From contig CM073324.1 in assembly GCA_037043015.1 (NCBI GenBank), positions 1,357,413 through 1,421,412 of the forward strand: DNA of 64,000 nt. The letters run 5' to 3'. The DNA is from Bryum argenteum (Eukaryota; Streptophyta; Bryopsida; Bryales; Bryaceae). Positions 1 to 64,000 of the stretch are shown here, in pieces. The position numbers and the translations under genes were made by a program. Numbering within the stretch: the stretch's first letter is position 1; each line of letters starts with the position of its first letter. The notes below the pieces were generated by a model, which was given only the letters and a program-made list of their open reading frames with translations, did no database searches and was not told where the DNA came from.

Positions 1-3000
1 AATGCAACATGTATATCCCGTCTTTTGCGTAAGATTCAGATATTGATTTGGCTACTTTGGGTAGGATAACTTTTTCTTTGCTTGGGCAAAGAGTGAAATA
101 TCATTTGCTATTTATGAGTGGTTACAAAACAGTAGCTGCACTCCTTTTCGGGTGGATTAGAATATGAAATGGCACCAATCAATGCTCAGGGCACCGAGTA
201 AGGTGGAATTTGCACTTCTTGTTCGCGAGTATGGTAAATAGTGCAATGAGAATCAAGGTAGGTAGTCAATCAATGCAGTAATGGCTCAATCAGTTTTCTA
301 CTATTGGTCAGTTTCATCTTCATATGGCATGTTTGGAGCACTGTGAGGGTGACCTTTGCTTCTGAAGGTGGACTAAAGGTCCTTCCACTCCTCAATGGGC
401 AGCCCGAAATTGGATCTCAGCATCTTTTGGACTTGGGCAACATGAATGAACCAATCAATGATGAGTTTGCAACCTCCTACAAGGTTTTGTGCAATCCCAA
501 CCTACCTACCACAATCCTTTCAAAGCACAAATCACTCATACACATTGCGATTTGAATTGTAGGATTTCACATTGCAGATGCATCACAAAAAGGTGACCAG
601 AATGATATAAAAAAATAAGTGAAAAACTGAGAATCAAAGGAGCTACGGGCAAGATTCTGTTGGAAATCAGCCCGAGGGACTGACAAGCACCTTTAAGGGT
701 TAATGTGTTCAATGACTTCAATCGTATTTATAATCAGATTTGGTCTCCGGAAATCTTGATGAGAATGGACTATTCATCCTTCATTTAGCCATGGATTCAA
801 AGTAAGCATTTACTACATCCAATTGTAGATGTAGTAATGATATATATACACACAAGTCCTTACATGTGTCCTCCGGATCACGGACATTAAAAAGGTCAAA
901 TTGAAATTGATAAAATGTATAAAGAATCCAGAATCAGGTATAAAAAAAATACGTAGTTGGAGGTTTTAGGTAATGTTGAAATTATCGGATATGCAATCAA
1001 TATGCAAGTTCCCGCTTCTCAGTTCTCCATGTTGTTTAAGATTTATATCATATCCCCCGTTCCCATCTTTTTGGTTCTCCGTGTTTTTTAAGATTTGTAG
1101 CATGTCCTCAATTCCTCCTCCGTCCGTAAACATATTAGTGGTAGGAACAAGTTTGCAACTATTATCACGATAAATTTTGCATCATCATTTATTGTTATCA
1201 GAATTAGCAAAATCCTAGTCAAGTGCAGGAAACATGACAACTAATTTCGGATAAAGTGGATTTGGCATTTTAATTATGAGGACGTGGTTTTGATAAAGCC
1301 GAATATGGTATATGAGACGATTGTAGCTGCTTAGAGACCTTCAAACGGGTCTAGGGTTTTTGAGATACGCCACTTAAAAGGTAGTGTGTTTGAGTCTCGA
1401 AGTCACTCAAAACACAACAATAATCATGCCTTTCTATAGTGTCTTGAGGTCACTCAAAGTATAGCAATGGTCATGCTTATTTGCATCTCTTCTCAAACTT
1501 TTGTGTTGCATCTCTCTTGTGTCACATTTGTACTCTTTTGGATGTATATTCAATACTAAAATCAAATTGTAGTGAGGAACAGTTCTACAAAATGGCATGC
1601 CTACTTTTGTTGGGTCCTCAGTTTTAATTCCTAAAGGTCCAAGTGTTTCTTGGACTTCCAAAACCAAAAACTAAATTTTTTTACCACTTTGTACAAGTTT
1701 AGGTAAGATTCAATTTACATTTTTGTATCTTCTACCATATGAACTTGAACCACTATTTGTACTACATGCACTAATACCAAGTAAATTTTCAACCATTGAA
1801 TCTTTACTATGTGCAAGATTATAACGTTCAAAGTTGACTAAAAAGTATTTTTGGGCTTTGTGTGAAATACATAGTCTAAATGGTGCCAAGGGAGACTTGA
1901 TAATTGTTACTCCAAACATTTTGCTCATATTTTTTTCCATGTAGGTAACCAAGTTGGATATGCTTATGTAAAATTTTAGAGAATCATTATGCTTTTTTGA
2001 CCTTCATGCAAATTTTTATCCAGAAGGTCTAAAAACAACAATATAGTAAAACTTGCATTTATTAGGTTTCTTTGATTTTAGAAAAAAATGAAAAGTGGGT
2101 AGGTACCTCTATGAGTTTGTAAATTTTGGGAAAAAAAATTGGAGAAACCCCAAAATCTCGAATTTTGACAAAAAATTTTAGAAGTAATTTGGAAGTTACT
2201 AAAAATTGTGAGGATTGTATTTGTAATTTTGAGAGGCTGCCCTTGTGACAATTGACATTTTTTTTGACGTTGGTCACTTTAGAACTTGAATAATGATTCG
2301 GTTGTGAACTTATTTCTGAAAGAAATTCAAAAAATATCTAAATTTAAAGTACTATACTTGGACTTGAAACCTAACATTTCTAGATGAAGGTTCTTAAATT
2401 GGAATTTGGCTTTGCAAATTTTACCACATACACTATGCAATGTAGGGAGCATTTAGTGAAAATATTAGGTGAACATGTTAATTTTAGCCTCTTCATCTAG
2501 GTAGCCCAAAATTGCAATAAAACACAATCCACTTTCTTCGAGCTTCAGGGGTCAACCTCCACTTCTCAATCTCTAATAGAGTTATTGAACTAGTGTTTGA
2601 AGTAGTCTTTGCTTCTCACATCCTTTAGAATAGCCATGTGTTCAATCTCACATCCCATAAAATAGCCTAGTGTTGAATCTCACATCCGATAGAATAGCCA
2701 TGTGTTCAATCTGTATACAATTTGCAAATACCAAATTCTATAGAATTCTCGTCAAAATTGGGGTAAATCCAACTACTTAACTAGAATATTCCTTGTTAGA
2801 TATATTTGATACAAAATAAACTCATAAGAAATGTGTTAACTAAATGAATGTTATTAAATGATGTAAATATCATATTGAAGATAACACAATATATCCACCT
2901 CAAGTTTAACACATTGTCACTTTACAAACAACCTAAATCAATCTTTTTGATTTTTTTCTATACTTGAAGATTGGGATTTCGTGTATCCAATTTTTTTCAA

Positions 3001-3644
3001 ACATTTAGGTAATGAGGAATTTATTTTTGGATATGTTTTTCTTAATTCGGAAATAAACATAGGATATGGTAATTTTTCAAAACCGAACTTTTGAAAAAAG
3101 TGTTCTTCGTTTAAAAAGATACCTCAAGATACCCTCAAAGCTCTTGTTGTCCCTCCCTTAAGGCAGGGCCCAACAAGAAGACCGCCACGTGGACCCGCGA
3201 CAAGAAATGCCAAGTCGGAAAAGCCACCTGTCAGACCCATCGTCCACGTGTAAACGATCACATCCCAGCTGTCAAAAGATCGATCATCCTGCATAAATTG
3301 CCTCAAAGCAACGACCACGATGACCCCCTCATTTTAATCCGACGGCCCGTATTACAACCGACGGACCTCATCTAACGGCCATCAATAATTGAATCGGACG
3401 ATCAGAAACACCGCTCACTAGTAACTCACCACTCAGTCCTAGCTCCTCCTCCTCCATACTTGCACTCCGAAGCTTCCGCCCGCAGCTTTGATTTGGTCGC
3501 CATTGCTCACCCCTCTTCCTTACGATCACGCAAGCCTGTTCACTGGTACCAATAAGCAACTGGATCAGTTCTAGATTCCGAAACTTCTATCGTTCTGCAC
3601 TAGTTTTTGCTCATTAGGGTTTCGGAGCAAGGGTTTTCGTAGCG
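1..3644. other. AT-rich intergenic region, no gene recognised
   Basis: Short ORFs occur on both strands but none has recognisable motifs, and the composition is strongly AT-rich. Small direct repeats are present (2,614-2,711, and a looser pair near 1,384-1,480). From about 3,120 the GC content rises toward the Rab gene, consistent with its promoter and 5' leader; no specific promoter element could be assigned. Confidence 0.6.
2614..2711. repeat. 32-bp tandem repeat, three copies
   Basis: Three consecutive units start at 2,614, 2,646 and 2,678, each beginning TCTCACATCC and containing AATAGCC followed by GTGTTCAATC or a near variant. The copies differ at a few positions. It lies in non-coding AT-rich sequence and has no visible function. 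Confidence 0.8.
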
Positions 3645-4274
3645 ATGGCGGGGGGTGAGTTCGATCATCTGTTTAAAGTGTTGTTGGTAGGCGATTCGGG
3701 AGTGGGGAAATCCTCATTACTCCTCAGGTTCACGGCGGACACGTTCGATGACTTATCGCCAACAATCGGGGTGGATTTCAAGGTAAAGATGATGACGCTC
3801 GGAGGAAAGAGGTTGAAGCTAACGATCTGGGACACGGCGGGCCAAGAGCGGTTCCGGACCTTGACAAGCTCCTATTACCGAGGCGCGCAAGGGATTATTC
3901 TCGTGTACGACGTTTCTCGAAGGGCGACGTTCACAGACTTGTCGGATGTTTGGCTTAAGGAAGTGGAGCGATACTCCACGAACGCCGACTGTATTAAGAT
4001 GCTTATCGGGAATAAAGTGGACCTCGAGGAGTATGAGCGTGTGGTGACTAAGAAGGAGGGTATTGCGTTCGCTCGGCAGCACGGTTGCTTGTTTCTTGAG
4101 GCTAGTGCGAAAACGAGCATCAACGTGCAACGATGCTTCGACGAGCTGGTCCAGAAAATTCTGGATACTCCGAGCTTGACTGCTGATACCTCCCAATTGA
4201 AGAAGAATGTGCTTAGACCTGGTGAGACCGCGGATTTGCCTGCTCCTACTGCCGGTGGAGCATGCGGCTGTTGA
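3645..4274 (+). CDS. RABC: Rab GTPase of the RABC/Rab18 class, intronless
   Basis: A 209-residue small GTPase of normal Rab length. The P-loop GDSGVGKS is at residues 16-23, switch I with TIGVDF at about 40-45, the WDTAGQE motif at 62-68, then GNKVD and EASAK for guanine binding. The C terminus ends CGC, a CxC double-geranylgeranylation signal, so the protein should be membrane anchored. Rab18/RABC proteins act on endomembranes and lipid droplets; that role is known for the family, not shown here. The whole protein is one uninterrupted exon, whereas plant RAB genes usually have several introns, so this may be a retrocopy or a lineage with intron loss. The start is the first ATG of the frame, followed at once by conserved sequence. 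The assignment to RABC rather than another Rab class rests on overall similarity recalled from memory. Confidence 0.92.
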   Translation: MAGGEFDHLFKVLLVGDSGVGKSSLLLRFTADTFDDLSPTIGVDFKVKMMTLGGKRLKLTIWDTAGQERFRTLTSSYYRGAQGIILVYDVSRRATFTDLSDVWLKEVERYSTNADCIKMLIGNKVDLEEYERVVTKKEGIAFARQHGCLFLEASAKTSINVQRCFDELVQKILDTPSLTADTSQLKKNVLRPGETADLPAPTAGGACGC

Positions 4275-4379
4275 ACAGCTTTTGGTATATTATTAGGTAT
4301 TTGTCCTTGTGCAGCTTCTGTTTTTCAAATCATTTGAAATTTTTGTGTAAATCATTTTTGTTATTACGAGTAATTACGC

Positions 4380-5290
4380 TTTGTGATTGAAACGCTCAAC
4401 TCAGTGGTTGATTTCATGGATTCTTGGTAATTATTTATAGACTTTCGAGTATTTCTTTTTTTGCTGTTGCGATTTATTTTGTTTCATGGATTGAAATCTG
4501 GACTGATTGATTGAGTGTCTGTCGGGCTTGCATGAATTCCTGGCATCTGTTCATTCACTTTCGAACTCTCACATAGTAATATTCACATAATAATATACTC
4601 TTGACTGATTCCGTGAATTCTTGGTTCACTTTTGAGTATTGGATTCTGTGTTTTGTTATTTTGCGTCAGGGATTCAAATCTGGACTGATTGATTGAGTGT
4701 TTGTCGAGCTTGCATGGATTCCTGACATCTACTCATCCACTTTCATCAAGAACTGGATTTGAGGTGTTAGCGTGGAGGTTCCTCATTTCTTTCTGTTTGA
4801 GTTCCTGTTATGAAGACTCTTTATTGGCCTGTGCTTGGGTGTCAGTTGTGGGGCAAGCATGAACACTTTTACATCATTAGGGATTCTCCTCTGTTCGTTG
4901 AACCCTTGGTATTTCCCTTTTGATTGATATGAGGGATTACGCGTTTTGGATTGAATCTCTTGACTGGTTGATTCAGTCCATGGATTCTTGACAACGAATC
5001 GTTCACTTTCGAGCAGGTGTTCTCCTTGTGCATGTTATTACGACGGATAACGCTCGGGTTTTTGACTGACTGATTGGGTCCATGAATTTTTGGTAAAGAA
5101 TCGTTCACTTCTACATGTTTGATGGATCTGTGCTTGATTTCCTTCCGAGCGTCCATGAATTCCTGGCATCCATTCGTCCACTTCCGAGGTTTCATCTTCT
5201 CAAGCATTCGAGTTGTGTGCGATGGGGTACGCTAATCGGTGATGGATCCTTGGCATTGAGTCAGTCAGTTCCGAGCATTGGATCATGTGA
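4380..5290. repeat. Degenerate tandem repeat downstream of the Rab gene
   Basis: A theme of CTGATTGATTGAGT, then CATGAATTCCTGGCATC, then TTCACTTTCGAG recurs with variation at about 4,385, 4,500, 4,600, 4,685, 4,945, 5,065, 5,145 and 5,230. Spacing is irregular and copies are diverged. It begins about 100 bases after the Rab stop codon, so the first units may be transcribed as 3' UTR. No coding potential was recognised. Confidence 0.6.
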
Positions 5291-6537
5291 TTGATTTGTT
5301 CTTGAGTTTCAGCTACGTAACTACGCTTTTGACTGATTGAATGAATGCTGATAACACTCCATCTGCTTTATAGTACGAAATTTTGTGTTCGCGATTCTAC
5401 CATGAAACTTTGTGTATTTCTAAAGAAGCAATCGGATCTTTTTCAAGACTGAAGTTTGTCAAATTGATCGGTATTCGAGCTTTAATCTCTGGTATACACA
5501 CACGAGTGATGATTCATACCTACAGTTGACACTTCACGTACATGTTAAACCCCTATTGCCGAAAAGAGCCCTAGACAGGACTGTCGAAAAGAGCCCTAAA
5601 CTGGACGTTTGGGGTCCGGTCAGCCCCTTATTTACTATATTTAGCTCGTGTGGAATTGGAGCCTTAAAATATGAAATGACTTCCAAAAAAATCATTTCAT
5701 ATTTTAGGAGACTTTCACGGTCAAAGTCTGAAATCATTATTTGAGATCTGCCAAAAATTGCCCAAACTGTGACATGCTCTCGTTCATTCTTATAATCTGC
5801 CCAGAATAGATAAGATCACAGAAACTTCAAAAATTCACCAAAATTGAGAATTTACATTTTTTCATGTTATGTTTTTTGTACATGGAAAAAGGGTTTCAAG
5901 GCATGATCTCACCGTTTGGATCTTTCGTCCAATTACTCTTCACATGCCATTTATGTTGTTTTCGAAATTAAATTTCAGCATTGCTTCATGTGAAAATTCA
6001 AGCATTTCTTTCAGTTTTATAGATTGCAAGAGGGTAGAAATTGCACAAACATGTTCCTTACTCACTTAGGAACAAGATGTTGAAGAACCACATTTCCAAT
6101 TTACTCTAAAAGTTGGTTTTTTGGGCTCACAAGATACTTTGAACCCATTTAACAATAAGGGAAAAAAAGCTTTTTTTCAACTTCAAATGTTTTGATCCCA
6201 CAATTGGTAAGGAATTTGAAACTAAGGTTTGGTACACACGTACATGAACAAGTTAGGTATAAGATCTTATGGTTACATGCGTGAGATCACATCAAAAGTC
6301 AAAAATTTCCATCTTGCATTGCAAGACGGTGCTAGTTTTGGCAGTTTCAGGGGCTTTAGACTTCAGGGGTTAAAAAGTGGGGGGACTGCATGTGGATTTT
6401 GAGCCTTTGTCCACAGCCAAAATCAAGCCTGATTGACAAAAAACTAGATTACAAGGCGAGAGACCAAACAGGGAAGAAAACTGCAACAGTTCTCGCAACC
6501 AACTACTCGATTAGAAGAAGGGGTCTCAGTGCAGATT
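5291..6537. other. Intergenic, no gene recognised
   Basis: The stretch between the Rab repeat region and the convergent end of the ascorbate peroxidase gene holds only short unsupported ORFs. It contains a 15-bp inverted repeat at 5,665-5,706. The segment after about 6,390 is probably 3' UTR of the peroxidase gene, which reads leftward. Confidence 0.5.
5665..5706. repeat. Perfect 15-bp inverted repeat (hairpin)
   Basis: The arms 5,665-5,679 (TAAAATATGAAATGA) and 5,692-5,706 are exact reverse complements separated by a 12-base loop. It could be a MITE relic or a chance hairpin; no target duplication was identified. Confidence 0.75.
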
Positions 6538-8511
6538 CTATCCAAGGTAGCCGAGGTAGTAGGACAAGAGGACAAGAACAGTAATGCCGATGATGATATT
6601 GAGGAAGTAATTGGAACCCAAGGCAGTGTTCGCCGAGCCTCCCACAGCCAGATACTCGGCCCGGATCTTGTCCTTCATGTTGTCCGACAGGTCTTGCTTG
6701 TCCTCCGCTTGCGAGGAGTATCGAGCCGCCACGAACACCTCCGGCTCCACCTTCTTCTCCGGCTGGTCCAGGAAGAAACCTTGCGGCGGGTCGAAGTCCG
6801 ACCCGAGCTCGCTCAGCTTCGCGTGCGAGATCGCGTAGTCGTTGAAGAACGCCTTCTCATCCGCTGCGTACTTCTCTGCATACGGCTTGAACCCCCCATC
6901 CTCGAACAGGGCTGCGTCCGTCGGCAGCACCACCAGCTCCGCGTCTCGCTTCTCCTTGATCTCCTGCTCGAAATGAAACATGGAACACTATCAATAATGG
7001 CTCACTCATATTAGCTCTGTGATCACAATCTTGCAGATCCTCACTGAACATCATTAGGAGTCAGTTGAAAGCACATATGAGGGTTTGTTCGCACATAGTG
7101 ATATGTGGTGATAGTGAAAGTTACTGCAATGAATGTAGACTGTATATTCACTTCAGTTCATTGCTACCACTCTAACTACCACCACTGAAAGCTTTATGTG
7201 CAGACAGATCATAAGTTCAACTTCACAAGACTGATCCCACTTGGTCTTTTCTTCCAATTACTTTAGCCATGTCCAAATTTGCTTATACTGCGAACTTCGT
7301 TACCTCATTACAACAATGAATATGGTCACTAGAGTTCGTTCCCAGCACTCTCACTACTACCACTAATACCTCTATACAGTCCATATGATCACTTGAATTC
7401 ATTACTAGCACCACTGATACGTTTATGTGTGGACAGACCATAAGTTCAGATTCATAGCAGATTGTGAAACTGATGATTCCACTTGGTCTGCTCTTACACT
7501 TACTTTGTGGTTTGCTCCTTTAACTTCACTACAGATTGATTTGCCAGGGTGAACTTTACCTTGAAGTAGGAGTTGTCGAATTTCAACCACTCCGGAGTCC
7601 ACGAGCTACCGCCGGGTGCTCCCGGCCCATCCTTAGTGTACTTGGTCTCCTGCTTTCCGAATCCGCTCCGATCAGGGCGAACTCTGCCGAGAGTGTGCGC
7701 GCCTTCAGGAGCCAAAGAATCATCAGCAACTAAGCCTACATTGGAAGTATACTGGAAGTATATCGGAAAGAGACTAATCAGTACCTGAAAGGGCAACAAT
7801 GTCTTGATCGTTCAAGCCCATGCGGTAAAACACTTTCCGCAAATGCTCAGCAGGAGTTTCCTTCGGCGGGTCAGCATCCGGAAGATTACCCTCCTTGACG
7901 CATTGATGCTCTCCCTCAATATCGCGCCGGCCATAGCGAAGCGGAATCTTGGGCCCTCCGGCTTCTTCAATGGCCGTAGCGGACGCGAGCTGGAAGAGAT
8001 CAGCGTACGAGATGTTGGGGTACTTCTCCTTGACGGGGTCCAGGAGTTCGATGGCTTTGTTAAGGCCCGCGTTCGCTTTGTGGTTGAGCTCGATGCTGTA
8101 CCGGAGACTGCCATTCGCGCCGCCCCGCTTCGGCCATTCGGACTCGCTCTTGTCGTAAGTCCCGGCGTCGTGCCACCCCAGGCGGATCAGAATCGGGTGG
8201 CAATGCTTCTCCCGAAGAAGCTTCTTCACGTCCTCGCGCGCCGCTCGAAGCTCGGTCGGGTCCGATGCAATAGCTCGTACTACTACTACTCCTTTCTGGC
8301 TCTTTCTAACGGCAATCCTCTGAGCCTGCACTGGCAAAGGTTGCAAAAACTCTGACCGCAACTTAGCAGTAGCGGTCCTTACGCTCCTTCTGGACACATA
8401 TCCTAAACCTCCTTTCACAGAACGATTCGAGCTGGAGCTTGACGAGACACCAACTATGTTTCCAGTGGCTCCGAGTCCTAGAACGGAGGACGACGACATG
8501 GTGGTCGCCAT
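6538..8511 (-). CDS. tAPX: Thylakoid-bound L-ascorbate peroxidase, chloroplastic
   Basis: Three exons read leftward: 8,511-7,785, 7,702-7,560 and 6,963-6,538, about 431 residues. The start MATTMSSS opens a Ser/Thr-rich chloroplast transit peptide; an upstream in-frame ATG at 8,625 looks like leader. The distal heme region has [11 protein letters not shown] and the proximal histidine lies in SGAHTLGR, whose codon is split across intron 1. The plastid APX signature [13 protein letters not shown] follows. The last 25 residues form one hydrophobic helix ending YYLGYLG, which marks the thylakoid-anchored rather than stromal form. The enzyme reduces H2O2 with ascorbate in the water-water cycle. Flowering-plant plastid APX genes have many introns; this one has two (82 and 596 bp). 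Plant tAPX is about 426 residues, so the length is normal. Confidence 0.93.
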
Positions 8512-8879
8512 TGCTAGACAAAATTTTAAGCAAATCTTTCGACACGCTCGCACCACGAGCAAAGTTGCAACAGATCGGGTAGCCGATGTTGGGCCGTTTT
8601 TAGTGGAGGGTTGAATGTACAGCACTGTTTGCCAATTGGGTGAGTGGAGACCACACGTTCAATGACATTTCATGACCGTTGACCTCAAACTACCGTAGGA
8701 TCACGGTAAGTTAGGAAACCAACTCTTCCTTCAAGCCCATGTGTCTTGGAGATTGGCGCTATAGCTCAATCTTGTTACATTAGAGATAGGATAAGATTGA
8801 TATGACCTTTGACTCTTACACTTTTACACTCTTTTACCAAGGCCATTAGAGGAGAAGAGAAACTCTAACCTATTTAGAG

Positions 8880-9205
8880 GCGAGCGTGAATAAAGTGTTT
8901 GTTCGACCTCTCCTTGGATGTATGCCTGGAGGTCATCACACCAATGGCGGGACTACTAACCCCTTTCGGGGTGAACACTATGCTAGTTCCTACCTAGCCA
9001 CTGTTGCCTTAGAGATACCCAACATGGTATCCCCTGATGGAGCTTTGAGGTACCGAGTACCCACACAACGAGGTCCAAGAACCCCCCACCATAGTTCGGT
9101 GGACTATGGTGGTGAGCACCACGCCCGCATGGGGAAGAGAACCCACGACCTCCTCATTGGAAGCCATGAGGCCTAACTACTAAGCCAAGGCTTGTGGTGC
9201 CTTTG
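8880..9205 (-). mobile_element. tRNA-derived SINE, copy 1
   Basis: Read on the minus strand from about 9,205, the head has an A-box-like TTGGCTTAGTAGTTAGG and a B-box-like GTCGTGGGTTC followed by TTCCCC, as in tRNA-derived SINEs. The body includes GTGGTGCTCACCACCATAG. A second diverged copy of the same head and early body lies on the plus strand at 26,913-27,053, which supports a dispersed family rather than a tRNA gene. The 3' end near 8,880 and any target duplication could not be fixed. The plus-strand ORF over this region is a shadow. Confidence 0.7.
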
Positions 9206-10549
9206 CTTGGTTTACTTTTTGTTGTTCATGGCACATTTTGTATGGTTCACTTTTCTCTTGACTTATACAAGGATTTACCAATTTAATAGAGTAGGGGATA
9301 TTTTTGTACTTGAAGATAAAGAAACAATTTTAAATAATTGAGTATCTCTATTTCAAAGTAGAGTATACTCAACATCATTAGATCAACACGATACTCTTCA
9401 TATATAGTAATTTTTTTTCACACACAAATGGGAGTATTGTTCAAGGATGGGAGGTTTGCAATGCTTGTACTAAAGTAAGAAGGAGAATTTCTGCAATCTC
9501 ATCAATCGTTTGGTGTTGAATGAAAAAGAATTTATGTCATTCAAATTTTTTTTTTGTGGAGATGGTGATGTGCTAAAGGGATGAGTTGGTTGCATAGGCA
9601 TGACATTGTACACAGGGACTTCGAAGCAAACAATGTTTTTTACACAAATGATATAGAAGGTTGATAGCGGATTGAATGCTCTAAAAGAGTTGTTAAAAGA
9701 AGGTTTTAAAGACAATCACACAACTTTTTGGAATCAAGGCAATGTTTGGATTAATAGATCGTAAAGAGCATAACATGATTCTTCTATTCAAGAGACTTAT
9801 TAACATTTACTTTAAAAATGTATGCTATACATATCATAACACTGATCTGTACCGTAGGGTTAATACTCTATTAATCGATTTTTGTAAACAAGATCTATCA
9901 CATAGAAGTATATTCTCAATCGCCTCTTCGAAATCGAAAATACCTGCCGAGACTTTCAACCCAAAAAAGGATAGGTTCACGCTTCCTGGTTATACATGAA
10001 GTTATGATGAACCAAAGTGTTCCTCGACTTTAGAATGAGGAGGAATGTACCACATTAGTCCATGGACACTCATATTGAAAACAGAGCTAATATTTCTAAT
10101 AGAACCTACCATCTGGGAAGAAGGGAGCATATTGCAATTCCAGATAAAGCCAGCAAATGTTTTATAACAATTGCGAACTCCATCAATTCACGTTGTGTGT
10201 AACGTTCGTCAGAAAATCATGGCTTCTCTGATAAGGAGGGTTGAGGTTACAGACCTGTAAGCAAATATGATAGTTCTTTTTCAACACTCGAGTAGCTCCT
10301 CGTACTGTACTGTACAATACCTGCCATTAAAGCCACCCCTCTAAAGAAAATTCCGTTGCAACTTCGCACCTGATCGATGACAACCTTTACACGTCCATAG
10401 AGTAGTACGATGCTGTCACTTTTTATCTAGAAAAGAATGGCTTTGACTGCTTTCTATGCTCAGCAATAATTCCTACTGGCGGAACATAATGTAGTCTATC
10501 TATCACTGCTTGGAAGGAAACTCATATCTGTATAACTTAATATTAATCT
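9206..10549. other. Intergenic and probable 3' UTR of the receptor kinase
   Basis: No motif-bearing ORF is seen. The part next to 10,549 should include the 3' UTR of the leftward-reading receptor kinase. An 85-codon plus-strand ORF at 9,742-9,999 has no recognisable features. Confidence 0.5.
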
Positions 10550-13500
10550 CTAGCTTGAAGGTATACTATTTGGGTCAGTAGGTGTCTGCACATCTGACCA
10601 CTCCTCATTGTGTCCATATTCTACAGCGTGTAACGACTTGGAATACTCTAACTTCAGAACAGGTTGCAGTTCGACCTCATCAATGGACTCACTCCCAAGA
10701 AGCAATGATGTTGCTCGTTGAGTCGTCGGTCGTGCATCTGGGTTATCTAGTGTGCACAGAAGCGCTGTTTTTAGTAGCCTTAAGGCCTGGTCTTTGTCAA
10801 AATCGCCATTTAACCTGGAATCTACAAGGTTTAGCAAGTCCTTGTCATCGCCATCTAGTTGAGATTGTTTATACATGCACCTAACCTGCATAAATCAAGC
10901 AAAACTTTAATTGATAAGTCGAGACACTCGTACCCGTCGATTAGATTTAGATTGTTTTCACCATATTGGCAGAAAAAGTCAGTACTGGAGAAGCTCTCAG
11001 GCTAGAAAAGCTAGCACAAAAATGATAGTGGTGGGCTTACTCTGTCAACGAGGAAAAGCAACGATCCTGACGGAGTCCGCTTCATGTTGAGTTCGCCGGT
11101 AATGATTTCCATCAACACAACCCCGAAGCTGTATACGTCCACCTTCTCTGTCAGCAGACCTCGTGTAACATACTCGGGTGCAACATATCCTCTGTAAAGA
11201 CCAGTATCAACATTAGAACTGTGAGGAATGATAGGCTCGATTATGGGTGAAGAGATGATCAAAAGGGATATCTACGAGGTTGTAGGGCTATCCTGAAACG
11301 TACAGTGTGCCAGCAACATTAGTTGTGAAGTGGGACTGCTCCTCAGGAAACAATTTGGCAAGCCCAAAGTCAGCAATTTTAGCTTCAAGGTTACAATCCA
11401 AGAGAACGTTGCTGGCCTTGATGTCTCTGTGTATAATTCGGGGTGTGACCTCGAAATGCAGATAGGATAATCCCTTTGCAGTTCCCAGGGCTATGTTGAA
11501 GCGGGTTTGCCAATTTATGTCTATAGCTTCCTTCGGACCACCTGTCACAGCAAGACTAAGTGAAATGAACATCCTATTGCAAAGGTCAGGCTCAATTTAT
11601 GGTTGATGATGTAGCAATAAGACCAGCTTCTAGTGTAAGCAGCAAATTGAACTAAGCCAAAAATGCTTAACGCATGCTCCGAACAAACAACAAAGGTGGT
11701 CATCATTCTTACCAAGCAGCGCCTGGCGGAGACTTCTGTTCTCAAGATATTCGTAGACCAGCAAGCGGTGAAGTTTCTCTACACAGCATCCCCGCAACTT
11801 CACGAGGTTCCGATGCTGGACTCGGCTGATAACGATCACCTCGTTTAAAAACTCACGTGCTCCTTGCTTTGAATCCGCAGATAGCTTCTTCACAGCAACC
11901 ACTGTGCCATCCTTGAACACTCCCTGCAGCGCAATTCGGTTTGGTAAGAACGCAGAACTTTTACCGAAAATAACGGAGGAGAGGAGGGTTGAGTCTTTGG
12001 CAATCTCAGTGGTGCCATCTCCCCTTCATTTCCAGCTAGATACAGACAAACTTTGTCTCCTGTACTTCAAATAAACAGATATTCCAAGTTCTTTAGAATA
12101 GGTCATTTATACAGCTCCAGCGATGTTTGTTGGTTCTTAATGGGATGCCTACCTGGTAGACTTCTCCGAAGCCACCTTCTCCTAGCTTTTTGTCCTTGTG
12201 AAACTTCTGAGTCGCATTTTTCAACTCCTTGTAAGTGTATTGATTCGTTGAAATGGCCTGCCTTGCAAAATCTGGAATAGAAGAACTTTGTAAACGAGAA
12301 GTGCTTCCAACCAGTGTGTATAAAGCCAACCCTCGTGCCTCCGTCACTCAGTGTGTATAAAACCAACCCTCGTGCCTCCGTCACCGTGATTGTAAAGCTC
12401 TACGCTATAATCCTGAAACCAATACATATACAAGTGCTTTAAGTCTTACCTTCTTTAGTTTCTCGAATGGAGGTCCGAGCAGCTCTTCTCTTCATGAAGA
12501 ATATTGCGGATATGATGGCAAGAACAACAACTGGCCCAGGTATGATTGAGGCTAGCAATATGTTTGTGAGATCTTTTTCGGGAGGATCTTCAATTGCACA
12601 GTTGTCGCAACACAGATTCTTCAAATATGTGAAGCGTCGAGGTTCTCCTGGATTTAGACTTGCAGGGCAAAGGGCCTGATCGTGCGGTTCCACCGGCTTG
12701 GTGCACTTGCTGAGATTGACCTGTGAAAGACAACACCAGAACCACGCAAAGGGAAACCAAGTTTAGACGTGATTGTATGGTGTGTACTACAAGCTCGAAA
12801 CCAGTATACATCCATGAATTCGTCTTTTCAAGGTAGGTTAGTATTAGGTTCACAAACAAACTGCTGTCACCTGAACCATTTGACAAGCCAGTGGAATGCT
12901 GTCGACATCTGGATCTACTATTCTCCGCGAAATAGCACTGGCGGCTTCGGATGAGTTCACTATTACATCAATGCCCGCTACTCCATGAAGAACTCCTTCA
13001 TTAATAACTGCACAACAAGTGATCTCAGCTGTAAGATTCACAGACTTTATGGTATATACCTCCTACAAGCTTAGTATAAACGGTCCTTAGGACAACGCAG
13101 AAGTACCCAGCAAGGGAAGATCCAACTTTCTAAACAACGGAGTCATAAGTAGGCGGATTACTACTGACCTGGATAAGTAACAGTAGAGACCCTTCCTAAT
13201 CCATCGTAGTCCTCATAAACGTCTGTCCAGAACGTCCTGTTTGCTTTGCTTCTCAACGTTGCTTGATAATCAAAAAAAGGGCGTAAAGCCCAAAGCGGAT
13301 TCCGCTGTGCATCCAATAAGCTGACATGGTTGACAGTACTGTTCATTCGGCATGACAGTTCTCGAAGCCCTCTCAGGGAATCTAATGCATTCTGCGTGTC
13401 CTCTCCCAGACTGAAAAAAAAAACAATCACATTCTCCAAGCTGAGCAATGTGGCCATCTGTTGAAGAGCCGAATTATTGAAGGAAGCACTCTTTGCGAAA

Positions 13501-16031
13501 TTCCCGTCTGTCAGCACTACGATCATCTGTTGAGGACACAGCGGGAAGAAAATCAAGATACCGAAATGGAAACACCAAAAAAATTCAAAGTAGGTTTCTG
13601 TAACTTAAAACCGCACACAGTCCAAGAATACCTTAAGTTTACTCGTTGAGTTAAAAGCTGATTTTGCAGTCTCGAACCCCCTCGTTAAATTCGAGAACCC
13701 ATATTGGGAGTTGGTCAACGAAGTAATTTTGAAGGAGTTTATTAGGTCCGCGCTTGCATTTCTTCCACCTCCATAAAGGTAAACCTGCGATTCCATGTAA
13801 ACGATTCAAGGTTCCGTGTAGAGGACGAAAACAATTGTCTACACACTCTGGGAGGCCTTGCAAACGATTCAAGACCGATTTCGTAAAAACTTGTTATTAC
13901 TCCTGCAGCAAAACTTGAAGAGGCAAAAGGTGGTGAATTTACGGAGGTAGGTTGCACCAACGTTGCACGAGTAGAGTCGAATGTAGCCACGTTGATGCGG
14001 TCACCAGGCCGAAAAGTACCAAAGAGTTCTTGTATGACAATCTTGGAATGTATAAAAGTATTATCTTCTACTTGCCCTGCATCAAGAAGCACCACAAGGT
14101 CCTTCATGACTGATATTGCCGTAATGTACCTGCGAATGTAAATTCACGATCAGGATGTGAAAAGTCAGAATTTCTCAAGAAATTTTGCATCTATTTATAC
14201 CTAACATAGCCTACGTTTACACTTCAGGGGTTCCTTGCGGAGAGACAAGAGAAATCGAGAGGCTGAAAGCCATGACGCGCAGCATTATACAATCATTCCC
14301 TCAAACGTGATATGACCAAGACAAATTTAGACCATCAGTGCGAAATCGTCATAGTGATGGTCTAGAAAAATATAGAAAAATCTCTCTTTCTCCAATGAAA
14401 AGTACATTGATGTCACAACAATAACTAAATGCAGGTATCACAGCGGCCGCATTACATTACCAGGGCCGTTTTCGAGGGTCGTACTCGATACAACCAGTCT
14501 CCGGATCAGCCTCCTGTTTTCAATATAACGAAGAACTCAACTTCAGTCATACGTTTTTACTGCATCGATCTCCTCACATCACAGGCAAGGTTCTTAAGGT
14601 TGTACATGATTCATAAAATTCAAAAAAAGGTCAAACAGTGAATAGCAAAGATTCATACTCGGCCGGGGTAACTTCGCCATGCGCCCTCAGCAGATCCATA
14701 GTAATTCCAAAAGGTAAGCTCCGTGGAGATGGATTCACTGCTGGAAGAAAATTGTAGATTGGCTTGAGCGCAGATTGCTCTCGTTAGCTCTGGACTCAGA
14801 TCTGAAAAGTTCTGGAATTGCGGAGGAACGCTGCAACCAAAGCAAAAATCCTCCGCAATCAGGACTGGAATCACTTGAGAACAGATGGCGATATAGCTGC
14901 ACAGGAAGAAGTTACCGTACATTGCAACAAGGTAGCATGACGCAGGACCGAACCGCACTCAATTCCAATTTAAGGAAGAGACCAATCACATTCGGGTTCT
15001 CATCTCTAACGGCAGCTGAAGTATTGACTCATTCACTCATGTCACAAAACTTGATTTCCGAGCCAAGCAAGCAACCCGAAGTTGGGATCGGAAGAAAAAA
15101 CTCAATCAGATGTGAATTGTTGAAATCGCCCTAGCGACCTATATTCATTGAAGGTTGAGACCTGCTTCGATCACTTCTCCACGAGCCAATTTTCAGGCCA
15201 CATTGCAAGGTAAGGGCGAAAATGTCGCTTACCGCACGAAGCCATTTCTGGTGAAGTCTACCTTCACGCGCGAACATGTGGCACTGGCGTTGGAGGGGTT
15301 AAAGCAGTCTGGGACACTAGCAGGAGCAGTGATACAGGTAAACTTGTCTTTCGCTGTTGGCGAGCACGAATGCCGAGAGCATTTGTCAACACAGTTCGAC
15401 AAACCTGCACACCAACATACTCCGACGTGTTAGATGCCATAAATCAAGGTCCAGCTACTCGCACGGCCGGTCCATGTGTAGATTGTGCAATCATAGATCA
15501 TCACCCGAATTTTCCCTTACGGCACTACTTGAGCAAACAACACTGCTAGAGTTTTTTAAGGTATACACCCTGCTCCTAAAAGCTCTTCCTTTAAGCACAA
15601 TGAAGCGATACTGGTGCGATCACAAATAAATCAACAAGTACAGTCAGAGTGTGGAAGGTTTCCTCTCAGAGAGGCCAGGAAAGAGCCTCTCGCTCTTAGA
15701 CTATCACGAAGGGAAGTCTTTTAGGTCAAGCGCACAAACGAGCTTCAAAAATGTCAAAATTACATAAGGAAAGAAATGGCCGATTTTTGGAGCACACTTA
15801 AACTGTGAAGAATCACAGAAAATGCATACCGCAGTCGGTCGACTCCGCAGCAAGTTGCAAGAAGAGAGCGTGGCGAGCGAGGAGCTCGACTTTGAGTTCC
15901 TTGTCGTTAAGGAAATTATCCACGTCCGCAACAGTGCAGGTACCACAAGAGCTAAGGTTCTGTCCAGCTGCAGGTTTTGTAATGATCACCAACACCAGCA
16001 CTAGCAACATGAAACCACACACCTTCCCCAT
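10550..16031 (-). CDS. Receptor-like kinase with alpha2delta-like VWA/Cache ectodomain
   Basis: Fourteen exons read leftward: 16,031-15,830; 15,404-15,233; 14,830-14,659; 14,513-14,461; 14,129-13,847; 13,784-13,632; 13,526-13,169; 13,028-12,871; 12,720-12,450; 12,271-12,153; 11,923-11,713; 11,541-11,304; 11,191-11,041; 10,885-10,550. All have GT-AG borders and phases agree throughout, giving about 958 residues. Order: signal peptide (1 to about 23), a Cys-rich stretch (65-110), VWA_N with [17 protein letters not shown] (near 180) and KRPWYI, a VWA domain from KDLVVLLD (about 205) to MIVVLTDG, then [12 protein letters not shown] and LHGVAGIDV as in alpha2delta Cache regions. One membrane helix (about 570-593) leads to an RD kinase: [29 protein letters not shown]. 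The canonical MIDAS DxSxS is replaced by DAGQV, so metal binding may be lost. Ligand unknown. The kinase resembles plant LRR-VIII/DUF26-like kinases. Confidence 0.88.
12312..12385. repeat. 37-bp tandem duplication in a receptor-kinase intron
   Basis: Units 12,312-12,348 and 12,349-12,385 match at 35 of 37 positions and begin CAGTGTGTATAAA. They lie in the 178-bp intron between the transmembrane exon and the first kinase exon. The two copies sit between the donor at 12,449 and the acceptor at 12,272 and leave both intact. Confidence 0.9.
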
Positions 16032-19000
16032 GGATCACGATCCACCTCACAACTACTTCATCTCTTTCACTCTCTCCATCTTCCTTCCTCATCAACACCT
16101 ACAATTTCATCACTTCTTCGTCCATTCTGCTTAAACCTAGCACCAACCTCATCTCCTCGTACTACAGCCATCCCCACTTCCTACAACCACCTCCTCTCGC
16201 TACAGCCATCTCCTCGAACTACAGCCATCTCCTCGTACTACAGCCATCTCCGCATTAACACTTCACTCCAGCGTAAGCTCACGCTATCCATTCACTCTCG
16301 CGAGCCAAGCGAAAATAATAAAAATCAACACACACGCACTCCGTACAAGCCGTACGAAACCTCGAAAAGCAGATCGAGAGTGGCAAACAAAGTCACAAAC
16401 AGGAAAGGGACAACTAAAGTGAGAAGTCATTCGCATGAATATGAGAACCTACAGCTAGAAAAGAGCGAAATATAAGAAAACGGGAAATTGTGAAATCCCA
16501 TCGCTGTCGTGCTTGGACTGACCACTGACTCCAATCACAGTAAGGAGCTTCTTTCCGACAGAATATGCAGCAGCAAAGGTGCATCATCCATCGCTTTCTC
16601 TCCGCACCAAAAAATAATTCAACGAAATAGAAAGGATGAAAAGTGGTAACTCTAAGGAAAGGAGTGATGTAATAGTGTAGAGGAATTTTGACAGTAGTCG
16701 GCAAAGGAGCTTTTGGCTATGGCGATCGATCGATCAATCGATCGGTGAGGAGTGAGTGAGTGAGTGCGAGTGAGGGTTGGGGAGGAAGCTCAGGAAGAAA
16801 GGTGACTGTAGTAAGTTACTAATGGAATGCCGGGTGTGTGCCGGGTATCGAGGGAATGGAACATGAGGGCCGTGATTCGCGGCCGCGTGCTTTCCACCGT
16901 GGACCATGAGGTGGGCATGTTTTCAATTCCGGTCACTTCCTTTGGCTTTAGCCGACTTCAATGGACCAAGTAATAAGGCACCACATTTGAAGATCTTTAC
17001 AATAGTAATATTAGAGTTGCTCGTTTTGTTTGACAATACGCAAGAAAGTTTGTACTTGTTGAAATATTTAAATTTATAGTTTCATGACTGAAATGTTTGA
17101 GACTCACTGAAGTTATAACAAATTTGTATACTTAGATATTCATATTTGTCAAGATATTTCTAGCTTTCTTGCAAATGTGATTATGTCATACATTTAGTAT
17201 GAGAATGTAATTCAATTCAAGGAATGTAATTGAGGTATTTTGAAAGTTCCAAGAATCAACTCGAAGTGTTATGATACCTACCATACACTTTTGCTTCATT
17301 CTAGAATGTCATTGGGCTTGTAAAACAACCTCTTTGGCCTTGAGAATGGTGTACCTTGATTTTCTCAAAAGCGTGAGATCTGAGACATGACCATTTGTAC
17401 CATGCAATTTTTGACTCCTTTATAGGATTTCAACATGTTACTTCAATTATTCCAACTTCCCCTTTGGGCCTACATAACTTGTAATGACCATCTTCAAATC
17501 CAACATCCATGTAAATATGAATAGTATATGTCGACCACTTTTGGATTGGTAGTTTGGTAGTTGTCATGTTGACTTCCTTTAGTCTTATTGCTTGTTTACA
17601 CGACGTGCCATTGCCACCATGATATTCAAGTATATCATAGATCAAAGTAAAAAAATTCAAACTTCTTTTAAGTTATCAATTATCAACTTGATATTCAACA
17701 TCATCTTTGCTTCAAATTATACTTGTCAACTACTTAAGGGCTTCTTGGTCGGCCATGGCATTTAATCAGTGGTTTGCTCTATTTAGTTATTTTGATCATA
17801 GAGGCTTCATTGAAGACAAAAATATCTCAAATATAGTAGGCAAAGTAGGCAGATATACCATCATATATAATTTGCACTTCGAGATCACCTTTATACGGTA
17901 TTCATAATTGGTTTTCTTCAGCATATAGCAACAAGTGTTGTTCACTTTGTTGTTTATTTGATGAAACTTCGTGAGTTGAGCTTTTAATTAAATAAAACAT
18001 GGCCCATACAAATATAAATTGGTACATTTTGAAGATTCTGTATAACAAATAACAATCCTCTCAAGCTTCTAGAGAAGGTCAAATACCAATGACCAAGTAA
18101 AAGCTATTTTCCAAGAAAAAATATATAAAAATCATTGTCTGATAATTTGAATTACGACTACTGGAGAATTGCTCTTGTTGTGGTTCTCAGCATCATAGGC
18201 CTACGTGATGTGGCATAAAGGTTCCCAGATGGGACCACACAATTTGTATAAAAAAACCTCAACATTCATATGTAGCATGATGTACACGGTACTGCTTGAC
18301 CAACTCCAAATTTCACTTGACTGCCATGCCTTCAATTGTGCCACAACTGTTGTATTTCCGTGAATCGATCAATCAGGCACACTTAAAGGCTAAGGCACAT
18401 CACAAAGACGCAGTCCAAGCTATTAACGGAAGTGCGAATGACGGCAAAGCATGCACAAGCCTCGAGGTGGCAAAATTGCAAATAATAGCAATTCCCTTAC
18501 ATTCGTGGAGCAGATCAAAGCAGCGGAAAGTGAAAGTGATGACAGAATAGGTGAACAAAAACTAGGTTGGTCTCATCAGCATCGAGTTAAAAAAAAGGAG
18601 CTCCAAACTCCTGGGAATTCCACTAAAATCTTCACGTGACAGGTGAGGAGTAGGGACACTGATATTCATGAGCAGACCCAGGATCTGTTCATTTGAGCCC
18701 ACAAGATTCAAAAAAGATAAAGATAATGCTTACATTAATTTATTTCGCCGCATGAAAGTGATGCACACCAACACCACCAGTGACTGACACAAGCGCATGA
18801 GAAGACTAACCTTTGACTTACCACCAGTGGCTGACACAAGCGCATGCGAAGACCAACCTTTGACTTGGCTTGACCCCTAAGACCTCGTCTTATGTCCCTT
18901 TCAGTTATGATGCCTCCATCACCACACAGTAACAGTTGTTAAATTGGTAGCCCCTGGACTCACCAGGAAGCTTCACGAACATGTTAGTCGTAAATTTGTC

Positions 19001-19121
19001 TGCACCGTCGTTAGAATCAACGCTGGAGAGTATTACTCCGTCCGTGCGAAAGGCATCGATAATATAGTGAAAGATACGTGATCCTCGTCCTGTCCACGAT
19101 GTTAAAGAGAAATCACTCAAT
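16032..19121. other. Receptor-kinase upstream region and AT-rich intergenic DNA
   Basis: The first several hundred bases should hold the promoter and 5' UTR of the leftward receptor kinase. A short repeat of CTACAGCCATCTCCTCG lies at about 16,160-16,260 and a GATCGATCGATC stretch at about 16,722-16,745. From about 16,960 to 18,250 the sequence is AT-rich without a recognisable gene. From 18,250 to 19,121 only short unsupported ORFs and a 47-bp duplication were seen; this part may be 3' UTR of the next gene. Confidence 0.5.
18773..18866. repeat. 47-bp tandem duplication
   Basis: Units 18,773-18,819 and 18,820-18,866 each begin ACCACCAGTG and end CCTTTGACTT or a near variant, with only a few differences. 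No function is visible. Confidence 0.9.
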
Positions 19122-22100
19122 TTATGATGTGTCATTCTTCTCTACAGCAAGAACTGATAACAATAAGCTTGTTCTTTGGATGGCCTTTGGTAGCTCCTGC
19201 ATCACCTGCAAGAGCACATCGAGATGCATTATTGGAAGAATAGATGGACTGGGACTTCAGTGAGATGACCGGCTTATTCCTTGCTTTTGGGGATGCTGCA
19301 ATCATCGAGAATGTTCAGATATACTGTGGGGACAATGATTCAAGAATGATTTGAGTATGTGGTTTGGCACTTTGAATCACGTACTTGTTCTTGTTCCTCG
19401 GGCAGTACCAGGTAGGAGCCTGCGGTGTTAAGCGCCGCTATGAGAACTCGTAGTGGATCTTGCGCTTGCTGCAATCGCCAAGTTCATGTTCATCAACGTC
19501 AGGACAGGCGGAGACATGAACGTCTTGAAAAGAGCTTGAATCAAAGCCGTTGGTAGATTGGATCAACTCATCGAGGTATAAAAGACAAACAATGAATAAG
19601 TGATGTACCTTCGGATAGTCACGGTAAAAGTGCACAGCTCTGGCTTCTTTCAATAAGGACAAGCATTCCACTGCTTTCGCCCCTACCCTCATGCCTGAAG
19701 TACAATTGTATCTGAGTGTCGCACTTTGCACAGTAAAATGGCAGTATCTGGGAGCTTTTGAGCGAGAGGCAAATACTGACCTGTGGTAAGATGAGCCACA
19801 TGAATTGCAAATATATGCGCTATCAGTCGAAGACATCCCTCTGCTGAACCCGTGTCTGTGGATGTAGCACTGCGTCCAATTTGTTCTAAGAGCTGCCACA
19901 GGATAATAGAAACTTATCAATCGCCTAAAAAACTAACACCTTCTGTAACTCTTCTTCCAATCAAAAAGTTAATCTTCAATCTCTTAACTGATTTTAGCCA
20001 TCAACTAATAACTATATATACATCAATCAGAAAATATTAGACGGCTTGAAAGATGGCACGACGTGCAACTACAAGTTCCTTCCTGGCTTCTTGAGATGAA
20101 CATTGACACTGCACGAATTCTGTCAACACAATTTCTTTTGTTGATCGTATAAGAGTTTGGTGCAAAGCGGATGATAAACAGGTAGAGATAAAGTACAGTA
20201 TTTCGACTTAATTTCAATGAAAAGTATCCGTACCTTAACATAAGCAGTTGTTTGGGTCGTAGGAGCTTGAATTTCCAAAGACATACCGATACGAGTCGTT
20301 GCCTCAGCCAAAGCTTGAATATCGGCTGCAAGCTCCTATCCAAATATCAACCACCATACGAGGTAAGCAAGCTGCACGTAGAAAATGAAACGCTCACAAA
20401 GGTGGCGTGCTGAAAGATCTACATTACTTATATGGGTTGGTCATCATAATACCAAGGTTTTGATCACTCGAGTGGCAGCGACCTCTTAAAAAGATGAGGT
20501 TACGAATCTTCAGTAGCGAGTAGCCTAAACCTAGAAGTAGGAGTTGAGATGAAAGGACTGGCTGACCTCATGGCGGTCAAGTCCAAGACTGGACTCAAAA
20601 GTCGCAACAGCTAATGCAGCCCTGTCTTCAATGTGTTCAACGTTATCAGAATCCTGATTCCTCGAGTTCTTTACAGCTGCAACAACATCCGCTAATGTTC
20701 TGTAGACTGCAAGCTGAGCCACAAAGAGAAGCCACACATGTTTACATCAATCTCAGCTACAGCATCAAACAATTCTTCTTGCAATACCCAGATGATACTA
20801 TCTATGAACATTCAATAGATACAGGACACCAATATCATGGCAATTTCCGGACGTGAATGTAAGCAATCTGTCAGATAATAGCTTCTTTCAAGGAGTAGCA
20901 TGGGAAGATAAGGAAGTAGAGAAGGTAAGTTTCGCACCTGATCCTGTAGGAACTGCATATATCGTTCTTCACCGAAGTTCCAGCGTTCAAATGGTGGCAA
21001 CGGTTTCCCCTGCGCCACCGCTAACTCCCCCTGCCCTTTCGACCCATCAATTCATGTTCAACAAGAAGGAAACAATCTGGCCTAAGTAAACAAACATAGA
21101 ACACTAATCGATGTCGGAGAACAGTTGTGGTCTGCCATTCGATCTACTACGTTACCTTAGATTCTAGAAGTTGCAAGCGTCGAACAAGCTGCTCATAGAA
21201 AGGAGCACTGTTTTCTTCAGTCGAACTAAAAGCTGGACTGAAACTTTTCAACTTCAAGTTCTCCAGCTCGGCATCAGTACCCTCGGCCCCCCACGCTTCA
21301 ACCCGAACAAAGTCCACTTTTCCTTTCGCTGCCTTTTCGGGATCTATGCCCAGTTTCTTCTGTTGTTGTGCTGCCGTTTCCTACATCAACAGCATAAATG
21401 GCATTTGCACCACAATGCGCTATGGAGATAAGGCTTCCATTAATTCACTGAATCATCGAAATAGCAGAAATAATTTGGCACTCCAACCTTTTCCACTGAC
21501 TTTCCTAGACTGCAACTGCTAGCTCGTTCATAGGGGATTCCAAGCTCTTTCATAGACTGCTACATCTTCCTTCATTTAAAACCCTAAAATCTTACACTAG
21601 AAGGATGGATTGAATACTGATATTTTGAGCTCATATTCTGATGACTCTGCCGATGAACACTTTCGATTTTTTGCATCCAAAACGATGCGTTCTTCTTGAT
21701 TCATAATCAGTAACTTATTGCTCTTATGAATTTACTGTGTTACGTGATACCCACTAACCTGATGTTGGGATTTGAAAACAAAATGTTGATGTAGCTGACA
21801 ATGCCGTGTCGAAATTTTCTTACTGAAGCAAGAAGTTTCAAGAAGCACCTTCTAAACCCTAGGTTCCAGGGTTTATGAAAACCTAGCAATAGTACAAGGA
21901 TTTAGAATGCAAATTCATCAAAAGGTGTGTGGCAACCACCTTATCCACGCTCCTGAGCACATTCTGAAGCTGCCGAGAGCCTTCTTTCACCGCAACAGCA
22001 CGCTTGTTTCCAATACCGCTTGGTTGCTTCGGAGAGCTCCCTCCTGCCTTCTTGGCCTTCTTCTTATCCTCTTGGCCTCCTCCGAAGCCCTTTCGGGTGC

Positions 22101-22260
22101 TCTCACATGCCACCCGGAGCGAGGTCGCCGGAGCTCCGATCTCATGATGCAGGCGACCGTGGGCAGTGAGAAACGAGTGCGAGGCCCCGGCTCGAATCAT
22201 GATGAACCCTAAACCCCGAGCGAATTGTATCGCATGGTATTGCGAAATTATTCTGCCCAA
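19122..22260 (-). CDS. Heme-oxygenase-like plastid protein, possibly decaying at the 3' end
   Basis: Exons placed by splice signals: 22,260-21,940; 21,380-21,156; 21,030-20,938; 20,713-20,567; 20,335-20,234; about 19,775-19,609; and a likely last exon 19,205-19,122. The first five introns are all phase 0. The N terminus is basic and Ser/Ala-rich like a plastid transit peptide; a second start lies at 22,200. The core PPFERWNFGEERYMQFLQDQ and LGLDRHE, then YVK followed by YLPLAQKLPDTA, resembles the central region of plant heme oxygenases (compare family TYAQYLKELAQK), and GMRVGAKAVE resembles the AGGRMIG segment. In the sixth exon the frame that opens at YLPLAQK does not reach the frame of GMRVGAKAVE without a shift, so either an unusual splice is missed or the gene is broken there. 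I could not place the exon between 19,609 and 19,205. Activity cannot be judged. Confidence 0.6.
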
Positions 22261-23618
22261 TCCTCCGGCAGCATTCTCTGTGAGCTCAAGTGTATTACGA
22301 TTCCACTATTGAATGCGCTCGAAATTGAGCTGCGAGTGCGCTGAATTGCGTGTAGACAATTGAAATGCTCGATTTTCTCTTCACAAATGCAGGCTCCGTC
22401 GCTCGATGAATCAGTTCACATTCTCTTGTTTTGATTCTTTCCTCCTTTCAGTTTTGGCGGGCCCTATCCACTTGGGAAGGGGACCTGTAGCCTTGATAAT
22501 GTCACACCCTCCGTTTACACGAACAGTGTGATATAAACCAGTGATAGTGCAAGGATATATTGAAATTAATAGGAGATATGCTTACGTATTTCATGGACAT
22601 CATATAATTAGTAGCTTACTAGAATTTTGATATCGTTGGTTGATATTCTTCCACCATTGATATAAACAAGATTTGGCACATATTTTCATTCATTTTTAGC
22701 ATGTGTCAGTCATAATCTATACATTCATCATTCATTAAATTGGCATCTTGTCTCAAATATGGACTAACTGTGAAGTTAGAAATGGGTCAAGGAAGAACAA
22801 CATGGTAAGGCACTTACTATATTGACGCAATAATTTGATTTACAGCCCAAATGTAAATATGACTCTTGGAATATGAATCGACTCCAAAAGTGAGATTTTT
22901 GTAATGTACTCAAATGAGATTTTGGCTCTTGCAAACTTTTCGCATACAAGATGCAAATATGCAAATCATACGTTCTTTGATACAGAGAAATCCAAATGTA
23001 AAAATTCAACAACTACAAGCGTAGAAAGGAGGCACTTCAGCAAAAGAGGTGCCTCTACCATAGTCTGGCCACTAGGCGCACCAGTAGCCAGCGTCATGAA
23101 CAACAAATGCATGACAACCGCAACTTGAGAATCGCAGATATTACAGCCCCGTTCCGATAAGAAGAACTGTGCCCAATTTTCCGTTGTTTTTCGGTTCGCA
23201 TCGATACTAGCATAGATCTCAAGAGGTCTAGCTCCTCGATCTTCTGTTAGTATATGATTCAGAAAATGGGAGAGTTACGAGAGTGCATGCAGGACGTACT
23301 GTTCCCGAGCAGGCTCCACCTGCTCCTAGTCTATGGTGATAAGCTCACAGACGGAGAAGCCGCCATCTCTGCATGCCCGTTATTCCAGGCAGATAGAATG
23401 TTCTCCAGTTGCGTGTCGGTAAAACATTTCTCCGTCAGTTGCACCCAGAGGCGACTTTAAATGCCGGAGTCCTGTTCACCGACAAATTTGGGGACTGTCT
23501 AGATCTTCCCCAGCTATGAACTCTCTACCAATTTAGCCCCCCACCTCGCCACTTGCGCTTGAAGAGCTTCGGATGGAATTTGCAATCTCGCCTCCTGGTG
23601 AGTGATAGCTCGATCGAG
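22261..23618. other. Intergenic, upstream regions of two divergent genes
   Basis: Contains the upstream region of the leftward heme-oxygenase-like gene and of the rightward membrane-protein gene. The middle part (about 22,500-23,000) is AT-rich. A 68-codon plus-strand ORF at 23,254-23,460 has no recognisable motif and is not called as a gene. Confidence 0.5.
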
Positions 23619-24215
23619 ATGTGGAGAGGGTACGATGCAGGCTATGGACCACCAGGCTACCGGGATGCTCGATACCATCGGGCGCAAGGGCCATCGCCGT
23701 GGATACCAGTGACGATGCTGGCGGTGATCGTGCTCATAACGGCGCTGCCTCATATGAGAGCGCCAGCGTACTACCACACAGCAGCAGTGAGCAGGCGGTA
23801 CTCGTCGTCGACATCGTCCGGTGGCAGGTTCCCATCTTCGGTGCTGTGGATTCCGGTGCTGGGTGTCATCGCGCTTCAGTTCTTCGCTACGCCGCGGCAG
23901 CACGGGTTTCACAACGGATCGAGGGGCGGTTTGCATGGCGCTAGGCCGGGACTGGACGCGCGCAGTGGAGCCTACGATTACTACCGCCGGAGCAGGTCAT
24001 GGTGGAATCCTTACCACAGTCCGTATAATGTCCACCACCAACGAGGATTCGTGTCGACGTTCATGGATTACGGCGGCCACTATCTTCTCATCTTGCTCGG
24101 CATCGCCGTCTTCTCCATTGTCGGTGCTAGCAGCTCGCACGCAGTTCCTCCGCCGCTCATTCCTGTTCCCTTGGCTCCTCTCTCGTGGGGATTCCCCTGG
24201 AACTTGTTCTTCTAA
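23619..24215 (+). CDS. Small membrane protein, about 198 residues, unknown function
   Basis: I do not recognise a family. The start MWRGYDAGYGPPGYR was preferred over an in-frame ATG 66 bases upstream because the Gly/Tyr/Pro-rich composition begins there. Three hydrophobic segments are visible: WIPVTMLAVIVLITALP, SSVLWIPVLGVIALQFF and HYLLILLGIAVFSIVG. Between them lie Arg/Tyr/His-rich stretches such as YYRRSRSWW. The ORF is intronless and GC-rich compared with its flanks, which supports coding. The pattern suggests an integral membrane protein with short polar loops. Confidence 0.65.
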   Translation: MWRGYDAGYGPPGYRDARYHRAQGPSPWIPVTMLAVIVLITALPHMRAPAYYHTAAVSRRYSSSTSSGGRFPSSVLWIPVLGVIALQFFATPRQHGFHNGSRGGLHGARPGLDARSGAYDYYRRSRSWWNPYHSPYNVHHQRGFVSTFMDYGGHYLLILLGIAVFSIVGASSSHAVPPPLIPVPLAPLSWGFPWNLFF

Positions 24216-25067
24216 ATTCTCCGATCGCCAGGATACTATGCAACATTTAGGACTTTATTCAGCGGAGCTCTGGTGCATTAGTTTCTTTCCATGAAAAGTT
24301 TTTGTAGTGCAGTTAATAGCAATATAAGTCATAGGTGAGTTTGTTGTAAATATCCGTGTTGGAGCATTATGCGGTATCCAGTTACTTCTTGAAGCTTATA
24401 AGTGATATCGTTCTGTGAAGAGAAATCTGCTGATTTGAATCCCAATTGGTCAGTCTTTTTTCAAATTTTGGATGTGGCGACCACTGGAGCAATTTGATAG
24501 ACTACGCATCTGCATATATGAGCAATTCTAGAGAGATGAAGTTAAGTACATGTTCCAACCACTTCCACATGTATCATGGAAGAGAGTTTCATTCACAATG
24601 CTGCATCACAACCCATAAGAATTATGTAGTACTAAACAGAACAAAACGCCTTCGTAGTGTTGAAACACGGGTAAGAATCCACTTAATTCACTTTGGTAGC
24701 ATTTCACCAATTTCATGACGATCATGATTTAGTTACTACATGAAACATTTACCGGTACTCTTTTCGTGTTTTATTACTCAAGATAAACTACAACAAAAGA
24801 AATCAACAAAGGAGGCAACACAAATTCGAAATCATTATCTTTCATTGATGCAGTGAGCGGTGACATGCCACGCTCACCACGAAAGTTCAAAAAAGATAAC
24901 CAAGCAACGCTATCGGACAGTTACTCGAAGATTGCCACCTTGCAGCAGATTATTCAGATCTATTACATTCTGTTCAGGAAACATTGAGATCTTAACAATG
25001 TCAAGATAATGATCAGATGATTCAAGCTTTGAAGCCGTTCTCTACCAGCTTAATTACGGAACTCTTG
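24216..25067. other. Intergenic between convergent genes
   Basis: This stretch lies between the stop of the membrane-protein gene and the stop of the leftward COX6a gene and should contain both 3' UTRs. A 90-codon plus-strand ORF at 24,446-24,718 has no support. Confidence 0.5.
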
Positions 25068-26370
25068 TCAGTGCCCCCCCTCGTGACTCTCGTGCTTAGT
25101 CTCGAAAAGGCCATCCGGTCCTGCAAACGTAAACGTCGTGAGAAGTCAAGACCAACTCTAGTATCCCGAGAAGGGCGCAACCGAAAAAGGCGAGAAAGAA
25201 TAAGACATACCCCAAGGGAACTGCTTGTTGCGGATGCGCAAGTAAGAGTATTCCTGTCATGACACAAGCAACGAATGTGAGAAAAAAGAACGTGAAGATG
25301 TAGCAATAAAGTGATGAGAATGATTCATACCGGTTGACGACACAAGCAACGAATGTGAGAAAAGAGAACGTGAAGATGTAGCAATAAAGTGTTGAGAATG
25401 ATTCATACCGGGTTGTCAACATGACCGTGTTCCTCATTAGCCAAAGTGTAGATGCCGATGCCGATGCACATAATGTAGGCGGCAATTGTCACGCTGCGCC
25501 ACTTAGCGATCTCCTCTACAGTTCCACATCAAAATGCGGTGAGATAGGTGCCACATCCTTCTACATGAAGTGAAATAGGTGGCTAATTCGCCAATCCAAA
25601 AGTCCCACGTCTATTAGCCTCACATCACTTTTAGTTCTAAATATACATGCTTCGAAATTGAAGACGATCGTTTCACCAAGATCATGCCCTCAAGGACAGA
25701 CATATGAATCCGCAAACCTTGAAGAAATTAGCTGGTGACACCAATCGATCAGACCCTAGCCAACATACTCGCTGATCGTACATCAGCGCATTCTAACAAA
25801 AAGCCAAATTCGGCCATTCGAGGATCACCGATACAGTACTCCTCGTCCTTATCACTTTCTAGAAAGATTGGCATTGATCCGGAATGACGATACCGAGTGA
25901 AATATTTCACCTGAATAACTCTACCCTCTTGGAGAACGTAGGCGGGAGCTTCTAACAACGTAGGCTTACGTCAATTCGTATTTCAGAAACACATGCATTT
26001 AAAATGAAGACGATCGTATCATACTCTCAAGCATCTCAATAAAGACAAACGGATACGACAAAGCAAACACCTGATCCCTACCAGAGCAACGAATCGAAGC
26101 CATCAACTAGTTTTCATACCAATCAAACCCTAATTGGTTAAAGAAAGGGCGGATTCGGTACATTCGAGGATCAGAAAAAGCTACCCGTCAGGTTCTAAGG
26201 GTATTGACCCCTTCAGTGCACTGGAGAGTGGTGAAAGCTCGCGACTTACCAGCGTCATCGTGAGCGTGAGACTTGGAGGCGAAGAAGCGCTTAGGGGCAG
26301 CGGCAGCCTGCGGGGTCGGGAGGGGTCGGCTCAAGAGAGCTCCAAGTCGCTGCCGAAGCGCATTCGCCAT
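25068..26370 (-). CDS. COX6a: Cytochrome c oxidase subunit 6a, mitochondrial
   Basis: Four exons read leftward: 26,370-26,250; 25,515-25,409; 25,253-25,211; 25,120-25,068, about 107 residues, with GT-AG borders and consistent phases. The N terminus MANALRQRLGALLSRP is an Arg-rich mitochondrial presequence followed by APKRFFAS. Next come EIAKWRSVTIAAYIMC and a single helix, then YSYLRIRNKQFPWGPDG and LFETKHESHE, the conserved C-terminal block of the family. The protein is a nuclear-encoded subunit of complex IV in the inner mitochondrial membrane. Plant COX6a is about 100 residues, so length is normal. Intron 1 is long (734 bp) and intron 2 carries a tandem duplication reaching its 5' splice site. 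Confidence 0.93.
25261..25416. repeat. 78-bp tandem duplication duplicating a 5' splice site in COX6a
   Basis: Units starting at 25,261 and 25,339 both begin GACACAAGCAACGAATGTGA and run through GATTCATACCGG with very few differences. On the coding strand the last bases are the exon-2 donor (CCG followed by GTATGA). A second copy of this donor sequence therefore lies 78 bp further into intron 2. Confidence 0.88.
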
Positions 26371-26912
26371 TGTTGTCGAATGGGAACAGTGAAGGAAACC
26401 CTAGCGATGGTGGAGCAGCAACAATCTAGACCGCAATGGATTCTTCCTTCTTGCGAATGCTCGTCTTCTTCGTCCTCGTGTACCACGGTGTTGGGCACCT
26501 CCTTCGCTTTTTACCTATCACCGTTTATTGCATGCGTTCACCACTTGATACCCTAGGCCGTGCAAGTGATTATTTGTTGTTCAAAAGTGTCCTATGAAGT
26601 TTAAGATAGTATGGTAAAATCCCCAAATTCTATTTTTTGAAATCTTCCTTTCCTGTGCAGGAAGGATTTTTTGGAGAAATAAATAAATCATGACATTTTG
26701 TGAGGTAACTAAATAGAATTAGACATGTACACCATATCTGAAATTAAATTTGTCATCAATTTTGAGATTATAAAGTTTAAAGTTGAAATAGGAGCTCTGA
26801 CTTCCCCTTCTTGCAAAAAAATTTTTAGTTTGGTTGTAAATTTGATTGAAGGATCTTCAAATTCTTATATTCAAGTGAATCAGAAATAAGTCTATATAAC
26901 TTAAGGTACTAT
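26371..26912. other. COX6a upstream region, no gene recognised
   Basis: Begins with the 5' leader and promoter of the leftward COX6a gene, then becomes AT-rich after about 26,560. The plus-strand ORF across 26,134-26,556 is a shadow of the first exon and leader. Confidence 0.5.
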
Positions 26913-27053
26913 AAGCATTGGCTTGGTAATTGAACTTATGGTCTCCAATGGGGAGGTCGTAGTTTCCATTCCGGATGTCGACATGGTGCTCACCATCATA
27001 GTTCACCCCATTACGGTGGTGGTTCTTAAACTTCGTTGCATGGGTACTAATAG
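26913..27053 (+). mobile_element. tRNA-derived SINE, copy 2 (partial)
   Basis: The segment carries TTGGCTTGGTAATTGAAC, CTCCAATGGGGAGGTCGTAG and CATGGTGCTCACCATCATAG in the same order and spacing as the minus-strand copy at 8,880-9,205. Similarity fades after GGGTACT near 27,050, so this copy is 3'-truncated or too diverged to follow. Confidence 0.65.
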
Positions 27054-29086
27054 CCGCAATATTTTCTTGCTATGCACGAGGGTTGTAAGCGTCAACTTTA
27101 TCATTATCTTGGAGGCAAGTAGATTTACGCAATTTAGAGTGCAAGCGCGTTTTTTGTTTTTCTATCGACTGATTGGCGGCTATAGTCGTCTCTTTTGTTA
27201 CTTGTTCAAGGTAGTAGAAACTCTACCGAAGAACAATGAACATACAACTATTTATGAGCATCTTAAGAAACATAGAGACAAACTACATTGTAGGTACATC
27301 AAAAATATTTAGTCTCGTGCAATTTCAACATCGGCTACTTCTCCTACTGTAAGCAAAGGTAAACAATCACACGAAACAAGATTTTCCAAGATAACAGTTG
27401 CTACTGAGTGCGAAGTGCCAACAAGAAGGTCTAAAACAATATATTAGAGGCCAAGTGGTTCTTCTCCCATACCCTGAGAAATTGCTTCTTTGAGAAACTT
27501 ATTGAGGTGCACATATTGAACGTTTTTCAGCCCAACGACAATTAAAGCATACATGTGTGTGGACACCAACTACCAACTACAAGTCCAAAGTTTCTCCAGC
27601 TTGATTGTACGAGTAGAGACGCGCTTCAACAATAAGGAGGCGTAAGAGACGTTTTGTAGCTACGGTCAAGAAAACATAGAAGATGAGATATTCTATTGCG
27701 TCCATTTCACATGAGATTCCACTTATAGATTCAAGCACTTGGAATGCACGTACCGGAATTCAGTGGCACTAAAAGCTTCCAACTAACGACTATGTTGTAT
27801 ACGCTACAGTCTTTCGAAGAGACTAGGGCTGATATTCTAGCAACATTTTTTATTTATCACATTTATTCTCACTGCAGCTGCCATGTCGGGTAGGAGATTG
27901 ATAATGAGACAATTACAAGTCTGATTGTCCCTCCGAGAAAAGCGTCTGCTCATATGGATTAGAAGCAATAATCCGTTCCAAAAGTGAAAAGAGCTCGCCG
28001 AGATCAATTTTCTAGAAGTCGACAATCGCAAGTCACAAGCTTTAAAAGTCATAGCAGTAAAGAATTGAGCCTTGCAAGACTTACAACCACCAATTTGTCG
28101 CCACTACGAAAGGAAATAATAAAGAAAGCCCTCAATACTTTGAGTAAGAGACAGAGAAACATTGGCGCAAAAAAATGGGAACCCGATGACATGTTGTTAA
28201 GCAAAGGCGAGTAGGATTACTCCATGATCACCGGTCTTGGCTACCAAAGTGCCAACATCCCCGTGGGTCAAATCATTGCACGTTGTCTTTTTTCTCTTGA
28301 GAAATAAATCAAGACAAGATTTAGCACGAAGAGAAGCTTGCTTACCACAGTGGAAGTTAGAGTCCTAGACTCAAATCTTGATGGCATGAGATCTTTCCAA
28401 CCACAAGCAATACTCAGCAAGAAAGATATCAAAGGATGTTTGGTGGATAAAGGGACTGCACTTAATACCATTTCCAAAGTTAGTCAACGACTTAGGGGCT
28501 AGGGCTATCACCTATACACTGCTCCTTGTTACGACTCAAAGTAGTCAATCAAAGGTGCATAAAGTTTGTCCGTATGCTTTCTTGTTAAGCCATTACGGTA
28601 GAAGACATAACGGCATAAGTCGATTTCTATATATAAGATGTCTTTGAGATTCGCAGAGGCTACCCTATAATACTTGAGAGACAATGGTTACAAGCATTGA
28701 GAGGCGTAGACTATTGTAAGAAAGGAAGCATGTTATTGGTCTAAATTTGAACTAGGTTAACGTAATAGTTGTACCTGGCCAACAAGGACTTTCTAGCAGC
28801 TCATTCAAGGATTCATCAAACCATGGTGATAATTCAAGCTCGACCTGCAAAGAGCCTCATCGGTTAGTGATAGTAATGTCGTGGTTGACTTGTACGCCTT
28901 AGACATCCTCCCCCAAGTGTTAACTAGTAACCCTGAGTTTGTCTTTTATTAGAAAATCCACTAACAGGTATTTAATATAAATCAAGCTCGCCAATCTCTT
29001 GAAGAAGTTTTAGATCGGACCAACACCAAAGAATGGCAAGCTGCAATCATAGCCAATGAAATTCATATCATTTGAAAAGAACAAGA
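27054..29086 (+). mobile_element. Decayed LTR-retroelement remnant, left part of a copia-type element
   Basis: This stretch shows broken coding traces on the plus strand. A retroelement-protease-like LVDKGTALNTIS is visible near 28,450 and the start of a copia reverse-transcriptase region (ARQSLEEVLDRTNTKEWQAA) near 28,995. The segment ends exactly at the 10-bp target duplication of the 29-kb element; colinear reverse-transcriptase sequence continues at 58,108. It is heavily decayed and old. The protease-like trace could belong to a different, overlapping remnant. No 5' LTR was found. Confidence 0.6.
29077..29086. repeat. Left target-site duplication of the 29-kb element
   Basis: The 10 bases AAGAACAAGA are repeated exactly at 58,098-58,107, on the outer side of the opposite terminal inverted repeat. 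A 10-bp duplication fits the Mutator superfamily (usually 8-11 bp). Confidence 0.85.
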
Positions 29087-29098
29087 GGACGTTACTTG

Positions 29099-29137
29099 GG
29101 CGTGAGCGTAGAGCGTAGAGCGTAGAGCGTAGAGCGG
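29099..29137. repeat. Left terminal inverted repeat with GAGCGTA subrepeats
   Basis: Starts GGCGTGAGCGTAGAGCG and continues as tandem GTAGAGC units to about 29,137. The first 31 bases equal the complement of 58,085-58,055. Tandem units inside a terminal repeat could be multiple transposase-binding sites. Confidence 0.85.
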
Positions 29138-29515
29138 AGAATTTCAGATTGGAGAGCGGTGGTGAGAACATTTTTTTGGTAAATTTTACTAAAAATATAA
29201 AAATTCTAAATTTATACAGAATATTCTAGAGAATATTCGAATATTCCTGACTTATTACCGTGGATTTGGAACCCAAACCCGTGGAAATGAGGGAAAAAGT
29301 TCTGAAATTTGGCAAACTTCAACAACATTCAAAAGACATGGAGACACTTATGGTGTGACATTACTTAAACAATTTTGTGGACATAGATACTAATATATTT
29401 TTTTTAATGCTATATTGCAAGACTGAGTCACACGACGTGTTCACAACACGGTATAGGGTTAAGGGCGAATAGGGAATAAAGTGTGGAAAACTATGACATC
29501 TAAACTATGGCGAGC

Positions 29516-32500
29516 TCAAGGATGCCTCTCTCCATGATCATCTTCACCTCGTTGAAACTTAGGGTAGGCGCATGGATGAAGAGGTCTACATCCTGGTTCA
29601 AACTTGCATATCAACACAAAGACATAGTATAGGTGCTTACAAGGTCTATACGGTTCTCCTCTCCGCCCTAATTTTGCAATTGTGCTTTTAAACACCGGAC
29701 AAGTGCAAACGGTAATGCACCTATTGATAGTTGATAAATCGATTGCGAATCGACTCCATGGAAATAATGCATCCAATTCTGGCGATGGGACCATAGTGAC
29801 CTTTAGTATCTTCGCATCGCATCGCACGGGCGGAATCAATATTCCGTGTGTCTTAGAAGTTACGTTGCGGATCGTCGGAGGTTCCTTGACTTCCTTGATT
29901 TTGGGAAGACATCCGCATTCTCCGCACGGGAATATGTGACAGTCCCGTGGCGCGAGATGCATTGTTGAAAGTGCGGTTGAGTGGTAGTCTCTCCTTCCGA
30001 GGGAGTCGGAAACCAGCATTCTCTAACGCCTCCATCTCCGAACGTGTCAGATTTGTCCCTATCTTCACAGGCTAGATTGTTGGGATTGGGGGTTGATCTT
30101 CAGTTCGAGAGAACGGCTCCACCCACTTCCGACGAGTGCCCTTCACACACCTCTCAATATCGTCGGAGGCGAAATAAAACTTCTCCACCTTCTTGCGGTG
30201 ACCATTTTTGGAGGCATCCATATTCCGGTATAAGTTAGTGCGGTGTGGACTTCCCGTTTTGCACTATACGAGACTCGCATTTCTTCTTCGTCATCGCATC
30301 TTTGTCTTAATGAGACTTGGCGAGGGCTCCTTCAATCGAGCAATATGCCATAAGTTTTCGTTCACTTTTGTCTCTTACACAGTGTCACCCGATTAATAGA
30401 GGCACCGGCGGATGGGGAAGATTCGATTGGGCGTGCTTCGTCTTCGTCGTCCTCGTGAATAGTTGTCGACTCTCAAGACAACCCCTCGTAACCCTTCTCC
30501 CGATTCGGGACGCGAAATTCACGATGTCGAGGCCTATGGGTTTTCTCTTCCGCTCCGATTGGAGCATCACGCTACGTTTCTTGAACAAAAATCTCGGCAC
30601 CCTCCAAGTGAGCATCGCGAGTACAAAAAATATCGACCTCGGGAACTCTATTACGGCCTTATTGAGAGGCGATGGATCGCCGGTTCTATGAGCCTTGCGT
30701 TGTGATCGCTGCGAAGTCGGAGTTCCTCCCTAGAGCGGACCATGTCCACCCGCTCCACCTTTGGTGTATTGATAGTAACCCACAACTTGAAGGAAAGCAC
30801 GAACGTAATCATCAACAATTTGCCATATAGAGATCACCACCCTTATTTCCCGAAGCTTGCAACCAATTGTTATGAATGGATTACGCAAGGTTGTAGGATG
30901 GCATCTCACTAGCTCTTACGGAGATAATTTTTGTTCCCGATGTACATAAATAGTGATGTCAAGCTCAAAGTGTAGGAAGAGGCTATTTCGTTGTGAAATT
31001 GCCTCCTAAAAATAGATATTTTTTATTTTAATTTTTATTGGAAAGAAATAATAATTTACATTTATCCCGACTTAATTGTAAAATCGAAATTGCTATAACT
31101 TGAAAATTACCGTAGTAAGCATTTACTTACCGGGTTCCATGAATCCACCCCATTTGTCTATAGCGGTGATGCCAATACGAAAGCCATAGGCCAAGGTGGT
31201 AGAGGCCATTTTCGGAGGTGGCGTTTGAGGATGACCACCACGCCACGATTGCCAAATACCGGGTCGGCTTCATCGGATGAACGAGCATTCTTGTATTGCT
31301 TACGAGAGGACCCGATGTTGATCTTGCAATTCGTGGACGATGTACTTCTTGGTATGAGTTTCTAATGATTGCGTCCAATGAAAGTAACAAGTACGTTCTT
31401 GGTCTTCCATGGAATTGAAGGATCTCCCGAGTCAGAACGATCCATGATCTGCGTTCTAGTTGGCTTGAGTAATCATCACCATAAATCCTTGAAACTTAGG
31501 TTTGTGTACTCCGTGCCTAGCCATGACGTGGTTGAGATTCCTCCGGAAGACAAGTTGAGCTTGAGTATCTTGATTGAAAATCGAACATGCAATGGTTAGA
31601 ATGCGGCTGGTAATTAGGGTCGTACACATGGCACGCCATGGTAGTCCATGGCTTCACTCGTTTGACATGGTCAAACATCATCCATGCATTGGAGAGGTCG
31701 CCTCCAGGTTGCATCCGGCGGACAAGGTCGACACCACTACCGGGTCCAACTTCTGACATCTTAAAAATGAAGACTTTATCGAATCGTCCCCTTGGCCGGG
31801 AACATGTTGCGCGCACGCACGACGCCCGATTCTTTGAGTCCTCTTAGCTTCGTGATGCCATCAAGGATGCCAAATCTGCGCATGTAATTGAAAGAATAGA
31901 TACGATTCCGCAAGCTTGGAGAGTTCAAGAGTTTACATCGATCAAAAAATGGCTCAAGTTCTTCAAGAGTTAGGTGTCCGGATTTGGGGTCATCTTCGTC
32001 GCGTAGAAGAATGCTACCTACTACGTCCTTGCTCGTCTCCAAGACAATTTTCGAAATTGTTGCTTGGGGGTTGCGGTCAACATGCTGTTCGATTAACTCA
32101 TCTATCATTTGACGTGCGCATCTATAGTCTCCGACTTTGACAGGGTGCTCGTGGGTACCGATATGCACACATGCACGCTCTTGAATATCATCTCCAAAGA
32201 CGTAGAAGATTTTGGCAGGACACAAAGCAACGCAGACTGGAGGTTCTCTGCAAATCTTACAGACTAGGGTGGACGATGAGGAGGCGGTTCACTTATCGAA
32301 AAAGGTTCTTTGGTGATACCTTCAAACTCCACCTCATTGACTCCGTCGCACGATCCGGCCGTTCAAGAAAGGACACTTGTCATTGTGGCATTGGAGATGA
32401 CCCACGCAATTTGAATATCGAAATGACAAGCCCAGGGTGTTGCTGATGTTAGTTGTCATCGTCCTAGTCCAGACATGTCCGTCATACCGTTTGTCCATCC

Positions 32501-33368
32501 CTTCCATTGATCTTGCATTCTTGAGTACAGCGGAAGGAAGTGCCGGGGGGAGGACATATAGGGCATCTCCATTAAAAGATGGAGGCAGAAAGGATACAAT
32601 GTGAGTAGGGATGGAATTGAAATCTAGTTTCTTGAGTATATTCTTGCTACCGGGCATGCTACCAAGTTTGCGTAGACATGGAAGAATGTTTTTGGGTTTT
32701 CCTGTTTGAGAGGATGGTGTGGGAGAGGCTAACGAAGAGGGCGTTGATTGAAAAGAGTTCTGAGAAATAGAGGAGATGGATGGAAGCTTGGCTGAAGGAC
32801 GACGGGGTGGAACCGATGGCTTTCGTTCGTCATCGGATGAATCTGATATATCGATACTAACACGCTTTGCTGGTTCGATCTTGACACGAGCAAAGAGGGG
32901 ACCAACGTTAGAGATCGTGGAGGAGCTACGAGGTGTTAGAAGTTGAGTGGATGCGTTCATAGCCGACTCTGTCAAACCGTATAGGCGATACTTTCCTGAC
33001 TTGAGCTTCCACATGGTAGCGTTATTATCTAAGACGACTGGTTCTACAATCGTGGAGTACAGGACATGATAAGTTTGAGGATCAAGAACGTCGGTTTCTA
33101 ACCACAATGTGGATACATCATAGCCAAAGCGAATTGCAAGCCAAGAAGAGGTTACTTCAGCCACACCATCAGGGCCAGGAGAAAGACAGAGAGGGACATC
33201 AGAGGCGACTGACTTAATTTCGATCAAATCCAGAGAAGGAGGCTCCGTGGTGGAAGCCATGACTTCAGCCACGCCATGAGGGCGAGGAGGAGGACAAGCG
33301 GGGACATCAGAGGCAACTGACTTAATCTCGATCAAATCCGGGCAAGGTTTCTGAGAGGAGGAAGCCAT
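29516..33368 (-). pseudogene. SWIM-type Mutator-like transposase, decayed
   Basis: Read leftward from MASSSQKPCPDLIE at 33,368. A long first ORF (to 32,334) has a Ser/Pro-rich linker and ends near GHLQCHNDKCPFL. Then come GTHEHPVKVGDYR and DELIEQHVDRNP (32,225-31,776), a DDE-like region with MACHVYDPNY, NLNHVMARHGVHKPKF and TCYFHWTQSL (31,700-31,300), LQVVGYYQYTKGGAGG (near 30,780), and a SWIM finger at about 29,707-29,633 (CTCP ... CKH, CxC then CxH). This order is that of Mutator-like transposases with a C-terminal SWIM domain, a type I recall from bryophyte genomes. The reading frame is broken at least at about 32,330, 31,780, 31,550, 31,130 and 30,000. The segment expected to hold the second catalytic Asp reads GFMVITQANQN and lacks it. 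The N terminus has a 36-residue internal duplication. Confidence 0.75.
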
Positions 33369-33410
33369 GATTGAAGCTAGTACAAGAGAATGGACGAACG
33401 AGTGGTACAA

Positions 33411-33995
33411 AAGAGATAATGAGTACCTGCGGCGATGTTTATGTACTAAAATAATGTACTCTTGTAAGTAGTAAATGTAAAAAGAGTTGCAAAATTATCT
33501 AGTGAAAGATATTCGAAGAGGTTGGATGTGAGGCTAATATTGGACGCACGAACTCCACAACGTATACGTATTTAAAACGTATCTTACAACCACTTTGTTT
33601 AAATATTGAACACGCGCATTAATTAAGCACAAGTATTAAGATGGTAAAACTAATTAAGGAATTGAGATTTGAATTCGAGACGGCGGCCGCCAGTGTCAGA
33701 GAATAAGTGCGCCAGAAAGGCTACTTGAAAATAGATTAGTATATAGTGTCAGACACGGAATGCGGGTAAAAGATTTTGTCTTTGCATCGGTGTGCGAAAG
33801 TGGCTATGAGTGTTAATGGGTTACGCGTTTAGAGTAGTTAGGGTTTAGGAAGAACGGCGCATCCAAAGAGTATAAAGTCATCGGGTTACAAGAGATATTC
33901 CTCTTTGTTTTCATTTGTATGATATAGTTGTATTCTACCAGTCACGCTTTTGAGAACATCGTGTCTTAAGAGCGAGGAGTTTGTGATTGTTTGCA
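33411..33995. other. Divergent intergenic region between transposase and acidic ORF
   Basis: About 590 bp separate the leftward transposase from the rightward acidic ORF, so it is the likely shared promoter region of the element's left arm. It is AT-rich with a GCGGCCGC site near 33,685. No specific promoter element could be assigned. Confidence 0.45.
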
Positions 33996-34794
33996 ATGGA
34001 GGGTGATAGTAGTCAAGTCGAGAGAGGGAAGGATGGAGTACGCGGGAAGAAGAAGAGAAGAGGTGGCATAAAGTTTTTCGGATCGAAAGCATTGCGGCGG
34101 AGTGCCATGCGGAAGAAAGATCGCGGATGTGTCGATGACGATCATATGCAAGACATAGATGAAACGATTGATGAGTTCCTTCCGGGAGGTTTAGAAGGAA
34201 TGTAAAGATTCGAACATTGTACTTGGACGATGTTTGCGAGAATACTGACGGGTGAAGACGAAGAAGAACGGCTTGATTGGAACGAAGGAGTGAAGGAGGT
34301 AGATGCTAGTAAGAAATCGCAGCGGGAGTGGATCTCAAGAAATTGAACGTGATGGCGTGGATAAAGAGTTCGAAAAAGTAGTAAGTATAAATGGGAGTGC
34401 AGGTTTTGCACAATGTGTTAAAGTTGATGTGATGTCTGATCTTAAATGTTTTAATGGGTTTGTTCAGTGGGATGATATGGAGACATTCGTTGATGACATC
34501 TTTAGTGTTCATCCTCAACAATTTGAAGCCGAAACACATGGAGCAAGCCAGGAATGTCAAGTGGAAGAACGGAATGCAGTGGATGGCCATGAAGAAAAAG
34601 ACGAAATGGAATTAGACCCGGAACGTTTACCGGTACAATTCCCAAACCTTAGAGAGGAGGTAGATCTAGGATGTCGACCTGAGTTTATGATTTATGAACA
34701 CCCTAATGGCTTCATTCAATGTTGGTTGATAGACAATAATGAGTTCCCCTGGGCCGACCGTGAGGACGTGGACGAAGCAGATGCTGATAGTTAA
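33996..34794 (+). pseudogene. Acidic ORF of the 29-kb element, unknown function
   Basis: A first ORF (33,996-34,205) begins MEGDSSQVERGKDGVR, with a Lys/Arg-rich patch, and ends in an acidic tail. A second (34,303-34,794, 163 residues) is very acidic, with QWDDMETFVDDIF and PNGFIQCWLIDNNEFPW. The sequence between them still looks coding in another frame (EDEEERLDWNEGVKEV), so this may be one gene with frame breaks or an unplaced intron. No known family was recognised. Its head-to-head position next to the transposase recalls two-gene Mutator elements such as MuDR, but no similarity to mudrB was seen. Confidence 0.4.
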
Positions 34795-35647
34795 CGTGCG
34801 ACTAGGATATAGACCCATTGAAGCCTTTTATTCTACATGTATTAGAACAGAAATTGAATATATTGTGGAAAAAGTCCAATTTATGTGAGACGGTCGCCCA
34901 TGAATAAAGACCATAGCCCAACAATTCTTAGATGACATTTTTAGTAGAGAACATTCTAAACTCATATTCGGTGCTATATAAGAAGAAAAATAAAAATAGT
35001 GATATCTTATCTATATTGTTATGTACGTTACCGAAACCACTCATGTCGCAGTAAATCATCATTTTATTATGTTATACGGCAAACTCCCCATCTAGCACTG
35101 TCGTCCATCTGCGTCTGCGGACGCCCGGGTAGCATAAGACGGCGGCATTGGCTGTCAAACTCCTTATTCTTTGGTTTTCTGCATTTAGCTTAAATTTTTC
35201 GAATTTTTGTGAGCATTAGGAATAAAAGGGAACTTTTCTTTTGGTTTCCTTAGTATAGAAAGGCTAGGAATAAATAAAAGTATTTAGCCCCGGTTAAAAT
35301 GATTTTTGAGGTTACCGGTTGGGAAGGTCAACCCGGGTATAGTAACCCTGGATAGCCGGTGTCCTGGCCGGGCGCGGGTTGGGGATAATGGGCGGCGGGC
35401 CGACCCGGCCTGTCAACCCTAATCCTTTTCAGACGGCGGCCCCCATTTCGCGCCACCTGCTTCTCTTCCCCCTCGCGCTGTCGCTGCTCCACGTTTTGTC
35501 GTGTTGCAGCCAGGGGTGTCGTCATCTTGCGAGCGCGGAGTGTGGTGTCGGTAGGCCAGGAGATTGCGCACCAGGGGAATGTACCCGCGTTGAGGAGAAG
35601 GGTGTGAGCTGCCAGCAGTCAGGGTAGAAGTGCGGGGAGCAGAAGCA
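34795..35647. other. Non-coding region before the gag-like remnant
   Basis: AT-rich to about 35,090, then GC-rich. A TATA-like CTATATAAG lies near 34,974. It may contain the 5' LTR or leader of the gag-like element that follows, but I found no matching copy downstream. Confidence 0.4.
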
Positions 35648-38600
35648 ATGGCGCCCAAGGAGAATGCGGCCAAGGGAAAAGCTCGGAAGGAGAAGTCCCT
35701 GCCCGAAGCCATCCGGGAGAGGGGAGTGCACCCGGAGATCCCTGTCAAGGAAGCTCACCGCAGACAGCTGAAGGAAGACCTAACGAGGATGGGCTGCATC
35801 GAGTTTTACAACCGACCTTGGAACCTGCAGAGGCCCGCGTTTCTGAAGGAGGTCCAGACAGAGAGCGCACCGCCAAATTCGGAGGAGGACATGGTGCGGG
35901 GGCGGCCTAAATGTCAGGAGAGGGGCTTTGGAGGATCACCTCTGACTTTTTGTTGAATCCGAGGTGGGGTACATCGCGGTGCGGGGAAGACGAAGAAGTG
36001 CGGCGGAGCTTCTCACCTGCGCATGAGCATGACGGATTCAAGGTGGAGCATTGCCTCGATTCCAGGTTGAAGGGTGCTGCAGATTCCTCCTACCCATACT
36101 TACCCCGGACAGCCTTGAGCGTTGCCAACAAACTCGCCAAGGCTATCCCCGAGTCATACGCGAGGAGGCGGGTAATTGGATGGGCATCATCATCCCGGAG
36201 GCGTAGTAATCCGGGCGTGTCAGGATAAACAATGGCAAGGGTTGCCCATTAACTCCATTCCTATTCCACCTCTACGACGCCTACAACTGCCTGGATGATG
36301 ATGAGGCCGCGCAATACGCCAAGGCCTTGGAGGAGAGGCGAACCAGGATCCCAGGATAGTTTTCCCCGAAGGAAGGAGCAGGACAAGCCGGGACATCAAG
36401 GCCGGGCCGATCCAAAGAAGATCGGGGATACTGGCGGAGGCTGAGAAGAGGAAGGGACAGCAGTTACTCCACCCCGGGCCCCCACCACAACCTCACCAGG
36501 AGTACAACAGGAGACTCCCACAGGGGAGTACAACCCCTTCTCCCCCATCAGTCCCGTACAGGGGAGTGGCTCAGGAGAGGAGTCACTGCCCGTCGCAAGC
36601 GGGGCAATGCGCGCAAGCACTGTGCAACGGCAGAGGCAGGCCCCTCAACCAACACCCCGAGGCCCCATCCACCTAGACGACTCAGATGAGGAGAACCCTG
36701 TGCGGCAGGCAACCCCTCCAGGAGAAGGATCTCCTCACGATCCAGACCAGGGGAAGGAGTTAGAGGATCCGCTGGAGGAGAGCCCTGACCAAGGAAGAAG
36801 AGGAAGGCCACCCGGAAGTGCACCCGGAGTTGTCGGCCCACCTCGGATGGGATCCCCTTCACCCAAAGTGAAGAAGCCTTCAAAGAGAAGGAAGGTGACC
36901 TTTGCATCGACCGAGGAGTAGGAGAGACGCAAACCGTCAAGAAGGAAGGTGGTACCCCGGCCAAGGGGAGAGTGAAGAGGAGCATCCCGAAGAGGGGGTA
37001 CGCGGGTCGGGACGGAGAGGGTGCCCAGGGAAGCGACGACTGAGGAGAGCAGAGGGTCCGAAACCGAGTCCATGGACATACCCCGGAAGCCTGCAAGACC
37101 CCCATCTAACGCAGGAGAGTCCAGCACCCCCGCTCCAAGGAAGGAGACTGTCCCGGAGAGAAGGAGAGGAGCCATCCCCGGTGCACCTACTCCCCTGTTC
37201 AGGATTACGGAGGAGAATCCCCTGAACCCCATCCAGGAGACCCTGCAAATGTGCATGGAGGAGCACAAGGCGATGTATCGATCGCTCAGGGGAGTAGGGG
37301 AAGTCCTGACTGAAGACGAATACGGTGGAGCGCTACCCCGAGCTGGTGAGAGCCATGCAAGAGCAGCGAGATGCCCTCAACAAGGAGGTGAAGGAGCTGC
37401 GGGATCAGGCCATGGATTTCTCCCTCAACGTCCTGACCCAGGATAAGGAGATCGAGGCATTGAAGAAGTATGTCTCGACCCAAAATGGGTGGGCGCGGGC
37501 TAACCTATTCGCCTTGCAGAAGACTCTGGTCACGCCAGGGGAGGCTCAGGCCAAGGCGCGGTTATTTGATGCGCACCTGCAGGGTGATGGCGCGGATGCC
37601 GCGGTGCGCATGGCTGCCTTCTTGAAGAAGTATACGGCGCAGATAGAAGGTGCCCTGGAGGAGATGCGGATCCTCCTCAAGGAGATGTATGAGCGGTTCC
37701 CAGGAGAGAGCGGCAGCAATGAGGTAAACAAAGAACAGAGGCGGAGACAACTCGGGGTGTTCACAGTGCGAGCAGGGGAACAGGAGGACAGTGGGACTCC
37801 TTCGGTGTCTGCCCCCCTTAGCCGAAGCGATCCAGTGGGAACAGATGGTGGAAGAAGCCCAACCCGATGTTGAGATGGCATGGGAGGAGGAAGGCGATCC
37901 AGAGTAATGGATGAGGCCCACTCGTGCCAGGGTAGCGACGGAGGTGCCCCCAGAAGAGTCAGAGGCCATGAATGTTGCCCCATCCATTTCTGCAGGACGC
38001 AAGAAGTACAGCTAGCAGGAATGCCAGCCACCGAAGCTCAACCCGAACCTGGGTAGAGGAAGAGGTTCTCCCGCACCGGGAGAGGCAAAGCGAGATCCAC
38101 CCGGGAGGAAGTAGTAGAGGCACCCTCACCGAGGGAGGAGAGAGAGCATCCACCCGGACAGGAAGTAGGAGGGGCTGCTTCACCGATGGAGGAGGAGATA
38201 GTCACGCCCCACCAACCCCGGGAGACAGAGGAGCACGTCGAACCAGGGGAAGGTGTCCCCGTGGTGGTCCCACCCGAGTCGGCAATGGATGAACAAGCTC
38301 CCCCGGAGAGGAAGCCGTTGTGAGTGCTCCATCGGAGTTGGGGAGAGGAGGAGGTGCCACTCCCGGGAGGGGGAGGTGCCACTCACGGGGAGGTAATCGA
38401 TTGCTTACCCGGGAGCAGGGGTAGCTGCGGGGACTCCACTAGGAGAGAGGAGGTAATCAAGGAGATCCGGCCCGAGCCGGAGTTGCCATCATCGAGATGC
38501 CGGAGGTCGACGACGAGAAGCGGAGGATGGTACTCCGGGAGAGGAGTTCGTCGCAGAGGGGAAGTCACCCGGGGAAATCAAGGGGCCCACCCATTGAGGA

Positions 38601-38915
38601 GCCGCCCGGACACTACCGACCCACCTCTAAGCGAAGTCGAGTCGGGGTACCATTGATACCCGAGACCCTGTGAGTGGTTCCGGAGGAAGTTGTCTGGATG
38701 AGGTTGATGCCCTCTCCGGGGGAACGGAACCCTTGGATGTGGAACCCGAAGGAATCACACCCGGGAGAGACCGGATATCGAAGGAAGGTGCGGGTGGCCA
38801 TCCGGAGGAGCGCGGAGAACCGGAGGTGACCAAAGCATCCTCGCCCAAGTGGACCCGGGGGAGTGAAGACAGGGTAGCGGCCAAGAGGGCAAGACCTACC
38901 CCTGGTTGGGTTTGA
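35648..38915 (+). mobile_element. Gag-like LTR-retroelement remnant without visible pol
   Basis: A GC-rich coding block begins MAPKENAAKGKARKEKSLPE. An N-terminal globular part follows, including CIEFYNRPWNLQRPAFLKEV, as in gag-type proteins of plant retroelements. Then come a long charged, Pro/Glu-rich region and a coiled-coil part near 37,330-37,700. No protease, reverse transcriptase or integrase was found, so it may be a non-autonomous (LARD-like) element or a truncated one. It is broken in several places. Codon use and GC content differ sharply from flanking element DNA, consistent with later insertion. LTRs were not identified. Confidence 0.45.
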
Positions 38916-41699
38916 TGGCCAACCTCGCATCAAGTTGACCAGGGCTAGATCTATCTAGCGTTAGGTTAGAAGATAGGCATTTAGTAGTAGAAGGATAGAG
39001 GTGTGTTCACACCATTTTGGACTTGTAGTAGTTTTTGTGTGTTTGACTTATAGGCGGTCCGGGAGAGGCCACGTGGGCCTTATCCCTGTCCGGGTATTTC
39101 GTGATCCACTAAAAGCGGATCCGGAGCATGAAACCCGGAGTAGCATGGAAGTACTTAGCCAAGGAATGTTCTCATTCTTTGGGTCTTTGTTTGTATCATC
39201 ATCATTCTCGAAATATCTAGGGTTGCGGCCGCCTTTCCAAGTCTAAACCGTCTTCCTTGTTGTTTTGTGTGTGTGTGGTGGTGCAACTAAGTCCCTTGCA
39301 TTGTTTGCTTGAAGATCCGGAGGAAGGTTAGTGTTGGTGAGATCTGTACTAGTGTCCGGGGTAAGGAGTTTTGGCGGTTAGGCGTCACTACGAGTCAAGA
39401 CTTTAGGTGAACATGGTTTCCTAATATTCCCGGGGACGGTGGTCTAGCGGGGAAGTTGGTCATTTGTTGCGGAGAGTGGGTCTTAGTCCTCCTACTATCC
39501 CTGGACCGTATCCAAAGTTGTCCCTTCCTACCTTCTATCCTCGGTGCTGGGAGTTAACGTGTGAGTAGCCATACCAACAGGAAACATTGGCACCCTTATA
39601 GTGACTGCACGGGGTTAACAATCCGGTATTGAAGGGGGCCGAGTCTAACCACAGGCGAATTCGACCTAAGAGAAAAGAGCGTTGTAGGTGTGTTTATGTG
39701 TTGTGTTGAGTAGTGAGAGAATCGAGGAGAGAGGAAGTCAAGTGCCCTAAATCCAGCACTCTAAACTAAGGGAGAACCCTCTGATGGACAAACTGAGGTA
39801 AAACTAAACCAGCTTGGAGATATATTGGTTGACCAGGGTAGGAGGAGTTAAACTCCCCTGGAAGGAAACCAGGACAGGAGAAGCAGAATTGCTAACCAGG
39901 AGATCAGCACCATCCTGGTTAAAGGAGAAGTAAGACAGGACAGTGATAGAAGCACTGTCCTGGGAAGGTTATTCTAGTCACTTTGGAGCTCAGTGAATCC
40001 CCGCGGATCGATTAATCCGGATATCACCTCTGAGAGTGTTCTTAACACTTAAAAGAACACTAAAGGGGAATATCGCTATCACGAATTACGACATTGGTAG
40101 ATAGTCGCATTGAAGCGACATTCACGTACCAAACTCTCTCATCATCAAAGTCATGAAGTCATGTAGAATTAAAGGATATAAGTGCGAAGAAAAATGCTTC
40201 CATCGTGAGCTATCGAGTAAGGCTGTTTATCATTCGCGTTGGTATTATAAAGCTGCGTATGTTTTGGACGAATAAAGTAGAAGTGAACTGATAGTAGCTT
40301 CTATGTAGAGTGTTGGCGCACAGAAGCCGTCTCTGGGATATCGGTTTGCACGTAGAAGCCAGAATTGTTTGACTTAGTAGCTAGAAGCTTATACCTTTAG
40401 CACACGGCATTCTAGCAATTCGGTGGAGGATCTGGACTGAACTGCCAGCAGAGGCCGGATTTCATGCAGAGTCATCGGAGACGGGCACCAAAGTTACATC
40501 ACCCTCCCGATCGATCGTTGACCGCAGATAGTAGACCCCGCGTAGGATCGGATGTTTTGAGATCTTAAATGCCAGTAGCAGTCACAGATGTGGTGCGTGT
40601 CGCCGCATAACCGGTGATGCCGCGCATAAGCGGGTCGACTCCACCGAGGTGCCTTATCTCGAAAGTGCCGATGGTGTAATATCGCCGGGCTCGTAGCGAG
40701 AGATGAGCGTGACTTCCGTGATAAGGTTCCCGGATATCCTCGGTCATTTGTGAGGCTCATGATCGGAGGTCATGTTGAAAACCGAGAACTGCGAAGGAGA
40801 TCCGGTTTTGGTGCGGGTGGGAGAGATACATTGCTAGAACGAAGTACTATCACGAGAGAGAGGAATTAAGCTTTCTTTCTTTCGATTCTTGTAGCGAATC
40901 GAAGATGGCGAGTCATGGAGGGGAGATAACGGCAATGCAGACCCAAGCAAAGTCGTTGATGTAAGCGCCCCCTCCACGTTTTTGATCTCACAGGTGGCGA
41001 AGGATGTCTTGGAAAACCTTTGGGAAGTTCGAGGTCACCAAAGTTCAGACAATCGCGTCGAAGGGCATATGCTTTCATGAGCAGGTATGTGATGATTTTT
41101 CTTCTCAGAATGTCAGTGCATGGCCGAATTTGAAGCGTCAATGAATTTGAGCTCGACAATTGCGCCCAGTAGAAGCCGGCTGGTATCCTCGTTTGAATGC
41201 AGCCTCGTAGACTCGCAGCCTTGTAGACTCGCAGCCTCGCAGCCTCGTAGCATCGCAGCCTCAGAGCCTCGTAGCCTCGCAGCCTCGTAGACTTTTTGCA
41301 TGAGCATTGACATTGACGGATTTGCTCGCGAGATTGGGGTGGGTAGAACATGCTCGCGGAATCCTCGTTCTGTTTTGTGCTTAGAATGCGAATCTACTCG
41401 CTTGTAGCCATGTACAAGTTGGCTGGGAAGGTAGTTTGAAGGCATGACCGAATTCGTGACATCTTTTCGGCGTGAACCATTTGCCTCGTGAATGAACAGT
41501 TTGCCTCGTGAATGTACTGTTTGAGTTGTTTCGTCCGCGAAACTACCTTGCTTGAAGCCACGTAGTAGGTTCGTGGGGGACGATGGAAAGCATGGCCGAA
41601 CTCGCGACCTCGTGCACTTCTTCAAAGATGAGCATCGAGTGGCGAGAATTCCCATCCTCGTTGACAGTCGTTGGAGATCGGTGGACCACTTCACCTCGG
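38916..41699. other. Non-coding region between gag-like remnant and satellite
   Basis: No convincing gene. The part to about 40,000 may be the 3' LTR or tail of the gag-like remnant. From about 41,200 short repeats of GCCTCGTAGACTCGCA appear, leading into the degenerate flank of the satellite. Confidence 0.4.
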
Positions 41700-44110
41700 C
41701 ACATTCGTCAACGAAACATCCTTGCTCAAGAATTTTAATATTTCAGATCGGTGTGCTTGAATTATGCTCCCCGAATCCTTGTTTTGTTCATGTGAGTAGA
41801 GTGTGCAAGATCCGCTCGAAGCCCATCAACGCCGCTTTGGAACCTCGTTTGAATGCGAAAGATGTGTTGTCATTTGAATGTGAAAGATATGCTCGGAGCC
41901 GTATAGAAGCCGGCTTAGATCCTCGTTTGAATATTAGCCCAGATTCGCAACCTCTTTACTTTCAGCATGAGAATGGAGCGTGGGCTTGCTTTGCGGGAAC
42001 ACTCGCTTACCTCGAGCACTATCTACAATGAAAGTACATGGCTCCGAGCCTAGTAGAACCTGCATGAGAGGGACGATTGAATGCTTTGCCGAATTCACGA
42101 CCTCGTGGACTATCGAGAGTCGTTGTCCCAGTAGTAGCGGACTCGTGAAGCCGCTTCACGTCGAGAGTTTTCAACGAAATTGCCTTGCCCATTGTGATTT
42201 GGATGATTGAAAGATCGAGGCTTGGCCGAGTTGTGTACTACGAATTTGCGGCGTCATTGACTGACGAGCTTGACCGTTGAGCCATGTGGAAGACGATCAA
42301 TCCTCGATTGAATGCGTGTGAGAAGTTGCGGCTGGTTGCCTTGCTTGGAATCGAAACTACCTTGCCCGTAATATGCTCGTGGATCCTCGTTTGATTGCGA
42401 AGCCCGAATTCATAGTGACTAAGACCTCGAGCATGACCCTTGCGCGTCATCGTAGAAGCTCATTTGGAGCCTCGTTTAAATTCATGCCGGCATTCGAAGC
42501 ATCGTTGCCCTGCTTGACACTGAAACTCCTTTGCTCGCTTTAGGATATTCTCATCATAGAATGTGAAAGATCTGCTCGCAGTATCCTCTCTTCGTAATTG
42601 TGATGAGAGTGTGCTACATCTAGTCGGAACCCTGTAGATGTTGGCTGGATCCTCTCGTTCGAATGCATGCCGAATTCGTAGACTTTGAGCGGGCTTTTTC
42701 TCGTGAGCTTCTTGCCTTGTGAACCGGCTCATGATGAGCACTCTCGTCAACGAAACTCCCTGGCTCGGAGCCTATTAGAAGCTGGCTGGGAGAGTTTTGT
42801 ATTTCCATTGCCGAATTCGCATTTTCGTACTCTCAGCGAGCGTTGTCTGCATGTTGTAACGGCCTCTTGAACCATCTCACCTCGAGCACCTTCGTCAACG
42901 AATGTACCTTGCTCGGAGCCCTTAATAAAGTGGCTGAGATGGACGGTATGAATGTACGTCGCAATTCGCAGCCTCGTAGACTTTTAGGAAGCGCTGTGTA
43001 GTAGCGGCCTCGTGAAGCAGGTCACCTGGAGCAGTTTCGTCAACGAAACTACCTTGCTCCGCAATTCTAATCCTTGTGATCGGTGTGCTTAGAATATGTT
43101 CGTGGAAACCACGTTCTGTAATTGTGAGTAGGGTGTGCAAGATCTGCTTGGAGACTTGTAGATGTTGGCTGGACCCTCTCGTATGAATGCATGCCGAATT
43201 CGTAGACTCTGAGCGGGCGCTGTCTCTGAGCTTCCTGCCTTGTGAACCGGCTCATGATGAGCACTTTCGTCAACGAAACTCCCTGGCTCGGAGCCTATTA
43301 GAAACTGGCTGGGAGAGTTTTGTTTTTCCTCCGCTGAATTTGCATTTTCATACTCTCAGCGAGCGTTGTCTGCATGTTGTAACGGCCTCTTGAACCATCT
43401 CACCTCGAGCACCTTCGTCAACGAATGTACCTTGCTCGGTGCCCTCAAGAAGGTGGCTGGGATGGACGGTATGAATGTATGACGCAATTCGCGACCTCGT
43501 AGACTTTTGGGAGCGTTGTGTAGTAGCGGCCTCATGAAGGCAGTCACCTCGAGCAGTTTCGTCAACGAAACTACCTTGCTCCGCAATCCTAATCCTTGTG
43601 ATCAGTGTGCTTAGAATATGTTCGTAGAATTCACGTTTTGTAATTGTGAGTAGGGTGTGCAAGATCTGCTTGGAGACTTGTAGATGTTTGCTGGATTCTC
43701 TCGTTTGAATGCATGCCAAATTCGTAGACTCTGAGCGGGCGCTGTCTCGTGAGCTTCCTGCTTAGTGAACCGGCTCATGATGAGCAGTTTCGTCAACGAA
43801 ACTCCCTGGCTCGGAGCCTATTAGAAGCTGGCTGAGAGAGTTTTGTTTTTCCTCCGCTGAATTCGCATTTTCGTACTCTCAGCGAGCGCTGTCTGCATGT
43901 TGTAACGGCCTCTTGAACCATCTCACCTCGAGCACCTTCGTCAACGAATGTACCTTGCTCGGAGCCCTCAAGAAGGTGGCTGGGATGGACGGTATGAATG
44001 CATGTCGCAATTCGTAGCTTTGTAGACTTTTAGGGAGCGCTGTGTAGTAGCGGGCTCGTGAAGCAGGTCACCTGGAGCAGTTTCGTCAACGAAACTTCCT
44101 TGCCATCTGA
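41700..44110. repeat. Palindromic satellite with 523-bp higher-order repeat
   Basis: The 12-base motif TTCGTCAACGAA (arms TTCGT and ACGAA are inverted, 2-base centre) occurs at 41,704, 42,891, 43,036, 43,266, 43,414, 43,558, 43,789, 43,937 and 44,082, plus a one-mismatch copy at 42,743. Spacing follows a pattern of about 148, 145 and 230 bp, which repeats as a 523-bp unit about three times from 42,663; the third unit is cut short. Degenerate copies extend left to about 41,540. The array ends about 300 bp before the first coding trace of the ParB-like gene. Confidence 0.85.
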
Positions 44111-46726
44111 TTGAAATGAAAGTGATCTGCAGGCATGGATTCTGCTCGTGGATCCTTGTTCGAATGTGTAGTCAGAATTCGCAGGGACATTGACCCTAAC
44201 TACCTTATCCTCTCTCTGGTTAATATGTGGAAGATAAATATATATGCACGTATAGCGTTTGTATCCGAAAGTAGGAGAATATTAGGTGATTCATATCTAC
44301 ACCTCTTATCATTTCAATATTAACATTAATCTCTTTTCTCTCATCTCCTTATGAATATACTAACGCTCGAATTTTTGTTGTGTTTGCTTTTGTAGGAGTC
44401 GATTGACATCGAGCCGGAGTTCTCTTGTGGAATCTCGAGAGCGATAGTGCTACGTCTTGCACGCGAACTAGAGTCTTAGATGTAGAGGTTAAACGCACGG
44501 TGGTTCGAGCACTTCCAGTTTGCTACTATAGATACTAACACCGACTACGTTCAATCAACATTGATCGCTCCCGCGATCGTTGTTGAAGATCAACGAGCTA
44601 CTTACATGAAGTCTTGGGGGCGCGTCGTAGGCAACTGCGCTTGGAAGCTCAAGCTCAAGCCAGACTTTGCCCACGACGTTCTAAGAGGATTGCGACCTAG
44701 TCTAGCTAAATTTGAACAGTCTACTTTAATTTTAGCTACTGACATCTTACATTACCATGAGACGTAAAGACCAAAGTTCATGTTGTCTTCATTTATAATT
44801 TATGTTGCTTCTCTATTTCTATTTGAGTTTTCATAATTGATTACTAAGTATCTTTGGTACTCTTGCGCAGACCCCTCTCTCGATTGCCCCGCTGTCATCT
44901 GAGACCGATCCCACCAACATGGCAACAACTGACGGTTGTGACGCGGAACAGCAGTCATGTTTGCCACTGACTATCTCCCCAAGCCGCCAACTCACATCTC
45001 AATCTCCAATTGCCGAAGACGATGACGATGACATTCAAGAGATTGTTCCGGGTACACAGTGTTTGCGCGACATTGATGCAGTTGACGAGATGAACACATT
45101 TACGGTAGTTGCGTCTCCAACTGCAAGATCTGCGAGGGAATCTCCTTCTCTCCCAGATACTTTGGAGGTTGGGGTTGTTGAAATGCCAAGTCATTTGCGA
45201 GAGATGGATCTATGTGGAGCGCGACGAGTTACGCGCTCAACAAAAGGGAAACTCAATCAACACTATATCCAGATTGCGTATCAAACCAGTTGAAAAATCT
45301 CGACTTCGAATTCCCCTCTGTCGCCTCTCGTGTTACCCCAAGGTACGTCCTATCATTGAAACAGATGTTTGCAATTTGGCAAACGAGTTTGTCAAAGGAT
45401 ACAGAGAGGGCGTCGTGTTTTTATGTTCCCCTTCAAAGAAGAAGCAGTAGCGGCGGTTGGTAAGGGCGATGATGCCGCTTGGAATAACCTCATTGAAAGC
45501 GGCCAATGATCGCTTCAAGTCTCATTGCAAGCCGATCCGGACCTTTGCCAATTCAATGGCAAATACTTCTACGTCTACGAGGGGAATCATCGCGTTACTG
45601 CTTGGATGCGGTACATTGAGCAAATGCGCAGAGATGACCCTGATTGGTATTTCTTTGTCGACTGCATTGTCCTTGACGGACGTGCAGAATACAAAGTACT
45701 TATCGACGCGATGAATGATATCAACTGGTGAGTTCGATTTTGTATTATTTTTCCTTGGCTGTAGTATTTTTTACACAATTTACATATATTTTGTACTAAC
45801 CTCATCAACAGGTCCACAGAGCATGATCATGTTGAAGATAGCCTGCCATCGAGGTTGCAACGCATGCGCAAGTTTGGCAAGATGCCACTAGAAGAATGGA
45901 AACCCCTCATCTCTGCTGAGGACTGGAAGTACTGTTACACCGCAAAAGATAAGCTGAGGCAGACTTGGTACTTCGTTACTAAAGACGTCTTCATAAAGTT
46001 CCTCTATGCGGTGGGTCATTTTGCATATCTTTTGTATGAATTCGTTTTAAATTGAGTTTTTTACTTTATCCAACATGAGTTCTTTGATTGTCCAGAGGCA
46101 ATGTGCTAAAGTCGCCGACGAAGCCCAAGCCCAATACTACGAGGACACTCCCGTCGACGAGAGGACTGCGCAAGGAGTTTGGACGGCCATGGACGATGCT
46201 CTCAAAGCTGAGGTTAAACGAATCCGACAGAAAGATTTCGACAAAATGCTTGCCATTGCTAATCCTGAGTTAGGAAAAGCTTTTGAGCAAGAGGTATGAA
46301 TTCACTCGACCTATCTTACTTCTATCTCTCAATTTCGTTCTCCACATCCTCTCGTTATATTTCTTAATCTTTTTCTTGTAATTTGATGTAGATCAATCTT
46401 CATTATAGTCGTCAAAAGGATCCCGAGATGTCTGGAGCGCCTCAGGAAGGTCGCCACCACCAACGTTTGAAGGAAGTGAAAACCATGGCCGTTGGTGGAA
46501 CAACACTCCGGCATTCCGACGGAGTGTTCGCTTTCCGGACCCGGTCGAGATGAAAGACAGGGTGTTGGAGGCATGGCTTGCCCGTGCTGCCTTGTGGTCT
46601 CAGGTACTACATATGCACTCAATCACATTCGTTACACCGATATGACCATACCCATTTTTCCTGATTTTTACTAACTTCACTTGTTGTCCACAGTTAGCAA
46701 CGTATCTGAAGGAGGAGGTGGACAAG

Positions 46727-48252
46727 TGTGAACCCAAAAACCACCATGAGGTGGCATTTGGTCACAAGGGGTTTTGAAGAGCAAGATTAGATGAGAAAAG
46801 AAGAGAGGAAGAAGGAAGACAAGAAGAAGACAAGGAAATAGGGAAGAAGAAGAAGAGAACCACCGGCCGGATGGCTTGGAAGTGGTCTCTACTCTTTTGA
46901 TTGCCATTCCTTCATCTTAGGTCCAAATGGGGCGTGCCATAGCTTTTTGGAAATCTAAGCTCAATGTGCACCCGCCCCTAAAATCTCAAAGGCAGAAGAT
47001 CAACGAGCTAAGACTGATTCTTTGTTTGACTGTGGCGGTTTTTGCCACTTTGCCGGGGGGAAAACTTTTTCAACACCCCGACTTTGGAAGCTCATATCTC
47101 CCTCTCTACAACTCGGAATTGAGCATGCTTTATACCATTGGAAAGCTCTACTGGAGCTCTATCTAGTGTAGAAATCTCAAAGGAGTTGAAGAAAAATCGA
47201 GTGAGTTATGAGGGAAACAATCTGGCTGGCTTTCATAGGGCAAGAACAAGCTCTTATCTTAATAACAAAGGAACTAAATAAGGAGGAGGAAGATGAGTGA
47301 GGCAAGACAAGCAATTTGAGAAGGGCTCTCCTTCTCCTAACTACTAACACTTCAACAACAAAATCATTTTGAGAAGGGCTCTCCTTCTCCTAACTACTAA
47401 CACTTCAACAACAAGATCATTTTGAGAAGGGCTCTCCTTCTCCTAACTACTAACACTTCAAGAAAGATGATCATGGTGAACAAAGAGAAAAAGGAGGCCC
47501 ATGGCCTTCCTCCTCCTAACTACATAGATGAATAGGTAGGTGAACAAAATGGAGGAGAAGGGGGCCCAAGGCCTCCCTTCTCCTACTCTAACCTAAACTA
47601 AGAGGAAATGGAAGAGGTGATGATAGCTTGGAAACAAGCTATTAAGTACCAAATGGGAGCCGCCAAAGAGGCGGCTCACCATAACTCTAACTAAGGCCTA
47701 AGCCCTAACTAAGGCATGGATGATGACCGCCACTCCATGCGCTCCGTCCTTGAAGCCTCCATCCTATCAACGACTTCATCAATGGATGTAGCTCCCACAT
47801 GCTACCACAAGGTTAGATGAATGAATCTCTCAACAACCAAATTTCAAACACAACAAGGACATCAAAGACTACTTGTACAAGGCCCATGGTAAATTTCTAA
47901 CCCAACTCCAAGTCCCTAATTTTACGCTAATCAAACCAAGGATCCACTAGGGGCTTTTTTACCTCCTCTAGTCCTTCCTTATCGAACCAAGGATCCACTA
48001 GGGGGCTTTTTACCTCCTCTAGTCCTTCCTTATCGAACCAATCACTCCTAATCTAAACTAAGCTCAAAATTCATGCTAAATAATCTACCAAAGGCCTTGC
48101 GACAACTAATCTTTAATATACCTATTGCATTCAAAACTCAATTATCATAAATTCATCAAATTACCTCAAGATGTCATGGTTTGCAAACAATTCATTAATA
48201 AAAATCCATTATTAGTAACACTTAAGCAAAAGAGAGCTTACACGCTCTCACA
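46727..48252. mobile_element. Solo-LTR-like element, 1.5 kb, TG...CA ends
   Basis: Begins TGTGAACCC and ends CTCTCACA, flanked by the 5-bp duplication ACAAG (46,722-46,726 and 48,253-48,257). TG...CA ends with a 5-bp duplication are the mark of LTR elements. No retroelement coding sequence is visible, so this is a solo LTR or a non-autonomous element. It contains a 53-bp tandem repeat (47,315-47,467, about three copies) and a 50-bp tandem duplication near 47,932-48,031. It sits in an exon of the ParB-like gene. Confidence 0.75.
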
Positions 48253-48790
48253 ACAAGTTCTTCAAACAAGAGAATCCCCACATCCCGAACATTGACGCCA
48301 TTTTGATGCCCGAAGAGTACGTCGAAAAATGGCGTCTTCTTTTATGGGATAAGGCATTCGATGCTTATTTGGGGCCCAAAGCCAGCCCTAAGTTCATTAA
48401 AGGCTCCCACATCGACAAGATTGGCGGAGGTGCTCAAACTAAGAAGCGATTGATGTTCAGGTTTGATCACGCCGTTCTGTATTGTCAATTTTCTGAATAT
48501 TATATTCAGAAAAGTGTTTCTAATTGTTTTTACTCTTTGTAGGTATCTCAAACACGAGCTCGTTGCTAAGGGTGGTCTTGCTCCAGTGGGCATTCCGTCT
48601 GAATTCCAAATCCCTTGCTTGAAGAAGAAACCGAGGTCGATTTTTTCGAATGATCAGAAGCAACGGTTCAAGATGGCTTTACTGTTGACTGGTGGTTGGT
48701 TTCTAGAGTCTCAAACCCACCATGTTCACAACGAAGAGAAGCATCTTGTACAGATAGCGGAATCGGTCGACGCCGCTCCTGTAGCACTAC

Positions 48791-49277
48791 TGTCAGGGAC
48801 ACGGAAACAGATGATAAAAATATGTGGAAACTAACAAGAACTGACAGGAGCTTGAATTAACAAGAAGAGTACACGAACAACAACAAGACAGATGAGCTAG
48901 AGCTCCAAGAGATGCGTTGTCGAGACTGAGGTTGCCCTCAGCCTCGACTCCTATATATACTAGCTAAGAAGAAGGTTCTCCAGAACCTTTCTCAACCTAG
49001 GACCTTCTAGGACCTTCCAAGAACTTCCAAGACCTTCCAGAAGCTTCCAGGGCCTTCCAGAAACTTCAAGAACCTTCCAAAAACTTCCAGAGACTTCCAG
49101 GAACTTCCAGAAATTTCCGGAAGCTTCTAGAACCTTCTAGAACCTTCCTAAGTTGTCTACCTAGTACGTGGCCGTGACACAGGGAATCTTCAAGGAATCT
49201 TCGAAGAATCTTTTAGGGAATCTTCAAAGAATATTTTAGAAGAACCTTCTAGAAACTTCTTGTGTATGTCCGTGACA
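48791..49277 (-). repeat. LTR of the chromovirus (3' LTR in element orientation)
   Basis: 487 bp, starting TGTCAGGG and ending GTGACA on the plus strand. On the element's strand it begins TGTCACGG. It carries the heat-shock-element array and a TATA box (48,951-48,960). Confidence 0.9.
49105..49147. promoter_or_regulatory. Heat-shock-element array in the chromovirus LTR (copy 1)
   Basis: Nine alternating TTC and GAA triplets, each separated by exactly two bases, run without a mismatch from 49,105 to 49,147. Looser copies of the same pattern fill about 48,975-49,258. This is the binding pattern of heat-shock transcription factors (nTTCnnGAAn). In element orientation the array lies upstream of the TATA box GTATATATAG at 48,960-48,951. 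Confidence 0.8.
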
Positions 49278-52200
49278 TCACCTCCCCTTCTAGCTTCGAG
49301 GTCTCCGAGAAGCAACGTTGATCTTAGTCAATACCAACGCAGAAAAATGAAAATCTGCCGCATGACATCTGCAATAAACTCCAATTGTTGTTCACGAGGC
49401 AAGTGGTTCATCGGTCCTTGAAGCCAACGATAGTGGCCGACGCCTTCCACTTCTGACCAAGCGTGAACTTCTGTGTCTTCGTTATGGAATTGTCCTGCAA
49501 ACACACCTTCTGGCAGACCATTGAAAGCGGGCTCGACCTCAAATACAATCACCAGCGATCGATTGCTCGGAATCCTCCGTCGGCGTCGTGGCGTAGGCGG
49601 TTCTTCATCTCTGGGTCGCCTTCGAGAGTTGGTTGGTTGAGATGGCATAACTGGTATCCTATCTATCATCTATCTCTTGACTATCCATGACTAAAAACCA
49701 AACTATGACTATAGAGAAATTTTATCTAGAACAAAATATGTAAATCAAATGTGAATCAAGGTTGTGTTCACTCTCCCCCTTTTATTCTCGTGAGTGGGCA
49801 AGCGTCAGAGAGAAGTTATCGTCGGAAAGGCTTAGGTTTATGAGGATATCGTTGATGAAATTCCTGTACCTTTTCCGGCGCATTTACAAGATTTTCGGCA
49901 TGTTCCCACGTTCTTTCATTGATGTCGTATCCGCTCCAATGCACAAAATACTCCAAGTTTCCCCTTCTGCGCCGTGAATCCGAAGACCTTATCCACCTCA
50001 TATTCCTCGTGGTTCTCAATTTCGATCTTAGTGGCGGCCCTCGCACTCTTTAGGAAAAGTCGACTCTCGATAAGGTTCCAATAAAGACACGTGGAAGACT
50101 GGATGTACCTTCATAGTAGCTGGTAACTCCAACCGATACGCCACTGGATTGATTTGTTTCTGGATTGATCCAACTTATCACACGGCCGCTTGGTCTTGAT
50201 ATTCCGTCGAAGCAGCCATACTTTATCTCCGATCTTGAAAGTAGGTGCCTCATTCCGAAATTTATCTGCGGACGTCTTGTACAACTCTTGGGCAGTTTGC
50301 AATTGAAGTCTCAGCGTTGCTTGAAGTTCCGATAGCTGCTTCGCAAAATCTTCTGCTGCTGGGTTGTTATTGGCCACTGAATTCCATAAATCAAGCTTCG
50401 GGTGGTATCCGTAGTTGGCAAAGAATGGTGTTTGTTGGGTCGATGCATGAATAGTGTTGTTGTAGGCGAACTCGGCAAGCGGTAGATACTCGATCCAATC
50501 GTCTTGCTGATAGTTGATGGTGCAACGTAGAATCGCTTCCAATACTTGATTCACCCGTTCCGTCTCCGTCCGTCGGTTTGAGGATGAAATGCCGAAGAAA
50601 GCGATATCCACCTTCAATATCTCAAATAGAGATTTTCGAACTTGAGACGAATCGGGTTCCGCGATCCGACACAATATCATCTGGCAAGCCGTGACAACGA
50701 TATACATTATCAAAAAGAGTCTTGTCAGTATCTTCGCCGACGATGTCTTCTTGCAAGGAACAAAATGCGCCATCTTCGTCACCGATCTACCACAACAAAG
50801 ATCTTTGTCAAACGAGTTTGAAGGCGGCAGGTCCAGAATGAAATCCATGGAAATCAAGACCATGGTCGATGCGGGATAGGCAATGGCCGCAAAAGTCCAT
50901 AGGGGCGATGCCGAGGGTTCTTCGACTTGAACAAATATCACAAGAGATAACAAACTCCTTCACATCCTTCCACATTTGGGGCCACGGAGAAGTCTCGCGA
51001 AATAAGCTCCAATGTCTTGTTGTATCCAAAATGTCCTGCATTTGGAAAGTCATGGCGTGATTGGAGGACTCAAGTCGTCGTGTTCGTCCCTTAGGAATAT
51101 ACGATCGCTCTTCAAAGTACAAAAGATCTCCTCCACTCAACTTGTCATTATCAAGACGCTTTCGATCTCGAGAGCTACAGAATCTTCAATTGTCGCAGAC
51201 GATCTCACGGTTAAGGAAGTCCGATCAATTGGCATGACAAGAGCGCAAATTCTAAAATGCTCCGGTTTTTCAAGAATGTGGTGCATTGTTGATCAAAACG
51301 CTTCCAGCTTTAGGTGCGACACGATCTCCTCGATAAGGCATCGGATAGTCCTTGTTGCTTCCCAGGCCGATAGGTAATAACAAAGTCAAATCGCGACGAC
51401 ATATTCCACCGAGCAGCGTCGATTCAAGACTCGAGCCGACATAAAGTACTCCAAATTCTTGTGATCCGTGTATACGGTCACCTGGATGTCTGTGCCTTCG
51501 AGAAAGTGTCGCCACTCTTGGAAGGAATCTACTATGGCAAGAAGTTCCTTATCGTGGATTTCATAATTGATTTCAGCAGCAGAAAACTTTCGAGAATAGA
51601 ACGCCACTGGATGAAGCTTCCCGTCCACGTCCATCTGTGAAAGTACGGCTCTCAAAGCAAAATCAGAAGCATCGGTCTCCAAATAGAAGGCCTTTGTAAA
51701 GTCTGGATGTACCAAGATTGGAGTTGTGATAAATGCCATCTTGAGGTCTTGGAATGCCTTTTCTGCTTGAGGTCCGTATTCGAGCTTGTCCTTACAAGTC
51801 AACCGAGTGAGTGGAGCAGCGACTCGAGAATAATTCTTGATGAAGATTCGATAGAAGTTAGCAAATCCAAGAAAACATTGTACGTCTCTATCCGTCTTCG
51901 GAACCTCCCATGATACAATTGCTTCCACCTTCTTAGGGTCCATCTTCAAGCCGTCTGTAGTTACAATGAACCCTAAAAACTCCATCTCGGTTTGGTGGAA
52001 TAGGCACTTCTCCAACTTGGCGTAGAGTCGCCGTCGCTCGTAGTTTCTCGAGGACCAAACGAACGCGCTTCTCGCGCTTTCTTCTTCGTTTTGGAAAATA
52101 TTAGGATGTCATCCGGATAGATGACAACAAAGTCGTCAAGGTGCTCCCGAAAGATGTCATTCATCATGTGTGTTGGAAAACAAATGAAAGATTGGTAAGG

Positions 52201-54451
52201 CCAAAAGCGCATGACATTATATTCAAAATGGCCATACCATGCGGAACGATGTCTTCCACTCGTCTCCTTGCTTGATCCGCACGAGGTTGTAAAGCTCCTT
52301 CGGATCAATTTTTGTAAAGATCTTTTGCACGCCCGAGCCGCTCCAAGAGACCAGAAATCGAGTAGTAACGGTGAACGATTTTTCTTAGTTACCTTGTTGA
52401 GGCCTCGATAGTCCACGCACATTCGTAAGGAGCCATCCTTCTTCTTTACAAACAAGATCGGTGCCCCCGGTGGCGACTTTGAATGACGAATGAAGTTCTT
52501 CGCTAGATTCTCGTCAATGTCTTTCAGCCTCCGCTAACTCCGTTTGAGAGATTGTAGATTGGGCCAAAAGGCGGTTGTGCTTCTTTCTTGCAGGTCTATG
52601 GGCGCGATCGTATGGCCGATCTTTCGGTAGTATGTCGCGTTCTTCTTCTTCAAACACGTCCTCAAAATCTCAGTATTGCTCTGGTATACTTGCCGTCGAA
52701 CTCTTCTCCGTGCTTAGTTGAAATGTGCATAGATGACAAAGTCTTTGCCGCTTTTGGATGATCGTCTTAACGCCCTTCTTTCGAATAAACAATGGTTTCC
52801 CTATCTTGGGATGTCTACTAGGTTGGCTCTTGGAATGTTCTTTGAAAAAGTCATTTTCCGCAACTTCCAATCTATGGTAGGGTTATGTTGTTCTAACCAA
52901 GAGAGACCTAGGATGACAGGGTTTGACGGGGTTCTAATGACATTAAAAACGACGTAACTACTATGGTCCTTAAACGCCACCTCTATAGGTCTTGATTCAT
53001 GGGTGACACCGCCAGGACAATAAAGGTCGTCCATCTATCACCTCTACATAAACAAGGTTTGGACTTTACATACTAGACGAATCTTGTGGGCGCTTAGCAA
53101 ATTCTTCATCTAAAAAACAAGTAGATGCTCCCGAATCTAATAGAGCTAAAGTTTTGTGTTTTTGAGGACCAAAAGACAAGGGAATTGTAAAACAACGGGC
53201 GGGGTTGGATGAGAGAAAGAGGAACCCGATTGTTGTTGTGGCATTGAATCGCCCAAACCGCATGGTTCCTATCAGAGCTGGGCATCGTCGTTTTCCGGGA
53301 TCACCGCACTCCTACTCTTAACAATGCGCCGGTTCGCTTCTTGGGGCAATTTCCAACCTTGTGGCCTTCTTCTCCGCAGCACAAACAAAGTCCTTCTTCC
53401 ATACGCCGTTTTTTCTCTTACGGAGTAAGAGCTTTTGACACGTGCGCGTCGATTTGCATGGCTTTTGCCTCCGAATGAGAACTCAAATTGTTTGCCGACA
53501 TACTCGTGGTGTAGCGACTCGTTTGGTATTTTGGACGCTTGGTCTTGACGACGATTTGGAATAAACGGTTGTCGACTTTATAGCTTGGCTAATGGCTTCG
53601 TTGAGCGTTTGCGGATCGGAAGAGATAAAAGTAGGTCCTTCACATCATCCTCAAACCCCAATAAAATCGACTCACCAATGCTTCTTCGCCTTGATTGATG
53701 TCACTAGCTTGATTGTTTAAAATCCGATCGTGAAGCGATGCAGAGCGCATTCTTGTCGTAGTGATCGGATCTTTGTTGTAGCCCATCGGACCTTGTCATG
53801 TTCGCCAAACGCTTCGCAAATGCCTCCAAGAACGTCTCAAAGTTGCTCAGAATTGGCGATCGTTCTCGAACAAGGGGGCAAACCACGACAAAGCTTGCCT
53901 CGTAAGCGAGTTCCAACAAGTCCAACACGCGCCTCCTCCGTCGGATATCGTTCAGCCAGAAAGCGTTATCAACTTGATTTGGTTGACAAAAACTCGAAAC
54001 TTGGAACGCGTTCCGTCGAACTTGTCGGAAGACTAACTCTAGGCTCCTTCCGTTGTTGAATCATTGGGTTTTGTTGAACCAAAGGTGTAGTCGCCTCCTC
54101 CCGGTGTAGTTGCTTGAGATGGTGAATCGCGGATGATGTTATCCCGGATGCTCCGTCGTTGTGAAGTCTTGCCATGGCTCCTTCTATCTCCGCTTGTCTA
54201 TGTGATAATGCAAAGAAGAGCGCTCGTGATGGCGTCCAATTTGGATTCCAAATTTTCACCATACTAACGTCTTGATCTTTGACTAAATCTACGAAAGAAA
54301 AGAAAAAAATTGACAAGAGAACAATATTAGTTTAGAGGAGGGTAATCCGCAACCTCTAAAACACTAGCACACCTTCGAGAAGAGGGGTAATCCACTCTCT
54401 AACAAGAAGGGACTAACTCGATATTTGTGAGAAGGTAGTCTCGACAAACCC

Positions 54452-54938
54452 ATCGAGGGACACGGAAATGAGATGATAAAAATATGTGGAAACTAACAAG
54501 AATCGACGGGAGCTTGAATTAACAAGAAGAGTACACGAACAACAACAAGACGGATGAGCTAGAGCTCCAAGAGATGCGTTGTCGAGACCGAGGTTGCCCT
54601 CACCTCGACTCCTATATATACTAGCTAAGAAGAAGGTTCTCCAGAACCTTCCTCAACCTAGGACCTTCTAGGACCTTCCAAGAACTTCCAAGACCTTCCA
54701 GAAGCTTCCAGGGCCTTCCGGAAACTTCAAGAACCTTCCAAAAACTTCCAGAGACTTCCAGGAACTTCCAGAAGTTTCCGGAAGCTTCTAGAACCTTCTA
54801 GAACCTTCCTAAGTTGTCTACCTAGTACGTGGCCGTGACACAGGGAATCTTCAAGGAATCTTCGAAGAATCTTTTAGGGAATCTTCAAAGAATATTTTAG
54901 AAGAACCTTCTAGAAACTTCTTGTGTATGTCCGTGACA
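54452..54938 (-). repeat. LTR of the chromovirus (5' LTR in element orientation)
   Basis: 487 bp, aligned base for base with the other LTR at a constant offset of 5,661. It is the promoter-bearing LTR for the leftward element, with a TATA box at about 54,612-54,621. Confidence 0.9.
54766..54808. promoter_or_regulatory. Heat-shock-element array in the chromovirus LTR (copy 2)
   Basis: The same nine-triplet TTC/GAA run as in the other LTR, again without a mismatch, within a looser array from about 54,636 to 54,920. Because this is the element's 5' LTR, the array is in the right place to drive transcription of the element under heat. Confidence 0.8.
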
Positions 54939-55280
54939 ACTACAAGTTGATGATGATGACGACGACTTCTACATGCTTCCAGGCGCTCCACCACCACCCC
55001 CCCTCGCTGCACCAAAAGATAGAGGTACTGCAGGTGGCAGCCGGAAACGCGTCTTGAGAAATGAGCCTACCCCGAGGAGGAAGAGGAAGAAAAGAAGAGA
55101 GGAGGTGGAAGAGCACGAAGACAATGACGAAGACGACGAGGGAGGGCATGGAGATGTTCCCATTCTCGATGAGCTTGCGGGTGTTGTAGATTGAAATGTA
55201 TGTATGTTACTCTAGTTGTACTTTGTTATTTATGTAACATGTGCGCTTTTGTATGCATTGCGATTCAAAGGGAGGTTGAA

Positions 55281-57042
55281 ATGACACAAGCTTCGCAGGG
55301 GACGGTTGTCAACAACGCTGGGTGTGGTGTAAGAGGTCCTGTTGCCTCGGATAGGCGGCGATTTGCGCCCCGAAAGGCATGGTCGAGGGTGGATACAAGC
55401 CTACGAGGTGGGGTTTCGAATGTGAGATCTACTCCTCCTTCGTCGTCGACCCCTCGTGAGTCTCCTCTGTCACATGGACCGACGCAATCTAATGGACCCA
55501 TGCGTCCCATAGTTTTTCCCAAAAATGTGGGTAGTAGTTCCTCTTCTCCTATAACGGTGACGCTCCTATGTTCCTTGAGAGAGGAGACACAGCGGCCTTG
55601 GTTGAGATCTACAAAAAGGGTCTTTGGTGGGTTGATGCTATTTCGGCTATGGTTCAACACATCAAGAAGGTAAATCCCTCTCTAACTATGAATCGTTTTT
55701 GAACTGAAGTTACTCTATCATGTTTATTGGTTTCTGATTACTTTGTGTCTAATTCACAGATTGGAAAGGGTAGGGACTACCCTTGCGAAAAGATGGATAG
55801 AGACAGCCCAAACATCCCGGGATTGACCTTATCTTTTGAGATGTTCCCGAGAACTTGCCCCGCTTAATGTCTCGCCGGATGCGATTCCTATCCGGAACAA
55901 GCGTGCTTCGTATTACTTCGAGTCCGTGTTTGTCTTTGCCTCATACCATTTGACGGACCTTGGGACTATCCTAATTATGCACCCCAAGGACGTCAAAATT
56001 GACCGCATCCTACACGATCGTGCTAGTTCTTACAATTTCCGGCTTGTGCGTGAGTGGTGGGCCTATAACCCCTTCCTTTTTGGTTAGACTCGGCGCTAAC
56101 GCAAGAGAGGTATTCTTCGAATTTCGCACTTGATTTTATCTCTCAATTCAACATTACGTTTTCTGAATATCGAATTGCTTATTGCAGACCCATAACTTTA
56201 CCATCAAGGTCTATGCTCGGAAGGACTTCGTGAAGATGTTCAACATACTGTCTGGGGCGCAAGCATACGCAGGAGTCGCGATCATACCCGACGAGGATGA
56301 CATGGTCAGTAACTTTGCTGACGCGAGTTCCATTACCTACCGCACTAACGGGAAGCCGTGGCGCGGCGCACGGGAGAAGGATCCGTCGTTTTTGCAGTGC
56401 TTCGTGGATTGCCTTACGGACGATGGGGGAATCGTGTTTGACTTGGCGCTAGTACGGTAAAAATTTGATTACCCATTTATGTTCATTGCATACTCATATT
56501 TTCAATACTCATGTGGATTTTCAAATGTGCAGGTGCTTCAATCATCGCATGTGCACGCTCCAATCGTCACCTCATTGCTTTTGAGGCAGATGAGGAGATC
56601 TTCGATGGGCTTTTGGCGACCTTCAAACACCCTAAACCGTTGGAAGAAGAGAGTGGGGAATCGGCCTACGGTGACGATTACGACTCCGATGAACCGTATT
56701 CGAAGAAACCTCGCACTTATATTGGTGTGTACTCAATTCAATTCATTGACTTTTTGTGATTTCAAAGTCGTACTACAATCGTAACATTATTTGGTTATGA
56801 TTATTTAGCTATGCAGCATCTCAAGACACTTGACCCAAAACGCTCATCTCATCAATAGCCCACCTCCCACACATGTTCTACCCTCTTATGCGGAGCATGT
56901 AGCTCGAGCTTTCGTCGCGGCTCCAACTCCTCCTGTACCGAATGCTTCACGAAGACGCTTTAGAGCTGGTGTGCTTAGATACATTGATTTAGAGGCAGAT
57001 CAGTGTGACCACCATTTTAATGGTGCTTCACCTTCATCGTAG
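55281..57042 (+). pseudogene. DNA-methyltransferase-like gene of the element, spliced
   Basis: Starts MTQASQGTVVNNAGCGVRG, 86 bases after the stop of the ParB-like gene. Coding traces follow: GDTAALVEIYKKGLWWVDAI (near 55,600), an exon from 55,761, SYYFESVFVFASYHLTDLG (near 55,910), and an exon from about 56,188 with NILSGAQAYAGVAII and KDPSFLQCFVDCLTDDGG. Then IVFDL, GASIIACARSNRHLIAFEAD and EEIFDGLLATF match the end of N6/N4-type methyltransferases (Asp motif, Gly-Ser loop, then R-x-x-x-x-x-E). The Asp-Pro-Pro-Tyr catalytic motif was not found. Frame breaks are visible near 55,555 and 55,840, and the phases of the intron at 56,460 do not agree. Target and activity are unknown. The tail 56,830-57,042 may be the last exon in another frame. 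Confidence 0.5.
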
Positions 57043-58002
57043 TGTGTTTATTTTTGTTTTCTATTTCAGAGATGACTATGTAGGGCCAACTCTCATGAGT
57101 TGCCTTACCCTACAAGTCATTACTTTCATATGTTTTACATTATTTTACATATATGTGTCTTTGCCTTAAACCGTATTGAAAATTTTCAAAGTCCAATTCT
57201 GTACTCAATCTATATGTTGGATTCACTTGTTATACCCCACTATTTTAAATGACATTTAAAATTCTAAAATGTATACCGATTCTTATAGGTCAATGCTTCC
57301 CTAAATTTGTCAATGTCTACAGGAGCTTATATTTTGTCCCTATTAGCTCGGGATGATAGTCGCTTTTTACGCTACGCGATGCTCAAACGAGCCCGATGGA
57401 GATCGAACCCGGACCTTCGCTATGCCATCGTTATGTCTAATCCATCCACTACATTAGAGTAAACGTGAGACAGTTTCTATTACTGATATTTGGATTATAT
57501 ATTCCATTGCCATTTATATTTTTTCCTTTATCAGGACAGTTACCAACATGCGCAATATTCCTTGCCGGGATCGTGGGAGCAGCGCGTTACACAAGAGGCA
57601 ACTATCCAAGGATGAAGTATAGATCTAGAGGGATTTCTTTGCTTTCGCCATGATGACGTCAGCCCTAATTTATCCCTAGACCGTAAATCCAAAAACAAGT
57701 TTAATAATAACCTAAATCATATGTTCAATATAACCTTTAAATCGTCATGCCTCCATTTCACACGTTCATCAATATGATGACATCAGCCCTACTTTCAATA
57801 TATTTACATAAAATCTTCAAGATAATACAAATGAAATATTCTTGCAAGGTGGGACCCACATTTAAAGTAGACCCAACACCACGGAATTAGGGACCATAAC
57901 CCCTAAAAATAGACATTTTAAAATAGTACAGTAAAAAATTAAGTGGTAATAGGGTACTTTACTTTGAAAAAAAATTGTTAAAAATAGTCAAAATTGTCCC
58001 GT
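57043..58002. other. Right subterminal region of the 29-kb element
   Basis: AT-rich, no gene. It contains a tRNA-like segment (57,320-57,465) and a near-repeat of ATGATGACGTCAGCCCTA at about 57,650 and 57,776. It leads into the right terminal repeat. Confidence 0.5.
57320..57465 (-). mobile_element. tRNA-derived SINE-like segment
   Basis: Read leftward from about 57,465, it has an A-box-like TGGATGGATTAGAC and a good B box GGTTCGATCTCC, 60-70 bases apart overall. The flanks do not pair as a tRNA acceptor stem, so a SINE head is more likely than a tRNA gene. It is not the same family as the copies at 9 kb and 27 kb. Confidence 0.45.
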
Positions 58003-58085
58003 CACCGCTCTACGCTCACCGCTCTACGCTCACCGCTCTACGCTCACCGCTCACCGCTCTACGCTCTACGCTCTACGCTCACGCC
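58003..58085. repeat. Right terminal inverted repeat with GCTCTAC subrepeats
   Basis: Complement of the left end: read inward from 58,085 it begins GGCGTGAGCGTAGAGCG and is identical for 31 bases. It then continues with further GTAGAGCGGTGAGC units, making this end longer and more repetitive than the left one. Confidence 0.85.
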
Positions 58086-58097
58086 TCTACATTCCCC

Positions 58098-60330
58098 AAG
58101 AACAAGATATGGTATATAGTTTCACTTCTTCTCAAAAAAAAACCAATCAGCTCTAAGTTGGTCTTTAAAGTTAAGACTAAAGCTGATCGTACCATTGATA
58201 AATAAAGGCTTGATTAGTGGCAAGAGGTTGCACACAAATTCAAAGTATTGATTACACATAGACATTTTCTTGAGTTGTCAAACTTAACTCTACTAGAATA
58301 TTTTTTGCTTTGGAAGCTCAACATGATTTGGAAATTCACCAACTGAATGTTAAAACAACATATTTACATGGATATATAAAAGAAGGTACTTATGTGGATA
58401 TCCTTGAAGGATTATCTCGTCTTTCACATCAAACTAACATGTAAATTAAAGAAATCTTTGTATGGCCTTAAGCAATTATGTAGAGCTTCGTATCAAAGAA
58501 TGAATCAATATTCACTACTCCATGGATATCAACGCTTAGAATCAGATGCTAATATTAATGTAAAATAGATATTTAATAACGGTTTTACAATCATTACCAT
58601 ATATTTTGATAATTGCATTGTTGCCACCAATAAAATTGTATCAATCCAACAAGCTAAAAATATCTTGCACAAGGAATTTGACATGACAAATGAAGCCAAA
58701 TGTCATTATATTCTTGGAAATGTATTTATGAGAAATAGACAAGAAGGTTGGATGATGATACATCAACAGAAATATTTTTCTAATAAGCTTCAAGAATTTA
58801 ATATGCTCAATTGCAATCAAATAAGCACACTCATGTAATTTGGATTACATTTGAGTAAAGAAGACACTACAAGAGGATCATATCCATATAACAAAGATGG
58901 AGGGAGCCTAATGCATGCTATCATAAATACAAGACCGGATTGTACTTTTACCACCAGTAGCTTAGTACAGTACTTTTAAGATCCTAATACATCTCATATA
59001 AAAACACTGAAGAGAACTTTAAGATATAAAAAGTACCTCAAACTTTAGACTGAAGTATCAAAAATGTGCCCAAGGGGATGTGCTTCATGGATACTTTTAT
59101 GTAGATTTGGTTGGAGACAAAGAAACATGGAGATCTACCTCATGATATTATTTTCTTCTTGCTAAACGTGTTATTTCGTAAGTAATCTCTTCAACAGTCC
59201 GTAAAAAACAACAATGTGTAGCACTCTCTTCAACAGATTCAGAATATATTGGCAAAGCCAATGTTGAAGCTATTAGATTAAGGAACATATTATATGAAAT
59301 TGGTTTCCCATAATACAATCCAACTAATACATATACTGATAGTCAAAGTGCAATAGCTTTAAGCAAAAATCCTAAATTCACTCTAGAAGTCAACATGTAG
59401 ATACCCAATACCATTTTAGAAGAGAAAATTTCCTTTCACAAAAAATTAAGCTCAAATATGTTCCAATAATAGACATGAAAGCTTATATATTTACAAAACC
59501 GTTACCAAAACATAAACATTATTATTGCATGTTCCAATCATGTATGGATATAATCTCATCAGATTTATATCCGATACCAAAGTCACCAATACAAGCCTTG
59601 ATAACATATACAATGAGAGTCAAACCATCTAGATTCTATCGGAGCAATCCTAACCAAAATATTTAAGATCGTACATTAATACTTCATAAAATATTCCTGC
59701 CAATATGAACATCAACATCACACTTTGCTAGGTCTTCAAGTGGAAGAAATCATTCACCAGCCTGATGTAAAGTTTCAAAGACTACTTAAAGTGAACCATA
59801 TTTATATTACAATTGGTGCAACCCAAAATGTCTTCATCCGATCAAAGAGAGAAATAGCCCACTCAAAACCCTAACTTTATTGATAACCTCAAATCTCTAA
59901 TTACTTAAGAAAAATATAAGGAGAACAAAAAGCAGTAGACAATATTCTTAGTCCTATTTTGAGAAGGCATCAAATATTATTAAAGACTTATATATTAATT
60001 ATTATATATTATTGGAAAGAGTATACATCATTATATCATCACCAATAATTATTTTATCATTTGAAGAAAGTATGCAAAAGATAAGAGTTGTTAGAATAGT
60101 TTTTGAGTACAATTTAGAGGACAATACTAAAATAAGAGAAGTATAGTTGTACAATTGGTCAGGGTAGGAATATAAGGTAGTTAGATATCATATATACATC
60201 CTATGACCTTGATAGACTATAAATAGTCTCCAAAGTTTGTCATACCACACTTCTTATTAATAAATTCTACAATTTCTTCTACAACAAGGTTTTCTATAAG
60301 TCTTCTACACCAAAGTTTTTACAAACAACA
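58098..60330 (+). mobile_element. Decayed copia-type remnant, right part, with candidate LTR
   Basis: Starts with the right copy of the 10-bp duplication, then shows copia reverse-transcriptase and RNase H traces on the plus strand: KLVFKVKTKADRTIDK near 58,170, HQLNVKTTYLHGYIKEG near 58,340, and IFTKPLPKHKHY near 59,490. It is broken in many places and old. A candidate 3' LTR lies at 60,089-60,330 (TGTTAG ... CAACA, with a TATA-like TATAAATAG near 60,220); no partner was found on the left side. Confidence 0.75.
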
Positions 60331-62588
60331 TATGGTCAATAATAACTTGGAGTGAAATTCAATGGTCCACAAAACTACAGGAATAAAATTCACTAAATAT
60401 CGTCTACCATGACAAAGTGAATCCTAATCTTTTAACTCTGCAAATAAAGATTTACGAAAATTTAATTTCAAAGTGTAAGAAGAGGAAATTAGACTTTCAT
60501 ATGACGATCATGTTGGGAATCGAACCTACATTCTCTTGCTTGATGAAATTATCTTATTTGCGCCATTGTCGAGAAAAATAGCGGCCGCCTTACCAGCACC
60601 TGCCGTAGCGGTACCAACTCTGTCGTTGGCACCCTTGTTGGTTGCATCCGCCCATGTCGTGGTTAAAATAGTTTTGCTCGTGTCTCATACTCGACGAGTG
60701 ACTTCGCCGAGTCCAACACCTTTGGCCTCTGCATTTGCGTTTTTAGATATTGGTTGTTTGGTAGCTTCCGCGGTAAATGCTGCTTTATTGTTTGGCGTTG
60801 CTTGAGGTTCGACGACTGGTGCGGAAGCTCCTCCGGCTATAGTAGTAAGAGTCGCCGAGGGCTCTCCTGTCATACCCCTAAATGCAAGAATGGGAACATA
60901 AGTTGAACAAGTAACAACTCCAACTTCGAAGTAAGGAACAACCGCAACTTCAACTGCAATCTCAATCTCACTACTTCGAATGTATTTGCAAGGTTAGTAG
61001 TAGCTTCGAAAGAATCTTTGTCTGTTCCATTGGTTGTGACTTTTTTCTTGTGAATATCATTATTGTGGTGAAGTTTATGATTCTTTAAGTGCTTCCATTT
61101 GCAACTTTTCCTCATACGAGTTGTGTTGGTGGAATTGCTCTTTAGGATATACAACTTTGGTATTCTTTCTAATGCTTGTAGTAGCATGTGGTACAAAAAT
61201 TTTATTTTGTTGTTTTGCCATTGTTGTTGGTGGTGATTGCGACTTGGATGTCGACCTTTTGATCTAAATTAATACTCTTCTTTGTTGTTTTGGCCATTTT
61301 GAGAACCAAGTCTTTGACGTCGTTATGTGCTTGCTTTCTTGCAGAAATTTGCATATCGAGGTGAACAACAGAATCAACTTGAGCAGTTGGTTGGTGTGAA
61401 ACCAGATCATTTGCAACTATGACACGAACTTAAAAAGTAGTTGCGGCTGTAATTGAAGCATCTTTAGCACCTTTTTGATGGAGAACCACATCGTTGATTG
61501 TTGTGTAGATAGCATTTACAACTTGAATCTGGGACTTGTTATATATAAAGCTATTATGAACGGTTATAAATTAGGTCAACAAGTTTTACAGTTGAATAAT
61601 CACTTATAGTATGAAAAACCCAAATGGCAAGAACTAGTAACTATAATACAAATTTATCCTAACCAAAACAAACTACAAAATTATTGCACACAAGTAGATT
61701 CTAATTTATAATTCCGATCACACAATTAAAAATTTATAAACCTATCATTGATTTAAATTTTATACAAATCCAATGTTAGGACTAGGCTTAGGACCAGGAT
61801 TACATCTAGGGGGTCGTTAGTGACAGTTGGGCGGCGGCTGGCCTAACCATCGTCTTTCCCCTGTATAAAGCCAGTGAAGGAGGAGACTCCTTCACTGGAC
61901 ATTTTGTCATTACAGGATTCAAGCGTTTAGTTCTTACGATTCTCGTGATTCTCGCCCGGTCTAACATAATGTCCAGTCTTCGAAACGATTCTCCATGAGT
62001 GGTTTCTTTTAGAGCATGGTGATACAAGACTGATACAGGAGTGATACATGAGTAACTTGCGAATGCAGAAGTAGCTTGGGAGTGCTGCAGGGTTGGCGAG
62101 TACGTGCGAGTTCGGAAGCAATCGCTTGAGAATGTTACAGTGATGGCAAAAACGAACGGATCAGGGGGAGAGGAGTGCGCATGCATGATGCTCCTGGATC
62201 ACAGTACACGTAATACTACATGCTAGTATCATTGACATGGGTGGCATGGACCAGAAACACTCGAGGAAAAACAGAACCAGTGGAAGCCCTATTAGGGCCT
62301 ATTAATAGCAAGCCACATGACAGGGAGCGACGTGAACACAGACACCCTGCTCGCTGTCTAGTTCAGGAGTTATCGATGTGCAGCGACGTGAACAGCCACC
62401 CTGCTCGCTGACTAATTTAGCAGTTATCGATGGGCTCCTCGAGGTGATCAAGGTCACAAGCGCAGAGTTTGCCAAAGATCGCTACCATTCATCTTAGGTC
62501 GATGAGCCTGCGTTCATGCTCTCCTGCGGATTAAAGTCTGCTCACTGCAGAGGAGGAGATGCCAAGGGAATGACTGAGCACGTATCGG
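60331..62588. other. Intergenic, weak coding traces only
   Basis: On the minus strand between about 61,500 and 60,540 there are Ala/Lys/Thr-rich traces such as KNANAEAKGVGLGE and DKDSFEATTNLANT that faintly recall LEA-type proteins, but frames are broken and no repeat unit is clear. The rest shows nothing recognisable. Confidence 0.35.
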
Positions 62589-62915
62589 TTGCAACTGGAG
62601 TTAAGGGCCGCGCTTATGCGAGCAACAATCTGCGATGCAAAAAGGAAACTGAGCAAATATTGGTGTGATAACTCAGATACATGTCTTGCAAGATCGATGA
62701 TACGAGGCACTGACCGGTTGGCGGATCTGCGGATGTTCTTGGAACAACTCGAGCGCATTCAAGAGGATAGGATGGTGGACTTCAACTACTCTGATAAATT
62801 CGGCTCTAACATCGTGTACGAGACCTCTCCTTTCGACCACTTCTTGGAGACAATGCTGGAACTGGTGGCAGAGCGGATCGCAGCGGTGAGGCAATCCACG
62901 ACGATCACTGCGTGA
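62589..62915 (+). other. Unassigned ORF of 108 codons
   Basis: The ORF has AKRKLSKYW and a helical, charged composition (LADLRMFLEQLERIQEDRM). It faintly resembles the C-terminal region of hAT transposases, but no diagnostic motif is present. It could be a fragment of such an element or non-coding. Confidence 0.2.
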
Positions 62916-63773
62916 GGAAATAAGCTAAGACACCTAAACTGCAACCGCACTAAGGGGAGAACACATGCAACAAAAGCCAGAAGGAGAGTGGAGAAGCAGA
63001 GTCTCGGCATGGCTGTGGGCAGCTGACACGTGAGGTTCAGCCAAGGCATTCGTTGCTGGGATAAGGCAGCTGTGGAGGGCGGACACCCTTCACAATTGGA
63101 TCTCAGATCCAGCCATTGCGGATCAAGGACCGGCTGATCTTACACCTGCTACACGCGGCGGCCATCGGCGGATATGCGTGCTGATCTGCGACGCTGTGGA
63201 GTTCGGCAGTTTCTGGCGAGATCCATCGGCGGCACGTCGGCTGATTTGTAAAGTCCACCGCGAATGTCGACCGCAAGGAACCGGCCACGGGAGTTATCGG
63301 CGCAGACAGCCGGTCTGACAGCTGTGCTGCCGGCCCTGCTGTTCGGCGGCGGCTGCCAGTTATTGGCGGGAGCCTGCCGGGACGTTGGTGGGTGTCGGCT
63401 GGCACCGGGACGTTGGCGGTTTTTGGCAACCCCGCACCACTCCCCAAGCCCGTGGGGGGCCCGAACCCGTGCTAGTCTCCAAGCTGTGGGGCCTCAAGAC
63501 CGTGCCATTAAGAAATTAGAATGCGGTATATGGAAAGCATGTGACGGTGGACACTCATGAGCTTAGGTGCAGTGGATCCCGCCGGAGTAGGCCCCCGACC
63601 TTGGATTCGGCATAATGATGTTCATTATCTTGTTGGGCCTCCCGCACCACGGCCGCTTAGCTTGACAGATTTACCTTCAGCCCCATTATTGGTAATTTTA
63701 ACCCACATGCGATTGCTTGAGGAACGGAGATAGGACGTTTTGGAAGTATAAAGTACACGAGAGGGATTATACC
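62916..63773. other. GC-rich region before a gag ORF, possible LTR or leader
   Basis: No gene recognised. It is GC-rich from about 63,060, with CGG/GCC-rich sequence, and precedes a gag-like start. It may be the leader of the retroelement that runs off the window; LTR borders could not be fixed. Confidence 0.35.
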
Positions 63774-64000
63774 ATGGAGCCCAATGAGGTGCCTTTAGTT
63801 ACGGACCTGCCGCCACCAAGGGAAGGAGTGGACTTAGCAATGTTCATTCAACAACAACTTCAAGTCCTGCATGCCGTCCAACAACAAGTGCAAGGGCTGC
63901 ACACCGCGATCCCTCACATTGTTCAAGAGTGTATGGTCCGTAGCGGCGCTACACAAGGACCCCCGGCAGCACCTCCATCGGTGCCTCCGCAACCAACTCA
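63774..64000 (+). mobile_element. Start of a retroelement gag ORF, cut by the window end
   Basis: An open frame begins MEPNEVPLVTDLPPPREG and continues with a Gln-rich helix (FIQQQLQVLHAVQQQVQGL) and a Pro/Ala-rich stretch, typical of the N terminus of plant gypsy gag proteins. Only about 75 codons are in the window, so family and state cannot be judged. Confidence 0.45.

Follow-up and report, generated by a model that had tools for sequence, protein, structure and literature searches.

A decayed 29-kb TIR transposon with a probable ParB-like and amino-methyltransferase module in a plant-type genome

ParB-like and DNA-methyltransferase genes of bacterial type, lying next to each other and interrupted by introns, raise the question of whether a prokaryotic modification module has become the cargo of a eukaryotic transposon, and of what it could do there. 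We addressed this question in a window of 64,000 nucleotides, which is the whole stretch of DNA analyzed. A plant host, as supposed when the locus was first read, agrees with the content of the window, which holds a peroxidase-domain ORF that we take to be a chloroplast ascorbate peroxidase, as well as Ras-family and protein-kinase domains (Pfam).

Boundaries, contents and decay of the transposon

The whole TIR transposon occupies positions 29087–58097 and measures 29,011 bp as it stands, with later insertions counted in. It is flanked by a target-site duplication, the 10-mer AAGAACAAGA being present both on the left (29077–29086) and on the right (58098–58107). Shuffling of the flanking sequences on either side (51 and 71 bases) produced a common 10-mer in 1 of 2000 shuffles. 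Tandem Repeats Finder detected a heptamer array, (GAGCGTA)n, near the left end (29100–29140, plus strand) and, together with a motif count, an array near the right end (58002–58084, minus strand) that is inverted relative to the left one. Exact copies of GAGCGTA number four at 29104–29131 and six, inverted, at the right end, and a single stray copy is found at position 8380 of the 64-kb window. MULE transposons have TIRs with target duplications of 8–11 bp, and the 10-bp duplication and the inverted arrays at the ends are features of this kind. The insertion target was a copia-type reverse transcriptase: the Pfam RVT_2 alignment opens inside the right-hand duplication, at position 1 of the profile. 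The left flank reads by eye as copia-like sequence, and no Pfam domain was found there.

The inverted terminal arrays and the 10-bp duplication bracket both reading frames of interest and a transposase-like gene, which bears out the proposal of the sequence-only reading that the gene pair is transposon cargo. The transposase-like gene (29500–33368, minus strand) is located at the left end of the element, on the strand opposite to the ParB/methyltransferase module. It is broken, and a three-frame reading reveals a C-terminal CxC...CxH pattern that appears SWIM-like by eye. Neither its three minus-strand raw frames nor the assembled pieces matched Pfam, the MULE transposase profile included, and a piece of it gave no match in PDB. 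An open frame inside the element (34303–34791, plus strand) encodes an acidic protein of no recognized family, with only a chance-level match in Pfam (E 0.25). Raw-frame Pfam scans found nothing relevant on the plus strand at 33900–38900, at 39000–43700 and over the spans of the ParB-like and methyltransferase-like genes, or on the minus strand at 29088–34002, 34000–39202 and 40000–44400. Rfam and tRNA scans also found nothing.

Two later insertions of LTR type sit in the ParB-like gene. One of them (46727–48252; 1,526 bp) is solo-LTR-like, with TGTGA...TCACA ends and the duplication ACAAG. The other, recognized by its LTR pair and flanks, is a Ty3/gypsy-type retrotransposon (48791–54938, minus strand) with the duplication ACTAC, LTRs alike in 475 of 486 ungapped columns, and reverse-transcriptase RNase H domains identified by Pfam. 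The ParB-like and methyltransferase-like genes each contain frame changes and an in-frame stop, and this copy is therefore a pseudogene. With both frames broken and two insertions in the ParB-like gene, this copy of the transposon is inactive. The two genes had been described as an adjacent pair, and they do share a strand and a spacing of 86 bp, but the two later insertions mean that they do not form one continuous span.

The ParB-like and methyltransferase-like genes

The ParB-like gene lies on the plus strand. It may begin with an upstream exon at 44480–44763, an open frame with a GT-AG intron (44764–44870) directly after it. The next exon or exons (44871–45727) encode the block RIPL..L..YPKVRPI..DV..LANEF and the motif YEGNHRVTAW (45576–45605), and contain frame changes and an in-frame TGA. 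Further exons are located at 45812–46010 (between introns 45728–45811 and 46011–46095), 46096–46293 (followed by intron 46294–46391) and 46392–46603 (with a frame change inside, followed by intron 46604–46693). The C-terminal exons at 48258–48785 are separated by an intron at 48461–48542, and the last part of the gene (54939–55194), with an acidic and basic tail, ends in a TGA at 55192–55194. The methyltransferase-like gene (55281–57042, plus strand) contains several frame changes and four introns (55670–55759, 56110–56187, 56457–56532 and 56725–56816); GGIVFDL is encoded on the plus strand at 56425–56445 and ACARSNRHLIAFEAD at 56547–56591.

The ten GT-AG introns of the two genes are 76–107 bp long and T-rich, their ends having been picked by eye. 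Their pooled GC content is 0.313 and their T content 0.441, compared with 0.497 and 0.249 in the exons (9 of 10 exons, the insert-bearing one left out). An intron structure in both genes, as first supposed, is accordingly likely from composition and splice-site dinucleotides. The 86 bp between the stop codon and the ATG at 55281 (55195–55280, plus strand) are intron-like in length and composition (GC 0.34, T 0.42). Two separate genes are thus not established, and a single fused gene may make up the module.

The assignment of the second gene to a bacterial type of methyltransferase is supported. The protein matched PHROGs methyltransferases with E-values of 2.2e-4, 3.6e-4 and 6.4e-4, with a well-kept motif I/II region in the alignment, and none of 862 scored shuffles (2000 made) reached its score against a profile of bacterial ParB-methyltransferase fusions. 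The Pfam profile N6_N4_Mtase reached 14.3 bits (E 0.04; cut-off 26.7), with its match in the C-terminal region where it is expected, and NCBIfam gave no match. In a search of plasmids nine of the ten best matches listed were annotated as site-specific DNA-methyltransferase (E 0.3–3), and in a search of phages (best E 0.05) many of the 30 matches listed carried a methyltransferase or methylase annotation. PDB returned weak methyltransferase matches with E-values of 0.3 and 0.39.

ParB similarity of the first gene is likely. The protein matched PHROGs 1033 with E 0.0082, whereas it had no match to ParB_N in Pfam or to any NCBIfam or PDB entry. Our own ParB profile of 41 sequences missed it (855 of 1081 scored shuffles, from 2000 made, equaled or exceeded the real score), and hhalign with our own ParB profiles did not recognize it. 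A GNHR-type profile gave 13.1 bits, a score reached by 18 of 500 motif-keeping shuffles and falling to −1.1 when the motif was masked; hhalign with this profile reported a probability of 87, but over 17 columns at the motif. In the ParB/sulfiredoxin fold a pair of strands precedes G-x-[HR]-R and a helix, and a strand-strand-helix arrangement appears at VYEGNHRVTAW in a single-sequence model with a mean pLDDT of 44.7, built from a translation that spans one intron and carries TGA and TAG as residues. The quality of this model is too low for a fold search, and no uninterrupted translation of the window covers an entire domain. Two bacterial matches proved on inspection to lie outside any ParB-like frame. 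Of the earlier assignment, then, the motif stands and PHROGs agrees with it, but Pfam, NCBIfam and our own ParB profiles do not; as a ParB-like gene it is plausible and, from one copy, unproven. Profile searches had been proposed as a check on the pair, and in this decayed copy PHROGs recovered both domains, but Pfam N6_N4_Mtase stayed below its cut-off and ParB_N was not recovered.

Possible role of the module and competing explanations

The explanation that we consider fairly probable is that of a 29-kb TIR DNA transposon in a plant-type genome, equipped with a transposase-like gene and, on the opposite strand, a spliced ParB-like/amino-methyltransferase module. The methyltransferase would be of the 6mA or 4mC type. 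In live copies, the ParB-like part could recognize a sequence of the element, with the terminal heptamer arrays as the obvious candidate target, and bring the methyltransferase to element DNA. The element would in this manner mark its own ends or body, and the mark could alter silencing, replication coupling or transposase access. The DNA target, the mark and the benefit of the module are inferred. The full scenario, in which a plant transposon marks itself through a ParB-like protein that reads the terminal heptamers and a methyltransferase that writes 6mA or 4mC, and so escapes silencing or licenses transposition, is offered tentatively and is rather doubtful as a whole.

About equally doubtful is the opposite proposition, that the module binds DNA but has lost the ability to methylate it, with the methyltransferase fold acting as a structural partner or pseudo-enzyme. 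Active amino-methyltransferases have [DNS]PP[YFW] as motif IV; this pattern is absent here, and its position is taken by D-V-P-E. However, the frame changes and the stop cross this stretch, so that DVPE in one dead copy says little, and the region of motifs I and II is well preserved. The distance between motifs IV and I is 180 residues, compared with 175–194 in 11 of 11 bacterial fusions, as measured on a hand-assembled read-through from a non-canonical motif IV; a global alignment left this part unaligned. A pseudo-enzyme is compatible with the transposon reading and rivals the marking step only.

Passive capture in the style of Pack-MULEs, in which host or foreign genes were picked up and are useless to the element, is unlikely. 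Plant Mutator-like elements are known to capture genes, and the copy is decayed, yet the genes of the module are long and intron-bearing rather than short fragments. Moreover, brown, green and red algae all have transposons for which the same rare domain pair is reported (PMC12477816), and this recurrence argues for a recurrent benefit. Still less likely is that plant transposon proteins of other, unrelated kinds carry short motifs resembling these domains by chance. Chance resemblance would fit the weak ParB support and the lack of any curated family above cut-off in Pfam and NCBIfam, but a PHROGs scan of the raw unspliced plus strand gave just three matches up to E 1, two of which were ParB-like and methyltransferase, compared with none on the minus strand, and no scored shuffle attained the methyltransferase score. 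Very improbable is a remnant of a giant-virus or other DNA virus insertion as the source of the two genes, which do occur in phages and giant viruses: the introns are of spliceosomal type, the transposon ends carry a target duplication, and IMG/VR yielded no relative by the protein and DNA patterns tried (tblastn on 22 stretches retrieved by the DNA pattern gave nothing better than E 0.96). The element itself as a giant-virus insert was rejected in view of the introns and the target duplication.

Relation to known systems

ParB and methyltransferase as accessory genes of transposons are a kind already published (PMC12477816). Sola1-1_Ec32 of Ectocarpus is a 21.5-kb transposon encoding a 1104-aa protein with ParB-like and N4/N6 methyltransferase domains (Dinatale et al. 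2025, PMC12477816), and self-marking of transposon DNA was proposed there for such proteins of algal transposons. Like the present element, it is a giant DNA transposon in which ParB-like and amino-methyltransferase parts are encoded on one strand and the transposase on the other (PMC12477816). The differences are that Sola1-1_Ec32 comes from a brown alga and has a Sola1 carrier and a single protein (PMC12477816), whereas here the host is plant-type, the carrier has a 10-bp duplication and heptamer arrays, and the module comprises one or two genes. Both domains fall within one transposon (29087–58097), as in the class of Dinatale et al. (2025), the ParB similarity being the weaker of the two. 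Green and red algal transposon proteins with the same kind of accessory (Iyer, Abhiman and Aravind 2011; Petroll et al. 2025, Bostrychia) are included here as cited in PMC12477816, and land plants may already be covered by the 2011 review. In the literature covered, outside which most subscription papers lie, PMC12477816 was the only source found to describe the two domains together in a transposon of a eukaryote, and a land-plant case may be in print.

Among bacteria, single-chain ParB-N6/N4 methyltransferase proteins were present in 11 of 14 stretches. They share with our module the domain pair and its order, and also the motif spacing as counted from the non-canonical motif IV, but they are fused in one open frame, have a DPPY motif, and resemble the window only around motif I/II. 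VANC proteins of Arabidopsis VANDAL elements, which are called MuDR-type (PMC12730594), are anti-silencing proteins whose targets are often tandem repeats (PMC5735166). By description, they too are encoded by an element and act on the methylation of its own DNA, but VANC causes loss of methylation (PMC5735166), unlike the marking proposed here. Charophyte and dinoflagellate retrotransposons carry C5 methyltransferases (PMC5890265), another case from the green lineage of a DNA methyltransferase carried by a transposon, although these enzymes are of C5 type, host-derived and located in retrotransposons. The bdelloid N4CMT is likewise a bacterial amino-methyltransferase used in a eukaryote, but it belongs to the host, contains a chromodomain and places 4mC on transposons (PMC8885841).

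With the present element, the class reported from brown, green and red algae (PMC12477816) gains a member that has a different carrier transposon, and its host range would become wider should the host prove to be a land plant. The element also supplies a concrete candidate target, tandem heptamers that within the window are confined to the element ends save for one stray copy. Marchantia has N4-cytosine methyltransferases (DN4MT1), and reports of 6mA and 4mC in plants are contested. If live copies are modified, the module would represent a transposon-driven source of 6mA or 4mC in plants and a natural sequence-targeted DNA modifier, and would bear on these contested reports.

Boundaries and surroundings of the element

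The two genes named by the sequence-only reading lie inside an element at 29087-58097, near either end of which GAGCGTA heptamers form an array, on the left at 29100-29140 and on the right, in inverted orientation, at 58002-58084. The arrays are the sole inverted repeats detected between 28.0-48.8 kb and 54.9-64.0 kb by a scripted search with a score of at least 17. Directly outside the arrays the 10-mer AAGAACAAGA occurs identically on both sides (29077-29086 and 58098-58107); when the two flanking stretches were shuffled 2000 times, a 10-mer in common turned up once. To the right lies a copia-type reverse transcriptase, whose Pfam RVT_2 alignment starts inside the duplication at profile position 1. 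By eye, the copia-like sequence expected upstream of it is present in the left flank, in which a Pfam search found no domain, and continues across the rejoined insertion site with one frame change. Because of the inverted arrays, the 10-bp duplication and the copia-like sequence on both flanks, we read 29087-58097 as a single transposon insertion of 29,011 bp, and the earlier description of the genes as transposon cargo is well supported. A duplication of 10 bp fits Mutator-like elements and would suit membership in that group.

The element's left end carries a broken minus-strand transposase-like gene (~29500-33368) with an N-terminal cysteine motif and a C-terminal CxC...CxH; it matched no Pfam family and possibly represents an unnamed transposase family. 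The stretch at 34303-38700, GC-rich from ~36 kb, holds long open frames that belong to no known family and is possibly an additional insertion. At 42570-44103 a 300-nt unit occurs three times at a spacing of 523 bp, and palindrome-like TTTCGTCAACGAAA cores are visible in it on inspection; the minus strand of 57340-57465 resembles by eye a tRNA-derived SINE, where ARAGORN found no tRNA.

In the window as a whole, Pfam detects a peroxidase domain in the ORF at 7777-8658 (whose product, we presume, resembles chloroplast ascorbate peroxidase), Ras-family and protein-kinase domains in further ORFs, and copia-type and gypsy-type reverse-transcriptase pieces. The simplest reading is that the window is plant nuclear genome.

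Structure and decay of the putative gene pair

Three-frame reading bore out the reported motifs of both the ParB-like gene (plus strand, ~44480-55194) and the methyltransferase-like gene (plus strand, 55281-57042). Ten GT-AG introns of 76-107 bp (ends picked by eye; GC 0.29-0.38 each) have a pooled GC of 0.313 and T of 0.441, compared to 0.497 and 0.249 in exons (9 of 10 exons listed). Introns rich in T and poor in GC, like these, are typical of plants. The core observation is sound, but the gene boundaries needed correction for two inserts, frame changes and an intron-like gap.

The first insert, a TGTGA...TCACA sequence of 1,526 bp (46727-48252; duplication ACAAG), is solo-LTR-like with 51-53-bp tandem repeats inside. 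The second is a minus-strand Ty3/gypsy-type element (48791-54938; duplication ACTAC) whose two LTRs agree in 475 of 486 ungapped columns; it splits the ParB gene and is therefore younger than the larger transposon. Frame changes affect both parts alike, and an in-frame stop adjoins the ParB motif. Given these lesions and the two inserts, the window copy of the module is dead.

From the stop at 55192-55194 to the ATG at 55281 there are 86 bp, an intron-sized gap (GC 0.34, T 0.42) in which candidate GT-AG pairs occur, each lacking a strong site at one end or both. Separate plant genes only 86 bp apart would be unusual and the gap is intron-like, so one fused gene is a serious alternative to two adjacent ones.

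Domain assignments

The cleanest control for both domains is a PHROGs scan of both gene spans in raw frames, neither spliced nor assembled by hand, each stop being replaced by X. The plus strand matched ParB-like PHROG 1033 (E 0.068), methyltransferase PHROG 8769 (E 0.037) and an unknown family (E 0.13); the minus strand gave zero matches up to E 1.

In the methyltransferase domain tests (headed METHYLTRANSFERASE), PHROGs 18293 (2.2e-4), 3008 (3.6e-4) and 8769 (6.4e-4) all matched at the motif I/II region. The Pfam check proposed in the sequence-only reading, run on the window sequence, gave N6_N4_Mtase at E 0.04, under the family cut-off, and no ParB match. The best phage match (E 0.05) is without annotation, and most of the best 30 phage rows annotated beyond hypothetical are methyltransferase or methylase; 9 of the 10 best plasmid rows carry the annotation site-specific DNA-methyltransferase (E 0.3-3), and the only two PDB matches to E 10 are both methyltransferases (E 0.3 and 0.39). 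A profile built from 11 bacterial ParB-methyltransferase fusions (out of 14 stretches fetched) scored the real sequence above all 862 shuffles that received a score (2000 made); hhalign against the fusions gave 27.7, while 40 shuffles yielded no more than 25.1. Motif I lies 180 residues from the motif IV position (175-194 in the 11 fusions), although motif IV is non-canonical and global alignment failed. This motif reads DVPE, which makes a pseudo-enzyme possible.

The ParB assignment is weaker than claimed. The ParB-like protein matched PHROGs 1033 (E 0.0082), but neither Pfam nor NCBIfam, and went unrecognised by our own profile of 30 chromosomal-type ParB and 11 fusion ParB domains, where the real score was equalled or exceeded by 855 of the 1081 shuffles that received a score (2000 made); hhalign against ParB gave no significant alignment. 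A GNHR-type profile of 57 viral proteins, themselves picked by the motif (dereplicated from 74 loci with it in an open frame, among 80 loci examined of at least 120 stretches), scored 13.1 bits, reached by 0 of 1758 scored full shuffles (2000 made), with an hhalign probability of 87 over 17 columns. Since 18 of 500 motif-keeping shuffles also reach 13.1, and masking the motif (YEGNHRVTAW, 45576-45605) lowers the score to -1.1, support beyond it is slight. A single-sequence structure model of one ParB piece was poor (mean pLDDT 44.7).

Relation to known systems

Both domain families are common in bacteria (ParB_N in 57 and N6_N4_Mtase in 40 of 60 genomes of one phylum), and the 11 fusions encode the two in a single open frame. 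Dinatale et al. 2025 (PMC12477816) describe the 21.5-kb Ectocarpus transposon Sola1-1_Ec32, which encodes, on the strand opposite its transposase, a 1104-aa protein that combines a ParB-like domain with an N4/N6 methyltransferase domain. The central idea of the sequence-only reading was therefore already published for algae, and the function it suggested, self-marking or evasion of silencing, is likewise a published proposal. The window locus is a further member of this algal kind, with the same domain pair on a different carrier transposon.

Two other reports describe Arabidopsis VANC, element-encoded proteins that act on their own element and often target tandem repeats (PMC5735166), and C5 methyltransferases acquired by retrotransposons (PMC5890265). 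By analogy, we infer the target, mark and benefit of the module: the ParB-like part would bind repeats of the element, for which the heptamer arrays are the obvious candidate target, and the methyltransferase part would then mark the element's DNA.
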